A stretch of 48,983 nucleotides of DNA from Marinifilum sp. (GTDB lineage: Bacteria > UBA9089 > CG2-30-40-21), in NCBI GenBank assembly GCA_020717845.1, contig DYDG01000005.1:1-48983 (forward strand). Direction: 5' to 3'. The stretch's first letter is position 1. Every line of letters starts with the position of its first letter. Under the pieces are notes generated by a model. The model ran no database searches, was not told the origin of the DNA, and saw only the letters and a program-made list of their open reading frames with translations. A program made the translations under genes and the position numbers. This document shows, in pieces, positions 1 to 48,983 of the stretch.

Positions 1-1
1 C

Positions 2-112
2 ATTCAATGTCTTGATGTCGCAACAGATATGTGGAAAATATTTAATCCCTCTCAGCGTTATCACCACCATAAATTTGTCCAGCAGGATTTTGTGGGTAAC
101 GATAAGCCTTGA
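2..112 (+). CDS. C-terminal end of an unidentified protein (partial)
   Basis: An open frame enters from the left edge and ends at TGA (110-112), giving 36 codons. The peptide is coherent, containing QCLDVATDMWKIFNP followed by YHHHKFVQQDFVGNDKP, and has protein-like composition rather than repeat-like content. The start lies outside the window. It converges with the next gene on the minus strand. I do not recognise the family. A 36-codon open frame can arise by chance, so this is only a modest call. Confidence 0.4.
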   Translation: MQCLDVATDMWKIFNPSQRYHHHKFVQQDFVGNDKP

Positions 113-162
113 AAAGGAGGGAAGTTCTTTAGTTGTGTTGCAATTCTTTTTCTAATCGAGCC

Positions 163-1650
163 TCAATGCTTCTCTCCTTCTGTGCTCATATGAGCAGGTT
201 CGTGGTGTGATGATACAGGTTCATGATGTGATGATGGCAACGCTGGTGGTGCTGGTGGTGGTGATGGATGGTGCTGCTCTGGATGACGCACTGGCGGCTC
301 ATCCATAAATCTTACCTCTGGTTCTGCTTGAGGCTTAACCGTGTGTGTCCCTGAAGATTTTGCAGGTTGTTTTTTAGCAGTAGCCTTTTTGGCTATCGGC
401 TTCTTCTTTTTGACCTGAGCCTTTGGCTTAGCAACAGCCTTCTTTTTCTCCTCGTGCCGGTCAACAAGATAATTAATATATTCGGTGTATTCCTCTATTA
501 TTTTTGTCTTCTCAACAGATTTTTTGGGTTCCTCTCCAATGCGTTTTACCAGATATGAGCAGATATAGCCAACCTTGCTGTCAGGTAATTCTACCTTATA
601 ATACCACTTAGTAGCAATATCATCAAGAAGGATCATCTTTGTCTCAGCTGTTATTTGGGCTACAGGTTTATAATCATATCCAGGCATGGCAGGCCAGTTC
701 CAGACAATGGCTGGCTTGATAGAGACAAGCGTGTTACCCTTTCGAGGATGTGTGTCTGACACTGATTCAGTATGGACAACGTCTTCATCATGACTGCTTT
801 TAGATAGATGATGCTCTCTGTCCTCTCTGGCAGAGGATGGGTGCGAGTCAAGCTCTATTGTCTCCTCATCCTCATGTTCTGCTTGCTGATGGTGTCCGTC
901 AATAAAAGATACTGTTTCAGAAAAAGATTCATGCCCTTTATGTTTTTCTTCAATAAATGTTGGCTCAGAATGGGTATCTTCTCCATCAGCTTTTTCATGC
1001 TTTTCATGTGACAGTTTCAACTCAGGTTTTTCAGAAAAGACAGCCTCTTCTCGATGAACCGGGTCAGGATTTTTCAGGGACTGGGTATATAATCGGTATC
1101 TATGTCTTACCTCTTCTGCCTCTTTGCCCTGAATATGTTCAATTGCCTTTTCAGCCTCTTCGTAGTTTCCGCGTTCATAATAAAACCTGCTTAAGGCTTC
1201 AGAGGAATCCATTAAGGATGTATATTTGTTTTTCAATTCCTGAGCATCCGGGTAATTTATAACTGCACCAAGCACCTCTATTGCTTTCCGACGATTGATC
1301 TCAGGAAGAGATGTTCCTGCTAAGTTATTCATAAAGACATCACCAAAGTATATCTTTGCCAGATAATACTTTGCCAGAGGGGCTGGTGACTCTATAAAAC
1401 AGAAGGCAGCTTGTTCATAGTCGTAATTACCAAAGGCAGAGACACCATTTTTCCATGATTCATCCCTTGGTGGTGGCATGTGAACAGTAGCAGCTTCTCT
1501 GGCAGTGGTAGCACCTCTATCAGAGACAGCTTCTTTTGGAGAGACAATTGCCTCTGGCAGAGGTGCTGCTTCTGGCAGAGAAGCTGCCTCTGCCAGAGGT
1601 GCTACCTCTAAAAAAATACTTATCGCCATACAAAATAGTAACTTTTTCAT
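163..1650 (-). CDS. Secreted SH3-like protein with TPR-like region and His/Pro-rich tail
   Basis: About 495 aa. I start at the ATG of MKKLLFCMAIS (1650) because GGGAGGTGGG lies just upstream of it on the minus strand; the in-frame ATG at 1665 is part of that ribosome-binding site. A signal peptide (roughly 1-22) is followed by an Ala/Pro/Glu-rich stretch made of short repeats. Next comes a TPR-like helical region (about 65-190, with RGNYEEAEKAIEH) and a charged His/Glu-rich linker. A bacterial SH3-like segment lies near 325-370 (ATKWYYKVELPDSKVGYI), followed by a Lys/Ala-rich stretch and a Pro/His-rich C-terminus. The protein is probably periplasmic or envelope-associated. SH3-like domains often bind peptidoglycan, but no enzymatic motif is visible and the exact role is unknown. 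Confidence 0.75.
   Translation of the reverse strand: MKKLLFCMAISIFLEVAPLAEAASLPEAAPLPEAIVSPKEAVSDRGATTAREAATVHMPPPRDESWKNGVSAFGNYDYEQAAFCFIESPAPLAKYYLAKIYFGDVFMNNLAGTSLPEINRRKAIEVLGAVINYPDAQELKNKYTSLMDSSEALSRFYYERGNYEEAEKAIEHIQGKEAEEVRHRYRLYTQSLKNPDPVHREEAVFSEKPELKLSHEKHEKADGEDTHSEPTFIEEKHKGHESFSETVSFIDGHHQQAEHEDEETIELDSHPSSAREDREHHLSKSSHDEDVVHTESVSDTHPRKGNTLVSIKPAIVWNWPAMPGYDYKPVAQITAETKMILLDDIATKWYYKVELPDSKVGYICSYLVKRIGEEPKKSVEKTKIIEEYTEYINYLVDRHEEKKKAVAKPKAQVKKKKPIAKKATAKKQPAKSSGTHTVKPQAEPEVRFMDEPPVRHPEQHHPSPPPAPPALPSSHHEPVSSHHEPAHMSTEGEKH
1490..1609. repeat. Degenerate ~18 bp palindromic repeats inside the coding sequence
   Basis: Six or seven diverged units of about 17-19 bp with the core CCTCTGGCAGAGGT or CTTCTGGCAGAGA follow one another. 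They encode the Ala/Pro/Glu-rich segment just after the signal peptide of the minus-strand gene. A related core (CTGCCAGAGATGCTATCTC) occurs in the inserted element at about 41.3 kb, so the protein segment seems to be repeat-derived. Confidence 0.6.
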
Positions 1651-1785
1651 GATCCCACCTCCCATTTATCTCTTCCCTCTCGATGGGGGAGAAAGGCTAA
1701 TCGTAACTATTACGTGGAAGGTTATTTAGACTATGATCCTTCCCTGTCTGACAGTCTACAGCCTATCCACGAACAATTACCATTA

Positions 1786-1813
1786 AGTATAACATGTTGC
1801 AGGAAATTGTCAA
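1786..1813 (-). promoter_or_regulatory. Putative sigma70 promoter for the SH3-like protein gene
   Basis: Read on the minus strand: TTGACA (1813-1808), 16 bp spacer, TATACT (1791-1786). It lies about 135 bp upstream of the chosen start. The string TTGACAATTTCCTG recurs upstream of smc at about 38039-38026, where the -10 box is much weaker. Confidence 0.5.
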
Positions 1814-1881
1814 GAAAAAATTGCCACCTGTGCAAATAAATTTGTGGGGAGTGTTGCATAGCAACCAGTGTATATTTTTTC

Positions 1882-1968
1882 ACCGCAGAAAGCACAGAAA
1901 GCACAGAGATTGATAGTAATTCACATTATCAAGATGGTTTTCTCTACAGTTTTTGTAAATTCTGCGGT
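1882..1968. repeat. Small inverted-repeat element, CCGCAGA family
   Basis: ACCGCAGAA (1882-1890) is mirrored by TTCTGCGGT (1960-1968), with AAGCACAGAAAGCACAGAG inside the left end. It resembles the ends of the larger CCGCAGAGACGCAG elements at 34.3 and 43.9 kb, so it may be a diverged or deleted family member. The rest of 1651-2043 contains no gene that I can support. Confidence 0.5.
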
Positions 1969-2043
1969 AAATTTAGCTATTTTTTTCAACATCACCCACA
2001 ATTTAAGTTGCGTTCCTATTTCTGGACGCACCAAAAATTTAGC

Positions 2044-2072
2044 TTGATTTTATTATTTTCGTATGCTATAAT
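2044..2072 (+). promoter_or_regulatory. Putative sigma70 promoter upstream of the dikinase gene
   Basis: TTGATT (2044-2049), 17 bp spacer, perfect TATAAT (2067-2072). The next plus-strand gene starts only at 2438. Between the two lies an inverted-repeat element, so a transcript from here would carry a leader of about 360 nt containing that element. Confidence 0.55.
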
Positions 2073-2100
2073 TGGTGTATAAGCATTCAGGCAGCAGCAG

Positions 2101-2421
2101 CTATACTCATCGCTGGCATAATTTGTGATTTTGGGATGGTTCATTATTCGGTCAATTGCTTGTGCCAAATTCCCCTCTCCCTAACCCTCTCCCACCAGGG
2201 GAGAGGGAACAATCTGCCATCCTCATTGGCGTGGGCGAGAATAATCTTCCCTCTCCCTTGATGATGGAGCACCGGGAAGTTCCCTCCCCCTTGATGGGGG
2301 AGCACCAGAAAGTTCCCTCCCCCTTGATGGGGGAGGGTCAGTGTGGGGGTGAGTACCGCGAGCCTTCACATTAAAGTGAACTATCTCGGAAAATCGCAAT
2401 TTATGCCAGTGATGAGTATAG
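2101..2421. mobile_element. MITE-like element with ~45 bp imperfect terminal inverted repeats
   Basis: CTATACTCATCGCTGGCATA (from 2101) is matched in reverse complement by the sequence ending at 2421 (TATGCCAGTGATGAGTATAG). The similarity extends to about 45 bp with several mismatches. The interior holds several CCCTCTCCC / CCTTGATGGGGGAGGG units (2170-2350). A 72-codon frame across the interior (2156-2374) is repeat-derived and I do not call it a gene. It encodes no transposase and would need one in trans if mobile. It sits between a good promoter and the start of the 2438 gene. Confidence 0.6.
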
Positions 2422-2437
2422 AAAGAGGGTTCTCAAC

Positions 2438-4261
2438 ATGGCTACACAAAAAAGTTTTCCATCACCTTTTGAGATAAAAACACCGCCTGGAGCAGAGGGT
2501 TGGGAAGAGATGTATCCTTACTATCTCCTGTTTAGTGATGACCGCCGGGAAGTGGAGGAAAAATTCTGGTTTTGTGATACCATGCACTGGACTTTCCCTT
2601 TATATCCTTTTGATGCTATTACAGCTGAAAACGCTTTGGCTGCCTTAGGCCAATATAATTCTCGGGTATATATGGTTCCACCAGCCCTGGGCATTGACCT
2701 GAGGGTCTTAAATGGCTATGTATATATTTCTCCTCTCCCTGTAGCCAATTCTGAGGAGGTACAAGAAAGGATAAAAGACTTTAGCGAAAGGGCGGGTTTT
2801 TACTATCAAAATTGGGATGAACTTTATGCTAAATGGAAAGAGAAGGTTACCGCAGAGATTGAGAATCTTAAAAAAATGGAAATCCCGCATCTGCCAGAGA
2901 AAGAAGATCTGGAGACGGTTAAAAATGGAGTCGGTATCTCCACAGGATTCCGTCTTTTAGAGGCATACAATCGGCTTTTAGAAAGTATGGCCAGAATTTG
3001 GCAATACCATTTTGAGTTTTTAAACTTAGGTTATGTAGCCCACCTTGATTTTACCACTTTTATGAAGAATGCCTTTCCTGATATCCAGGACCAGACGATT
3101 GCCCAGATGGTAGCCGGCATAGATATCATCCTCTTTCAGCCAGACAAAGAACTAAAAAAACTCTCAAAACTGGCTATTGAGCTTAATCTCCAGAAGATAT
3201 TCCTTAGCCGGCAGAAGACAGGAGAGATAATCGAAGAACTAAATGGATCCGAAAATGGCAAAAGATGGCTTGATGCTCTGGAGGCTATTAAAGACCCCTG
3301 GTTTTATTTCAATTCTGGCACTGGTTTCTACCATACCCCGCGTAGTTGGATAGATGACCTTTCTGTGCCATTTTCTGCTATTGGCGGGTATATCAAGAAA
3401 TTAGAACAGGCAGAGGAGATAGAAAGACCTCAGGAAGAGATAAAAAAAAAGGCGAAAAGATTAGAGAATGGATATTACTCTCTCTTGAAGCAAGATGTGG
3501 ACAAAGAAGCCTTTACAGCGAAACTTGCCTTAGCCAAAAAGGTGTATCCCTATGTAGAGGAACATAATTTCTATGTTGAGCACTGGCACCACACTATCTT
3601 CTGGAACAAGATGCGTGAGATTGGAAAGATTTTTGTTGAAAACCAATTTTTTGGCGATGAGGAGGATGTCTTTTATTTAAATAGATATGAAATCTCTCAA
3701 ACACTATATGAATTGTATTCTTGCTGGGCAATCGGTTCTATCCCAAGAGGACCAAAATATTGGTCAGAGAGGATAGAAAAGAGAAAGAAGATAATCAAAG
3801 CCCTGCAAAACTATCAACCAGTCCCAGCATTAGGCACTCCGCCTGATGTGATTACCGAGCCGTTTACCATTATGCTCTGGGGGATTGTCTCTGAAAAGAT
3901 ACAAGGCTGGCTTGAGGATCAAACCGCTGGTCAAGAAACAGGTAGGCTATTGAAAGGACATGCCGCCTCCCCTGGCATTGTAGAAGGGAAGGCAAGGCTC
4001 ATACTGTCTGTGGAAGAGTTGGATGAATTAAAGGATGGTGAAATAATGGTTTGCCCTATAACAACCCCTTCATGGACACCAATATTTTCTAAGATTGCGG
4101 CTATAGTCTCAAATGCAGGCGGAATGATGTCACATGCAGCTATAGTCTGCCGGGAGTATGGGATACCATCTGTTGTTGGCACTGGTTTTGCCACCCATCT
4201 TATTAAAACAGGTCAACAGATAAGGGTTGACGGAAATAAAGGGGTGGTAGAAATACTGTAG
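2438..4261 (+). CDS. PEP-utilising swivel-domain protein, phenylphosphate synthase alpha (PpsA)-like
   Basis: 607 aa. The C-terminal part (about 515-607) is the phosphohistidine swivel domain of PEP synthase/PPDK-type enzymes: GHAASPGIVEGKARLI, then GGMMSHAAIVCREYGIP with the expected phospho-acceptor His at residue 566, then VDGNKGVVEIL. The long N-terminal part (PPGAEGWEEMYPYY, WQYHFEFLNLGY) matches my recollection of the large subunit of phenylphosphate synthase rather than canonical PEP synthase. There is no ATP-grasp or PEP-binding barrel domain. An ATP-binding partner of the right type (beta-like, 8513-9478) lies 4.2 kb downstream, beyond an inserted defence-like block. Known enzymes of this design phosphorylate phenol using ATP and a phosphohistidine. 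The substrate here is unproven. Confidence 0.8.
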   Translation: MATQKSFPSPFEIKTPPGAEGWEEMYPYYLLFSDDRREVEEKFWFCDTMHWTFPLYPFDAITAENALAALGQYNSRVYMVPPALGIDLRVLNGYVYISPLPVANSEEVQERIKDFSERAGFYYQNWDELYAKWKEKVTAEIENLKKMEIPHLPEKEDLETVKNGVGISTGFRLLEAYNRLLESMARIWQYHFEFLNLGYVAHLDFTTFMKNAFPDIQDQTIAQMVAGIDIILFQPDKELKKLSKLAIELNLQKIFLSRQKTGEIIEELNGSENGKRWLDALEAIKDPWFYFNSGTGFYHTPRSWIDDLSVPFSAIGGYIKKLEQAEEIERPQEEIKKKAKRLENGYYSLLKQDVDKEAFTAKLALAKKVYPYVEEHNFYVEHWHHTIFWNKMREIGKIFVENQFFGDEEDVFYLNRYEISQTLYELYSCWAIGSIPRGPKYWSERIEKRKKIIKALQNYQPVPALGTPPDVITEPFTIMLWGIVSEKIQGWLEDQTAGQETGRLLKGHAASPGIVEGKARLILSVEELDELKDGEIMVCPITTPSWTPIFSKIAAIVSNAGGMMSHAAIVCREYGIPSVVGTGFATHLIKTGQQIRVDGNKGVVEIL

Positions 4262-4282
4262 GTGCATAATCTGCGACTGCTG

Positions 4283-4441
4283 ATGCTTGTCCAAGTGGAT
4301 GAAGAAATCATCAAAGATATAATTGCTGAAAACCTGAAGAAGGTCATTACTCTTGACCGTCTTTTCGGAAATAACGATCAGTTAAAAACCAATACCACCC
4401 TGCAAATGAAAGACGCAGGGATTGATTTTAAGGTGGTGTGA
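4283..4441 (+). CDS. Small ORF preceding the AAA ATPase gene
   Basis: 52 aa from ATG 4283, or 59 aa from a GTG at 4262 that directly follows the stop of the upstream gene in the same frame. The peptide is charged and protein-like (VDEEIIKDIIAENLKKV, LQMKDAGIDFKVV) and probably mostly helical. Its TGA ends one base before the ATG of the ATPase gene, and the ribosome-binding site of the ATPase (AAGGTGG) lies in its last codons, suggesting translational coupling. I do not recognise a family. It may be a small partner of the ATPase-protease pair, or a remnant at an insertion border. Confidence 0.5.
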   Translation: MLVQVDEEIIKDIIAENLKKVITLDRLFGNNDQLKTNTTLQMKDAGIDFKVV

Positions 4442-4442
4442 T

Positions 4443-5414
4443 ATGGCAAGAGCGGATATTTTAATCAGTTTGGTGCAATCAGCCAGTCGTAATGACATGG
4501 CCTCCTTTCGCAAATCCGTAGAAAGCTTGATTGCAGAAGAAAGAGCAAAAAAACACAGCATCCTCGCAGATCGATTAGTGTCATCACTTAATAATGGAAA
4601 TAAAAATGGTATTTCTGTTCGACCTAATGACGAGGCCAATGATTTAATGTTTGAGGTTGTTCCACAAAAAAGCTTTGAAGATTTAATATTAGATGAACGA
4701 ATGCTGAAAATATGCAAAGAATTGATAGAAGAACAGCATAGGGCAGACCTGCTTAGGTCTTATGGACTTGAACCACGCAACAGGATTCTACTAACAGGCC
4801 CGCCTGGCAATGGAAAGACAAGTCTTGCCGAAGCAGTAGCCACAGACTTAATGTATCCATTTTTTGTAATTCGGTATGAGAATTTGATAGGGAGGTATCT
4901 TGGCGAAACAGCTTTGAGACTCAAAAAAGTTTTTGATTATGTGAAAACTCGCAATTGTGTTCTGTTTTTTGATGAATTTGATACAATAGGAAAAGAACGC
5001 GGCGATACAAAAGAAACAGGTGAAATTAAACGGGTTGTAAGTTCTTTGCTTCTTCAAATGGACAGGCTGCCAAGTTATGTTGTCGTAATTACTGCAAGCA
5101 ATCATCCGGAGCTTCTTGACCGTGCTGTCTGGCGTAGGTTTCAATTAAGGTTGGACTTGGGATTACCTGACAAAAAACAGATCAAATGTTTTATTGAGCT
5201 TTTTACTAAAAAAACAGGTTTTAAGTTTAATTATACTATCGAAAGTCTATCTGAAAAGTTATCAGGTTACAATTTTTCAGAAGTTGAGGAGTTTTGTACA
5301 GATGTTTTAAGGCAGGCGGTTTTAACTCATAAACAGGATAATGCCCGAAACATTGTTTCTGAAAAACTGAAGCAGTGGCAAACTAAGTTTACGGTTAGCA
5401 AATTAAAGGAGTGA
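4443..5414 (+). CDS. ietA: AAA+ ATPase, IetA-like (partner of subtilase)
   Basis: 323 aa, started at ATG 4443 with AAGGTGG 6 nt upstream; a longer TTG form from 4422 is less likely. After an N-terminal helical region there is one AAA domain. It has Walker A GPPGNGKT (residues 119-126), Walker B VLFFDEFD (D177, E178), a sensor-1 region VVVITASNHPELLDRAVWRR with paired arginines, and a C-terminal lid. The next gene, 7 bp downstream, is a subtilisin-like protease. An AAA ATPase followed directly by an S8 protease is the architecture of IetAS, described as a plasmid-incompatibility factor and as an anti-phage system. Function here is inferred from that pairing. The gene looks more AT-rich than the flanking dikinase genes. 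Confidence 0.75.
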   Translation: MARADILISLVQSASRNDMASFRKSVESLIAEERAKKHSILADRLVSSLNNGNKNGISVRPNDEANDLMFEVVPQKSFEDLILDERMLKICKELIEEQHRADLLRSYGLEPRNRILLTGPPGNGKTSLAEAVATDLMYPFFVIRYENLIGRYLGETALRLKKVFDYVKTRNCVLFFDEFDTIGKERGDTKETGEIKRVVSSLLLQMDRLPSYVVVITASNHPELLDRAVWRRFQLRLDLGLPDKKQIKCFIELFTKKTGFKFNYTIESLSEKLSGYNFSEVEEFCTDVLRQAVLTHKQDNARNIVSEKLKQWQTKFTVSKLKE

Positions 5415-5421
5415 GAGTAAT

Positions 5422-8157
5422 ATGCAGGAAAGACCACTTTTAATATTCCCAAAGCCTACTATTGCAGGACGCGATAAAGGGAAACCAGTTTATGGTTCCC
5501 CACATTATCATTATCCATCTTTTCAGAGGCAAAAAGACAGGTTAACTCCGCAATTTGAAGACATGCGTGAATCTTTTATTACTGATACAACAGCAGGGCT
5601 TGAGCCTGAATCTGTATTGGTAATTGAAACAATAGGGAAAATTGATGATTTTCAGAGGGCGGTGCGTGCTATTCCCGGCCTTGAGTGGTTGTCGGAAATC
5701 GATGAGGAAGAAATGCCATCTGATGAGGATTGTTATCAGATTTGTAAAATAGGTAAACGGCTTTTTCGTGAAAGGATTAAAGGAATTAGCAGTAAACAAT
5801 CTTCAGAAATATGGAAACTCCTCAATGAAAATGGATTTGTTGATAAAGATGGTTATGTAACAGACAAAGAACTTAAAGACTTTGAACAAGTTATACCGGA
5901 TGAATTGTCTGAATATGGCAAAGAAATAATATCCGCAATTAAAGATAAAATATCAGAATCCAAAAAGAATGCAATAAGTGGCCGTCTTTATCTGAGCATG
6001 AGCAATAAACAGGCAATGGATGAGTTGATGAGTCTGTGGAAGCAATGGGATTCTAAAGATAAGAAGCTTCCCAGGGGATATGGAAAATGGGCTGAAATTT
6101 TTAGACACATTAGGTCTATCAGACCATGGGATATTCGGGACAGATTAAGAGAAACCGGTGTTGTCGAATACTGGAAAGAAGAGCTTGATATAAAAAAAGG
6201 AACAGCTTCAAAGATACCATTTGAAATTGAGTTGTGGTACAGAAAGGATGCTGATAAAAGAAGGGAAATATATGCAAGAATTGAAGAGTATATTTCTGAA
6301 GAAAAAGGAAATATTGTTGCGTCTTGCACAATCGATGAAATTCGATTCCACGCAATAAAAGCTGAATTGCCACCGGAAAGCATCGAAAAAGTAATTAATG
6401 ATAAGCATACAAAAGTTTTTACCAGTAACGATGTAATGTTTTTTAGACCGGTTGGGCAATGCAGTGTTGAAATGTATCCTGAAGGTGAAGAAGGGGATTT
6501 TCAAGCTGGAAATGTATCGGGCGATCCGGTGGTTGCCATATTTGATGGAGATCCATTTGTTCATCATTCCTTGCTTGAAAATCGTTTAATTTTAGATGAT
6601 CCTGATGATTTTGGCAGTACTTATCAGGCAAAGGAGAGAAAGCATGGAACCGCAATGGCTTCTCTGATTTGTCATGGTGAATTAGATGCTAAAGAAGAGC
6701 CTTTATTGCGACCTGTATATTTCAGACCCATAATGAAACCTGATCGGGACGGTTTTGTCAACAGGGAAATAATTCCAAAAGAATATTTTTGGCAAGACCT
6801 TATTGAGCGTTCTGTGCGCAGGATATTTGAAGGAGATGGAACAGAAAAAGCAGCTGCACCAACAGTGAAAATTATTAATCTCTCAATTGGTGATCCTTCA
6901 AGGATGTTTTTTAATCAATTAAGCTCATGCGCCAAATTACTTGATTGGCTATCAGAAAAATATCAAGTGCTTTTTTGCGTAAGTGCGGGGAATATTACCA
7001 CTGATCTTGATCTTGAAAAGAGTGAAACAGATATTAAATTGCTTAATGATGATGAGTTATTAAAACATACCATGCAGAAAATTCAGGACGATATTCGTAA
7101 CCGCAAGCTATTTGCTCCGGCTGATTCCATTAATGCGATAACTATAGGAGCCATTCATACGGATAGATCAGTTATTACAAATTTAGGAAACAGGATAGAT
7201 ATTTTACCCATCCAAATATTGCCCTCTCCTGTTTCGGCTCATGGGCACGGTTTTAGAAATTCCATAAAACCAGAACTATATTTTCCTGGCGGGCGGCAAT
7301 TGTATGATTATGATTATGCTAATAAAAGATATAAAGTTTCAGATTCTGGTGAAGCCCCTGGACAATCTGTAGCAACTACACATGGAACTTCTGGACAAAG
7401 GAACCGTTGTGTCTATGCCAGAGGGACAAGTAATGCAGCAGCTTTAGCAACTCGTGGGGCAGCTCAAATATTTGAGGTATTGAATGGATTAAATATATCC
7501 GATGAGGAAAACATAGCAGCTCTATTAAAGACTTTGCTTATACATAGTGCTTCATGGGGAAATAGTGATAGCATTTTGGAGGAGTATTTAAAAAACCAGG
7601 ATAATTTGCACAATATTAGAAAGGTTGTATCTCGCTATATTGGTTATGGTTTTCCTAACATTAATCGTGTGCTTGAATGTACTGCGCAAAGGGCAACAGC
7701 TATTGGTTATGGAAAGATAAAAAAGGACAAAAAACACGATTTTAGATTTCCTTTGCCCCCAGGTATTAGTGGAACAAATGAAATGAGGCGACTAACCATA
7801 ACTCTCGCCTGGTTCAGTCCTATTAATGCGGATAGCCGAAAGTTCAGAAAAGCAAACCTTTCCATTGACCCGCCAAAAGATATAATAGGTGTAGATAGAC
7901 AAAATGCAGATTGGCAACAGGTTAAAAACGGAACTGTTCAACATGAAGTCTTAGAAGGGAGTAAGGTTAGCTTTTTTGAGGACGGAGATGCTTTAATAAT
8001 TTCAGTTGTATGTAGGGAAGATGCCGGTAATCTTGACGAAACCGTTAATTATGGACTTGCTGTAACTTTGGAAGTAGCAGAAGGTGTAGAAATTTCTGTT
8101 TACGAAGAGATTGCGGAAAGGATTCGTATTGAAGTGCCTGTTGAGGAGTCTGCCTAA
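5422..8157 (+). CDS. ietS: Subtilisin-like serine protease (S8), IetS-like
   Basis: 911 aa with no signal peptide, so cytoplasmic. A charged N-terminal region of about 360 aa precedes the S8 domain. The catalytic residues are all visible: Asp375 in VAIFDGDP, His408 in KHGTAMASLI, oxyanion Asn524 in CVSAGN and Ser670 in ARGTSNAAALA. The long insert between Asn and Ser and the C-terminal beta-rich region (about 750-911) fit the large proteases that pair with AAA ATPases. The gene lies 7 bp after the ATPase gene and its TAA overlaps the ATG of the next frame. The likely role is a protease gated by the ATPase in defence or plasmid exclusion. It could instead be a housekeeping protease, but the gene pair argues against that. 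Confidence 0.8.
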   Translation: MQERPLLIFPKPTIAGRDKGKPVYGSPHYHYPSFQRQKDRLTPQFEDMRESFITDTTAGLEPESVLVIETIGKIDDFQRAVRAIPGLEWLSEIDEEEMPSDEDCYQICKIGKRLFRERIKGISSKQSSEIWKLLNENGFVDKDGYVTDKELKDFEQVIPDELSEYGKEIISAIKDKISESKKNAISGRLYLSMSNKQAMDELMSLWKQWDSKDKKLPRGYGKWAEIFRHIRSIRPWDIRDRLRETGVVEYWKEELDIKKGTASKIPFEIELWYRKDADKRREIYARIEEYISEEKGNIVASCTIDEIRFHAIKAELPPESIEKVINDKHTKVFTSNDVMFFRPVGQCSVEMYPEGEEGDFQAGNVSGDPVVAIFDGDPFVHHSLLENRLILDDPDDFGSTYQAKERKHGTAMASLICHGELDAKEEPLLRPVYFRPIMKPDRDGFVNREIIPKEYFWQDLIERSVRRIFEGDGTEKAAAPTVKIINLSIGDPSRMFFNQLSSCAKLLDWLSEKYQVLFCVSAGNITTDLDLEKSETDIKLLNDDELLKHTMQKIQDDIRNRKLFAPADSINAITIGAIHTDRSVITNLGNRIDILPIQILPSPVSAHGHGFRNSIKPELYFPGGRQLYDYDYANKRYKVSDSGEAPGQSVATTHGTSGQRNRCVYARGTSNAAALATRGAAQIFEVLNGLNISDEENIAALLKTLLIHSASWGNSDSILEEYLKNQDNLHNIRKVVSRYIGYGFPNINRVLECTAQRATAIGYGKIKKDKKHDFRFPLPPGISGTNEMRRLTITLAWFSPINADSRKFRKANLSIDPPKDIIGVDRQNADWQQVKNGTVQHEVLEGSKVSFFEDGDALIISVVCREDAGNLDETVNYGLAVTLEVAEGVEISVYEEIAERIRIEVPVEESA

Positions 8158-8402
8158 TGAAACTCCATTTTGACCCCAATCAACAATTCCAAATTGACGC
8201 CGTCAATTCCATTGTCGGTATATTTGAAGGTCAGCCGCTTAACCGGAGCGACTTCAGTTTTTCTATAGATAATGAAGGTTATCTTTTTGAGGAAGGCAGT
8301 ATCGGCAACCGTCTTATTCTCAGCGAAGAACAGCTGTTGAAAAATGTGCGGGCTGTTCAGGAGAAGAATGAAATTTCCATCTCAGACAAATTGGCCGGTT
8401 AA
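8157..8402 (+). pseudogene. N-terminal remnant of a type III restriction enzyme (Res)
   Basis: 81 codons starting in a TAATGA overlap with the protease gene. The sequence begins MKLHFDPNQQFQIDAV and continues with GIFEGQPLNRSDFSF and NRLILSEEQLLKNVRAVQE, which I recognise as the extreme N-terminus of type III restriction subunits, proteins of roughly 900-1000 aa. The frame stops just where the helicase motif I region should follow, and nothing helicase-like is seen downstream. It is therefore a truncated gene, although the short product could still be made because of the coupled start. No Mod gene is adjacent. A fragment resembling a Mod C-terminus occurs at 38790. Confidence 0.6.
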
Positions 8403-8512
8403 CGAATTTGAGGATGTGAAGTACAAACAGGTGGTCACTGTTGGAGAATTGGATTAATACCAAATTGCAATCAAAGGTATATTGTAAGCGTTCAAGTCCA
8501 GGTAAAGGTAAA

Positions 8513-9478
8513 ATGGAAGAAAGTCTTTATATAAAATGGAATTATGACCAAACAATGGTATCTGCGGTGGGAAATAAAGCCGCAAAATTAGGGCAACTCA
8601 AGGAAATGGGTATAAAAGTCCCGGCAGGATTTGCTATAACCCAAAAAGCATTCATGGATTTTCTAATCTATAATGGGATTTATAGCAAAATTAAGGCACA
8701 ACTTTCAAACCTTTCTGGTGAACTGGAAACTGTCAAATTTAGGAGTCAGGGGTTGAGGGAACTCTTTGATGAGGCTGAGATGCCCAATAAAATGAGCAAC
8801 GAGATGACTGATGCCTGCCGCCAACTCGGTTTGCTATTTAAGAAAAAAATTCTGTTTGCGGTCAGGTCTTCTTCTATCATAGAAGACTTGGAGCAGGCAA
8901 GTTTTGCCGGGCTTTATGATACCTTCCTTAATGTCCACCCGGGGACGGAACTATTTGAAAGTATTAAGAAATGTTGGCAAAGCGCCTTTAGCCTTCGGTC
9001 ACTGACCTATTTAAAAAAACTGGGCATGCCAACCAATGACCCTCAGGATATGGCTATGGGGATTATCATTCAACAACAGATTATTTTAGAATTTGCTGGG
9101 GTAATGTTTACTGTGAACCCGGTAAATGGAGACGCCTCTAAAATCTTGATTGAATATTCAACGAGCAGCGAAAAACCTGTGGTCTCTGGCGAATCTACAC
9201 CCAACTCTATATTGATTGATAAGGTAACTGCCCAGATTGATAAAAGGGGTCAAGGGGTGTTTGATAAAGAACATATCGATTGTTTGACATCAATCGGAAC
9301 AAGGATTGAAGAACATTTTGGCTGCTATCAGGATATTGAATGGGCAATAGATAGGGATTCTGGTGAGGTTGTTATCCTTCAGGCAAGACCTGAAAGCGTA
9401 TGGAATATCAGGCATCAAAAACCATTCCATCAGGATGGTCAGACTGTTTTTAACTTTATTCCAGAGGTAAGGATTTAA
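8513..9478 (+). CDS. PPDK/PEP-synthase N-terminal ATP-binding protein, phenylphosphate synthase beta (PpsB)-like
   Basis: 321 aa from ATG 8513; a 345 aa form from TTG 8441 is less likely because its first 24 residues look non-coding. It is a stand-alone PEP/pyruvate-binding ATP-grasp domain: GNKAAKLGQLKEMGIKVPAG near the start, FAVRSSSIIEDLEQASFAG with the nucleotide-binding arginine, GVMFTVNPVNGDASKI, and QDIEWAIDRDSGEVVILQAR near the end. It lacks the swivel domain, which is supplied by the 2438-4261 protein. The size matches the ~40 kDa beta subunit of phenylphosphate synthase. It would bind ATP and phosphorylate the swivel histidine. The inserted 4.2 kb block now separates it from its presumed partner. 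Confidence 0.8.
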   Translation: MEESLYIKWNYDQTMVSAVGNKAAKLGQLKEMGIKVPAGFAITQKAFMDFLIYNGIYSKIKAQLSNLSGELETVKFRSQGLRELFDEAEMPNKMSNEMTDACRQLGLLFKKKILFAVRSSSIIEDLEQASFAGLYDTFLNVHPGTELFESIKKCWQSAFSLRSLTYLKKLGMPTNDPQDMAMGIIIQQQIILEFAGVMFTVNPVNGDASKILIEYSTSSEKPVVSGESTPNSILIDKVTAQIDKRGQGVFDKEHIDCLTSIGTRIEEHFGCYQDIEWAIDRDSGEVVILQARPESVWNIRHQKPFHQDGQTVFNFIPEVRI

Positions 9479-9489
9479 AGGTGAAAAAG

Positions 9490-11424
9490 ATGTTTGAAAC
9501 TATTTTTGATAAGGCTAAGGTATATTACCAGTCTGAGCTTGACCTTAACCATATGAAGATTGCTCTAAAAATGGCTGAAGAATTGACTCTTAAAGAGGGT
9601 GGGAATAAGAAAATAATCATACCAGCTATTATTATGCATGACATGGGCTGGCAAATCTTTTCAGAAGAGGAGAAATTCAGAATAAGAGGGGTTGGCGGGA
9701 GATTAGAGAATGTCCAATTAAGACATAAACATGAGGTGGAAGGTGCTGTATTAGCTGAGAAGATCCTTTCTGAGATAAATTATCCAGAACAAGAAAAGGC
9801 ATTGATTGTCCAGATTATAATCGGACATGATACAAGAACATGGCCCCTTTCCCATGAGGATATGATTGTTAAGGATGCAGATAAACTGTCAAGATATTAC
9901 CCTGAACATATTGACCAATGGTCTATCAAGTTTAAGAAAAATCCCAAAGACTGGCTCGACTACCTTAACTCTCAAATAGAAAAATGGCTGTTTACTGATA
10001 CTGCTAAATTTATGGCCAGAAGATATATCTTGCAAAAAAAATTGGGCATCTTGAACTCTGCGTTTGAAAAAGGCTTAAGTAGCACATTCTATAATTTCCT
10101 TATTAGATTAGAATGTGAAATAGCTAAATTGGTTGAAGAACATCTGAGAAAGATAATCATATTGGCTGCCAAGGAAAAGGCTTATGACGTTAAGAAAATG
10201 ATAGAGTTATACTTAGCTGATCTATCATCTGTTGATGTTTATGAGCTGCAGAAGGATGAAGAATTCTGCTCTATTGCCACCCAAATGGTTGGTGAAAAGG
10301 GCTACATTGGTATAATAGATATAGAATCTCATAGGATTGTCTTTCATCAGGATAAAAGGCTTCTGAATTTATCCGAAGAAGAGCTTGAGGTATATAGACC
10401 CTCTGAATATTTACATGGATTCTGGGAGTGGCATGAGCGAGCCATTCAGGGTGAAGAATTCTATTCCTACTATCAAGGGATGAATATAAATAAAGAGGTA
10501 GTGGATAAGTTTCAGTATGTAGTCCCTTTGAATATGAAAAATATTAGATGGGCAATAGTAGTTACAGCAGATTATGACGATTTCTTTAAACCCATTGACA
10601 TCTTAAATCAGAAGATTGTCCAGTCTACTAATGAGGTTCTATCTCAGATTGGCATATTTAGTCATCTGCTTGAGGAACGAACCAAAAAACTTGAGGCAGA
10701 GGTTATCGAACGAAAGCAGGCAGAGGAAGAGCTCAAAGTAGCACAAAATAAATTGATTCAATCAGAAAGATTAGCTGCTACTGCCCAGATCGCCTCTGAG
10801 GTTGCTCATGAAATCAGGAATCCATTGGCAGTAATTAAGGCTGGACTTTTTTATCTGAATGAGACAATCCCTAAAAAAGATGATTCTGAGGATGCTATAT
10901 TCAAGATGTATGCAGCTGTGGATAGAGCCAGCTCTTATCTCAGTGAACTGTTGAACTTTTCAAAAGCGTTAGTGATTAACCTGCTTCATGTTAATATCAA
11001 TGAGATCATTGAGCAGGTTATAAAAGAGATACCTTATAAAACATTATTCTCAGAGGTAGCGATAATCAAGGGTTTTGCCTCTGATTTGCCATTACTAAAT
11101 GCTGACCCAGAAAGGTTAAAACAGGTCTTTGTTAATATCATAAAGAACGCTGCCGAGTCTATGGTTGAGGTCGAAAACAAGAGGCTGGAGATAAAGACTC
11201 AACAAGAAGAAAATAAGATTAAAATAACTATCGCTGATACTGGTAAGGGAATATCCGAAGAAAACCTCAAGCACATCTTTGACCCATTCTTTACTACCAA
11301 AGGTAAAGGAACAGGATTAGGGTTGGCTGTGTGCCATAGGTTTATAGATGCACATAAAGGTGAAATCAGGGTAGAAAGTAAGGTTGGCGAAGGAACAACA
11401 TTTATCATCAAGCTTCCCATCTAA
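9490..11424 (+). CDS. Hybrid HD-domain / sensor histidine kinase
   Basis: 644 aa from ATG 9490 with AAAGGTG 6 nt upstream; GTG 9481 is an alternative. Domain order: an N-terminal HD domain (about 15-150) with NHMKIALKMAEE, IIMHDMGW, GHDTRTWP and KDADKLSRYY; a Cache/PAS-like sensor region (about 265-375); a coiled coil; a HisKA domain with SEVAHEIRNPLAVIKAG (His440); and HATPase_c with NIIKNAAESM, IADTGKGIS and TTKGKGTGLGLAV. No transmembrane segment is evident, so it is probably cytosolic. The HD part may be a phosphohydrolase or a signalling module. It follows the ATP-binding subunit gene by 11 bp, so it may be co-transcribed with it. No cognate response regulator is adjacent; the lone regulator is at 46452. 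Confidence 0.8.
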   Translation: MFETIFDKAKVYYQSELDLNHMKIALKMAEELTLKEGGNKKIIIPAIIMHDMGWQIFSEEEKFRIRGVGGRLENVQLRHKHEVEGAVLAEKILSEINYPEQEKALIVQIIIGHDTRTWPLSHEDMIVKDADKLSRYYPEHIDQWSIKFKKNPKDWLDYLNSQIEKWLFTDTAKFMARRYILQKKLGILNSAFEKGLSSTFYNFLIRLECEIAKLVEEHLRKIIILAAKEKAYDVKKMIELYLADLSSVDVYELQKDEEFCSIATQMVGEKGYIGIIDIESHRIVFHQDKRLLNLSEEELEVYRPSEYLHGFWEWHERAIQGEEFYSYYQGMNINKEVVDKFQYVVPLNMKNIRWAIVVTADYDDFFKPIDILNQKIVQSTNEVLSQIGIFSHLLEERTKKLEAEVIERKQAEEELKVAQNKLIQSERLAATAQIASEVAHEIRNPLAVIKAGLFYLNETIPKKDDSEDAIFKMYAAVDRASSYLSELLNFSKALVINLLHVNINEIIEQVIKEIPYKTLFSEVAIIKGFASDLPLLNADPERLKQVFVNIIKNAAESMVEVENKRLEIKTQQEENKIKITIADTGKGISEENLKHIFDPFFTTKGKGTGLGLAVCHRFIDAHKGEIRVESKVGEGTTFIIKLPI

Positions 11425-11499
11425 ATCCTACAATTGCACCTGATAGCAAGTTTTGCTGGTTTTATTCACGGTTACAGGCATTGTTAGAATAAAATTTAT

Positions 11500-11528
11500 T
11501 TGACATTTGGAGTTATTTCTGGTATACT
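11500..11528 (+). promoter_or_regulatory. Putative sigma70 promoter for the secreted FN3-type protein
   Basis: TTGACA (11500-11505), 17 bp spacer, TATACT (11523-11528), 40 bp upstream of an ATG that has AGGAGG before it. This is a near-consensus arrangement in a clear intergenic gap. Confidence 0.7.
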
Positions 11529-11567
11529 TTGTTTAGTTTCAATAATTATATTAGGAGGTAAACGATT

Positions 11568-12227
11568 ATGGGAAGATTACTTTTTGTATTATTTGTGCTT
11601 GGCATGGCAACGATCAGTCATGCTGCCATGGATGTTACGTTGAGCAATGTTACAGACTCTGCAACAACACTTGCCTGTATTGATGAGGCCACAGGAACAT
11701 GTCAGGTAAAATATGGATTATCTGTAGGCTCTCTGACCTTGAGTGCTTATGATGTTCGTGGAAGCAAGACAGTGAGTCAAATTCATTATGTTTCTCTAAG
11801 CAGCCTGACCCCTGTTACCACATATTACTATCAATTGCTTTGCAATAATAAACCATGCCATGAGGGAACATTTACTACTATGGGTGCTATTATTCCATCT
11901 GGTAGTTATCTTGCCTATGGCAAAGTGGTTAATGGTCGTAAACCTGCTGCAAGCTGCATGGTATCCCTCTGGCTTGAGGATGGAGACAATAATAGCACAA
12001 ATAGCACAAACAATAAATCTCATCTGGCTTCATGCCTGACAGATGAGAATGGATATTGGTTCTACGATCTGGTAAATTTGCGAACCCAGGATGGCAAGAA
12101 ACTGTTTGATTTCTCAAAGCAGGGTGATCTGCTCTATTTAGATGTCTATGCTGAAGATGGAACAAAACTTAAGACACGAGTGAATACTGGTGATTGTATG
12201 CCGGCAAGGGATATGTATTTGAAATAG
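11568..12227 (+). CDS. Secreted protein with one FN3-like / carboxypeptidase-regulatory-like module
   Basis: 219 aa. The start has an excellent ribosome-binding site (AGGAGGTAAACGATT). The signal peptide is MGRLLFVLFVLGMATISHA. The mature part contains an FN3-like (purple-acid-phosphatase N-domain-like) strand set with HYVSLSSLTPVTTYYYQL. A beta-sandwich follows (YLAYGKVVNGRKPAASCMV ... LTDENGYWFYDLVNLRTQDG) that resembles carboxypeptidase-regulatory-like domains. The same two-part module occurs three times in the 1166 aa protein at 12941, so the two are paralogues. It has no sorting domain of its own. The role is probably extracellular or surface, by analogy only. Confidence 0.75.
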   Translation: MGRLLFVLFVLGMATISHAAMDVTLSNVTDSATTLACIDEATGTCQVKYGLSVGSLTLSAYDVRGSKTVSQIHYVSLSSLTPVTTYYYQLLCNNKPCHEGTFTTMGAIIPSGSYLAYGKVVNGRKPAASCMVSLWLEDGDNNSTNSTNNKSHLASCLTDENGYWFYDLVNLRTQDGKKLFDFSKQGDLLYLDVYAEDGTKLKTRVNTGDCMPARDMYLK

Positions 12228-12275
12228 GGTGTTAAATAGCTGATGGAGATTTATCACTTAAATAGAGGAAACTAA

Positions 12276-12560
12276 ATGGATTTGACTTTTGAGTGGAATG
12301 AAGAAAAAGCCAAAGAGAATCTTAAAAAACACAAGGTCAGCTTTAAAGAAGCAAAGACAATTTTCAATGATCCGTTTTTAATGACATTTCCTGATTCAGA
12401 ACATTCTGAGGATGAACAACGATATATCAACATTGGCAGTTCTTCAAAAGGACAGGTTTTGGTTGTTATTCATACAGAGCGAGAACCAAATATTAGAATT
12501 ATTTGTTGCCGTAAAGCAACTACAAAAGAAATGGTGGTGTATGAAGAAAGAGCTTTCTAA
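12276..12560 (+). CDS. brnT: BrnT family toxin (DUF497)
   Basis: 94 aa. The N-terminus FEWNEEKAKENLKKHKVSF and the run KEAKTIFNDPFLM are the BrnT/DUF497 signature; the C-terminal strand RIICCRKATTKEMVVYEER completes the fold. BrnT is a RelE-like ribonuclease toxin of type II modules, normally neutralised by a downstream antitoxin that also represses the operon. The start has AGAGGAAAC upstream. It overlaps the next gene by 20 bp. The pair sits between two paralogous secreted-protein genes to which it is unrelated, which suggests horizontal insertion. Confidence 0.85.
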   Translation: MDLTFEWNEEKAKENLKKHKVSFKEAKTIFNDPFLMTFPDSEHSEDEQRYINIGSSSKGQVLVVIHTEREPNIRIICCRKATTKEMVVYEERAF

Positions 12561-12849
12561 ACAAGTAAGTGTAGATAATGACGACATGCGTCCCGAATAT
12601 GATTTCAAAAGTATGGCTGGTGGCGTTCGAGGCAAGTATTGTAGAGCATATCGTGAAGGACATACGGTAAAGATCCACAAGTTTGATGGAACAACACTTG
12701 TACAGCATTTCAAAGTTGAAGATGGTGCAGTTATAATTGAACCAGATGTACGGAAATATTTTGCTGACTCGGAGGCCATAAATAATGCTTTGCGTTCTTT
12801 GATTGCACTTATACCCAAGAAACACGGGATTGCTGTTAAGACAAAGTGA
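12541..12849 (+). CDS. Putative antitoxin partner of BrnT
   Basis: 102 aa from ATG 12541, inside the last codons of brnT; a longer frame beginning at 12412 lies wholly over brnT and is rejected. The segment MRPEYDFKSMAGGVRGKYC, then GHTVKIHKFDGTTLVQHF, then EPDVRKYFADSEAINNALRS, is a small family that I remember as hypothetical proteins in toxin-antitoxin-like neighbourhoods. It is not the classical BrnA sequence, though its position is right. The 20 bp overlap implies coupled translation. An attC-like palindrome follows immediately. Confidence 0.65.
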   Translation: MKKELSKQVSVDNDDMRPEYDFKSMAGGVRGKYCRAYREGHTVKIHKFDGTTLVQHFKVEDGAVIIEPDVRKYFADSEAINNALRSLIALIPKKHGIAVKTK

Positions 12850-12850
12850 G

Positions 12851-12912
12851 AACTACTCAAACAATCGCTGCACCTGACCCGCCTAAGGCAGCAGGTGAGC
12901 TTTGTCGTTATG
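12851..12912 (+). repeat. attC-like palindromic site
   Basis: TCAAACAATCGCTGCACCTG is mirrored by GCAGGTGAGC followed by TTTGTCGTTATG, around a short centre CCGCCTAAGGC. The arms are complementary apart from a few unpaired bases, as in integron attC sites, and the right end resembles the conserved CGTTA-type core. GTTATGT is not a perfect GTTRRRY, so this is tentative. Confidence 0.4.
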
Positions 12913-12940
12913 TTGTCTCTACATATCCAGAGGTGATGGA

Positions 12941-15900
12941 ATGCTGTTTATTAGAATGATGCTTCTTCTTGTTAGCTTGTTCCTGATAACCCCTGCCTTT
13001 GCTAATCAGCCAAAGGAGATAAGGCAGACCAATATTACATCCAATCAATTTGCCATCTCATGGACCACCGATACTCCTGGAACAGCCGCTATTCTTTATG
13101 GCCCTGGCACAAACAGCATCAATCTTTTGGCTGTAGACGGCAGTTTATCCACTACCCACCATATTCAGGTTGAAAACGGACTATCTCAAAATACCACATA
13201 TTATTATGACATCATCTCCGGCGGGACTACCTACAATAATGCAGGATCCTTAACTACTGGTCCATACATTGCATACTCAGGAAGCGATTTTGTGCATGGT
13301 CGAGTATACAAGGCAGATGGTATTACCGCAGCTAATAGGGCAATAGTATATGTTCGAATCAATAAACTTGATGGCAAGGGTTCTGTCGGCAGCTCTTCAG
13401 AATGGTCAAAGGTTGTTGGTCAAGACGGCTCATGGGACATTGATTTAATTAATGTCAGGACAAATGATCTCTCCAGCCTTTTTGACTACTCCCCATCTGG
13501 CGACAGCCTTTCCATCTTTGTTCAGGGCGGCATAGATGGCACAGGCAGGCTGATTACAAATATAGCCAATGCTTCACCCTGCCAGAGCATCATAATATCA
13601 ACCGATACCACTGCCCCAGCCAAAATAACAAACCTTTCAGGAACGAGTAGTGGACAAACATCTGTTATCCTTACATGGTCATCCCCTGGTGATGATGGGA
13701 ACATTGGCGCAGCCAAAGGGTATGAGATTCGATATGCCCAAACACCTATTATTACAGACAATGACTGGCTGCAGGCATTTATTGCTTCAGGTGCACCTGC
13801 ACCAAAATCAGTCGGCACAAATCAACAATGTATAGTATCAAACCTTATGTCAGGGACAGGTTATTCCTTTGCCATAAAAGCATATGATGAAGTGCCAAAC
13901 TGGTCTGAAATATCAAATACTGCTGCTGCCACTACCCTTGTGCCAAGCACAGCAACCCTCAAGTGGCTGAATAAGCCGAACTTTATAGGAGATGGGCTTC
14001 GTACCGAGATGGGTACAGGCGGCATGAACATTGTCTATCAGGTAGTATATACTGATGCAGATAGCAAGCCGCCAACTCTTGGTTATCCAAAGGTTAGAAT
14101 TTATCGGGAAGGGGTGGTTCTTGAGAGCATCAATACCATGCTGTATGCCTCAGGCAGTCCTGTGAGTGGGACAGTGTATAGCTTTTCCAAACAGTTTGCT
14201 CAACCAGGGACATATACCTATGAGTTTGATGGTGGAAATGCTATGGGTGATGCTCATCTCTGCCTGAAGAATGGGCCGATTATCCTTGAATCCTTGCCTG
14301 ACCATCAGGAAACCAATGTTACAGATACAAGCTTTGCGGTTTCATGGTCAACCATGGATGCTGCCTCAGCTCAGATAATCTATGGTACCGGAGCCAGCAG
14401 TCTGAACGCTACTGCAACAGAGATATCTGCAGGTGGAGAGAAAAATGTCCATCAGGTTACAATTGATGGGCTTATAAAGGAAACAACCTATTACTATGAT
14501 ACAGGTGACCATAACATAAGGACAATAAAAACTAGCACCCCTGTCATCCCAGATGGCAGTGATTTGATATATGGCAACCAGGTATATAAACAGGGTGGGA
14601 CGCTGTCTGTATCAGATGCTGTAGTTTATGCCATACTACGAGATGGTGATGGCAAACAGACTCCTGGAGTTTCAGCCATTGGCTCTACAAGGGTGGATAC
14701 AAGTGGCAAATGGTCAATGGATCTGGCTAATTTCAGGAATGTTTCGCTATCACAGCAATTTATACACTCACCCAACAAAGCTTACCCAGATAACCTGGAT
14801 TATTTGCATATCTGGATAAATGGTGCGAGTGATGGATTGGCAAGCCAGATATTGATGACTGATGAGGATACACCGGTATGTGCTCTGGAATTGTGCAATG
14901 ACCATATTCCGCCTGCAACGGTTACTGGCATTGCTCTCCAAACCTCAACCCCTAACTCCATTACCCTGAAATGGACTGCATCAGGTGATGATGGCAATAT
15001 TGGCAAGGCATCATATTATCACATCAGATATGCAACATCATCAAGCAGGGTTATTGATTATGGAATCGCTACACCTTTAGTATCTGGCAGCACGCAGACT
15101 ATTATTACCGGGCTTAATCCATCAACAACATACCATTTCATTGTCCAGGCATCAGATGATGTCTGGAATACATCTGCCCCATCGCAGATAATAATGGGGA
15201 CAACTGCACCACCACTTCAACGCCCGCCAGTATTATCCTGGGCAAGCAAGCCACTAACACCAGGAACAGCCAATGTTTACACGAAATTTACCTACAACGT
15301 CAGGTATACAGATGTTGATGGTGATGCACCGTTATCTGGTGAGCCGAAGGTAGTTATCTGTCAGGGTGGTAAGGTAATAAAGACAGTTCCCATGACCTAT
15401 GCAGCAGGGATATATACCACAGGTGCTACCTATACCTGCTCAACCCTATTGCCAGGGGCTGGGATATATTCCTACAGGTTTGAGGTAACAGGGGCTACCA
15501 GCAGCCTGACAGGCAATGGGCCATTGGTGTTTGATATCCCCAGTCATCTTCGGATAACCAATGTTACTCATAAAGGATTTACTGTAAGCTGGAGAACAGC
15601 AGTCAAAGGGACAGCCAGTGTATCGTATGGGACAACAACAGCATTCGGCAGCACAGCTACAGACAACGTCCTTCGTGATGTCCATTATGTGACTGTAGCA
15701 AACCTTGAGCCAGACACGGTGTATTACTTTGATGCAGCATCTGCTAATGTGAGTGATGATAACCAGGGCAAGCATTATATGGTCAAAACAGGTGCGGCAA
15801 TTATCAATACCTCTCCTGGTAGTGATTTTGTTACTGGTTGTGTCTATGAACGTAAGGGCATTCCAGCTGAAGGGGCCGTGGTGTATGTAACCGTCATTGA

Positions 15901-16441
15901 TGCAGATGGGCAGGGTTCCCCTGAGCAATCTGCTGCCCTTTCTGTCCTGACAGATGCAAATGGGGCATGGTTTGTGGATACGCTTAACTCCAGAACACGT
16001 GATTATTTATCGAAATTTGAGTATTCGAGTAATGATACCATCTACATCGAGACGGATGGTGGGGAAAGGGGAAAGGCAAACAAATCGCTTGATATGATTG
16101 TTGGACGTACTCCAGATATTATTCTATATACATGGATTGGTCCTGCGAATAAACTGTTGGTTAAGAATATGACCTATTCATACCCAAACCCGGCAAAGCA
16201 GGTTAATGCGATTACCTTTCGCTATTACTTGAATGCAGATGCAGATGTTACCTTAAATCTTTACAACCTTGCCGGAGAGCTTATTCAGACTATTAAGAAA
16301 AAGGGTATTGGCTATAATGAGGACAATAAGATCGTGTGGGATATACCAGATATTGCCTCAGATATATACATCTGGCAGTTAGAGGCAATATCTGGTAATT
16401 TGCGTGAGAGAATAGTGAAAAAGCTTGTGATTGTGAAGTAA
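12941..16441 (+). CDS. Large secreted multi-domain FN3 protein with FlgD-like C-terminal sorting domain
   Basis: 1166 aa from ATG 12941 (AGAGGTG upstream); a longer frame from 12902 adds 13 unlikely residues. The signal peptide ends near TPAFA. Domain order: module 1 (about 22-215, FN3-like plus regulatory-like sandwich), canonical FN3 (221-325, TTAPAKITNLSG ... SPGDDGNIGAAKGYEIRYA), an Ig-like segment (335-445), module 2 (449-645), FN3 (653-750), an Ig-like segment (760-860) and module 3 (866-1065). A C-terminal FlgD-like/type-A-sorting-like domain (about 1076-1166) follows, with YSYPNPAKQ and VTLNLYNLAGELIQTI. Such C-terminal domains direct proteins through type IX-like secretion, and a PorV-like barrel gene follows directly. 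The likely role is surface adhesion or structure. Confidence 0.8.
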   Translation: MLFIRMMLLLVSLFLITPAFANQPKEIRQTNITSNQFAISWTTDTPGTAAILYGPGTNSINLLAVDGSLSTTHHIQVENGLSQNTTYYYDIISGGTTYNNAGSLTTGPYIAYSGSDFVHGRVYKADGITAANRAIVYVRINKLDGKGSVGSSSEWSKVVGQDGSWDIDLINVRTNDLSSLFDYSPSGDSLSIFVQGGIDGTGRLITNIANASPCQSIIISTDTTAPAKITNLSGTSSGQTSVILTWSSPGDDGNIGAAKGYEIRYAQTPIITDNDWLQAFIASGAPAPKSVGTNQQCIVSNLMSGTGYSFAIKAYDEVPNWSEISNTAAATTLVPSTATLKWLNKPNFIGDGLRTEMGTGGMNIVYQVVYTDADSKPPTLGYPKVRIYREGVVLESINTMLYASGSPVSGTVYSFSKQFAQPGTYTYEFDGGNAMGDAHLCLKNGPIILESLPDHQETNVTDTSFAVSWSTMDAASAQIIYGTGASSLNATATEISAGGEKNVHQVTIDGLIKETTYYYDTGDHNIRTIKTSTPVIPDGSDLIYGNQVYKQGGTLSVSDAVVYAILRDGDGKQTPGVSAIGSTRVDTSGKWSMDLANFRNVSLSQQFIHSPNKAYPDNLDYLHIWINGASDGLASQILMTDEDTPVCALELCNDHIPPATVTGIALQTSTPNSITLKWTASGDDGNIGKASYYHIRYATSSSRVIDYGIATPLVSGSTQTIITGLNPSTTYHFIVQASDDVWNTSAPSQIIMGTTAPPLQRPPVLSWASKPLTPGTANVYTKFTYNVRYTDVDGDAPLSGEPKVVICQGGKVIKTVPMTYAAGIYTTGATYTCSTLLPGAGIYSYRFEVTGATSSLTGNGPLVFDIPSHLRITNVTHKGFTVSWRTAVKGTASVSYGTTTAFGSTATDNVLRDVHYVTVANLEPDTVYYFDAASANVSDDNQGKHYMVKTGAAIINTSPGSDFVTGCVYERKGIPAEGAVVYVTVIDADGQGSPEQSAALSVLTDANGAWFVDTLNSRTRDYLSKFEYSSNDTIYIETDGGERGKANKSLDMIVGRTPDIILYTWIGPANKLLVKNMTYSYPNPAKQVNAITFRYYLNADADVTLNLYNLAGELIQTIKKKGIGYNEDNKIVWDIPDIASDIYIWQLEAISGNLRERIVKKLVIVK

Positions 16442-16469
16442 TAGGTCTTATAGGACATATAAGACCTAT
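16441..16469 (+). promoter_or_regulatory. 12 bp perfect hairpin between the secreted protein and PorV-like genes
   Basis: ATAGGTCTTATA (16441-16452), loop GGACA, TATAAGACCTAT (16458-16469). No T-run follows, so it is not a standard terminator. It begins at the stop codon of the upstream gene and ends 15 bp before the next start, so it may act as an mRNA processing or stability element, or be a dispersed palindrome. Confidence 0.6.
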
Positions 16470-16484
16470 ACCCAGAGGATAACA

Positions 16485-17978
16485 ATGACAACAATACTAC
16501 TCATACTAACAACATTATTCATGTTTAGCACCCCTGTTTTTGCAGCAACCGATACTACCAGTGCCACATTCCTGAAGATTGGGGCAGGGGCAAGGGCTGC
16601 TGGTATGGGTGATGCGTTTTGCGGGTTGGCTGATGATGCTTATGCCATGTACTGGAATCCAGCCGGGCTTGGCTTTATCAAGGGCTCAAGGTTTGGGGCA
16701 ACGCACCTTGAGTGGCTTGCCGGGATAAATCAGGAGCAGGTTGGGTTTGTTCAGCAGATTGGGTCAAAAACAGGCTTTGGGATCAACATCAGCCACTTGA
16801 TAGCAAATGACTTTGAACGCACGAACAAGGATGGGATTTTTGGCACATTTGGTGCAGCCAATACACTTCTTGGACTCTCAATAGGCAGGCAGATTGGCAA
16901 TAAATTTTCACTCGGGTTAAACATGAAATATATCCACCTATCTATGGATGATACAGGAGCTGCTGCTTATGGCGTGGACACAGGGATGTTGTGGCAAATA
17001 TCCAGAAGATTGCGGTTTGGCTTAAATGTTCAAAATATTGGCTCAGAGGTAAAATTTATTGAGAATAGTTATCCACTGCCATTCAATATCAAGGCAGGGC
17101 TTAACTACTCTCTTGGCGGGCTGAATATCAACATAGATGCTAATAAGACTCAAGGATTAGAGACAAATGTTCATGCTGGTTGTGAATACCTGCTGGCACA
17201 CACACTTGCTTTGCGTGCAGGGATAAAAAATGAGGTAACATCAGATAAACATGGGAAATCATCAGGAATGACTACAGGTATTACCGCTGGAATGGGGCTG
17301 AAGCTTGGCGGATTTCAGCTGGATTACGCATATGTTCCATATGGATCATTGGATATGACCCATCGGGTGTCATTGTCTGTAAGACGAATGCCTCATGTCC
17401 CCTCATCATCAGAACTGCCGCAGATAGTGACAAAAGAGACAGAAGGGACGAAAGGGACAGAAACATTGCCAGAAGTAACGATTCAAGAACATGCTGAGCC
17501 AGAAACCAAAACAACAGTTGGGAGTGCTACCATAAAGGGAAAGCCTGCTGAGGTAAAGCCTGCTGAGGAGATTAAAGAAAAGTTTGAACGACAGAAAGAT
17601 GGACGAATTATCCTGCCATCGTTTGACATCAGGTTCGATACAGGCCATGCCCTGATAAATGCAGAGCTTTATAAACAATTAGATGCCCTGGCAGAATTTT
17701 TGAACCAGTATCCTCAAATAAGGATACGGATTGAGGGACACACAGATAATCGAGCGATTGATACGCCAGTCTTCCATTCCAATCAAGAGCTTTCTGAAGC
17801 AAGAGCAAAGACCATCTACTGGTATCTTGTCCAGAAAGGGATCCCGTCAGAACGGCTGGAAATAAAGGGATATGCAGACACCAAACCAATTACCTCTAAC
17901 GATACACCAGAAGGTCAGTCTAAGAATCGAAGGGTAGAGGTTGTTATTCTGGAATCGTCACTTCGACAGGCTCAGTAA
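16485..17978 (+). CDS. PorV/PorQ-family outer-membrane barrel fused to an OmpA domain
   Basis: 497 aa. A signal peptide (to about residue 20) is followed by the PorV/PorQ hallmark LKIGAGARAAGMGDAFCGLA and YAMYWNPAGLG, then a beta-barrel of amphipathic strands to about residue 300. A Lys/Glu/Thr-rich linker leads to a C-terminal OmpA peptidoglycan-binding domain (about 375-490: DIRFDTGHALINAELYKQL, IEGHTDNRAI, SEARAKTIYWYL, GYADTKPI, NRRVEVVIL). PorV is the shuttle of type IX secretion that carries cargo bearing a C-terminal sorting domain. A fusion with OmpA would tether it to the cell wall. The last codons (SSLRQAQ, stop) come from a common dispersed repeat, so the natural C-terminus may have been altered. 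Confidence 0.85.
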   Translation: MTTILLILTTLFMFSTPVFAATDTTSATFLKIGAGARAAGMGDAFCGLADDAYAMYWNPAGLGFIKGSRFGATHLEWLAGINQEQVGFVQQIGSKTGFGINISHLIANDFERTNKDGIFGTFGAANTLLGLSIGRQIGNKFSLGLNMKYIHLSMDDTGAAAYGVDTGMLWQISRRLRFGLNVQNIGSEVKFIENSYPLPFNIKAGLNYSLGGLNINIDANKTQGLETNVHAGCEYLLAHTLALRAGIKNEVTSDKHGKSSGMTTGITAGMGLKLGGFQLDYAYVPYGSLDMTHRVSLSVRRMPHVPSSSELPQIVTKETEGTKGTETLPEVTIQEHAEPETKTTVGSATIKGKPAEVKPAEEIKEKFERQKDGRIILPSFDIRFDTGHALINAELYKQLDALAEFLNQYPQIRIRIEGHTDNRAIDTPVFHSNQELSEARAKTIYWYLVQKGIPSERLEIKGYADTKPITSNDTPEGQSKNRRVEVVILESSLRQAQ

Positions 17979-17980
17979 CC
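17957..17980. repeat. Dispersed palindrome supplying the stop codon of the PorV-OmpA gene
   Basis: GTCACTTCGACAGGCTCAGT plus AACC is nearly the reverse complement of 38411-38435 (GGTCACTGAGCTTGTCGAAG plus TGACC). The TAA at 17976-17978 lies inside it. Confidence 0.6.
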
Positions 17981-18295
17981 ACGCCTTATTAACACAGGCA
18001 AATCTTACCCGTGTTGAAAGGCGAGGACAAGGAGGGAGCCCCTCTGTCACCTCGCAGCTACAAAGCATATCAATGGCCATATCAGACATAGTTATCACGC
18101 TTGCTATTAAATGCAACCCCCGCCCCCATTGTTAAGCCCTGTCCCTTTTTTTTAAGAGGGAAGACAGTGGTGCGTGAAAGCGAGAACTTAGATGGGTTGC
18201 GTTTCACTCCACCCATCCTACATCAGAGACATGCTAACGGTGGCAAAAAACTTGAACAAGTATAAAAAAAATATTTATGTATAAAATTTTTTAAT
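17981..18295. other. Intergenic region with palindromic repeats, no gene seen
   Basis: It contains a strong hairpin at 18021-18055 (GCGAGG ... CCTCGC with inner GGAGGG/CCCCTC). It also has a GATGGGTTGCGTTTCACTCC-type palindrome at 18191-18221, a sequence type found scattered in many bacterial genomes. AAAAAACTTGAACAAGTATA (18245-18264) resembles the terminal repeat of the element at 41.2 kb. No open frame looks protein-like. Confidence 0.5.
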
Positions 18296-18324
18296 TTGAC
18301 ATATGGTAATTTTCATGGTATCAT
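18296..18324 (+). promoter_or_regulatory. Putative sigma70 promoter of the sat-aprBA transcription unit
   Basis: TTGACA (18296-18301), 17 bp spacer, TATCAT (18319-18324), 29 bp before the ATG of a small ORF that precedes sat. No comparably good promoter is seen between that ORF and sat, so it probably drives the whole unit as far as the terminator after aprA. Confidence 0.65.
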
Positions 18325-18352
18325 TATAAGACTAATTTTAAGGTGGCTAACT

Positions 18353-18550
18353 ATGACATTAGAAGTAAAGGAGACAAGCATATTGCTTTCGCCAGAAGAG
18401 ATTATGCAGATGATGAGTATTTGCGAGGATGAGGATACGGATGCAGCCATGTTGTTTCTGGAACAGCTGATGAATAGGGTGAAAAAGACTCAGGAAGGGT
18501 TCAGGTCTTTGTATCAACGGGGCGGACATATGGGGGCAGCAAGGTTTTGA
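18353..18550 (+). CDS. Small acidic protein of unknown function upstream of sat
   Basis: 65 aa from ATG 18353 with AAGGTGG 6 nt upstream; a longer in-frame start at 18296 lies inside the promoter and is rejected. The sequence is helical and acidic: SILLSPEEIMQMMSICEDED, then AAMLFLEQLMNRVKKTQEGF. I see no cofactor-binding cysteine pairs or membrane segment, and I do not recognise the family. It is the first gene after a good promoter and precedes sat by 97 bp, so it may be co-transcribed with the sulfate-activation genes. The good ribosome-binding site and composition support a real gene. Confidence 0.6.
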   Translation: MTLEVKETSILLSPEEIMQMMSICEDEDTDAAMLFLEQLMNRVKKTQEGFRSLYQRGGHMGAARF

Positions 18551-18557
18551 GTGTTAG

Positions 18558-18625
18558 GTAAAGACGCAAGATGTTGCGTCTCTACTTTTTATTGGAAAAT
18601 GGCAGGGACAAGCCCTGCAGCTACA
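18558..18625. repeat. Two-hairpin dispersed repeat upstream of sat
   Basis: GTAAAGACGCAAGATGTTGC plus GTCTCTAC (18558-18585) forms one hairpin. GGCAGGGACAAGCCCTGCAG plus CTAC (18601-18624) forms a second. The same pair occurs in reverse orientation at 38594-38655. This copy ends about 10 bp before the ribosome-binding site of sat, so it lies in the sat leader. Confidence 0.7.
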
Positions 18626-18647
18626 TAATTAAAAGGAGGAAATGTGT

Positions 18648-19865
18648 ATGTCAAAATTGGTTGCACCACATGGTGGTGGTAAGCTTAAGCCATTGTTACT
18701 TCATGGTGATGAGCTCAAGGCAGAACGAGAAAAGGCTAAGGGACTGACTCAGATAAAGATGGGTTCAAGGGAAACATCTGACTTAATCATGCTGGGTATT
18801 GGTGCTTTTACGCCATTGGAAGGGTTCATGGGGTATGAAGACTGGAAGGGTGTTTGCGAGAATATGACCCTGTCTACTGGTGTTTTCTGGCCAATCCCGA
18901 TTACCCTGTCAACTACTAAGGGACAGGCAGACAGCTTATCAATTGGCGAAGAGATTGCCTTGATTGATGAAGAAACAGCTGAATTAATGGGGACCATGAA
19001 GATAACCGAAAAATATTCCATTGATAAGGAATATGAATGCAAACAGGTGTTTAGAACAAATGATATCGAACATCCAGGTGTGCAAAAGGTTATGTCTCAG
19101 GAAGAGGTAAACCTTGCCGGAACAGTAAAGGTATTGAATGAGCTTCATTATCCAGAGGAGTTTGGTGCTAAGTATATGCGTCCAGAACAGACCCGAGCAG
19201 TTTTCCAGGAAAAAGGCTGGAGCTCAGTGGCTGCATTGCAATTGCGAAACCCGATGCATCGTGCCCATGAGCACCTGGCAAAGATAGCTATTGAGATTTG
19301 CGATGGGCTACTTATCCACCAATTGGTTGGCAAACTCAAAGAAGGGGATATCCCTGCTGATGTTAGGGTAAGGGCAATTGACCGTTTGGTTGAGGGATAT
19401 TTTGTTAAAGATACCTGTATTCAGGGTGTTTACCCCATGGAGATGAGATATGCAGGTCCTCGTGAGGCATTGCTTCATGCTGTTTTTAGACAGAACTATG
19501 GCTGCAGCTATCTGTTGATCGGAAGGGATCATGCAGGTGTAGGCAACTATTATGGCCCATACGATGCTCAGCGAATCTTTGACGAGATACCGGCTGATGC
19601 CCTCTTGATTAAGCCGCTTAAGATTGATATGACCTTCTATTGCCTTAAGTGCGATGGCATGGCCTCTACCAAGACATGCCCTCATGATGTGAACGATAGG
19701 GTAAACCTGAGCGGAACAATGCTGAGAAAGATGTTGTCTGAGGATCAGCCGCTCCCAGATCACTTCAGCAGACCTGAGGTAGCAGAGGTATTGAAGGAGT
19801 ATTATGCAGCATTAGACCAAAAGGTTGAGATTAAGCTGCATAAGCATGCACTTGGACAGAAGTAG
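18648..19865 (+). CDS. sat: Sulfate adenylyltransferase (ATP sulfurylase), dissimilatory type
   Basis: 405 aa. The ATG at 18648 is chosen because AAAGGAGG ends 8 nt before it; ATG 18642 is too close. The enzyme makes APS and pyrophosphate from sulfate and ATP, the first step of dissimilatory sulfate reduction, or runs in reverse during sulfur oxidation. The ATP-sulfurylase signatures are present: [15 protein letters not shown] with the HxxH-like nucleotide site, and [21 protein letters not shown] cysteine-containing segment, [15 protein letters not shown], follows. Length is normal for the homo-oligomeric family of sulfate reducers, and there is no APS-kinase fusion. It is followed by aprB and aprA, the classical order. 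Confidence 0.97.
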
Positions 19866-19883
19866 TAATAAATAGATTGTAGA

Positions 19884-19914
19884 CTGTTAGGGAGGGAAAG
19901 TGATAACCTAACAG
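19884..19914 (+). repeat. Hairpin between sat and aprB
   Basis: CTGTTAGG (19884-19891) pairs with CCTAACAG (19907-19914). No T-run follows, so read-through into aprB is expected. A related palindrome follows the DUF2723 gene at about 46364-46411. Confidence 0.5.
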
Positions 19915-20002
19915 CCTTCAGCCTAAACACCTTACAAAGGAGGTGGGTTAAAAACAAGAGGATAGAAAAAGTTGATTTGTTATTAAATAAAGGAGGTTTC
20001 GT

Positions 20003-20434
20003 ATGCCAAGTTTTGTAATTGCAGAAAAATGTGATGGCTGCAAGGGACAGGATAAGACTGCATGTCAGTATATTTGTCCAAATGATTTGATGAGATTGAA
20101 CGAGGAAAAGACCAAGGGATTTAACCAGGAGCCTGAGCAGTGCTGGGAGTGTTATTCTTGTGCCAAGATATGTCCTCAGCAGGCAGTAGAGATTAGGGCT
20201 TATGCAGACATTGTCCCGCTGGGTGGAAAGGTTCTTCCAATGAGAGGAACAGATTCCATTATGTGGACAATACAGTTCAGAGATGGTAGTATAAAGAGGT
20301 TTAAGTTTCCTATACGGACAACAGCAGAAGGCTCTATCAAGCCTTATGAAGGGACACCCCAGCCAACAGAGGCTGACCTTAAGACAAATAATCTCTTTAC
20401 CGAAATAGGAAAAACACTTCCTACAATAGCATAG
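20003..20434 (+). CDS. aprB: Adenylylsulfate (APS) reductase, beta subunit
   Basis: 143 aa with AAAGGAGG upstream of the ATG. It is the ferredoxin-like electron-transfer subunit of APS reductase. Two 4Fe-4S sites are visible: EKCDGCKGQDKTACQYICP near the start, and QCWECYSCAKICPQQAVEIR at about residues 48-65. A beta-rich C-terminal part (VPLGGKVLPMRGTDSIMW) follows and wraps around the alpha subunit in known structures. It passes electrons to the FAD of AprA, which lies 71 bp downstream. Length and cysteine spacing are typical. Confidence 0.97.
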   Translation: MPSFVIAEKCDGCKGQDKTACQYICPNDLMRLNEEKTKGFNQEPEQCWECYSCAKICPQQAVEIRAYADIVPLGGKVLPMRGTDSIMWTIQFRDGSIKRFKFPIRTTAEGSIKPYEGTPQPTEADLKTNNLFTEIGKTLPTIA

Positions 20435-20505
20435 GATGAAAGAGGTTTTGGAAGAGGTTGGAAGAGGTTAAAAAAAAGCTAAAATTACTTAAGAGGAGGA
20501 AATAG

Positions 20506-22428
20506 ATGTCTGTTGTAACTGCAGAGAATTCACATTTTTGTAAAGATCCGCAAATAGTCCAGATAGAGACAGATCTTTTGATTATTGGTGGCGGTATGGC
20601 TGCCTGTGGTGCCGCATATGAGGCAAAGAAATGGGCTCCAGAGGGTATGAAGATTACATTGGTAGATAAAGCAGCTATGGAAAGAAGCGGTGCTGTTGCC
20701 CAGGGACTTTCAGCTATTAATACCTATCTTGGTCAAAATACACCTGAAGATTATGTTCGCATGGTTTCAAACGATTTAATGGGTGTGGTCCGTGATGACC
20801 TTATCTATGATGTTGGTAGACATGTGGACGATAGTGTTCATAAATTTGAGGAATGGGGACTGCCTATATGGAAACAACATGGAGATGAAGATAAAACACT
20901 CGAGCAGGGTGGACAACCTGTTAGATCTGGTAAATGGCAGGTCATGATCAATGGTGAGTCATATAAAACCATTGTGGCTGAATCGGCTAAGACATCCATT
21001 GGTATGGATAATATCTATGAAAGGGTGTTTATTGTTAAGCTGTTGCTGGATGAAAAACAAGAAAACAGAATAGCTGGTGCAGTCGGATTTAGCGTCCGAG
21101 AAAACAAAATTTATATCTTCAAGGCAAAGGCTATCATGATGGCCTGCGGCGGTGCGGTCAATATCTTCAGACCAAGACAGTCAACCGGTGAGGGTATGGG
21201 CAGGGCATGGTATCCTGTTTGGAATGCAGGCTCTACCTACACTATGGCTGCACAGGTTGGTGCTGAGTTGACCATGATGGAAAACCGCTTTGTGCCAGCA
21301 AGATTTAAGGATGGGGCAGGTCCGGTTGGTGCATGGTTCTTGCTGTTTAAGGCAAAGGCAGTCAATTCACTTGGTGAGGATTATTGCGTAAAGAATGCAG
21401 CCATGCTTCAGGATTATCTGCCTTATGGTAATTCTAAGGTTACTCCAACATGTTTAAGAAATCACCAGATGCTTAAAGAAATACGTGAAGGTAGAGGTCC
21501 TATTTACATGGATACACCTACTGCCATGAAAAACCTCTTTGAGTCATATGGTAATGATAAAAAGAAATGCAAGGAGCTTGAGTCAGAGGCATGGGAAGAC
21601 TTCCTTGATATGTGCGTTGGTCAGGCAGGCTTCTGGGCTGGAATGAATATTGCCCCTGAGTTAAAGGGATCAGAGCTTATGCCAACTGAGCCATATCTGC
21701 TTGGTTCTCACTCTGGTTGCTGCGGTCTATGGGTAAGCGGACCAGATGATGTTTCTCCAGCTGAATGGCACTGGGGTTATAACCGTATGACAACCGTTAA
21801 CGGCTTGTTTACTGCTGGTGATGGTGTGGGTGCATCAGGTCATAAGTTCTCATCAGGCTCACATGCTGAGGGAAGGCTTGCCGCCAAGTCAGCGGTCAAG
21901 TTTATTCTTGATAACAACACCAATCCAACAATTACTCAGGATCCTAAGGTATTGGCTGATGAGATATATCTGCCATTCCACAACTATGAAACACATAAGG
22001 GATATTCGGTTGACCCGGAGATTAATCCAAACTATATTAAGCCAAAGATGCTGCTCTTCAGGCTTAATAAGATCATGGATGAATACGGTGGCGGCTGTGG
22101 AACATCTTATGTTACTGGTGGGAAAATGTTGGAGAAGGCATTGGAGCTTCTTGATATTCTTAAGGAAGACGCTACGAAGCTGGCAGCCAGAGATCTTCAT
22201 GAATTAATGAGATGCTGGGAGAATTACCATCGTATCTGGACCGCAGAGGCACATTTGCGGCATATCGTGTTCCGTCAGGAATCAAGATACCCTGGATTCT
22301 ATTACAGATCTGACTTTAACCTGATTGATGATGCTAACTGGAAGTGCTTTGTCAATTCTAAGGTGGATCCAAAGACACATCAGTGGACAATGATGAAAAA
22401 GGCACATAAGGATTTGGTGTCTAAGTAA
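20506..22428 (+). CDS. aprA: Adenylylsulfate (APS) reductase, alpha subunit
   Basis: 640 aa, with AAGAGGAGGAAATAG before the ATG. It is the FAD subunit that interconverts APS with sulfite and AMP. The FAD-binding start is DLLIIGGGMAACGAAYEAKK. Other conserved stretches are RSGAVAQGLSAINTYLG, FMVNG-type MINGESYKTIVAE, MMENRFVPARFKDGAGPVGA, and GLFTAGDGVGASGHKFSSGS near residue 445. It belongs to the fumarate-reductase-like flavoprotein family. Length and motifs match AprA of sulfate reducers. An intrinsic terminator follows the stop, so the sat-aprBA unit probably ends here and qmoA is not co-transcribed by default. Sequence alone does not tell me whether the enzyme works reductively or oxidatively. 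Confidence 0.97.
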   Translation: MSVVTAENSHFCKDPQIVQIETDLLIIGGGMAACGAAYEAKKWAPEGMKITLVDKAAMERSGAVAQGLSAINTYLGQNTPEDYVRMVSNDLMGVVRDDLIYDVGRHVDDSVHKFEEWGLPIWKQHGDEDKTLEQGGQPVRSGKWQVMINGESYKTIVAESAKTSIGMDNIYERVFIVKLLLDEKQENRIAGAVGFSVRENKIYIFKAKAIMMACGGAVNIFRPRQSTGEGMGRAWYPVWNAGSTYTMAAQVGAELTMMENRFVPARFKDGAGPVGAWFLLFKAKAVNSLGEDYCVKNAAMLQDYLPYGNSKVTPTCLRNHQMLKEIREGRGPIYMDTPTAMKNLFESYGNDKKKCKELESEAWEDFLDMCVGQAGFWAGMNIAPELKGSELMPTEPYLLGSHSGCCGLWVSGPDDVSPAEWHWGYNRMTTVNGLFTAGDGVGASGHKFSSGSHAEGRLAAKSAVKFILDNNTNPTITQDPKVLADEIYLPFHNYETHKGYSVDPEINPNYIKPKMLLFRLNKIMDEYGGGCGTSYVTGGKMLEKALELLDILKEDATKLAARDLHELMRCWENYHRIWTAEAHLRHIVFRQESRYPGFYYRSDFNLIDDANWKCFVNSKVDPKTHQWTMMKKAHKDLVSK

Positions 22429-22449
22429 GTGATTGTCCGGTAATCGGTT

Positions 22450-22489
22450 GCAGGGGTAAGGGATTATCTCTTGCCCCTGCTTGTTTTTT
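22450..22489 (+). terminator. Rho-independent terminator after aprA
   Basis: GCAGGGGTAAG (22450-22460) pairs with CTTGCCCCTGC (22470-22480, one G-T pair) around a 9 nt loop, followed by TTGTTTTTT. This is the clearest intrinsic terminator in the window, 22 bp after the aprA stop. Confidence 0.85.
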
Positions 22490-22518
22490 GGATGGTGTCT
22501 GAAATTAGCTAAAAGTTT

Positions 22519-22646
22519 GCCACAAAGGCACTAAGATGCACAAAGAAAATTTTAAAGCACTCATTAAAGATAGAATGAAAAAAATGAAACGGATAATTTT
22601 ATAAGATATATCTTAGAGAACCTTTGTGTCTTAGTGCCTTTGTGGC
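22519..22646. mobile_element. MITE-like element, GCCACAAAGGCACTAAGA family, copy 1
   Basis: GCCACAAAGGCACTAAGATG (22519-22538) is the reverse complement of the right end CTTTGTGTCTTAGTGCCTTT plus GTGGC (22622-22646), allowing a 2-base gap. The interior (CATTAAAGATAGAATG, TTTTATAAGATATATCTTAG) is shared with copy 2 at 27672-27789. No coding capacity. It lies between aprA and hicB. Confidence 0.7.
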
Positions 22647-22814
22647 AGAAATTATCCGGCAACTAACAAGCTAAGCTATTCTCAGACACCACCGTTTTTT
22701 GTAATGAATTTAGTTATTTTTGGACACTACTGAAAATCGAATGTAATCAGTCGGTCATTGGTATAGAACGGTGGACAACCACAATCTCCTCATGAAGGAG
22801 GAAAATATAATCAT

Positions 22815-23024
22815 ATGAAATACAAGGTAAATTTCAAAAAAACTGATGAAGGTTATGCTGTATGGGTGCCTGGTCTTCCAGGTTGTTGGTCACAGGGAAA
22901 AACAGAAGAAGAATCTTTAGAAAATATTAGTGATGCTATACGATCTTATCTGGAAACCGTTGAAGAACTAAACAGAGACAAGGAGACACGGTATGTAGAG
23001 GTTAGAGAGGTAAGTTATGCCTAA
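22815..23024 (+). CDS. hicB: HicB family antitoxin
   Basis: 69 aa. The partial RNase-H-like fold of HicB is shown by KVNFKKTDEGYAVWVPGLPG and CWSQGKTEEESLENISDAIR. There is no C-terminal DNA-binding extension, so this is the short form. The ribosome-binding site AGGAGG is partly paired with an upstream CTCCT (22786-22790) around CATGA, so initiation may be modulated by a small hairpin. It overlaps hicA by 8 bp. It has been placed between the apr genes and qmoA, which are usually neighbours. Confidence 0.85.
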   Translation: MKYKVNFKKTDEGYAVWVPGLPGCWSQGKTEEESLENISDAIRSYLETVEELNRDKETRYVEVREVSYA

Positions 23025-23229
23025 TCTGCCTGGAATAAATCACCATCGAGCTGTAAGAGCTTTGGAAAAAGTAGGTTTTTGGATTGCAAGAGAAGGAAAG
23101 CATATAACAATGACTAACGGAGAGCGAATTATTACTATTCCAAGAGCAAATCCAGTTGACGCTTATACAATGGGTGGTATTGTTAAAGATGCAGGTCTTA
23201 GTATTGAAGAATTTAAGAAACTTTTATGA
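23017..23229 (+). CDS. hicA: HicA family toxin (mRNA interferase)
   Basis: 70 aa. It has a double-stranded-RNA-binding-like fold with NHHRAVRALEKVGFWIAREG followed by KHITMTNGERIITIP and the usual HicA helix-strand order. HicA cleaves translated mRNA; the catalytic His is in the GKHITM segment. The order hicB-hicA with an 8 bp overlap is a common variant. qmoA starts 21 bp later, so transcription from the module could read into qmoA. Length is normal and there is no sign of decay. Confidence 0.85.
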   Translation: MPNLPGINHHRAVRALEKVGFWIAREGKHITMTNGERIITIPRANPVDAYTMGGIVKDAGLSIEEFKKLL

Positions 23230-23250
23230 ATTTGAAAAAGAGGTGAAACA

Positions 23251-24468
23251 ATGGCTAAGGATATTTTAGTAATTGGTGGTGGAATTAGTGGAATAACAGC
23301 TGCGGTTGAAGCAGCTGAGACAGGATACAATGTTATCCTGGTTGAGAAGAATCCATATCTTGGCGGCAGGGTTGTCCAGATGAACCGTTATTTTCCAAAG
23401 CTTTGTCCACCCTACTGCGGGATGGAGATAAACCTTCGCCGTATTAAAACAAACAACAGGATTAAATATCATACCCTTACAGATGTAGAAAAAATTAGCG
23501 GGCAAGATGGGAATTATGAGGTTACACTGCGGACTCAGCCACGGTTTGTTTCGCACAAATGTACTGCTTGTGGAGAATGCGTCAAGGTATGCCCTGCAGA
23601 ACGTTCGGATGCGTTTAACCTTGGTCTAAACTCCACTAAAGCTATCTATCTTCCTCATCAATTAGCCTTTCCGTATAACTATGTAATTGACGAAAAAGCC
23701 TGTGCAAAATGTGGTTCTTGCGTTGATGCCTGTAAGTATGGTGCCATTAACCTTGAGATGCAGGTGGAAACTAAGAAAATCAATGTTGGCTCAATTGTTG
23801 TCGCTACCGGCTGGCAGCCGTATGATGCTGCACGAATTGATAACCTTGGCTTTGGCAAATATAAAGATGTGATTACCAATATGATGATGGAACGGCTGGC
23901 AGCTCCAAATGGTCCAACTTGTGGCAAGATTCTCAGGCCATCAGACCAGAAGGAGCCGAAACGAGTGGCATTTGTGCAGTGTGCTGGCTCACGTGATGAA
24001 AACCATCTGGCATATTGCTCGGCTGTATGCTGTCTGGCATCATTGAAACAGATTACGTATGTGCGTGAAAATATTCCTGATGCTGAAACTTATATGTTCT
24101 ACATCGATGTCCGAACACCCGGCAAGTATGAGGAATTCTATACAAAGGTCAATTCCGATGAAAAGGTTCACCTGATCAAAGGCAAGGTGGCTTCGGTTGA
24201 ACAGGATGGTGATGGCTTGATTGTTGTGGCTGAGGATATATTGTCCGGGGTAAAGAGCCGGGTAAATGTTGATTTAGTGGTTCTGGCCTGCGGGATGCAG
24301 CCAACAAATGGGTTGTCGGCAAATATTAATCGTGATAAGAATGGGTTTATCAGTCTTGAACAAGGCAAAGGAATTTATGCATCTGGTGTAGCCAAAAAAC
24401 CACAGGATGTCTCCTCATCTGTTCAGGATGCTACTGGTGCAGCACTGAAGGCTATTCAGAGTAGATAG
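23251..24468 (+). CDS. qmoA: Quinone-interacting membrane-bound oxidoreductase subunit A
   Basis: 405 aa, with AGAGGTG before the ATG. It is a cytosolic HdrA-like flavoprotein of the Qmo complex, which exchanges electrons between the quinone pool and APS reductase. The FAD fold starts at ILVIGGGISGITAAVEAAET. NPYLGGRVVQMNRYFPKLCP follows, and two 4Fe-4S motifs are seen, CTACGECVKVCP and CAKCGSCVDACK. Further conserved stretches are FVQCAGSRDENHLAYCS and VLACGMQP. The length suits QmoA rather than the longer HdrA. It is separated from qmoB by 3.3 kb of small modules, unlike the usual contiguous qmoABC. Confidence 0.93.
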   Translation: MAKDILVIGGGISGITAAVEAAETGYNVILVEKNPYLGGRVVQMNRYFPKLCPPYCGMEINLRRIKTNNRIKYHTLTDVEKISGQDGNYEVTLRTQPRFVSHKCTACGECVKVCPAERSDAFNLGLNSTKAIYLPHQLAFPYNYVIDEKACAKCGSCVDACKYGAINLEMQVETKKINVGSIVVATGWQPYDAARIDNLGFGKYKDVITNMMMERLAAPNGPTCGKILRPSDQKEPKRVAFVQCAGSRDENHLAYCSAVCCLASLKQITYVRENIPDAETYMFYIDVRTPGKYEEFYTKVNSDEKVHLIKGKVASVEQDGDGLIVVAEDILSGVKSRVNVDLVVLACGMQPTNGLSANINRDKNGFISLEQGKGIYASGVAKKPQDVSSSVQDATGAALKAIQSR

Positions 24469-24557
24469 GTGGTGATAAAATCAATATGGCTTAACATCCT
24501 AATTGCTCAGATCGCCAAATTTTGATAGCCAATTTTATCCAATGAGGTGAATGACTG

Positions 24558-24848
24558 ATGGAAAAAGCTGTTTTAACGAGAGAATTAGATAAGATTATCA
24601 ATATTAGTAAAGATTTTGGTGCGGAAACAGTGCTATTGTTCGGTTCTTGTCTTGATGGGGTTGAATTGGCACAAGATATTGATATAGCAGTAAAAGGAGT
24701 TAAACCAGAAAGATTTTTCGAGATGTATGGTAAGATTTTAGGTGCGGTAGATACTGAAATAGACCTGATTCCATTAGAATACGCAAGAGAACATTTTTCT
24801 AAACGTATTTTAGAAAAAGGAAGATTAATATATGGAAAAAAAGTATGA
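24558..24848 (+). CDS. Minimal nucleotidyltransferase (MNT), MntA-like
   Basis: 96 aa. The nucleotidyltransferase core is visible in ETVLLFGSCLDGVELAQDID, with the GS motif and the two metal-binding aspartates (DID), plus a later acidic strand in DTEIDLIP. MNT proteins paired with HEPN proteins act as antitoxins that AMPylate the HEPN toxin. The next gene overlaps by 17 bp and encodes a HEPN-like protein, as expected. The ribosome-binding site is AGGTGA, 8 nt upstream. It is the first gene of the cluster that separates qmoA from qmoB. Confidence 0.85.
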   Translation: MEKAVLTRELDKIINISKDFGAETVLLFGSCLDGVELAQDIDIAVKGVKPERFFEMYGKILGAVDTEIDLIPLEYAREHFSKRILEKGRLIYGKKV

Positions 24849-25293
24849 GCAATTAGAAGCAGATGTATTAGATGAAATAGATGCAGTAGAACAAGTTTTA
24901 AAAGATTTGTCTCTTCTTAAAAATAGGTTGGACTCAGATAAAATAGATAATATCCAAAAAGCAGCTATAGGAACATTCTTACTAAATTTTTATGTAGGGG
25001 TAGAAAATATTGTTAAGCGTATAAGTAAAGAATACTATCAAACTATGCCTAAGGGAGACAATTGGCATAAAGAACTTCTTGATTTGTCTCACACTCCACC
25101 TCAAGGGAAAAATCCTATTTTTAACCAGGATATTGTAGATAGACTAAACCCATATAGAGGATTTAGGCATGTATTTGTTAGTGGATATGGATTTAAACTA
25201 CGTCTGGAGTTGATGAGTTCATTAATAAATAATGTTGAATTCCTGTGGGCTGATATAAAGAAGGCTGTTAAGAAATTTTGGGGTAAGTTATGA
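24832..25293 (+). CDS. HEPN domain protein, HepT-like toxin
   Basis: 153 aa, all-helical. The helix with KAAIGTFLLNFYVGVENIVK and the C-terminal signature PYRGFRHVFVSGYGF match HepT-like ribonuclease proteins, in which Arg/His near this position are catalytic. I cannot confirm exact R-x(4-6)-H spacing. It overlaps the MNT gene by 17 bp, forming a HEPN/MNT toxin-antitoxin pair. Its stop codon TGA (25291-25293) consists of the first three bases of an inverted-repeat element, so the original C-terminus may have been slightly longer. Confidence 0.8.
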   Translation: MEKKYEQLEADVLDEIDAVEQVLKDLSLLKNRLDSDKIDNIQKAAIGTFLLNFYVGVENIVKRISKEYYQTMPKGDNWHKELLDLSHTPPQGKNPIFNQDIVDRLNPYRGFRHVFVSGYGFKLRLELMSSLINNVEFLWADIKKAVKKFWGKL

Positions 25294-25409
25294 CTCTGTT
25301 GATTTAGTCAGTTTTTGCGAGACCATCATTTTTCATAGTGCTTTATACAGACCGAACAACCACATAATGTATGCCTAAGATATTGAGCGGTGGTAAATCA
25401 ACAGAGTCA
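25291..25409. mobile_element. MITE-like element, TGACTCTGTTGATTTA family, copy 1
   Basis: Perfect 16 bp terminal inverted repeats: TGACTCTGTTGATTTA (25291-25306) and TAAATCAACAGAGTCA (25394-25409), flanked by TA on both sides. The interior shares GAGACCATCAT and AACAACCACATAATGTATGCC with copy 2 at 39042-39162. The TA flank and length fit a Tc1/mariner (IS630)-type MITE. It ends the HEPN gene. Confidence 0.8.
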
Positions 25410-25425
25410 TATATGAGGAGATTAG

Positions 25426-25605
25426 ATGCAGACATTAAAACAAGAAGCAATACAGGTAATTTCAAAGTTGCCTGATTCTTCCAGTATTGACGATATTATG
25501 TATGAACTTTATGTAATTGACAAGATTAAAAGGGGATTAGAATCTGCTGAACGGGGTGAACTAATATCTACAGAAGAGTTGAAAGGAGAAATCCAGTCGT
25601 GGTGA
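25426..25605 (+). CDS. Small antitoxin of a ParDE/RelBE-like module
   Basis: 59 aa. It has good coding character: QTLKQEAIQVISKLPD, then SIDDIMYELYVIDKIKRGLE and ELISTEELKGEIQSW. It is an acidic helical protein of the addiction-module family that ends in a TEEL motif. GAGGAG lies upstream of the ATG. Its stop overlaps the GTG start of the ParE-like toxin gene. A homologous second copy occurs at 26040-26222. It binds and neutralises the following toxin by analogy. Confidence 0.75.
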   Translation: MQTLKQEAIQVISKLPDSSSIDDIMYELYVIDKIKRGLESAERGELISTEELKGEIQSW

Positions 25606-25904
25606 AGTGGACAATCCCTGCTAAGGAAGATTTGAAACAGATTCACGATTATATTGCACGAGACTCTAAATTCTATGCGAAAAAAGTATCAGCGGAAATT
25701 GTTGAAAGGTCAAAAGAACTAAAAGAGTTCCCTGAAATGGGAAGAATTGTTCCAGAAATAGGAACTCCTGACATTAGAGAGTTGTTTGTCTATTCATATC
25801 GACTTGTTTACGAATTGATTCCCAATGGTGTTCAGATTCTTGCAGTAATACATGGTAAACAGAATTTTTTGCATGGGAATTCGGATAAATTAAGAAAGGA
25901 ATAA
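25599..25904 (+). CDS. ParE/RelE family toxin
   Basis: 101 aa from GTG 25599, overlapping the antitoxin by 7 bp. Family features: KWTIPAKEDLKQIHDYIARD near the start, KELKEFPEMGRIVPE in the middle, and the final strands ELFVYSYRLVYELIPNGVQI and LAVIHGKQN. RelE-type toxins cleave mRNA at the ribosome and ParE-type toxins inhibit gyrase; the sequence does not separate the two. Full length and apparently intact, unlike the second copy just downstream. Confidence 0.85.
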   Translation: MVKWTIPAKEDLKQIHDYIARDSKFYAKKVSAEIVERSKELKEFPEMGRIVPEIGTPDIRELFVYSYRLVYELIPNGVQILAVIHGKQNFLHGNSDKLRKE

Positions 25905-26039
25905 GAGGACAACATCGACTAATTTGGCATAAATGAAATTGTCTGAAGACAACACAGAGTAGACCACATGATTCGCTGCTCAGAGATTCTTTTTATGAGA
26001 TTGGTTGAATTAAGAAGAAAGGAGGTATGCATAAAAGTA

Positions 26040-26222
26040 GTGTTATTGAAAGAAGTTGCTCTTGATGCTATAAAGCGGTTACCTGATGAATGTAAGTTAG
26101 AAGACATAATGTATGAGCTAAACCTTGTTTCACAGGTTTTAGAAGGGCTTAAGGATGCTGAAGATGGAAGGTTAATATCTACAGAAGAACTTCTTAAAAG
26201 GGTTGAACAATGGGAAAGATAA
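26040..26222 (+). CDS. Second copy of the small antitoxin (start uncertain)
   Basis: About 60 aa. It is homologous to the protein at 25426: KEVALDAIKRLPDECKLEDI, MYELNLVSQVLEGLKDAEDG and RLISTEELLKRVEQWE. The start is unclear. AAAGGAGG ends at 26025, and in frame only ATA 26031, GTG 26040 and TTG 26046 follow closely. I take GTG 26040. An upstream in-frame extension to 25968 is less protein-like. It overlaps a truncated toxin gene by 13 bp, so it may be an orphan antitoxin able to protect against the intact neighbour. Confidence 0.6.
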   Translation: MLLKEVALDAIKRLPDECKLEDIMYELNLVSQVLEGLKDAEDGRLISTEELLKRVEQWER

Positions 26223-26314
26223 AATGGACAGAAAAGGCAAGTAGTCATTTGCAAACAATTTATAATTATATTGCCAAGGATTCTAAAATCTATGCTGCAC
26301 GGCAATGGAAATAG
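26210..26314 (+). pseudogene. Truncated ParE-like toxin gene
   Basis: 34 codons: MGKIKWTEKASSHLQTIYNY, then IAKDSKIYAARQWK, then TAG. This matches the first third of the intact toxin at 25599 and stops there. The remaining strands, which form the active fold, are missing and are not found in other frames downstream. It is a decayed duplicate of the adjacent module. Confidence 0.7.
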
Positions 26315-26324
26315 GAGAAAAAGC

Positions 26325-26468
26325 GTGGGCTATGTAAAGACAAAAATTGAAATAGAGAATCCTAAAAATCCAAATTTTCCACAAGTGTTGGTTAAGAACA
26401 TGGTTAATCGCGGAGAAGCGGGTAAGGAGGAAAATAATTTATGCTTACTGATAAGTCTATTAGTGTAG
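26325..26468 (+). pseudogene. Fragment resembling the start of a clan AA aspartic-protease-like protein
   Basis: From GTG 26325 the frame reads VGYVKTKIEIENPKNPNFPQ then VLVKNMVNRGEAG, similar to the first strands of small retropepsin-like proteins, but it lacks the DTGA motif that should follow and runs into the start of the next gene. Probably a remnant. The similarity is from memory and weak. Confidence 0.3.
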
Positions 26469-26881
26469 TAATAATTACAGCAATATTTGCAACAATATTT
26501 ACAACAATACCGTTAGTTATTGGATATTGCACTCAATCTTATCTCTCGCAACGCCAAGAGATTGCTTTAAAAAAGCACAATGAGAAAATAGAACGATATA
26601 CAAAACTTCTTCAAGCTATGTCTGGATTCTATGGAAAAGGAGTAAAAGAAGATAAAGAAAAATTTTTGGAAGAATATAGGATTGCATGGTTATTTGCGTC
26701 TGATGATGTCATCCTTTCGATTAATGAATTTTTTAAAGTTATTGACTCTAAAACTAGGGGTGAGTTTACAGGAGACGAACAGTTGATTGCATTGAGTAAA
26801 GTTGTTTGCAATATTCGTAAAGATATTATGAAAAATGAGACAAAGCTATTGCCTGAGAACTTCAAACATACTCAGCCATGA
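26441..26881 (+). CDS. Hypothetical single-pass membrane protein
   Basis: 146 aa with AAGGAGG before the ATG. One N-terminal transmembrane helix (about 8-31, VVIITAIFATIFTTIPLVIG) is followed by a charged helical cytosolic region with RQEIALKKHNEKIERYTKLL, FLEEYRIAWLFASDDV and IRKDIMKNE. I do not recognise a named family. Small membrane proteins of this shape are often found among accessory defence or toxin genes, but no toxin motif is visible. The gene appears intact. Confidence 0.65.
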   Translation: MLTDKSISVVIITAIFATIFTTIPLVIGYCTQSYLSQRQEIALKKHNEKIERYTKLLQAMSGFYGKGVKEDKEKFLEEYRIAWLFASDDVILSINEFFKVIDSKTRGEFTGDEQLIALSKVVCNIRKDIMKNETKLLPENFKHTQP

Positions 26882-26935
26882 GTATGTTATAGTGCCAAAG
26901 TTGGCGAAAGTGAACGACTTAAAAAGGAAAATAGT

Positions 26936-27055
26936 ATGGGAATTCAGATTGATCCACATACTTTAGAAAGAGCAGAGGAGCGAGGGAGAGAGCCGGGGTC
27001 AGACCTTGAAAGCAGAATTAACTCGGCAGGAAATTGGTATTCTGAAAGGAAATAA
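26936..27055 (+). pseudogene. DUF4258-like gene start, truncated by a repeat
   Basis: 39 codons: MGIQIDPHTLERAEERG is the usual start of DUF4258-type toxin-like proteins. It then changes to REPGSDLESRINSAG. The DNA at the change (GAGCCGGGGTCAGACCTTGA) looks like a dispersed GGGGTCAGACC-type repeat. The normal DUF4258 continuation is absent. Confidence 0.45.
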
Positions 27056-27110
27056 TTCGGTAAGCCGAAAAAAGACGGCAGAGTGCATTCAAACAAAACA
27101 GGAGAAATAG

Positions 27111-27380
27111 ATGCCATCAATTTCTATGTTCTATGGAATTATCATTTACATATATTTCAAGGACAATAAACAACACAAGAAACCACATATCCATGTCAAG
27201 TACCAGGAGCATGAGGTTATCGTTGCTATTCCCGATGGTGAAGTGCTTGAGGGTAGCATTCCAAATTCCAAGATGAAACTCCTCCAAGCATGGATTGAGC
27301 TACACAAAGATGAACTACTTGCTGATTGGGAACTTGCTGTATCAGGGCAGCAACCCTATAAGATTGATCCATTGAGGTAA
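27111..27380 (+). CDS. DUF4160 family protein
   Basis: 89 aa, AGGAG 6 nt upstream of the ATG. Family hallmarks: an N-terminal strand set with GIIIYIYFKDNKQHKKPHIH, then VKYQEHEVIVAIPDGEVLEG and a C-terminal helix KMKLLQAWIELHKDELLADW. DUF4160 genes commonly precede DUF2442 genes, as here with a 3 bp gap, and the pair is regarded as a toxin-antitoxin-like module. The His-rich PHIH motif suggests metal binding or catalysis, which is unproven. Confidence 0.85.
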   Translation: MPSISMFYGIIIYIYFKDNKQHKKPHIHVKYQEHEVIVAIPDGEVLEGSIPNSKMKLLQAWIELHKDELLADWELAVSGQQPYKIDPLR

Positions 27381-27383
27381 GAA

Positions 27384-27620
27384 ATGAATCCAAGAGTAAA
27401 AGAAGTTTTTCCAACTGATAATTACAAACTGATAATAGTTTTTACTAACGGGGAACGAGGCCTTTACGATTGTTCTGATTTATTGAATTTTGGTGTCTTC
27501 AATGAATTGAAAGATGAAGGCTATTTCAAGCAGGCAAGAGTCTTGGACGGTACAGTTGCTTGGCCTCATGAGCAAGATATATGCCCTGATACGCTTTATT
27601 TGGAGTCAAGGAGAAGATAG
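27384..27620 (+). CDS. DUF2442 family protein
   Basis: 78 aa. DUF2442 signature: PRVKEVFPTDNYKLIIVFTN, GERGLYDCSDLL, and the C-terminal VLDGTVAWPHEQDICPDTLY. It is translationally adjacent to DUF4160 and presumably encodes the antitoxin half of the pair. GAGG precedes the ATG. It is the last intact small module before the repeat element and qmoB. Confidence 0.85.
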   Translation: MNPRVKEVFPTDNYKLIIVFTNGERGLYDCSDLLNFGVFNELKDEGYFKQARVLDGTVAWPHEQDICPDTLYLESRRR

Positions 27621-27671
27621 GAGAGAAGATAGGGACAGCGACCGTTTGGGTACTTAATAAACTTTAATGTT

Positions 27672-27789
27672 CCACTTATTAAAGATGGAATAAAACGAAT
27701 GATTTTATAAGATGTATGTCTTAGTGAACCTTTGTGTCTTAGTGCCTTTGTGGCAGAAATTTTTACCACAAAGGCCCTAAGACACAAAG
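27672..27789. mobile_element. MITE-like element, GCCACAAAGGCACTAAGA family, copy 2 (rearranged)
   Basis: 27672-27756 (TTATTAAAGATGGAATAAAA, then CTTTGTGTCTTAGTGCCTTT plus GTGGC) aligns in the same orientation with the right two-thirds of copy 1 (22519-22646). It is followed by an inverted terminal sequence, ACCACAAAGGCCCTAAGACA plus CAAAG (about 27765-27789). It ends just before the ribosome-binding site of qmoB. Confidence 0.65.
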
Positions 27790-27808
27790 ATGAAAAAAGG
27801 AGGAATTT

Positions 27809-30055
27809 ATGGATAAGAAATTAGGTGTATATATCTGTACAGGCTGTGGGATTGGTGATAGCCTTGATATAGAAAAATTGTCAAAGGTAGCTACAAAGGA
27901 ATATAAAATATCTGTATGCAAAACACATGCCTGCCTTTGTGCAGATGAGGGTGTTGGATTTATTAAGAGTGATTGTGAGGCAGAGGCTGTTACTACAACA
28001 ATTATTTGTGCCTGCTCACGACGGATACATCAGGATATATTTGACTTTGCAGATAAGGTTGTGGAACGTGTGAACTTACGGGAGCATGTTGTCTGGAGTC
28101 AGCCAGCCAATCATGAGGATACTCAGATGATGGCTGAGGACTATCTGCGGATGGGTATTGTTAAGGCTCAAAAGTCGCAAGCCTTAGATCCATATAAGCC
28201 TGCAGAAGAGATAAGCAGGGTTGTGCTGGTGGTTGGCGGCGGGGTAGCTGGTATGACTGCAGCCATTGAGGCTGCAAAGGCTGGAACTCAGGTTGTTTTG
28301 GTAGAAAAAGAGGCATGTCTTGGCGGCTTCTCAGCAAAATTGCACAAACATTTTCCAGTGAATCCACCTTATGATAGTTTGCAAACACCACCTCATGTGG
28401 CGATGATCAAAGAGGTTGAAGTAAACCCAAATATCAATGTCCATACTTCAGCTAAGATTCAGAAGATTGCCGGTGGGCCAGGGCTATTTGATGTAACCAT
28501 GGAACAAAAGGGCGAGTCATCACAATTTCGTGTTGGAGCAATAGTGTTAGCTGCCGGTTTTGTCCCGTATGATGCCACAAAGCTTGCCCACCTTGGCTTT
28601 GGTGCATCGCCAAATGTGATTACTAATGTTCAGATGGAAGAGCTGGCAAAAAAGGGTAAGATTATTAGACCGTCTGATGGTAAAGAGGCAAAGAATGTAG
28701 CCTTTATTCAATGTGCCGGCAGTCGTGATGCAAACCATCTGCCATACTGCTCAACATCTTGCTGCATGACCTCATTGAAACAGGCAATCTATGTTCGAGA
28801 ACAAAATCAGGATACGGCTGCCTACATATTTTACAAGGATATGCGAACTATGGGACAGCATGAGGATTTTTATATTCGTGCCCAGGAGGATGAGGGGATA
28901 TTCTTAACCAAAGGGGAGGTTGTGGGTGTCAAGGCGATTGCAGGAGATAACTTAGCCGTAACAGTTGAAAATACATTGCTTGGGGAAAATATCCAGATTG
29001 AGGCAGATATGGTTGTCCTGGCAACAGGCATGGTGCCGGTTACAGGCATAGAAATGGTAGTTAAAGAGGTAACTATAGATGATGCCTCTTGTGAGCAAGA
29101 GCAGTGCAGTCAAGTTTCATCTGCAACACCAGATGAAACTGCTATCATCAAGTCTGACATCCTGAACCTTGAATACAGACAGGGTCCAGAGTTGCCACAG
29201 TTGAGATACGGATTCCCTGATTCACACTTTATCTGTTTCCCATACGAGACCAGACGAACAGGGATATATGCAGCTGGCTGTGTTCGTCATCCCATGGATA
29301 TAGGAGCGTGTATGGATGATGCCTGCGGGGCAGCACTGAAAGCCATTCAGTGTATTGAGCTTACCAGTCATGGCAAGGCTGTTCATCCAAGGGTTGGGGA
29401 CATGAGCTATCCAGAATTCTTTATGCAAAGATGCACCCAGTGCAAGAGATGCACAGATGAGTGTCCATTTGGAGCGATTAATGAGGATGAAAAATTCAAT
29501 CCATTGCCAAATCCAACACGGTGCAGAAGGTGCGGGACATGTATGGGAGCCTGTCCGGAAAGGATCATTAGCTTCAAGGACTATTCCATTGATATTATAT
29601 CATCCATGATGAAGGCAATTAATGTGCCAGAGGAGGATGAGGAAAAACCAAGAGTCCTTGTCTTTATGTGTGAAAACGATGCTGTGCCTGCCCTTGATAT
29701 GGCTGGTGCAAAACGGCTTTCTCTCAACCCTTATGTTCGGGTTATACCAGTCAGGTGCCTTGGCTCTGTGCACCTTGTCTGGATAACAGATGCCCTGTCC
29801 AAGGGGATAGATGGGGTATTGCTGATAGGCTGTAAGCATGGTGATGACTACCAGTGCCATTTTGTCAAGGGAAGTGAACTGGCAAATACTCGATTGAGCA
29901 AGGTCAAAGAGACATTAGACAGGCTTCGGCTTGAGTCTGAACGGGTAAAAATGGTGCAGCTGGCAATAAATGAGTATGACCTGCTTCCAGGAATATTCAG
30001 TGAGTTTATGGAAACAATGGAAAAGGTTGGACCTAATCCGTTTAAGGGATTTTAA
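27809..30055 (+). CDS. qmoB: Quinone-interacting membrane-bound oxidoreductase subunit B
   Basis: 748 aa, AAAAAGGAGG before the ATG. An HdrA-like N-terminal part (GVYICTGCGIGDSLDIEKLS) leads into an FAD fold (VVLVVGGGVAGMTAAIEAAK) and FIQCAGSRDANHLPYCSTSC. Two 4Fe-4S motifs follow near 540-580 (CTQCKRCTDECP, CRRCGTCMGACP). The C-terminus is an MvhD-like domain (about 615-740: VLVFMCENDAVPALDM, VRCLGSVHLVWITDALSKG, LLIGCKHGDDYQCHFVKGSE). This fusion of HdrA and MvhD parts is diagnostic of QmoB. The protein is cytosolic and acts with QmoA and the membrane subunit QmoC. qmoC follows after 93 bp. Confidence 0.95.
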   Translation: MDKKLGVYICTGCGIGDSLDIEKLSKVATKEYKISVCKTHACLCADEGVGFIKSDCEAEAVTTTIICACSRRIHQDIFDFADKVVERVNLREHVVWSQPANHEDTQMMAEDYLRMGIVKAQKSQALDPYKPAEEISRVVLVVGGGVAGMTAAIEAAKAGTQVVLVEKEACLGGFSAKLHKHFPVNPPYDSLQTPPHVAMIKEVEVNPNINVHTSAKIQKIAGGPGLFDVTMEQKGESSQFRVGAIVLAAGFVPYDATKLAHLGFGASPNVITNVQMEELAKKGKIIRPSDGKEAKNVAFIQCAGSRDANHLPYCSTSCCMTSLKQAIYVREQNQDTAAYIFYKDMRTMGQHEDFYIRAQEDEGIFLTKGEVVGVKAIAGDNLAVTVENTLLGENIQIEADMVVLATGMVPVTGIEMVVKEVTIDDASCEQEQCSQVSSATPDETAIIKSDILNLEYRQGPELPQLRYGFPDSHFICFPYETRRTGIYAAGCVRHPMDIGACMDDACGAALKAIQCIELTSHGKAVHPRVGDMSYPEFFMQRCTQCKRCTDECPFGAINEDEKFNPLPNPTRCRRCGTCMGACPERIISFKDYSIDIISSMMKAINVPEEDEEKPRVLVFMCENDAVPALDMAGAKRLSLNPYVRVIPVRCLGSVHLVWITDALSKGIDGVLLIGCKHGDDYQCHFVKGSELANTRLSKVKETLDRLRLESERVKMVQLAINEYDLLPGIFSEFMETMEKVGPNPFKGF

Positions 30056-30061
30056 GGTAAT

Positions 30062-30078
30062 GCAAGCATCTTGCTTGC
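30062..30078 (+). repeat. Short perfect hairpin between qmoB and qmoC
   Basis: GCAAGCA (30062-30068), loop TCT, TGCTTGC (30072-30078). No T-run follows, so it is unlikely to stop transcription into qmoC. Confidence 0.45.
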
Positions 30079-30148
30079 GTTTCTGATATCCCTCAATCTG
30101 GAAGAAGTAATTGCATGGTAAATATCAACAAGGAGGCGTAACAGAAAA

Positions 30149-31267
30149 ATGGCAAATGTAATCAAGCCAGACATAAGTGTAGTCAAGGAAATAATCTCAT
30201 CTGGTGGCGAGTCGCTGAAAAAATGCTATCAGTGTGCCACATGCTCGGTAGTGTGTAATCTATCACCAGATGACAACCCATTTCCAAGGAAGGAGATGAT
30301 TAATGCCCAGTGGGGGCTAAAGGATAGATTGGTCAGCGACCCAAATATCTGGCTCTGTCACCAATGCAGTGATTGCACAGCTTACTGTCCGAGAGGGGCA
30401 AAGCCTGGCGAGGTGATAGGTGCTGTCCGAAAAATGACCATTGCCCATTATGCTGTGCCCGGGTTCTTAGCCAAAATGGTTGGCAATATAAAATATTTGC
30501 CTTTGCTCATTGCCTTTCCGGTGCTGTTTCTTCTGGCTGTGCTTGGAGCTACTGGACATCTGCATATTCCAGATGGGGAGATAGTTTTTGGACACTTGAT
30601 GCCTCATACACTTATTGACATGGTTTTTGTTCCTGTAGCCATGTTTGCTGCTCTGGTATTTGCTGTGGGGGTATTACGGTTCTGGAAGGATATTCATGGT
30701 CAATGCAAATGCAGCCTTGCATCTTTAATTCCAGCTATTATCTCTGTCAAGCTGGATATTCTGGCACACAACAAATTTAGAAAATGCGAGGTAAACAAGG
30801 GAAGGGCATTGGCTCATATGGGTGTATTCTATGGATTTATTGGGTTAGCGATAACGACTGCATTAGCCGTATTTTGCCTGTATATACTGGGTCAGCATTC
30901 ACCCTATCCTCAATTATCACCACTAAAAATAATTGGGAATATCAGTGCTATAGCACTGCTGGCAGGCATTACCTTAGTCGTCATCAATCGGCTCAGGGTC
31001 AAGGCACAGGCAGGCATAGGCAGTTATTTTGATTGGCTATTCATTGGTGTTATCTATACCGTAGTATTGTCCGGCATACTTGCTGAGGTAACAAGACTGA
31101 TGGATATAGCCATGCTTGCCTATCCAATCTATTTCGTTCACCTTGTTTCCGTGTTCTTCCTCTTTTTCTATGCCCCTTATTCCAAACTGGCTCATATGGT
31201 CTATAGATCCATAGCCCTGGTTTATGCTAAGAAGAATGAGAAAAAGGATAACCCTTTCAGTGTGTAA
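30149..31267 (+). CDS. qmoC: Quinone-interacting membrane-bound oxidoreductase subunit C
   Basis: 372 aa. The N-terminal HdrC-like part carries two 4Fe-4S motifs, KKCYQCATCSVVCNLSP (about 26-42) and WLCHQCSDCTAYCPRGAKPG (about 68-87). The rest is an HdrE-like membrane domain with about six hydrophobic helices (for example LPLLIAFPVLFLLAVLGATG, VFYGFIGLAITTALAVFCLY and YFVHLVSVFFLFFYAPYSKL). Conserved histidines probably bind heme b. It is the quinone-interacting subunit that anchors QmoAB. An SD-like AAGGAGG lies upstream. Length and architecture are typical, and the cluster ends here. Confidence 0.95.
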   Translation: MANVIKPDISVVKEIISSGGESLKKCYQCATCSVVCNLSPDDNPFPRKEMINAQWGLKDRLVSDPNIWLCHQCSDCTAYCPRGAKPGEVIGAVRKMTIAHYAVPGFLAKMVGNIKYLPLLIAFPVLFLLAVLGATGHLHIPDGEIVFGHLMPHTLIDMVFVPVAMFAALVFAVGVLRFWKDIHGQCKCSLASLIPAIISVKLDILAHNKFRKCEVNKGRALAHMGVFYGFIGLAITTALAVFCLYILGQHSPYPQLSPLKIIGNISAIALLAGITLVVINRLRVKAQAGIGSYFDWLFIGVIYTVVLSGILAEVTRLMDIAMLAYPIYFVHLVSVFFLFFYAPYSKLAHMVYRSIALVYAKKNEKKDNPFSV

Positions 31268-31272
31268 CGAAT

Positions 31273-31338
31273 GGAAAAAGGGAAATAGGGGAAAATGAAA
31301 AAAAGAATCTATGGAATAATTAGATTTCCCCTTTTTCC
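31273..31338. repeat. Inverted repeat after qmoC
   Basis: GGAAAAAGGGAAAT (31273-31286) pairs with ATTTCCCCTTTTTCC (31324-31338) with one bulge. Polypyrimidine tracts follow (CTTTTCCCTTTTCCC). It could form a weak bidirectional stop signal, but the loop is long. Confidence 0.4.
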
Positions 31339-31395
31339 ATCTTTTCCCTTTTCCCTTATTTACACCTGAACATTTACCAAATGGAATGATGCACT

Positions 31396-34275
31396 ATGGG
31401 CAAAATAATAGAGATTCCGTTTTCAGAAAATTTGATAAGGTGGACTGCCAATCGATTGATGGAACAAGACAGCCTTGATTTTTCATCAAATGCGGTTATA
31501 TTCAGTCATCATCGGCCAGGTCATTATCTTCACAAGTCAATGGCTGAATCACTGAAACATTCATTTTTCCCACCACAGATATTTTCAATGGATAATTTCA
31601 TGTTGTCCCTGAGTGTCGCAGCACGGACAGCCGTTGACAGGCTGAAAGGGCTGGAAGCCTGTTCTACTGATATTGTAAAGCCTATTGACAGTATTTATCT
31701 GCTTTTTCAGGTAGTATGCCGTCTTCCAGATAATCCATGGAAAAACCTCTCATTGAACCAGTTTATCCCCTGGGGTTTAAAGATAGCACAGGTAATAAGT
31801 GAATTGGACATTGAGATGATAAGCGATAGCGAGCTTCATAGCATTGAGCTGAGGGAAGACCTTCAAGCAGAGACATGGGGAAATATCAGTAATCATCTTT
31901 CACAAATCAGGAGAGAATATCACTCTATTCTGAAAAACCTTAACCTGACAACAAGGGCTTTAACCTATTGTTTCGCAGCCAATAATATACAGCACATTGA
32001 TTTGAGCTTGTTTAAACATATCTATTTTGTTGGACTGTTTGCTATGACTAAATCTGAGAAAATGGTTGTGCAACATCTTCTGAGACAGGCAGAGGCTACT
32101 ATTATTAGACAAGGTGATGGCAGGGAATGGACACCATTTAAGGAAATGGATAAGTGGGCTGAAAGGGAAGAGATAGAAGAGATACGAGATGATAGTTATG
32201 CTCCTATAGACAATTGCCAGGGTGATTCTCCAGAGATATTCCTTTATAGTGCGTTTAATACCCATTCTGAAGTAGTGGCATTGAGAGATGTGTTGATGGA
32301 TGAAGCAGCACCCTTGAGAGATATTGAACACTTGCTTTGTTCCTCTGCCATTGTCTTGCCTTGTTCTGAAACAGTCATCCCGCTTCTTTCTGAGGTAATG
32401 ACTGCCCTGCCAGTAGATTATAATATCAGTCTGGGCTATCCAATCATAAGAACACCCGTGTCCGCCCTTCTGAATGTATTTGTTGGACTTTATAAGAATA
32501 AGAAGGGGACTACTTATTATATTGAGGATTATCTTAACCTATTGATGCACCCATACATCAAAAACATCCATGACTCAACCCAGACAAGGATACTTGTCCA
32601 TGCTGTAGAGAGTGTACTTCTGGATGAGAAAAAAAGGTTTATAAGCATGAATGAGCTTGAACAGGATTCAAGGATATTTGAGACTGCCTCCAGGCTAAGC
32701 CCATCAATGTCTCCCTTAGAATTTAGGGAGATATTGACAAACATCCACAACCTTTTTATAAAAGGGATGGATAGGCTGCAAACACTGGGGCAGATGGCAG
32801 GCTTTTTTGAGGATGTTCTTACCTTCCTGCTCAAGAATAGCCCTGCTCCGCACTATCCATTTTCAAGCGAATTCTTTCATAAGTTTTTTGCCTTTATTGA
32901 TGAGATTAAGACTTCCATGATCAGCAGTCAATGCTTTGAAAATACCATTGATCTGCTGGAGGTATTTCTTCATCTGATAAAGGATGAACAAGTCTATTTT
33001 GAGGGGAGTCCGATTAAGGGATTACAGATATTGGGGATGTTAGAAACACGATCTTTAAATTTTGACAGGATTTTTATCATGGATGTAAATGAGAATGTCT
33101 TGCCCAGCATCGAGCCATCCTGTCCACTTCTACCCCTGCCAGTAAGACAAGCCTTAAATATGCCTACCTATTATCAACGGGAGGAAATATCTAAATATCA
33201 CTTTCGACACCTTGTGGCTTCATCAGGAGAGGTCCATATCATCTATCAGGAAACAGAAAAAATGCGTAGAAGCAGGTTTGTTGAGGAATTGGTCTGGGAA
33301 AAGGAGAAAAGCTGCGGAAAGCTAAATGCCCTTGAAACAAAACCTGTCACCATAAATATCTCCCTTGCTCCCTCACATAGTCTTACAATACACAAGACAC
33401 CTGAGATAGTTGATGTCCTGCAGACCATGAAATTTTCTCCAAGCAGTATGGACACATACATTCAGTGCCCGGCTAAATTTTACTTTTCAAATGTATTAAG
33501 GCTTAAAGAAAAAAAAGATATAGCTGATGATATTGATGCAGCTGATGCAGGAACCATCCTGCATCGTGTTATGGAGATTCTTTATAAACCCCTTATTGGC
33601 AAGGATGGGATACGGTATGATTATCTTGAAAATAATATAGAAATGGCACTGAATAAGGTATTTGAAGAAATGGTTAAAGAAATTCGCGGAAAAGAGTATC
33701 TTTTGAAAAAGCTGATGTTTAAGCAGATAGAAAACTATCTTGCATGGGAAAAGGGGCATTTTAATGATGATACAAGAAGGGTTGTTTCTGTAGAAGCTAA
33801 ATTCGAAATGCTTGATAGCTCATGCACGCTAAGGTTAAAGGGCAAGCTTGACAGGATTGATTGCCATGATAAAGGATACGAAATCATTGATTACAAATCT
33901 GGGGACATAACCGCATATGCGTTTAAGTGTTTTGACAGGGTATTGGTTAGCCGGGAAGAGATGAGAAAAGAAATAGCCTCTTTGCAGCTCCCTTGCTATG
34001 TCTTGCTTTATCATCAGTCAAATCCAGATATTCCGATAGATAAAATAAATTCCAGGTTAATATCCATTCAGTCACATGAAGAGAAGATACTTTTTAATGA
34101 TAAGGATACTCTAAGCAGAGACACATTTTTAATGGATGTTTTTCAGCCAACATTAAGTAACCTTGTTTGTGAGATTATGGATCCATGCCTTCCTTTTGCT
34201 GCTGATGGTGATGAAGAAGCGTGCAGAAATTGTGCATTTCTCCTGTTGTGCCAGAGACAGGGTGGCAAACCGTAA
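31396..34275 (+). CDS. AddB-like PD-(D/E)XK exonuclease with 4Fe-4S cysteines
   Basis: 959 aa. The N-terminal two-thirds resembles the inactivated helicase part of AddB (FSMDNFMLSLSV; GSPIKGLQILGMLETRSLNF; DRIFIMDVNENVLPSI). The C-terminal nuclease domain starts at FSPSSMDTYIQCPAKFYFSN and carries LKGKLDRID ... YEIIDYKSG and the QLPCYVLLYHQ helix. Four cysteines, C691 and C943-x2-C946-x5-C952, match the iron-sulfur staple of AddB-type nucleases. It should act in double-strand break end resection with AddA. No addA is in the window and the protein is shorter than typical AddB, so a related stand-alone nuclease is possible. The start has only a weak ribosome-binding site. Confidence 0.75.
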   Translation: MGKIIEIPFSENLIRWTANRLMEQDSLDFSSNAVIFSHHRPGHYLHKSMAESLKHSFFPPQIFSMDNFMLSLSVAARTAVDRLKGLEACSTDIVKPIDSIYLLFQVVCRLPDNPWKNLSLNQFIPWGLKIAQVISELDIEMISDSELHSIELREDLQAETWGNISNHLSQIRREYHSILKNLNLTTRALTYCFAANNIQHIDLSLFKHIYFVGLFAMTKSEKMVVQHLLRQAEATIIRQGDGREWTPFKEMDKWAEREEIEEIRDDSYAPIDNCQGDSPEIFLYSAFNTHSEVVALRDVLMDEAAPLRDIEHLLCSSAIVLPCSETVIPLLSEVMTALPVDYNISLGYPIIRTPVSALLNVFVGLYKNKKGTTYYIEDYLNLLMHPYIKNIHDSTQTRILVHAVESVLLDEKKRFISMNELEQDSRIFETASRLSPSMSPLEFREILTNIHNLFIKGMDRLQTLGQMAGFFEDVLTFLLKNSPAPHYPFSSEFFHKFFAFIDEIKTSMISSQCFENTIDLLEVFLHLIKDEQVYFEGSPIKGLQILGMLETRSLNFDRIFIMDVNENVLPSIEPSCPLLPLPVRQALNMPTYYQREEISKYHFRHLVASSGEVHIIYQETEKMRRSRFVEELVWEKEKSCGKLNALETKPVTINISLAPSHSLTIHKTPEIVDVLQTMKFSPSSMDTYIQCPAKFYFSNVLRLKEKKDIADDIDAADAGTILHRVMEILYKPLIGKDGIRYDYLENNIEMALNKVFEEMVKEIRGKEYLLKKLMFKQIENYLAWEKGHFNDDTRRVVSVEAKFEMLDSSCTLRLKGKLDRIDCHDKGYEIIDYKSGDITAYAFKCFDRVLVSREEMRKEIASLQLPCYVLLYHQSNPDIPIDKINSRLISIQSHEEKILFNDKDTLSRDTFLMDVFQPTLSNLVCEIMDPCLPFAADGDEEACRNCAFLLLCQRQGGKP

Positions 34276-34432
34276 GTAATAGTTCACCGCAGAGACGCAG
34301 AGGCACAGAGAAATTAACAAAAATTAGAATCCAGAACTCAGAAAGGCAAAAAGAAAGAATCTGTAGTCTCTCATCTATGCTCTATCCTCTGATTTATTCT
34401 CATCGCCTCTGCGTCTCTGCGGTGAACTATTG
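34276..34432. mobile_element. MITE-like element, CCGCAGAGACGCAG family, copy A
   Basis: Terminal inverted repeats TTCACCGCAGAGACGCAGAG (from 34283) and GCCTCTGCGTCTCTGCGGTG (about 34406-34425). The interior (TTAGAATCCAGAACTCAGAA, AAAGAAAGAATCTGTAGTCT) is nearly identical, in reverse orientation, to copy B at 43882-44036. It fills the gap between two convergent genes, and the TAG of smc (34427-34429) falls in its right border. Confidence 0.8.
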
Positions 34433-37400
34433 TTTGCCACGTTTTTTCAAGGCAACGCTTATAACCCTTGAGACACCTGCCTCTTCCATAGTAACTCCAT
34501 AGAGTGTATCTGCTGATTCAATGGTTCTTGGATTATGAGTAATCAAAAGAAATTGGGATCGTTTGGAATTATCTATTATAAACTTGTTTAATCTTAAAAC
34601 ATTTGGCTCATCCAATGCAGCATCAACCTCATCCAGAATAGAGAATGGGCTGGGCCTAAACTCAAATATAGCAAACAACAGACAGATAGCTGACAGGGAA
34701 CGTTCTCCGCCAGAAAGAAGGGTAATGCTGGATAATCTTTTACCTGGTGGTTGAGCAACCACATCAATTCCCAGATCCTCAAGGCTGTCTTTGTCAGTAG
34801 AGCCTATTTGCCTCAACTCCCCATATCCACCCTCAAATAACTGACTAAAGAGATTGGAGAAATTTTTATTAATCGTCTCAAATGCCTCCTTAAACATGGA
34901 GCATGTTGTTGTATCAATCTGTTGGATAAGACTATTCAGGTCTTGTTTGGCTGTTTGCAAATCGTTTTGCTGCTCTACAAGAAAGTCATAGCGTTTCTTC
35001 AACTCTTCATATTCCTCTGGTGCAGTTAGATTTACCGTCCCCAGAGACTCAAGTGTAGACTTCTTCCGATTAATATCTGCCAATAAACCCTTTCTTCCAT
35101 CCTGCGACAGAGGAGAGACATCTGGTTTATTCTGATTTAGTTCCTGTTTATATTCAGAGATAAGACGGGACATAATTCCATCCATTTGTAGTTTGTTCTG
35201 CTGCTTATTCATATCGATTTTGTGCGTTTTATCCTTTAGTTGTTCCAGACAATCCCTTTTTTGCTTTATGTCCGTCTCTTTTGTTTTTATACCCTGCTCT
35301 TTTATCTGGCACAATTCCTTTAATCCCTTCAAAGCAGACTGTTTTTCATTAGCTTGAACAGAAAAAGATGTAAGCTTGTGTTTATCATCATCAGCATTAA
35401 CACCCTGGGCACTCTGTTCCTTTTTCAGACGGGCAGATTCTGTTTCAAGGCGAACCATCTTATTCTCTAAATCAGAAATAGAATCCTTGAGCCTTTTTAT
35501 CTGAATCCTCAATCCCTGTTCTACTTGAGATTTTTGGGCAGAAGAAACCCGCAGGTCTGAAACCTCTTTCTGGATAGAATCAAGACGGACATTCATTCCC
35601 TGAAGCTCTTGAGAGGTTTCCGTCACCTTTTCCCGCTGCTGTGTATCCATACCTGAAAGCGACAGTTCTTTTTCGTTTAAGGCAAGAATGCTTTGACTCT
35701 TTTCGTCCTTTTCTTTTTCCATGATTAAACGCTCATCCTCAATATTTGAGAGCATTTTTATGATTGAAGAATCCTCTTTATCCAGCATATCCATTTGCTT
35801 CTTCAGGTTAGAGACAGCAATCTCCATAGAATATATTTCAACATTAGCCTTATTTATCCAGTTGGTTAAAGAGGCAAGTTTTTTGTCTGCTTCTGCCTTA
35901 AGCGTATGAAGTTGATTTAATTCCAGGCTAAGTTCTTGAGATTTTTGCTCAAGCCTCATAATCTCACCACCACGGCTGATAATCTCCACCCCCTTTGTCT
36001 TTGGGCTGCCGCCACGGATCATAGCCGGTGTAACAAGCTGTCCGTCAAGGGTTACAGCTGTAAACACATCCTCATGTTTCTCAATTATTTTTATAGCTGT
36101 TTCAAGGTTATCGACAAGGAGTGTCCCCCCGAGCAAGTAATCAATGAGCCCCTGATACTTAGCATCAATGGTAACAATCTCTGCCAGATAGCCAATTGCT
36201 CCATCCTTGATTTCAAGTTTCGACCCTTTCGACCCTTGAGCCTTTGAATCACGAAGGTAACGAGACAGCAGGAGATTAACCCTTTCTGCCTTTTTAGACA
36301 GGAGAAAAGAGACAACATCCTTAGCCTCATTAGCACCATCAACCACTACTGCCTGGAGGCATTCTCCAAGGCTAACCTCAACTGCCTTTTCATAACCCTC
36401 CGGGATCTTAAGCAGGCTTGAGATAAGACCATGAACGCCATTTAATTTAGCAGCACAGACAGTTTTAACACCATCAGAATACCCCTCGAACGATTCCTGA
36501 AGCTTTTTCAATGTCTGCAACCTACCTGAAAGGGTATTCTGTTCCTTGCTTATCCCTGTTATGGAGGCATCTAATTCTTTCAATTCTTTTGCTGCATCAG
36601 TCTTTTCCCTTTGTTTTTCCTCAAACTCCTGTTTTAATTCTGAAATCCTCGTCTCTTTCTGTGCCATTTCTTGCTTCATATCCTGTCTTGATTGAGACAC
36701 TTCCTTTTGTTTAGCCTGATACCTTTCTATATCTGCCCCAATTCGTTCCTGACGGGCAACAAGGTTTTTATGTTCTACCCTTAACGTAGTAATCTGATTG
36801 CGAATATGGGCTAACTTATTTAGATTATCAATGATTTCTGCCTTCATCTGTTCAAGGTGTCTGGATTTTTTTTCACGTTCCTGACGATGGCTGTCAAAAA
36901 CACCTTCTTTTTCGCTTAATTGTCCCCTTATCCCTTTTAACTCACATTCTATTGCATCTCTTCTGCCTTCATCAGATAGCACCTCTTCAGACAACTGTTG
37001 TTTCTTGATTTGATTTTCATTGATTTGAACAGAGATATTCTCTATTTGTGAGGAAATAAAGCTATCCCTTTCCTGCCGGCGAAGCTGCTGATTAGTCATC
37101 TCTTTAATCTGAAGTTCTATTTGATGAAGCTCACCCTCTAAGGCAAGAAACTGTCGTTGATTTTCTTTGAGATTTTCCTTTTCAACATCCAGCTCACCTT
37201 CAGTATCAGTTAATCCCTTATGATCAGCTGCCAATTCACAGGAAAGAGAATCATATTCCTGAATATAGGTTTCATGGGCACTCATTGTCGCAAAGAATTC
37301 ATCTGTCAAAAGGGTAATCTCTTGAGATTCTATCTGGTTTTTTAGCTGCAAATAACGATTGGCTTTATTTGCCTGTCTTTTCAGTGATTCTACCTGTTTG

Positions 37401-37996
37401 CCAATCTCAAAAAGCAAGTCCTTTATCCTGATCAGGTTTTGCTCTGTATTCTCAAGCTTCCCTACTGCCTCCTGCTTACGCACCTTATACTTGCTAATGC
37501 CTGCAGCCTCTTCAAACAGTAATCTTCGAGTTGCAGGTTTACTGGAAAGGATAAAGTCAACCTTATTTTGTTCCATCAAGGAATATGACTGTTTGCCAAT
37601 ACCTGTATCAAGAAACAGCTCAACAATATCCTTGAGACGGCATAAGGATTTGTTGATATAATAATCACATTCACCTGAACGGAAAAGCCGCCTGGTAATG
37701 GTTATCTCTGAAAAATCCAATGGAAGCAGTCGGCTGCTATTATCAAACTCAATGGTCACCTCAGCCATTCCCAGTGCCTTTCGCTGCTGTGAGCCATTAA
37801 AAATGACATCAGTCATAGAATTACATCTGAGCACAGACGGTGATTGCTCGCCAAGAACCCATTTCAATGCCTCAGAGACATTGCTCTTCCCGCATCCATT
37901 GGGTCCAACAATAGCCGTAATCCCTTTCTGAAACTCAAACTCTATCTTTTCTGCAAAGGACTTGAATCCAAGGATGGTTAGTTTTTTTAGAAACAT
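34427..37996 (-). CDS. smc: Chromosome segregation protein SMC
   Basis: 1189 aa, full length for bacterial SMC. The N-terminal ATPase half starts LKKLTILGFKSFAEKIEFEF with Walker A VGPNGCGKSN (about 32-41). Long coiled coils flank a hinge domain (about 515-665: GVHGLISSLLKIPEGYEKAV, GQLVTPAMIRGGSPKTKGVE). The C-terminal half has the ABC signature LLSGGERSLSAICLLFAIFE and Walker B FSILDEVDAALDEPN. It forms a condensin-like ring with ScpA and ScpB, which are not in the window. Its stop codon lies in the border of an inverted-repeat element. TTGACAATTTCCTG about 40 bp upstream could be a -35 region, but the -10 is poor. Confidence 0.97.
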   Translation of the reverse strand: MFLKKLTILGFKSFAEKIEFEFQKGITAIVGPNGCGKSNVSEALKWVLGEQSPSVLRCNSMTDVIFNGSQQRKALGMAEVTIEFDNSSRLLPLDFSEITITRRLFRSGECDYYINKSLCRLKDIVELFLDTGIGKQSYSLMEQNKVDFILSSKPATRRLLFEEAAGISKYKVRKQEAVGKLENTEQNLIRIKDLLFEIGKQVESLKRQANKANRYLQLKNQIESQEITLLTDEFFATMSAHETYIQEYDSLSCELAADHKGLTDTEGELDVEKENLKENQRQFLALEGELHQIELQIKEMTNQQLRRQERDSFISSQIENISVQINENQIKKQQLSEEVLSDEGRRDAIECELKGIRGQLSEKEGVFDSHRQEREKKSRHLEQMKAEIIDNLNKLAHIRNQITTLRVEHKNLVARQERIGADIERYQAKQKEVSQSRQDMKQEMAQKETRISELKQEFEEKQREKTDAAKELKELDASITGISKEQNTLSGRLQTLKKLQESFEGYSDGVKTVCAAKLNGVHGLISSLLKIPEGYEKAVEVSLGECLQAVVVDGANEAKDVVSFLLSKKAERVNLLLSRYLRDSKAQGSKGSKLEIKDGAIGYLAEIVTIDAKYQGLIDYLLGGTLLVDNLETAIKIIEKHEDVFTAVTLDGQLVTPAMIRGGSPKTKGVEIISRGGEIMRLEQKSQELSLELNQLHTLKAEADKKLASLTNWINKANVEIYSMEIAVSNLKKQMDMLDKEDSSIIKMLSNIEDERLIMEKEKDEKSQSILALNEKELSLSGMDTQQREKVTETSQELQGMNVRLDSIQKEVSDLRVSSAQKSQVEQGLRIQIKRLKDSISDLENKMVRLETESARLKKEQSAQGVNADDDKHKLTSFSVQANEKQSALKGLKELCQIKEQGIKTKETDIKQKRDCLEQLKDKTHKIDMNKQQNKLQMDGIMSRLISEYKQELNQNKPDVSPLSQDGRKGLLADINRKKSTLESLGTVNLTAPEEYEELKKRYDFLVEQQNDLQTAKQDLNSLIQQIDTTTCSMFKEAFETINKNFSNLFSQLFEGGYGELRQIGSTDKDSLEDLGIDVVAQPPGKRLSSITLLSGGERSLSAICLLFAIFEFRPSPFSILDEVDAALDEPNVLRLNKFIIDNSKRSQFLLITHNPRTIESADTLYGVTMEEAGVSRVISVALKKRGKQ

Positions 37997-38754
37997 TAAG
38001 TGTTGCCTGCCTTATTTTTTAATTACAGGAAATTGTCAAACCAGATAATAAACTCCCACACACCTACCGCATGTATCTCTGCTGGTGGCAATGGATAGCA
38101 GTCTATTCTGTAAAAGTCAAACCCAGCGTTTTTGCTCAAATCCTCAAGGCATAATCTCTACCCTTAACCCTTGCTTTCCCACAACATTAACGCTTGCCTG
38201 ATGAATATATTATAGAGGATTCTCTCCTTACTGCCTGAGGTTACTATTGTCTGTATCCCTAAGTATACACCATATTTTAATACTTGTCTATCAAATTTTT
38301 TAGTGGTTGTGCCAATTATGAAAATAAAATGGAAAGAATGAAGAACAAGAGTGTATGCGTTGTCTAAAAGTCAACTGTAATTTTGAATTCAACTGGGTGG
38401 ACCCCAAACCGGTCACTGAGCTTGTCGAAGTGACCAGTTATGGATCGCAATCACCTTATCATCGGCTCTATTTCATAGCACACAGATAATACGGATTTAA
38501 CGGATTTTCACTGATTTTTTTATCCGTGTTCTATCTTTTGGAGAAAATATATCTACTATCATGTCAAGTTTCAAGTGTCGGATAGTTTATAATGTAGCTG
38601 CAGGGCTTGTCCCTGCCTTTTCCTAATGTAGAGACGCAAGATTTTGCGTCTCTACTACATGCGACAGATCAAGCTTGACGTGACACTACGCTTTTTTCAA
38701 CTGTTTTTATTTCTCCTCTCAAAAAAATTTGAACATCGAGTTAAATATTTTTTC
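37997..38754. other. Long repeat-rich intergenic region without a supported gene
   Basis: About 760 bp. 37997-38400 shows nothing I can name, and no frame looks protein-like. Further on there are three short dispersed repeats: GGTCACTGAGCTTGTCGAAG plus TGACC (38411-38435); an ACACAGATAATACGGATTTA ... TTTATCCGTGTT palindrome-like tract (about 38480-38530); and the two-hairpin unit at 38594-38655. A half-copy of the GAACATCGAGT terminal repeat is at 38724-38741. Confidence 0.5.
38594..38655. repeat. Two-hairpin dispersed repeat, inverted relative to the copy before sat
   Basis: GTAGCTGCAGGGCTTGTCCC plus TGCC followed by GTAGAGACGCAAGATTTTGC plus GTCTCTAC. It is the reverse complement of 18558-18625 apart from the short joining segment and one or two bases. 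Confidence 0.7.
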
Positions 38755-38783
38755 TTGACTTTTCATTTGAAATATTATATAAT
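38755..38783 (+). promoter_or_regulatory. Putative sigma70 promoter before the methyltransferase fragment
   Basis: TTGACT (38755-38760), 17 bp spacer, perfect TATAAT (38778-38783), ending 6 bp before the ATG at 38790. The transcript would be nearly leaderless. A GAACATCGAGT sequence ends 13 bp upstream of the -35. Confidence 0.6.
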
Positions 38784-38789
38784 CCTAAG

Positions 38790-39038
38790 ATGCTTGATAC
38801 TGATTATGATGGCAGGAGTCTTTTTCCGCGGCAGATATTCTTTCCTATGTCATCGGACGCGGAGGGTTGGAGCAGATTGGCAAAAAACTTGAGAGCAGAA
38901 ATAGACCAGGAATTGATTGAGGCATATCGCTGGACTGTTTCGCTGCCTTTTTCAGCAGGTGAATATAAGCGGTGTGCCGTTAAAATCGTTGATGACCGTG
39001 GGATTGAAAGCTTGCAAATCATACCTCTTGGAGAATAG
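38790..39038 (+). pseudogene. C-terminal fragment of a DNA methyltransferase (type III Mod-like)
   Basis: 82 codons: DTDYDGRSLFPRQIFFP, SRLAKNLRAEIDQELIE, then KRCAVKIVDDRGIESLQIIP. I recognise this as similar to the end of adenine-specific methyltransferases of the Mod type, with the conserved AVK-(I/V)-(I/V)-DDRG close to the C-terminus. The catalytic domain is missing upstream, where the sequence is non-coding repeat DNA. It nevertheless has its own promoter and ATG, so a short product is possible. It could be an independently evolved small protein. Similarity is from memory. Confidence 0.5.
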
Positions 39039-39041
39039 ATA

Positions 39042-39162
39042 TGACTCTGTTGATTTAGTCAATTTTCGTGAGACCATCATACCACATATTGTGTTTCATG
39101 TAAACCAAACAACCACATACTGTATGCCTAAGATGCGGAAAGGTAGTAAATCAACAGAGTCA
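39042..39162. mobile_element. MITE-like element, TGACTCTGTTGATTTA family, copy 2
   Basis: TGACTCTGTTGATTTAGTCA (39042-39061) and TAAATCAACAGAGTCA (39147-39162) are the terminal repeats. The interior shares GAGACCATCAT, AACAACCACATACTGTATGC and AAGATGCGG with copy 1 at 25291-25409, in the same orientation. Flanks are GATA on both sides. Confidence 0.8.
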
Positions 39163-39180
39163 GATATGCGTTTTGAATTT

Positions 39181-39328
39181 CCACTTGAGAGGGGGTAAGG
39201 CTTATAATGATGATACATCCACCTTCTTGGGTTAGATAATCCACTCTTGAGAGGATATGGGGTGAGGGCAATTCCCCCTTGAGAGGGCAGAGTCTGAAAA
39301 TCCCCTCTTGAGAGGGGGCAGGGGGTGT
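39181..39328. repeat. Irregular CCCCTCTTGAGAGGGG repeats
   Basis: Four imperfect units: CCACTTGAGAGGGGG (39181), CCACTCTTGAGAGGATATGG (39241), TTCCCCCTTGAGAGGGCAG (about 39272) and TCCCCTCTTGAGAGGGGGCA (39301). They are similar in style to the CCTTGATGGGGGAGGG units at 2170-2350. Confidence 0.6.
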
Positions 39329-39331
39329 GTT

Positions 39332-39406
39332 ATGAAAATTTACTATAATCCGAGACTAAAAGAACTTGAAGGATGGTCTAACAAGGCGATCAAGAGGGAC
39401 GAGTAA
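39332..39406 (+). pseudogene. Remnant of a DUF559-type gene start
   Basis: 24 codons starting MKIYYNPRLKELEGWSNK. YNPRLKEL is the usual start of DUF559 (endonuclease-like) proteins, but the frame ends almost at once. It directly follows the CCCCTCTTGAGAGGGG repeats. Confidence 0.3.
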
Positions 39407-39440
39407 TTGACCCTCGAATTATAAGGATGTTGAGTATACA

Positions 39441-39821
39441 ATGCAGATTTCAAGATGGTGGTTATTCAGTATTATATATATGGGCATAATATTTGGGCTT
39501 TCCTCAATCTCCAGTGATAATACCCCTTCCTTCTTCCCTTTTTTTGATAAAATAGCTCATTTAATTGAATATACCGGGCTTGGCTGGTTGTTAAAGAACG
39601 CCTTTAATGGGTCTTTTCTCCCGGCTATTTTGACTGGAAGTTTGTATGGGTTGATCGATGAACTTCATCAGTTGTTTACGCCAGGACGGGAATGTGATTA
39701 TAAGGATTTGTTGTGTGATATTGCCGGATGTGTTCTGGGACAATTTATTGGATTATTGGCATGGTGGAAATTAAGGAAAAAAGGGGATACATCCCATGCT
39801 GGTTCTCAGGGAGGGGAGTAA
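39441..39821 (+). CDS. VanZ-like membrane protein
   Basis: 126 aa with three or four hydrophobic helices: WLFSIIYMGIIFGLSS, the VanZ hallmark FFDKIAHLIEYTGLGWLLK, ILTGSLYGLIDELHQLFTPG and the CDIAGCVLGQFIGLLAW helix. VanZ family proteins are small inner-membrane proteins; some alter sensitivity to teicoplanin, but most have no known role. The family features DK-x-x-H and DE-x-x-Q are present. A weak ribosome-binding site (AAGGATG) precedes the ATG. The gene is followed by a tRNA gene on the other strand and is not obviously in an operon. Confidence 0.8.
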   Translation: MQISRWWLFSIIYMGIIFGLSSISSDNTPSFFPFFDKIAHLIEYTGLGWLLKNAFNGSFLPAILTGSLYGLIDELHQLFTPGRECDYKDLLCDIAGCVLGQFIGLLAWWKLRKKGDTSHAGSQGGE

Positions 39822-39885
39822 TTCTGACTCTGAATGCGTATCAATCCCAAGTAGTCTTACATAGATTAACTCTTAAGTGGAAATT

Positions 39886-39961
39886 TGGTGGGTCGTGCTG
39901 GTCTCGAACCAGCCACACCCGGCTTAAAAGGCCGGTGCTCTACCCGATGAGCTAACGACCC
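39886..39961 (-). tRNA. tRNA-Lys (anticodon TTT)
   Basis: The minus strand reads GGGTCGTTAGCTCATCGGGT, anticodon arm with CTTTTAA, and a T arm with GGTTCGAGACC, ending CGACCCA plus an encoded CCA (39888-39886). All four arms pair and the anticodon is TTT. The gene is 76 nt. A 9 bp inverted repeat, TCTTAAGTG (39871-39879) and CACTTAAGA (39961-39969), brackets it. Confidence 0.95.
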
Positions 39962-40067
39962 ACTTAAGATGTAGAGTATATTATACCAGAATAAATCATA
40001 ATTGTCAATAAGTTTATCTGTCATTTTTTCATAATGAGTTAGTGATGGACAGATAAAATATGAAAGA

Positions 40068-40189
40068 AACCACAGAAGGCACGGAGATAAGGAAGTGTAA
40101 TTAATTAAAACCTTTGTGAACTTTGTGGCTACTCTGTGTTCTTTGTGGTAAAAATATTGGTAATGAAATTCTCTGTGATCTCTGTGGTT
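40068..40189. repeat. Inverted-repeat element, AACCACAGA family
   Basis: AACCACAGAAGGCACGGAGA (40068-40087) is the approximate reverse complement of TCTCTGTGATCTCTGTGGTT (about 40170-40189). A second CTTTGTGAACTTTGTGGCTA / TTCTTTGTGGT tract lies inside. Non-coding; located upstream of hemB. Confidence 0.55.
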
Positions 40190-40228
40190 AGTTTTTGATA
40201 GAACCGACAGAGAAACAAGGAGGGGAAT

Positions 40229-41197
40229 ATGTATTTTCCTGCATATCGACCGCGAAGGTTAAGACAGAACGAGAATTTTAGACGGATGATCAGTGAGACA
40301 AAATTATCTGTGGATGACCTGATTATGCCTTATTTTGTCGTTTCAGGAAAAGGGGTAAAACAGGAGATTTCTTCTATGCCAGGCAATTTCCGCCTATCTG
40401 TAGATGAATTGGTAAAAGAGGTAGAAGAGGTGAAGGGACTGAATATCCCGGCTGTGCTGCTCTTTGGTATTCCTGAAGTGAAAGACGAGGCAGGCACTTA
40501 TGCTTATGCTGAAGATGGGATTATCCAGCAGGCAGCCAGAGCAATTAAAGAAAAGGTGAAGGATGTAATCATTATCACTGATGTCTGCCTTTGTGAATAC
40601 ACCACTCATGGACATTGTGGGGTAATAAAATCAGGCAAGATAGTCAATGATGAAACATTAGAGATACTATCCATGATTGCCCTTTCGCATGTCAGGGCAG
40701 GCTCAGATATGGTTGCCCCTTCAGATATGATGGATGGACGTGTAGGTGCTATTCGCAAGGCATTGGATGAAAATGGGGACAAGGATGTTCCTATCATGTC
40801 CTATGCTGCAAAATACGCCTCTGCTTTTTATGGCCCATTTCGTGAAGCTGCTGAATCTACCCCTGCCTTTGGTGACCGAAGATCATATCAAATGGATGTT
40901 GCCAATGCAGCTGAGGCATTAAGGGAGGTCCGATTGGATATAGAGGAAGGTGCGGATATCGTTATGGTGAAACCTGCATTATCTTACTTGGATGTGATCT
41001 ATCGGGTAAAAACACAATTTGGCTATCCGGTTGCTGCCTATAATGTGAGCGGTGAATTTGCTATGATTAAATCAGCCGCATCCTCTGGATTAATTGATGA
41101 GAAGAGAGCAGTTTTAGAGGTGTTAACCTCTATCAAACGTGCTGGTGCAGATATGGTAATAACCTATTTTGCTAAAGATGCGGCTAAATGGCTTTAA
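40229..41197 (+). CDS. hemB: Delta-aminolevulinic acid dehydratase (porphobilinogen synthase)
   Basis: 322 aa, AAGGAGG before the ATG. It condenses two 5-aminolevulinate molecules to porphobilinogen in tetrapyrrole synthesis, needed for heme, siroheme and cobamides. Active-site features: the zinc cysteines C120, C122 and C130 in [14 protein letters not shown]; Schiff-base lysine K195 in SYAAKYAS; and K248 in [10 protein letters not shown]. Other conserved stretches are [15 protein letters not shown] and [14 protein letters not shown]. Normal length. No other hem genes are adjacent, so it appears to be a single-gene unit. Confidence 0.97.
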
Positions 41198-41206
41198 CTT
41201 TATATC

Positions 41207-41431
41207 ACTCGATGTTCAAGGTTTTTGTGGCTCATAGGAACCACCAGCATAAAGCGGTAAAATGCCCGCTGATATTCTTGTAGCTGCGACCTGCCAGAGA
41301 TGCTATCTCGTTGTGGTCGCTTTTTACTCCCAATCGTGATTGGAAGATAGCGGGGACAAGCCCCGCAGCTACAAATATGCTAAGCCATTCTATTCTGACT
41401 ATCACAGGTTGAAAAACCTTGAACATCGAGT
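41207..41431. mobile_element. MITE-like element with perfect 20 bp terminal repeats (ACTCGATGTTCAAGGTTTTT)
   Basis: ACTCGATGTTCAAGGTTTTT (41207-41226) and its exact complement AAAAACCTTGAACATCGAGT (41412-41431). The interior contains a nested TAGCTGCGACC ... GGGGACAAGCCCCGCAGCTA structure related to the two-hairpin repeats, and a CTGCCAGAGATGCTATCTC core. Flanks share ATC. The right 43 bp recurs exactly, inverted, at 48941-48983. Confidence 0.75.
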
Positions 41432-41445
41432 ATCAAAAAAATATA

Positions 41446-41475
41446 TTGACATAATAGTCCAATGTATGGTATCCT
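41446..41475 (+). promoter_or_regulatory. Putative sigma70 promoter of the citrate synthase / mdh genes
   Basis: TTGACA (41446-41451), 18 bp spacer, TATCCT (41470-41475), about 40 bp before the ATG at 41517. The terminal repeat of the upstream element ends 14 bp before the -35. Confidence 0.6.
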
Positions 41476-41516
41476 ATTTATAAATTTAATGAAAGGGGAC
41501 AAAAGGAGACAAAAAA

Positions 41517-42848
41517 ATGGCCAAGAAAGATGAAAGAAATGTTTCAAATGATGAGCAAAAGCAGAACAAGATTTATCTGCTTGATGTGACAAATCGGGAT
41601 GGGGTGCAGACATCCAGATTGGGTCTGGCAAAATTGCAGAAGACTATGCTCAATCTCTATTTTAATGAGATGGGTATCTATCAGAGTGAGTTTGGATTTC
41701 CAGTGACTCACCATGAGGAAAATTACTTGAATGCTAATGTTGAATTGGCAGAGATGGGGGTAATCAGCCCTATGATCCTGAGCGGCTGGTGCCGGGCAGT
41801 AACAGAGGATATTGATTATACATTGAAGCAGACAAATGTAAAAGATCTGAATATCTCCATGTCTACATCTGTCCAGATGACTAAGGGTAAGTTTGGCGAC
41901 CGTATGGTAAGAAGCCCAAAGGATGATCCAGGTAAACCCAATCTTATTGATAAAATGGTTGCTGCCTTAAAAAAGGCAAAGAGCAGCGGCATGAGAACCA
42001 TTGGGGTTAATGCTGAGGATGCCTCAAGAACGGATATGGAGTTTTTGATAGAGTTTGCTCAGGCTGCTAAGGAAAATGGTGCAGATAGGATACGATATTG
42101 TGATACACTGGGCTATGAGGACCCATTTACCTCTTATGAAAGGATATATCAATTAGCCAAGGCAGTCCAGATTCCCATAGAGATGCATTTTCATAATGAC
42201 TTAGGCATGGCTGTAGCCTGTTCTGTAGCCGGGGCAAAGGGGGCTATTGATGCTGGGGTCGATGCTTATATAAATGTGACCATAAACGGAATGGGAGAAA
42301 GGGCTGGCAATGCAGACATGGTAGGTGTAATCCTTGCACTAAAGTACTCAAGCGGGTTTGAGAAGAATAAATATATCCTTGATGAACGGGTAAAGCTGTC
42401 AGATGTATGGAAGGTATCAACATATGCCTCCTATGCCTTTGGGGTGCCTATTCCTATTAATCAGGTAGGCGTAGGGGCAAATGCCTTTGCTCATGAGTCT
42501 GGTATCCATGCAGATGGTGCCCTGAAGGATAGACGAAACTATGAATTGTATGATTTTGAAGAGCTTGGCCGTGGAGAGCCTGAAATCATTGAAACAGGCA
42601 GACAGATTACAGCCGGTGAATATAGCGGAATCAAGGGCTTCAGAAATGTATACGAAAAATTAGAGGTAGAATTTAAAAATGATGATGAGGCACACAAGAT
42701 ATTAGAGCTTGTCCGTTATGCTAATGTGCATACCCAAAAGCCGTTGATTGTGGATGAGTTGAAATTTATTGCTAAATATCCGAATGTAGCCAGAAAGATA
42801 ATGACTATGTCTCCGTTGGTTGTTATTACCAGAAAGTTTCTGCAATAG
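41517..42848 (+). CDS. HMGL-family acyltransferase, probably Re-citrate synthase (or homocitrate synthase)
   Basis: 443 aa. It is a DRE-TIM metallolyase of the isopropylmalate/homocitrate synthase family. Visible are LLDVTNRDGVQTSRLGLAKL with the catalytic Arg-Asp, the metal-binding MHFHNDLGMAVA, VTINGMGERAGNADMVGVIL and GANAFAHESGIHADG. The start VTNRDGVQT and segments YFNEMGIYQSEFGFPVTHHE and EIIETGRQITAGEYSG match what I recall of the Re-type citrate synthases of anaerobes such as Clostridium kluyveri and some sulfate reducers. A malate dehydrogenase gene follows after 49 bp, so oxaloacetate would be the shared metabolite. Homocitrate synthase remains possible, but no lysine or nif genes are nearby. 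Confidence 0.65.
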   Translation: MAKKDERNVSNDEQKQNKIYLLDVTNRDGVQTSRLGLAKLQKTMLNLYFNEMGIYQSEFGFPVTHHEENYLNANVELAEMGVISPMILSGWCRAVTEDIDYTLKQTNVKDLNISMSTSVQMTKGKFGDRMVRSPKDDPGKPNLIDKMVAALKKAKSSGMRTIGVNAEDASRTDMEFLIEFAQAAKENGADRIRYCDTLGYEDPFTSYERIYQLAKAVQIPIEMHFHNDLGMAVACSVAGAKGAIDAGVDAYINVTINGMGERAGNADMVGVILALKYSSGFEKNKYILDERVKLSDVWKVSTYASYAFGVPIPINQVGVGANAFAHESGIHADGALKDRRNYELYDFEELGRGEPEIIETGRQITAGEYSGIKGFRNVYEKLEVEFKNDDEAHKILELVRYANVHTQKPLIVDELKFIAKYPNVARKIMTMSPLVVITRKFLQ

Positions 42849-42897
42849 CATCACAGACATCCGTATCTGTGAATGTAAGGAAGAGAGAGGAAGAAAA

Positions 42898-43854
42898 ATG
42901 CTAACCAAAATAGGTATTATTGGCGGGGGAAATATTGGCGGTGTGATTGTCCAGGAGATAGCAAAACGCAGGCTGTCTCGTTCCATTGGGTTGGTTGATG
43001 TCAAGCCCCCTGATATGGCTATGGGTAAATGTCTGGATATTGCTGAAGGGATTCCGGTAATCAATACAGATATAACCATTAATGGCAGTAAATCATATGA
43101 GGTTATACGTGATGCCCAGATTGTGATAAATACTGCTGGTGTGCCGCGAACGGTTAGACCTGACGGCAGTATACCTACCAGGGATGAGTTGTTGGCAATA
43201 AATTTGCAGATTACAGATACAGTGGCTGAGGCTGTTCTCAGCTATTGTCCGAATGCGATTGTTCTATCTATAGCTAATCCATTGGATGCTATTGTGTTTC
43301 GACTCTTTCAGAGGTTGAATATCCATAGAAGTAGACTTATTGGTATGGCTGGGGTGCTTGATTCAGCCAGATATAGATATTTTATAGCTGAGGCAGCAGG
43401 GGTATCAGTAGAAAATGTTAATGCCCTGGTTCTTGGCGGTCATGGTGACACTATGGTGCCTGTTCGAAGCTGCTGTCAGATATCCGGCATTCCAGTAGAG
43501 GAGTTTCTATCAGCTGATTTGCTTGATAAGATTGAGGATAGGGTTCGTAATGCCGGGGCAGAGGTGGTAGGCTTGATGGGAACAGGTTCTGCCTTTGTTT
43601 CTCCAGCATGGAGTGCAATAGAGATGATTGAGGCAATAGCTTATGACAAGAAAAAGATTTTGCCCTGCTGCGTTTTGCTTGAGTCTGAATATGGGGTTAA
43701 TGGATATTTTGTTGGTGTGCCGGTAGTCCTTGGGGCAAACGGGATGGAGAAGGTAATTGAAATCAAGCTTGCAGATGTAGAAAAACAGGCATTTGACAGA
43801 TCGGTTGAAGCTGTGAAGAAGACGGTAGAAGAGGTGCGGAAAGCAGTTATTTAA
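42898..43854 (+). CDS. mdh: Malate dehydrogenase (LDH/MDH family)
   Basis: 318 aa from ATG 42898 with AGAGAGG upstream; a longer frame from 42820 overlaps the previous gene and is rejected. The NAD-binding start is KIGIIGGGNIGGVIVQEIAK. VINTAGVPRTVRPDG is followed by the substrate loop. The segment with GMAGVLDSARYRYFIAEAAG and the catalytic His in VLGGHGDTMVPV places it with MDH of the lactate-dehydrogenase-like group. It interconverts malate and oxaloacetate. The Arg after the loop start (VPRTVRP) suits malate better than lactate. It is probably co-transcribed with the upstream citrate synthase-like gene. Confidence 0.9.
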   Translation: MLTKIGIIGGGNIGGVIVQEIAKRRLSRSIGLVDVKPPDMAMGKCLDIAEGIPVINTDITINGSKSYEVIRDAQIVINTAGVPRTVRPDGSIPTRDELLAINLQITDTVAEAVLSYCPNAIVLSIANPLDAIVFRLFQRLNIHRSRLIGMAGVLDSARYRYFIAEAAGVSVENVNALVLGGHGDTMVPVRSCCQISGIPVEEFLSADLLDKIEDRVRNAGAEVVGLMGTGSAFVSPAWSAIEMIEAIAYDKKKILPCCVLLESEYGVNGYFVGVPVVLGANGMEKVIEIKLADVEKQAFDRSVEAVKKTVEEVRKAVI

Positions 43855-43881
43855 TTGTTAATTGCTAATTGTGTAACAGTT

Positions 43882-44036
43882 CAGCTAACCGCAGAGACGC
43901 AAAGACGCAGAGAATAAATCAGAGGACAGAGTACAGATGAGAGACTACAGATTCTTTCTTTTTGCCTTTCTGTGTTCTGGATTCTAATTTTTGTTAATTT
44001 CTCTGTGCCTCTGCGTCTCTGCGGTGAATTATTACC
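43882..44036. mobile_element. MITE-like element, CCGCAGAGACGCAG family, copy B
   Basis: It is the reverse complement of copy A (34276-34432) with only scattered differences. Left end AACCGCAGAGACGCAAAGAC, right end CCTCTGCGTCTCTGCGGTGA. It lies between mdh and the DUF2723 gene. Confidence 0.8.
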
Positions 44037-44068
44037 TAATTATTAATTGCTAAAGGTGGACAGGTAAA

Positions 44069-46357
44069 GTGGTGAATAAAACTGATAAAACTGAACAGGT
44101 AAAAAGGGAAGTGCAATTCATACGAGAAAACTACCAGAAGATGTCTGTTTCAAGTATGGCCAGACGGCTGGGGCAGAACGAACAATATGTGCGAAACAAG
44201 ATGTCTGCCCTGCGATTGAATCAAGGCAAAGCACTTGGTCCGCAGACATCTATCTTTCTCTTGAGCACCCGTCCCATCTTTTCTCCATTAAATACGCAGC
44301 AATTATACATTGGATTGCTTTTATTCTTATGTACATTTGGTTTATATCTCCATACCCTGACCCCAACCGTAGGATTCCATGACAGCGGTGATATGATCAC
44401 TGCGGTCTATTCACTTGGCATCCCACATCCACCAGGTTATCCATTATATTGTCTGCTTGGCAAGCTGTTTTCCTTTATATCTATGGGGAATATTGCTTAC
44501 AGATTAAATATTATGTCAGCTATATTTGCTGCCCTGGCAGTATTGGTCATATACCTTATTGTGATTAAAACGACATCACAAGTGATGGCGGCAATCATTG
44601 CTGGATTAATCTTAGCCCTGACAGGCACATTTTGGGAACAGGCAGTTATAGCTGAAAAATATACACTCAATGCCTTTTTTATGGCTGTCCTGATCTTTAT
44701 TCTCTTGAAATGGCAGGAGATAATCCGTGATCCAAAGTATGGATACAACCATAACCATACCAATCGGACACTGTATGCCTTTGTTCTTATTCTGGGATTG
44801 AGTTTTACCCATCATCTTCAGACCATATTCATGGTTCCAGCTGCCATCTACTTTCTATTGGTAGCCAACTGGGGTGATATTAAGAGGATAAAGAGAAATA
44901 CTCTGCTAAAGGCAGCGGCTATCTTCTTTATCCCGCTGGTTCTCTATTTGTATCTACCCTTGCGAGCAGCTGCCCATCCTGCAGCCAACTGGGGCGATCC
45001 GTCAACATTTGAGCGGTTTATCAGCCACATCAGTGCTGCGGCATATAAGGGGTTTTTCTCTGCAGAAACACTGCTCACCAATCTGATGAATCATCTGCAA
45101 TTTTTCCCAAAGCAGTTTACCCTTATCTTTCTTATGATTGGTATCTTTGGAGCAATAATTATCTTTATGACCAATCGGCATTTTTTCATCTTTTTGTTAA
45201 TTATTGTCATTGCTGATATCTGCCACTCTGTTCGCTATACTATTCCCAATATTGAGGATTATTATATCCCTTCATACATGATTATTTCCATCTGGATTGG
45301 ATATGGTGTTATTGGATTAATCAATATTATGAGACGAGGGTATAACCTTTTAGAAGAACAACAAAAGAAGAGAAAGCATCCATTTCATAAATCCTGTTTC
45401 ATTATCCCTAAGTTTGTTGTTCCTGGAATATTTTTGATACTGCTTATTATTCCATTTTTATCCCATTACTCTCATAACAACCGTAATAAATATTACTTAG
45501 CTTATGATATGGGATTAAACATGCTTGACCCATTAAAGAAAAACGCTATGGTCATTACTAAGGGCGATGATGATTTATTCCCATTATGGTATCATCAAAG
45601 GATTGAAAATCGCCGGCTTGATGTCTCCCTGTTCAATCTTATCCTGCTGCAAAACAAATGGCACTTAGATGAAAATAAACGGAATCATCCCTATATCGTC
45701 CTCCCTTCTGAGAAATCACCTGTTGTTACCTCTTCTGTCCAGGACGGATTGGATGATATCAGCCGAACAAGGTTAGTTAATCTTGTAGAAAAAAATCTTA
45801 CAATTAATCCAGTATACTCTTATTTCATAGAGTCTATTTCCAAACGATATACCCTTGCTCCAATAGGCATCCTGAATCTGGTCCTGCCCAAAGATGCTTT
45901 GCCAGAAACAATCGCAGCACATACTCAAGGTGGGAAGTTCAGGTATCTGCGAGGGGTTAAGGAAAAAATCGCTGATCGCAGAGGATTGGAAACCATAAAG
46001 ATGTATGCCATGTCTTATAGCAATCGTGGCAATACATTCCTGAACCTGGGGAAAATGCCGGAAGCAGTAGCTGATTTTCGTGAGATGGTAAATATCAATC
46101 CGTCTGATGGTGATGCAAGATATAACCTTGGGGCAGTATATGGAACCATGCAGGACTACCGAAAGGCAATAATTGAATTCAATAAGTCACTTTCGCTTAA
46201 GCCAAATAATCTATCAGCCTACTATGGTCTGGGCATGTCTTACCAGAAGATAGAAAAATTCGATGAAGCACGAGGGGTATATCGTAAGGTGCTCGAATTG
46301 TCTCCAGGAGATCCGACCGCAACTGCGGCATTGGCTGCGATGGAGAATGGGCAGTAA
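44069..46357 (+). CDS. DUF2723 membrane protein with N-terminal HTH and C-terminal TPR repeats
   Basis: 762 aa from GTG 44069 (GTG 44072 is equally possible; AAAGGTGG lies 9 nt upstream). Residues 1-60 resemble a helix-turn-helix (SVSSMARRLGQNEQYVRNKM). The membrane part begins near residue 85 (LYIGLLLFLCTFGLYLHTLT) and includes the DUF2723 hallmark GFHDSGDMITAVYSLGIPHP, then about ten membrane helices. DUF2723 proteins are related to GT-C glycosyltransferases, and the Asp of DSGD is the likely catalytic acid. A periplasmic segment follows and the C-terminus has three TPRs (about 650-755, for example AVADFREMVNINPSDGDARY). An HTH on such a protein is unusual. The sugar donor and acceptor are unknown. 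Confidence 0.8.
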   Translation: MVNKTDKTEQVKREVQFIRENYQKMSVSSMARRLGQNEQYVRNKMSALRLNQGKALGPQTSIFLLSTRPIFSPLNTQQLYIGLLLFLCTFGLYLHTLTPTVGFHDSGDMITAVYSLGIPHPPGYPLYCLLGKLFSFISMGNIAYRLNIMSAIFAALAVLVIYLIVIKTTSQVMAAIIAGLILALTGTFWEQAVIAEKYTLNAFFMAVLIFILLKWQEIIRDPKYGYNHNHTNRTLYAFVLILGLSFTHHLQTIFMVPAAIYFLLVANWGDIKRIKRNTLLKAAAIFFIPLVLYLYLPLRAAAHPAANWGDPSTFERFISHISAAAYKGFFSAETLLTNLMNHLQFFPKQFTLIFLMIGIFGAIIIFMTNRHFFIFLLIIVIADICHSVRYTIPNIEDYYIPSYMIISIWIGYGVIGLINIMRRGYNLLEEQQKKRKHPFHKSCFIIPKFVVPGIFLILLIIPFLSHYSHNNRNKYYLAYDMGLNMLDPLKKNAMVITKGDDDLFPLWYHQRIENRRLDVSLFNLILLQNKWHLDENKRNHPYIVLPSEKSPVVTSSVQDGLDDISRTRLVNLVEKNLTINPVYSYFIESISKRYTLAPIGILNLVLPKDALPETIAAHTQGGKFRYLRGVKEKIADRRGLETIKMYAMSYSNRGNTFLNLGKMPEAVADFREMVNINPSDGDARYNLGAVYGTMQDYRKAIIEFNKSLSLKPNNLSAYYGLGMSYQKIEKFDEARGVYRKVLELSPGDPTATAALAAMENGQ

Positions 46358-46363
46358 GATGGA

Positions 46364-46411
46364 TAGACTAAAAGACTGTTAGTCAGGAAAGATCAGAACC
46401 TGACAGCTTTT
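46364..46411. repeat. Palindrome after the DUF2723 gene
   Basis: AAAAGACTGTTAGTCAGG pairs imperfectly with CCTGACAGCTTTT (about 46370-46387 and 46399-46411). It is related in sequence to the hairpin between sat and aprB (CTGTTAGG ... CCTAACAG). It could act as a weak terminator. Confidence 0.5.
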
Positions 46412-46451
46412 CAGTATAGATAACCTATTACGAAAACAAAGGGGTGAAATT

Positions 46452-46832
46452 ATGAAAAAGATATTATGTGTTGATGATGATCCAGGGATATTAACGGTAA
46501 TTGAGGCTGCTTTTCAGGTAGAGGGGTTTGATGTATCTACATCTTCAAGCGGATATGAGATGTTTGAAAAACTTAATTCGTTAACCCCGGATCTTATCCT
46601 GCTTGATGTTCTTATGCCGGGTATGGATGGGTTTGAGGTTTGTCAGCAATTAAAGGCAAAGAAAGAAACCGAACAAATTCCGGTGATTATGTTTAGCGTC
46701 AGGTGTGATATCCGTGATGTGGAAAGGGCAACTCAAGTAGGTGCCTGCCGTCATATTCCAAAACTAATTGCTATGGACAATCTTATTCAACAGATAAAGG
46801 ATGTGTTGAAAGAGACAGGGCAAGAGGAATGA
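46452..46832 (+). CDS. Stand-alone response-regulator receiver protein
   Basis: 126 aa, a single receiver domain. KKILCVDDDPG gives the acidic pocket (D9, D10). The phospho-acceptor is D52 in LILLDVLMPGMDGF. The Thr/Ser position is in IMFSVR and the Lys in HIPKL. No output domain is present, so it signals through protein contacts. The ATG of cysS overlaps its stop by 4 bp (ATGA), implying co-expression with a tRNA synthetase, which is odd. AAGGGGTG precedes the ATG. The kinase could be the HD-histidine kinase at 9490, but nothing in the sequence proves it. Confidence 0.92.
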   Translation: MKKILCVDDDPGILTVIEAAFQVEGFDVSTSSSGYEMFEKLNSLTPDLILLDVLMPGMDGFEVCQQLKAKKETEQIPVIMFSVRCDIRDVERATQVGACRHIPKLIAMDNLIQQIKDVLKETGQEE

Positions 46833-48361
46833 GCTTAAAAATTTACAACACCCTTACCAGAACAAAGGAAATTTTTCAACCATTAACACCAAACAAGGTG
46901 AAGATGTATGTTTGTGGTATTACCCCCTATGACTCCTGCCATATTGGTCATGCCCGCTGCTATGTTGCCTTTGATGTTATCCGAAGGTATCTTAAATATA
47001 GCGGGTATGATGTTGCCTATGTCCAGAACTTTACAGATATTGATGATAAGATAATAGACAGGGCAAGGACAACAGATGTATCTCATGGCAAGCTTTCAAA
47101 AAAATACATGGATGAATACTTTGATTGCATGGATGCGTTAGGGATACAAAGGGCAGATGTGTATCCATTGGTTACTGAGCATATCCCTGAGATAATTGCG
47201 ATTGTTCAGGGGTTAATAGATAAAGGATATGCCTATGTGCTTGATGGCAGCGTCTATTTTGAGGTTTCTCGTTTTGCTGAGTATGGCAAGCTTTCTGGTA
47301 GAAGGGTTGAGGATTTACTTGCCGGAGCAAGGGTTGAGGTAGATGAATGCAAGAGACACCCGGCTGATTTTGCCCTGTGGAAGAATGCTAAACCTGGTGA
47401 GCCTTCATGGGACAGCCCCTGGGGCAATGGTCGTCCTGGCTGGCATATTGAATGCTCGGCTATGGCAATAAAGCATCTGGGTGAGACCATTGATATCCAT
47501 GGCGGCGGGCAGGATTTGATCTTTCCGCATCATGAAAATGAGATAGCCCAGTCTGAAGGCTGGACAGGAAAACCATTTGCCAGATACTGGATTCATAACG
47601 GGTTTGTTACGGTAAACAAAGAAAAAATGTCAAAATCCCTTAACAATTTCTTTGTCCTCAAAGAGGCAATTGCTCAATATCACCCGCAGGTAGTCAGACT
47701 GTTTTTATTAACCACCCATTATCGGTCACCAATAGATTTTAGCTCAGATAAGCTGGAGATGACAAGGGCGAGCTTAGAGAGAATCTATAACCTTACGGAT
47801 AAACTGAAAGAGATGGGGTGTTTTGATCCTACAGATACGTTTGCTGAACAAACTCACTATCATCCAGAGGCGGATAAATGTGTTGAGGAAATATTGGAAA
47901 CCGAAGATCGTTTCAAGGCAGCCATGGACGATGACTTCAACTTTCCAGAGGCACTGGCAGCTATACATGAGCTTATTACGGCAACCAATAAGCTCATCTC
48001 GATACTTGCTGTTAACGAATCAATTATAGTGCAATACAAGCCATTCTTAAAGCATTCAGCCTACCTGCTTACCCAATTGGCTGGAAATGTACTGGGGATT
48101 CAGGTGCAGAGACATGGCTTGAATAGCAACATTACATTGTCTGATGCCTTCCAGTTGAATGACAAGATGGGGAGTCATGTGAGCTTGAATAGCAAAACTA
48201 CACTGGTTGACAGCCTCTTACAGCTTATCATTGACCTGCGGCAGACTGCCAGAGAAACAAAAAACTTCCTTCTGTCTGACACCATTCGGGACAGATTAAA
48301 GGCATTGAACATTGTTCTTGAGGATACACCGAGCGGGACAAGGTATAAGTGGAAGGAATGA
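46829..48361 (+). CDS. cysS: Cysteinyl-tRNA synthetase
   Basis: 510 aa. Class I synthetase: the N-terminal YVCGITPYDSCHIGHARCYV carries the zinc cysteine and the HIGH motif, GRPGWHIECSAMAIKHLGE and HGGGQDLIFPHHENEIAQSE hold the other zinc ligands, and KMSKS is at residues 266-270. The DALR-like anticodon-binding region follows from about 350. The C-terminal third is somewhat longer than the E. coli enzyme (461 aa), with an insertion around 425-460 containing two similar strings, GLNSNITLSDAFQLNDKMGS and SLNSKTTLVDSLLQL. It overlaps the response-regulator gene by 4 bp. Confidence 0.97.
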   Translation: MSLKIYNTLTRTKEIFQPLTPNKVKMYVCGITPYDSCHIGHARCYVAFDVIRRYLKYSGYDVAYVQNFTDIDDKIIDRARTTDVSHGKLSKKYMDEYFDCMDALGIQRADVYPLVTEHIPEIIAIVQGLIDKGYAYVLDGSVYFEVSRFAEYGKLSGRRVEDLLAGARVEVDECKRHPADFALWKNAKPGEPSWDSPWGNGRPGWHIECSAMAIKHLGETIDIHGGGQDLIFPHHENEIAQSEGWTGKPFARYWIHNGFVTVNKEKMSKSLNNFFVLKEAIAQYHPQVVRLFLLTTHYRSPIDFSSDKLEMTRASLERIYNLTDKLKEMGCFDPTDTFAEQTHYHPEADKCVEEILETEDRFKAAMDDDFNFPEALAAIHELITATNKLISILAVNESIIVQYKPFLKHSAYLLTQLAGNVLGIQVQRHGLNSNITLSDAFQLNDKMGSHVSLNSKTTLVDSLLQLIIDLRQTARETKNFLLSDTIRDRLKALNIVLEDTPSGTRYKWKE

Positions 48362-48439
48362 AATATTGAAGTAGCTCAAAAAGGGAACATTTATATATAA
48401 TGTTGGATATATGGGTATACTCTGAGGGAGATATTGTTT

Positions 48440-48904
48440 ATGCCAGAGTCTAAGAAGAGGCGAAAGAACTCGCAAAGCAAATGCCAAAAGGCAGATAATG
48501 CCCTGAAACAGAAAGTGAGTCGAAATTTCTCAGAACAGATGATTATAACTGGACCAACATCTGACGGAATAAAGATGTCAGAAGTGCTCGAAGACTTCGT
48601 AGAACCCTACAGGAAGTTGGTCAATAGCAAAGAATCGTTCAAGAAGCTTCTTTCGCTTGCCATAGTTGCCTGGAATGCCACGCTGTTTCGAAATGATGAT
48701 CAGAAGTCGCATTTCCAGAAATTGCTATCTGTTTTTTCTCATGCTGCCCGCGACGATGGGCAAAAAATCATAGAGGAGATGATGGAGCGGAAGAGAAAGT
48801 TCTTCCCCCATTATGATCGCGCAATTCTCGGATTCGAAGTAACTGATACTGGTACTATTAATCGTTGGCACCTATCAGTCATATCAACGGCTACCTCGCC
48901 TTGA
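48440..48904 (+). CDS. Conserved-looking hypothetical protein
   Basis: 154 aa from ATG 48440 with GAGGGAG upstream; a TTG form from 48434 adds two residues. The N-terminus is basic (SKKRRKNSQSKCQKADNA). The body begins IITGPTSDGIKMSEVLEDFV and continues EPYRKLVNSKESFKKLLSLA, VVAWNA-type IVAWNATLFRND and MMERKRKFFPHYDRAILGFE, ending in a short strand region. It is soluble and mixed helix/strand. I have a sense of similar proteins existing in many environmental genomes but know no function. It lies alone, followed by the terminal repeat at the window edge. Confidence 0.7.
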   Translation: MPESKKRRKNSQSKCQKADNALKQKVSRNFSEQMIITGPTSDGIKMSEVLEDFVEPYRKLVNSKESFKKLLSLAIVAWNATLFRNDDQKSHFQKLLSVFSHAARDDGQKIIEEMMERKRKFFPHYDRAILGFEVTDTGTINRWHLSVISTATSP

Positions 48905-48940
48905 GCAATCGCACGGTCTGCCCACACGATGTATGTTAAT

Positions 48941-48983
48941 ACTCGATGTTCAAGGTTTTTCAACCTGTGATAGTCAGAATAGA
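48941..48983. repeat. Start of another ACTCGATGTTCAAGG element (runs off the window)
   Basis: 43 bp exactly complementary to 41389-41431, beginning with the 20 bp terminal repeat. The element continues beyond the window in the opposite orientation. Confidence 0.8.

Follow-up and report, generated by a model that had tools for sequence, protein, structure and literature searches.

An IetA–IetS pair among probable type III restriction–modification remnants at the subunit junction of a predicted two-component dikinase operon

How do the two subunit genes of one enzyme come to be parted by a foreign block of DNA? The question is raised by a locus in a window of 48,983 nucleotides (the whole stretch of DNA that was analysed), which belongs to a 2.5-Mb draft genome in 181 contigs that is 94% complete; its phylum is represented by 19 genomes in the collection searched. 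Genes A (2438–4261) and B (8513–9478) encode two subunits of one dikinase, with a foreign block between them. The first-pass annotation had paired the swivel-domain gene, with its His566, and the ATP-grasp gene as parts of a single enzyme whose subunits are normally neighbours, and the pairing holds. At 35 loci outside the phylum at which A precedes B, the gap between them is −15 to 156 bp and carries no cargo; three listed values were set aside from this range, namely 383 bp, which reflects a frame-split B (L030), and 883 and 144 bp, which belong to the phylum members G006 and G002. Adjacency is thus the norm elsewhere, and the separation seen here is not a matter of chance. The features of the locus are as follows.

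2101–2421, strand not given: MITE-like element with 32-nt terminal inverted repeats (2101–2132 and 2390–2421, 91% complementary) enclosing GC-rich repeats
2438–4261, + strand: dikinase subunit A (HpeH/CreH/PpsA-type), comprising a substrate-binding part and a swivel domain, with the predicted catalytic His566 in SNAGGMMSH
4262–4440, + strand: type III mod remnant, in which VHNLRLLM runs on in frame into the final ~52 Mod residues
4443–5414, + strand: IetA, AAA ATPase (open reading frame 4422–5414, likely start ATG 4443), with Walker A GPPGNGKT and Walker B VLFFDE; PADLOC PDLC04232, 485 bits
5422–8157, + strand: IetS, peptidase of the S8 family, its Asp, His and Ser motifs being IFDGD, HGTA and GTSNA; PADLOC PDLC04233, 1019 bits
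8157–8402, + strand: type III res remnant, the first ~81 residues, its ATG overlapping the ietS stop; PADLOC REase_III N-terminus, 1.5e-11
8404–8457, + strand: probable last ~17 residues of res (EFEDVKYKQVVTVGELD*), with moderate support
8513–9478, + strand: dikinase subunit B (HpeI/CreI/PpsB-type), ATP-grasp domain (PF01326, 6.2e-72), true start ATG 8513
9481–11424, + strand: HDHK, a fusion of an HD domain and a histidine kinase, starting 2 bp after B

Subunit A is an intact open reading frame of 607 residues with a C-terminal PEP-utiliser swivel domain (1.1e-25), and from end to end it matches stand-alone 'PEP-utilising' proteins (NCBIfam NF006153, 865 bits). Over ~600 residues it shares 47.9% identity with a PpsA-type protein from an Azoarcus plasmid, whose gene opens an annotated phenylphosphate operon; next come a PpsB-type ATP-grasp gene, a CBS protein, ppcB/D/A/G, UbiD and UbiX. 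Identity is 48.4%, again over ~600 residues, with a Rhodococcus CreH-type protein whose operon has the cre gene order (P450–I–H–SDR–ferredoxin–reductase–HD–ALDH). The motif S558-N-A-G-G-M-M-S-H566 fits the pattern T/SxxGGxxxH and has Met rather than Thr two positions before the His, as in HpeH, for which the motif of the phospho-carrying His has been described with Met at the position where PEP synthase has Thr (PMC12167813). His566 is invariant in nine relatives from the phylum and in 36 wider relatives, and A is under purifying selection (dN/dS of 0.10 against G006).

The AlphaFold model of A (pLDDT of 91) aligns over its whole length with structures of rifampin phosphotransferase (RPH), and RPH chains are the only full-length PDB matches returned by Foldseek (E value of 1.4e-18); HpeH was likewise found to match the RPH fold (PMC12167813). 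RPH differs, however, in being one fused chain with only 18–20% identity to A, and its antibiotic substrate finds no support here. A PEP synthase or pyruvate phosphate dikinase was considered for A and rejected: similarity to these enzymes is confined to the swivel domain and its flank, and the full-length matches are RPH and the stand-alone PEP-utilising proteins.

Two-component small-molecule dikinases have been defined as a family comprising HpeHI, CreHI and PpsAB (PMC12167813). On sequence and predicted fold, A and B are members of this family, since A shows homology over its full length, the RPH-like fold and the His motif, and the ATP-grasp subunit is encoded separately. The description of the enzyme as phenylphosphate-synthase-like therefore stands as regards a Pps-like dikinase but is too narrow as a name. 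Neither PpsC (a CBS protein) nor the phenylphosphate carboxylase genes that would mark PpsABC proper were found at the locus, and the linked P450, dehydrogenase and carboxylase pathway genes that would mark CreHI or HpeHI proper were not found there either. In common with HpeHI, CreHI and PpsAB (PMC12167813, PMC9618137), the present enzyme has two separate genes, an A subunit of ~70 kDa that joins an RPH-like substrate-binding part to a swivel domain and shares their His motif (48% identity over the full length), and an ATP-grasp B subunit. Unlike in those systems, the subunit genes are parted by cargo, B has diverged (just 31–32% identity to PpsB-type and CreI-type partners), and the gene partner is an HD-histidine kinase, with a response regulator in relatives, instead of a carboxylase, P450 or phosphatase.

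The extent of the block depends on the start of B. The TTG at 8441 is a mechanical artefact and not the true start; relatives begin at the homologue of ATG 8513, so B has 321 residues and the block spans 4262–8512 (4251 bp). B is also under purifying selection (dN/dS of 0.24 against G006) and evolves faster than A.

The block lies on the same strand as A and B, and consists of apparent remnants of mod and res flanking an intact, adjacent IetA and IetS with their catalytic motifs. The suggestion that a defence-type block sits between the subunits is thus borne out, and its listed AAA ATPase, S8 protease and Res remnant are all present; the contents as a whole are better described as a decayed type III restriction–modification (R-M) locus carrying IetAS. 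What had been listed as a small ORF is most likely the mod remnant, which begins directly after the stop codon of A. Its C-terminal part is 57% identical to the C-terminus of Mod (3e-12), and VHNLRLLM corresponds to residues 200–207 of the type III Mod of a plasmid relative. The res remnant is 46–48% identical to annotated Res N-termini. The piece at 8404–8457 is placed at the Res C-terminus as the best of 261 positions on the closest Res, although two more distantly related Res proteins did not bear this placement out. With the start and the probable end of res both present, an internal deletion in res is indicated. Of a complete type III R-M system, only the Mod C-terminus, the Res N-terminus and probably the Res C-terminus are left in the block.

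The spacing within the block is tight: ietA starts at most 3 bp from the mod stop, ietS follows 7 bp after ietA, and the ietS stop is overlapped by the ATG of res. These starts make the block a single coupled unit in the same orientation as A. On the + strand in 4262–4443, a sigma-70 scan lists no promoter-like site (scans of this kind are weak), and transcription of the block by read-through from the promoter of A is plausible. GC3 is 0.27–0.31 for ietA and ietS and 0.37–0.45 for nearby genes.

The simplest reading of these sequences is that a type III system carrying ietA–ietS as internal cargo later lost most of mod and res. The order mod–X–res, on one strand and with tight spacing, is shared with type III R-M loci that carry an accessory gene; on plasmids, X is a PDDEXK gene, a DUF262 gene or an unnamed gene, whereas here X is ietA–ietS and mod and res are stubs. 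As in the IetAS anti-phage system, an AAA ATPase gene stands next to an S8 peptidase gene, the motifs of both are intact, and the PADLOC matches are strong. The pair differs from that system in lying between mod and res remnants inside another operon and in falling below the NCBIfam IteA/IteS equivalog cut-offs (224.7 of 510 bits and 89.7 of 900 bits); these scores point to a divergent subfamily. IetS homologues occur on many plasmids. A phage origin of IetS was rejected, there being no match among 50,697 phage records. Among 386 genomes searched, IetS was matched in three, including that of the window, so the mod–ietAS–res order is too sparsely sampled for a broad test. In G002, IetAS lies elsewhere in the genome, with flanks that, by eye only, resemble remnants of a different type III system. 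No target-site duplication or shared repeat of at least 8 bases was found between the two block borders, and the block contains no transposase; transposition by a known element was rejected.

Comparison with relatives shows that the interruption is a derived state and that the cargo turns over between genomes. Outside the phylum all 35 loci have uninterrupted pairs, as does G002, a member of the window's own genus (144-bp gap, no gene); none of the other relatives has the block of the window. Within the phylum, cargo occupies the A–B gap in eight of nine resolvable genomes and is of five unrelated kinds: ietAS in the window, a nucleotidyltransferase-like (NTase) gene without a Pfam match in G006 and G017, a HicA/HicB-like pair (HicBA) in G010, a CCDC90-like coiled coil in G004 and G007 (the G007 gap spans two contigs), and a 23S-IVP-like gene with weak Pfam scores in G008 and G014. 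The single integration that had been envisaged gives way here, as most relatives in the phylum carry other cargo at the same junction. Between G006 and G017, dS is 0.57 for the NTase cargo and ~2.1 for A, so the NTase cargo arrived after the A lineages had split. In the tree of A, the window pairs with G006, which belongs to another family, with full support and apart from its genus mates, suggesting that the operon itself has also moved. The A–B junction is best read as a cargo site or hotspot within the phylum, on counts from nine related genomes that ignore kinship.

The partner of the dikinase is HDHK. Its HD domain and middle part were found in eight of the 386 genomes searched, all of them in this phylum and all with A, and in none of the nine phylum genomes that lack A. 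HDHK is under purifying selection (dN/dS of 0.12). The HD domain is similar to the HD protein that takes the place of CreD in a cre-like operon (31% identity over 157 residues, 73.9 bits, in a single pairwise comparison), and creD is listed as a phosphohydrolase (PMC7764795); unlike CreD, the domain is fused to a histidine kinase. HD domains are common; the best PDB match of the domain reaches only an E value of 0.004, and residues 2–430 are modelled with a pLDDT of 48 from only two sequences. A response regulator gene follows HDHK in G004, G007 and G008 and precedes A in G010. From the likeness to the CreD position and the neighbouring response regulators, we infer that HDHK may sense, and perhaps hydrolyse, the product of A and B. 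The nearest neighbours of the dikinase genes are HDHK, BrnT and fn3-type proteins. With its HD-histidine kinase, and a response regulator in relatives, the operon has a regulatory context, and the catabolic or biosynthetic operon first assumed is not visible.

Four other explanations were weighed. The strongest, a real contender though short of even odds, is that the junction is ordinary, because these genomes fill many intergenic gaps with toxin–antitoxin, nucleotidyltransferase and defence genes. The BrnT toxin gene, at 12276–12560 in the same window, and the short repeats abundant across the source genome fit this explanation, as does an extra ORF before HDHK on a separate contig of G010, which also qualifies the following control: the B–HDHK junction of the same operons carries cargo in none of six resolved cases, against eight of nine for A–B (p about 0.001, uncorrected for relatedness). 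An ordinary junction also sits poorly with the recurrence of the same cargo at the same site across families, at lower divergence than the host gene. That the block was wrongly joined between A and B during assembly is very improbable even for a draft in 181 contigs: the spacer at 8400–8515 is single-copy, A, B and IetS are each present in one full copy, block and operon share one strand with coupled starts, and relatives independently have cargo at the same junction.

Recruitment of IetAS into a single defence or stress module with the dikinase/HD-kinase operon, the cargo being under the control of the phosphorylated small molecule or of the kinase, would account for the repeated arrival of defence or toxin–antitoxin genes at one spot beside a conserved signalling operon, and for the strict linkage of HDHK to A. 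It is nevertheless unlikely, given that G002 has no cargo there, that the CCDC90-like and 23S-IVP cargo has no known defence role, that IetS homologues are found on many plasmids and IetAS is encoded elsewhere in G002, and that mod and res have decayed as passive passengers would. Slightly less probable again is that A and B form a genuine phenylphosphate synthase whose product goes to a UbiD-type carboxylase encoded elsewhere. The similarity of A to the protein of a phenylphosphate operon and the one UbiD gene in the source genome, on another contig, speak for it, but the match of A to a CreH-type protein is just as close, and UbiD is single-copy in 16 of the 19 phylum genomes with or without A, as expected for a housekeeping decarboxylase. 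As the first-pass annotation had remarked, no carboxylase is linked to the enzyme: none of UbiD, UbiX or the ppc genes was seen at the locus.

The explanation we favour, with a probability of roughly 0.7, is a dikinase operon of A, B and HDHK with a phosphorylate-and-sense function, in which the A–B junction came to hold a type III R-M locus that carried IetA–IetS. B would bind ATP and phosphorylate His566 of A, and the swivel domain would then ferry the phosphoryl group to the substrate held in the RPH-like part of A, a small compound that bears a hydroxyl group and is probably phenolic. The HD domain of HDHK would sense, and possibly hydrolyse, the phosphorylated product, and HDHK would pass a signal to a response regulator, whose gene lies beside that of HDHK in several relatives. 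The R-M locus, with IetA–IetS between mod and res, would have entered the junction; there, decay would have reduced mod and res to stubs and left IetA, IetS, A and B intact. Because A and B are separate proteins, cargo between their genes could be tolerated as long as transcription runs through, and IetAS, on the same strand, may be expressed by such read-through and act as an ATPase-gated protease defence pair. A further-reaching version, in which the dikinase of this phylum now belongs to a dedicated signalling operon whose CreD-like HD phosphohydrolase domain, fused to a histidine kinase, reads the A–B product and whose A–B junction is a preferred landing site for defence and toxin–antitoxin cargo, is tentative and rather doubtful as a whole.

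The favoured explanation would extend two-component dikinases beyond visible catabolic pathways, their strictly linked partner here being a sensor kinase with a phosphohydrolase-like domain, and the putative phosphorylate-and-sense circuit is testable. It would also describe a conserved operon for a two-subunit enzyme in which unrelated defence or mobile cargo has repeatedly filled the space between the subunit genes. A defence pair nested in a decaying R-M system makes an instructive example of how defence genes travel and may outlast their carrier.

A tRNA is the sole match in an Rfam scan. The MITE-like element at 2101–2421 lies directly 5′ of A and has 37 matches in the genome, its own copy included, many of them to the termini only.

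Another IetAS pair, comprising the AAA ATPase IetA and the S8 peptidase IetS, is encoded at a different locus (L080, contig C135, 6906-11431) of G002, a genome from the same genus as the window, and is 45% identical. The sequences flanking it resemble remnants of a different type III restriction-modification system, namely a decayed Mod tail and a Res start riddled with stops. At three other loci (L090, L098 and L099), type III mod and res genes enclose differing accessory genes (PDDEXK, DUF262 and an unnamed gene); the space between mod and res at these loci is possibly a general nested cargo site.

Further features of the window are as follows.

163-1665 (-), 500-residue secreted-looking protein with low-complexity stretches rich in His, Pro and Lys
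2101-2421, MITE-like element directly 5' of dikinase subunit gene A, with 32-nt inverted repeats (91% complementary)
12276-12560, BrnT toxin gene (PF04365, 4.6e-29), two genes 3' of the HD-domain/histidine-kinase fusion gene
12902-16441, 1179-residue protein that looks secreted and carries fibronectin type III and purple-acid-phosphatase N-terminal repeats
18642-31267, ATP sulfurylase gene and, after it, genes for FAD and iron-sulfur proteins (FAD_binding_2, FlpD-like)

The ends and internal GC-rich repeats of the MITE-like element have matches at 37 places in the genome. The BrnT gene is a further toxin-antitoxin-type insertion in the neighbourhood of A, the ATP-grasp subunit gene B and the kinase fusion gene. 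The genes at 18642-31267 resemble a sulfate-reduction cluster (Sat, AprA, Qmo-like).
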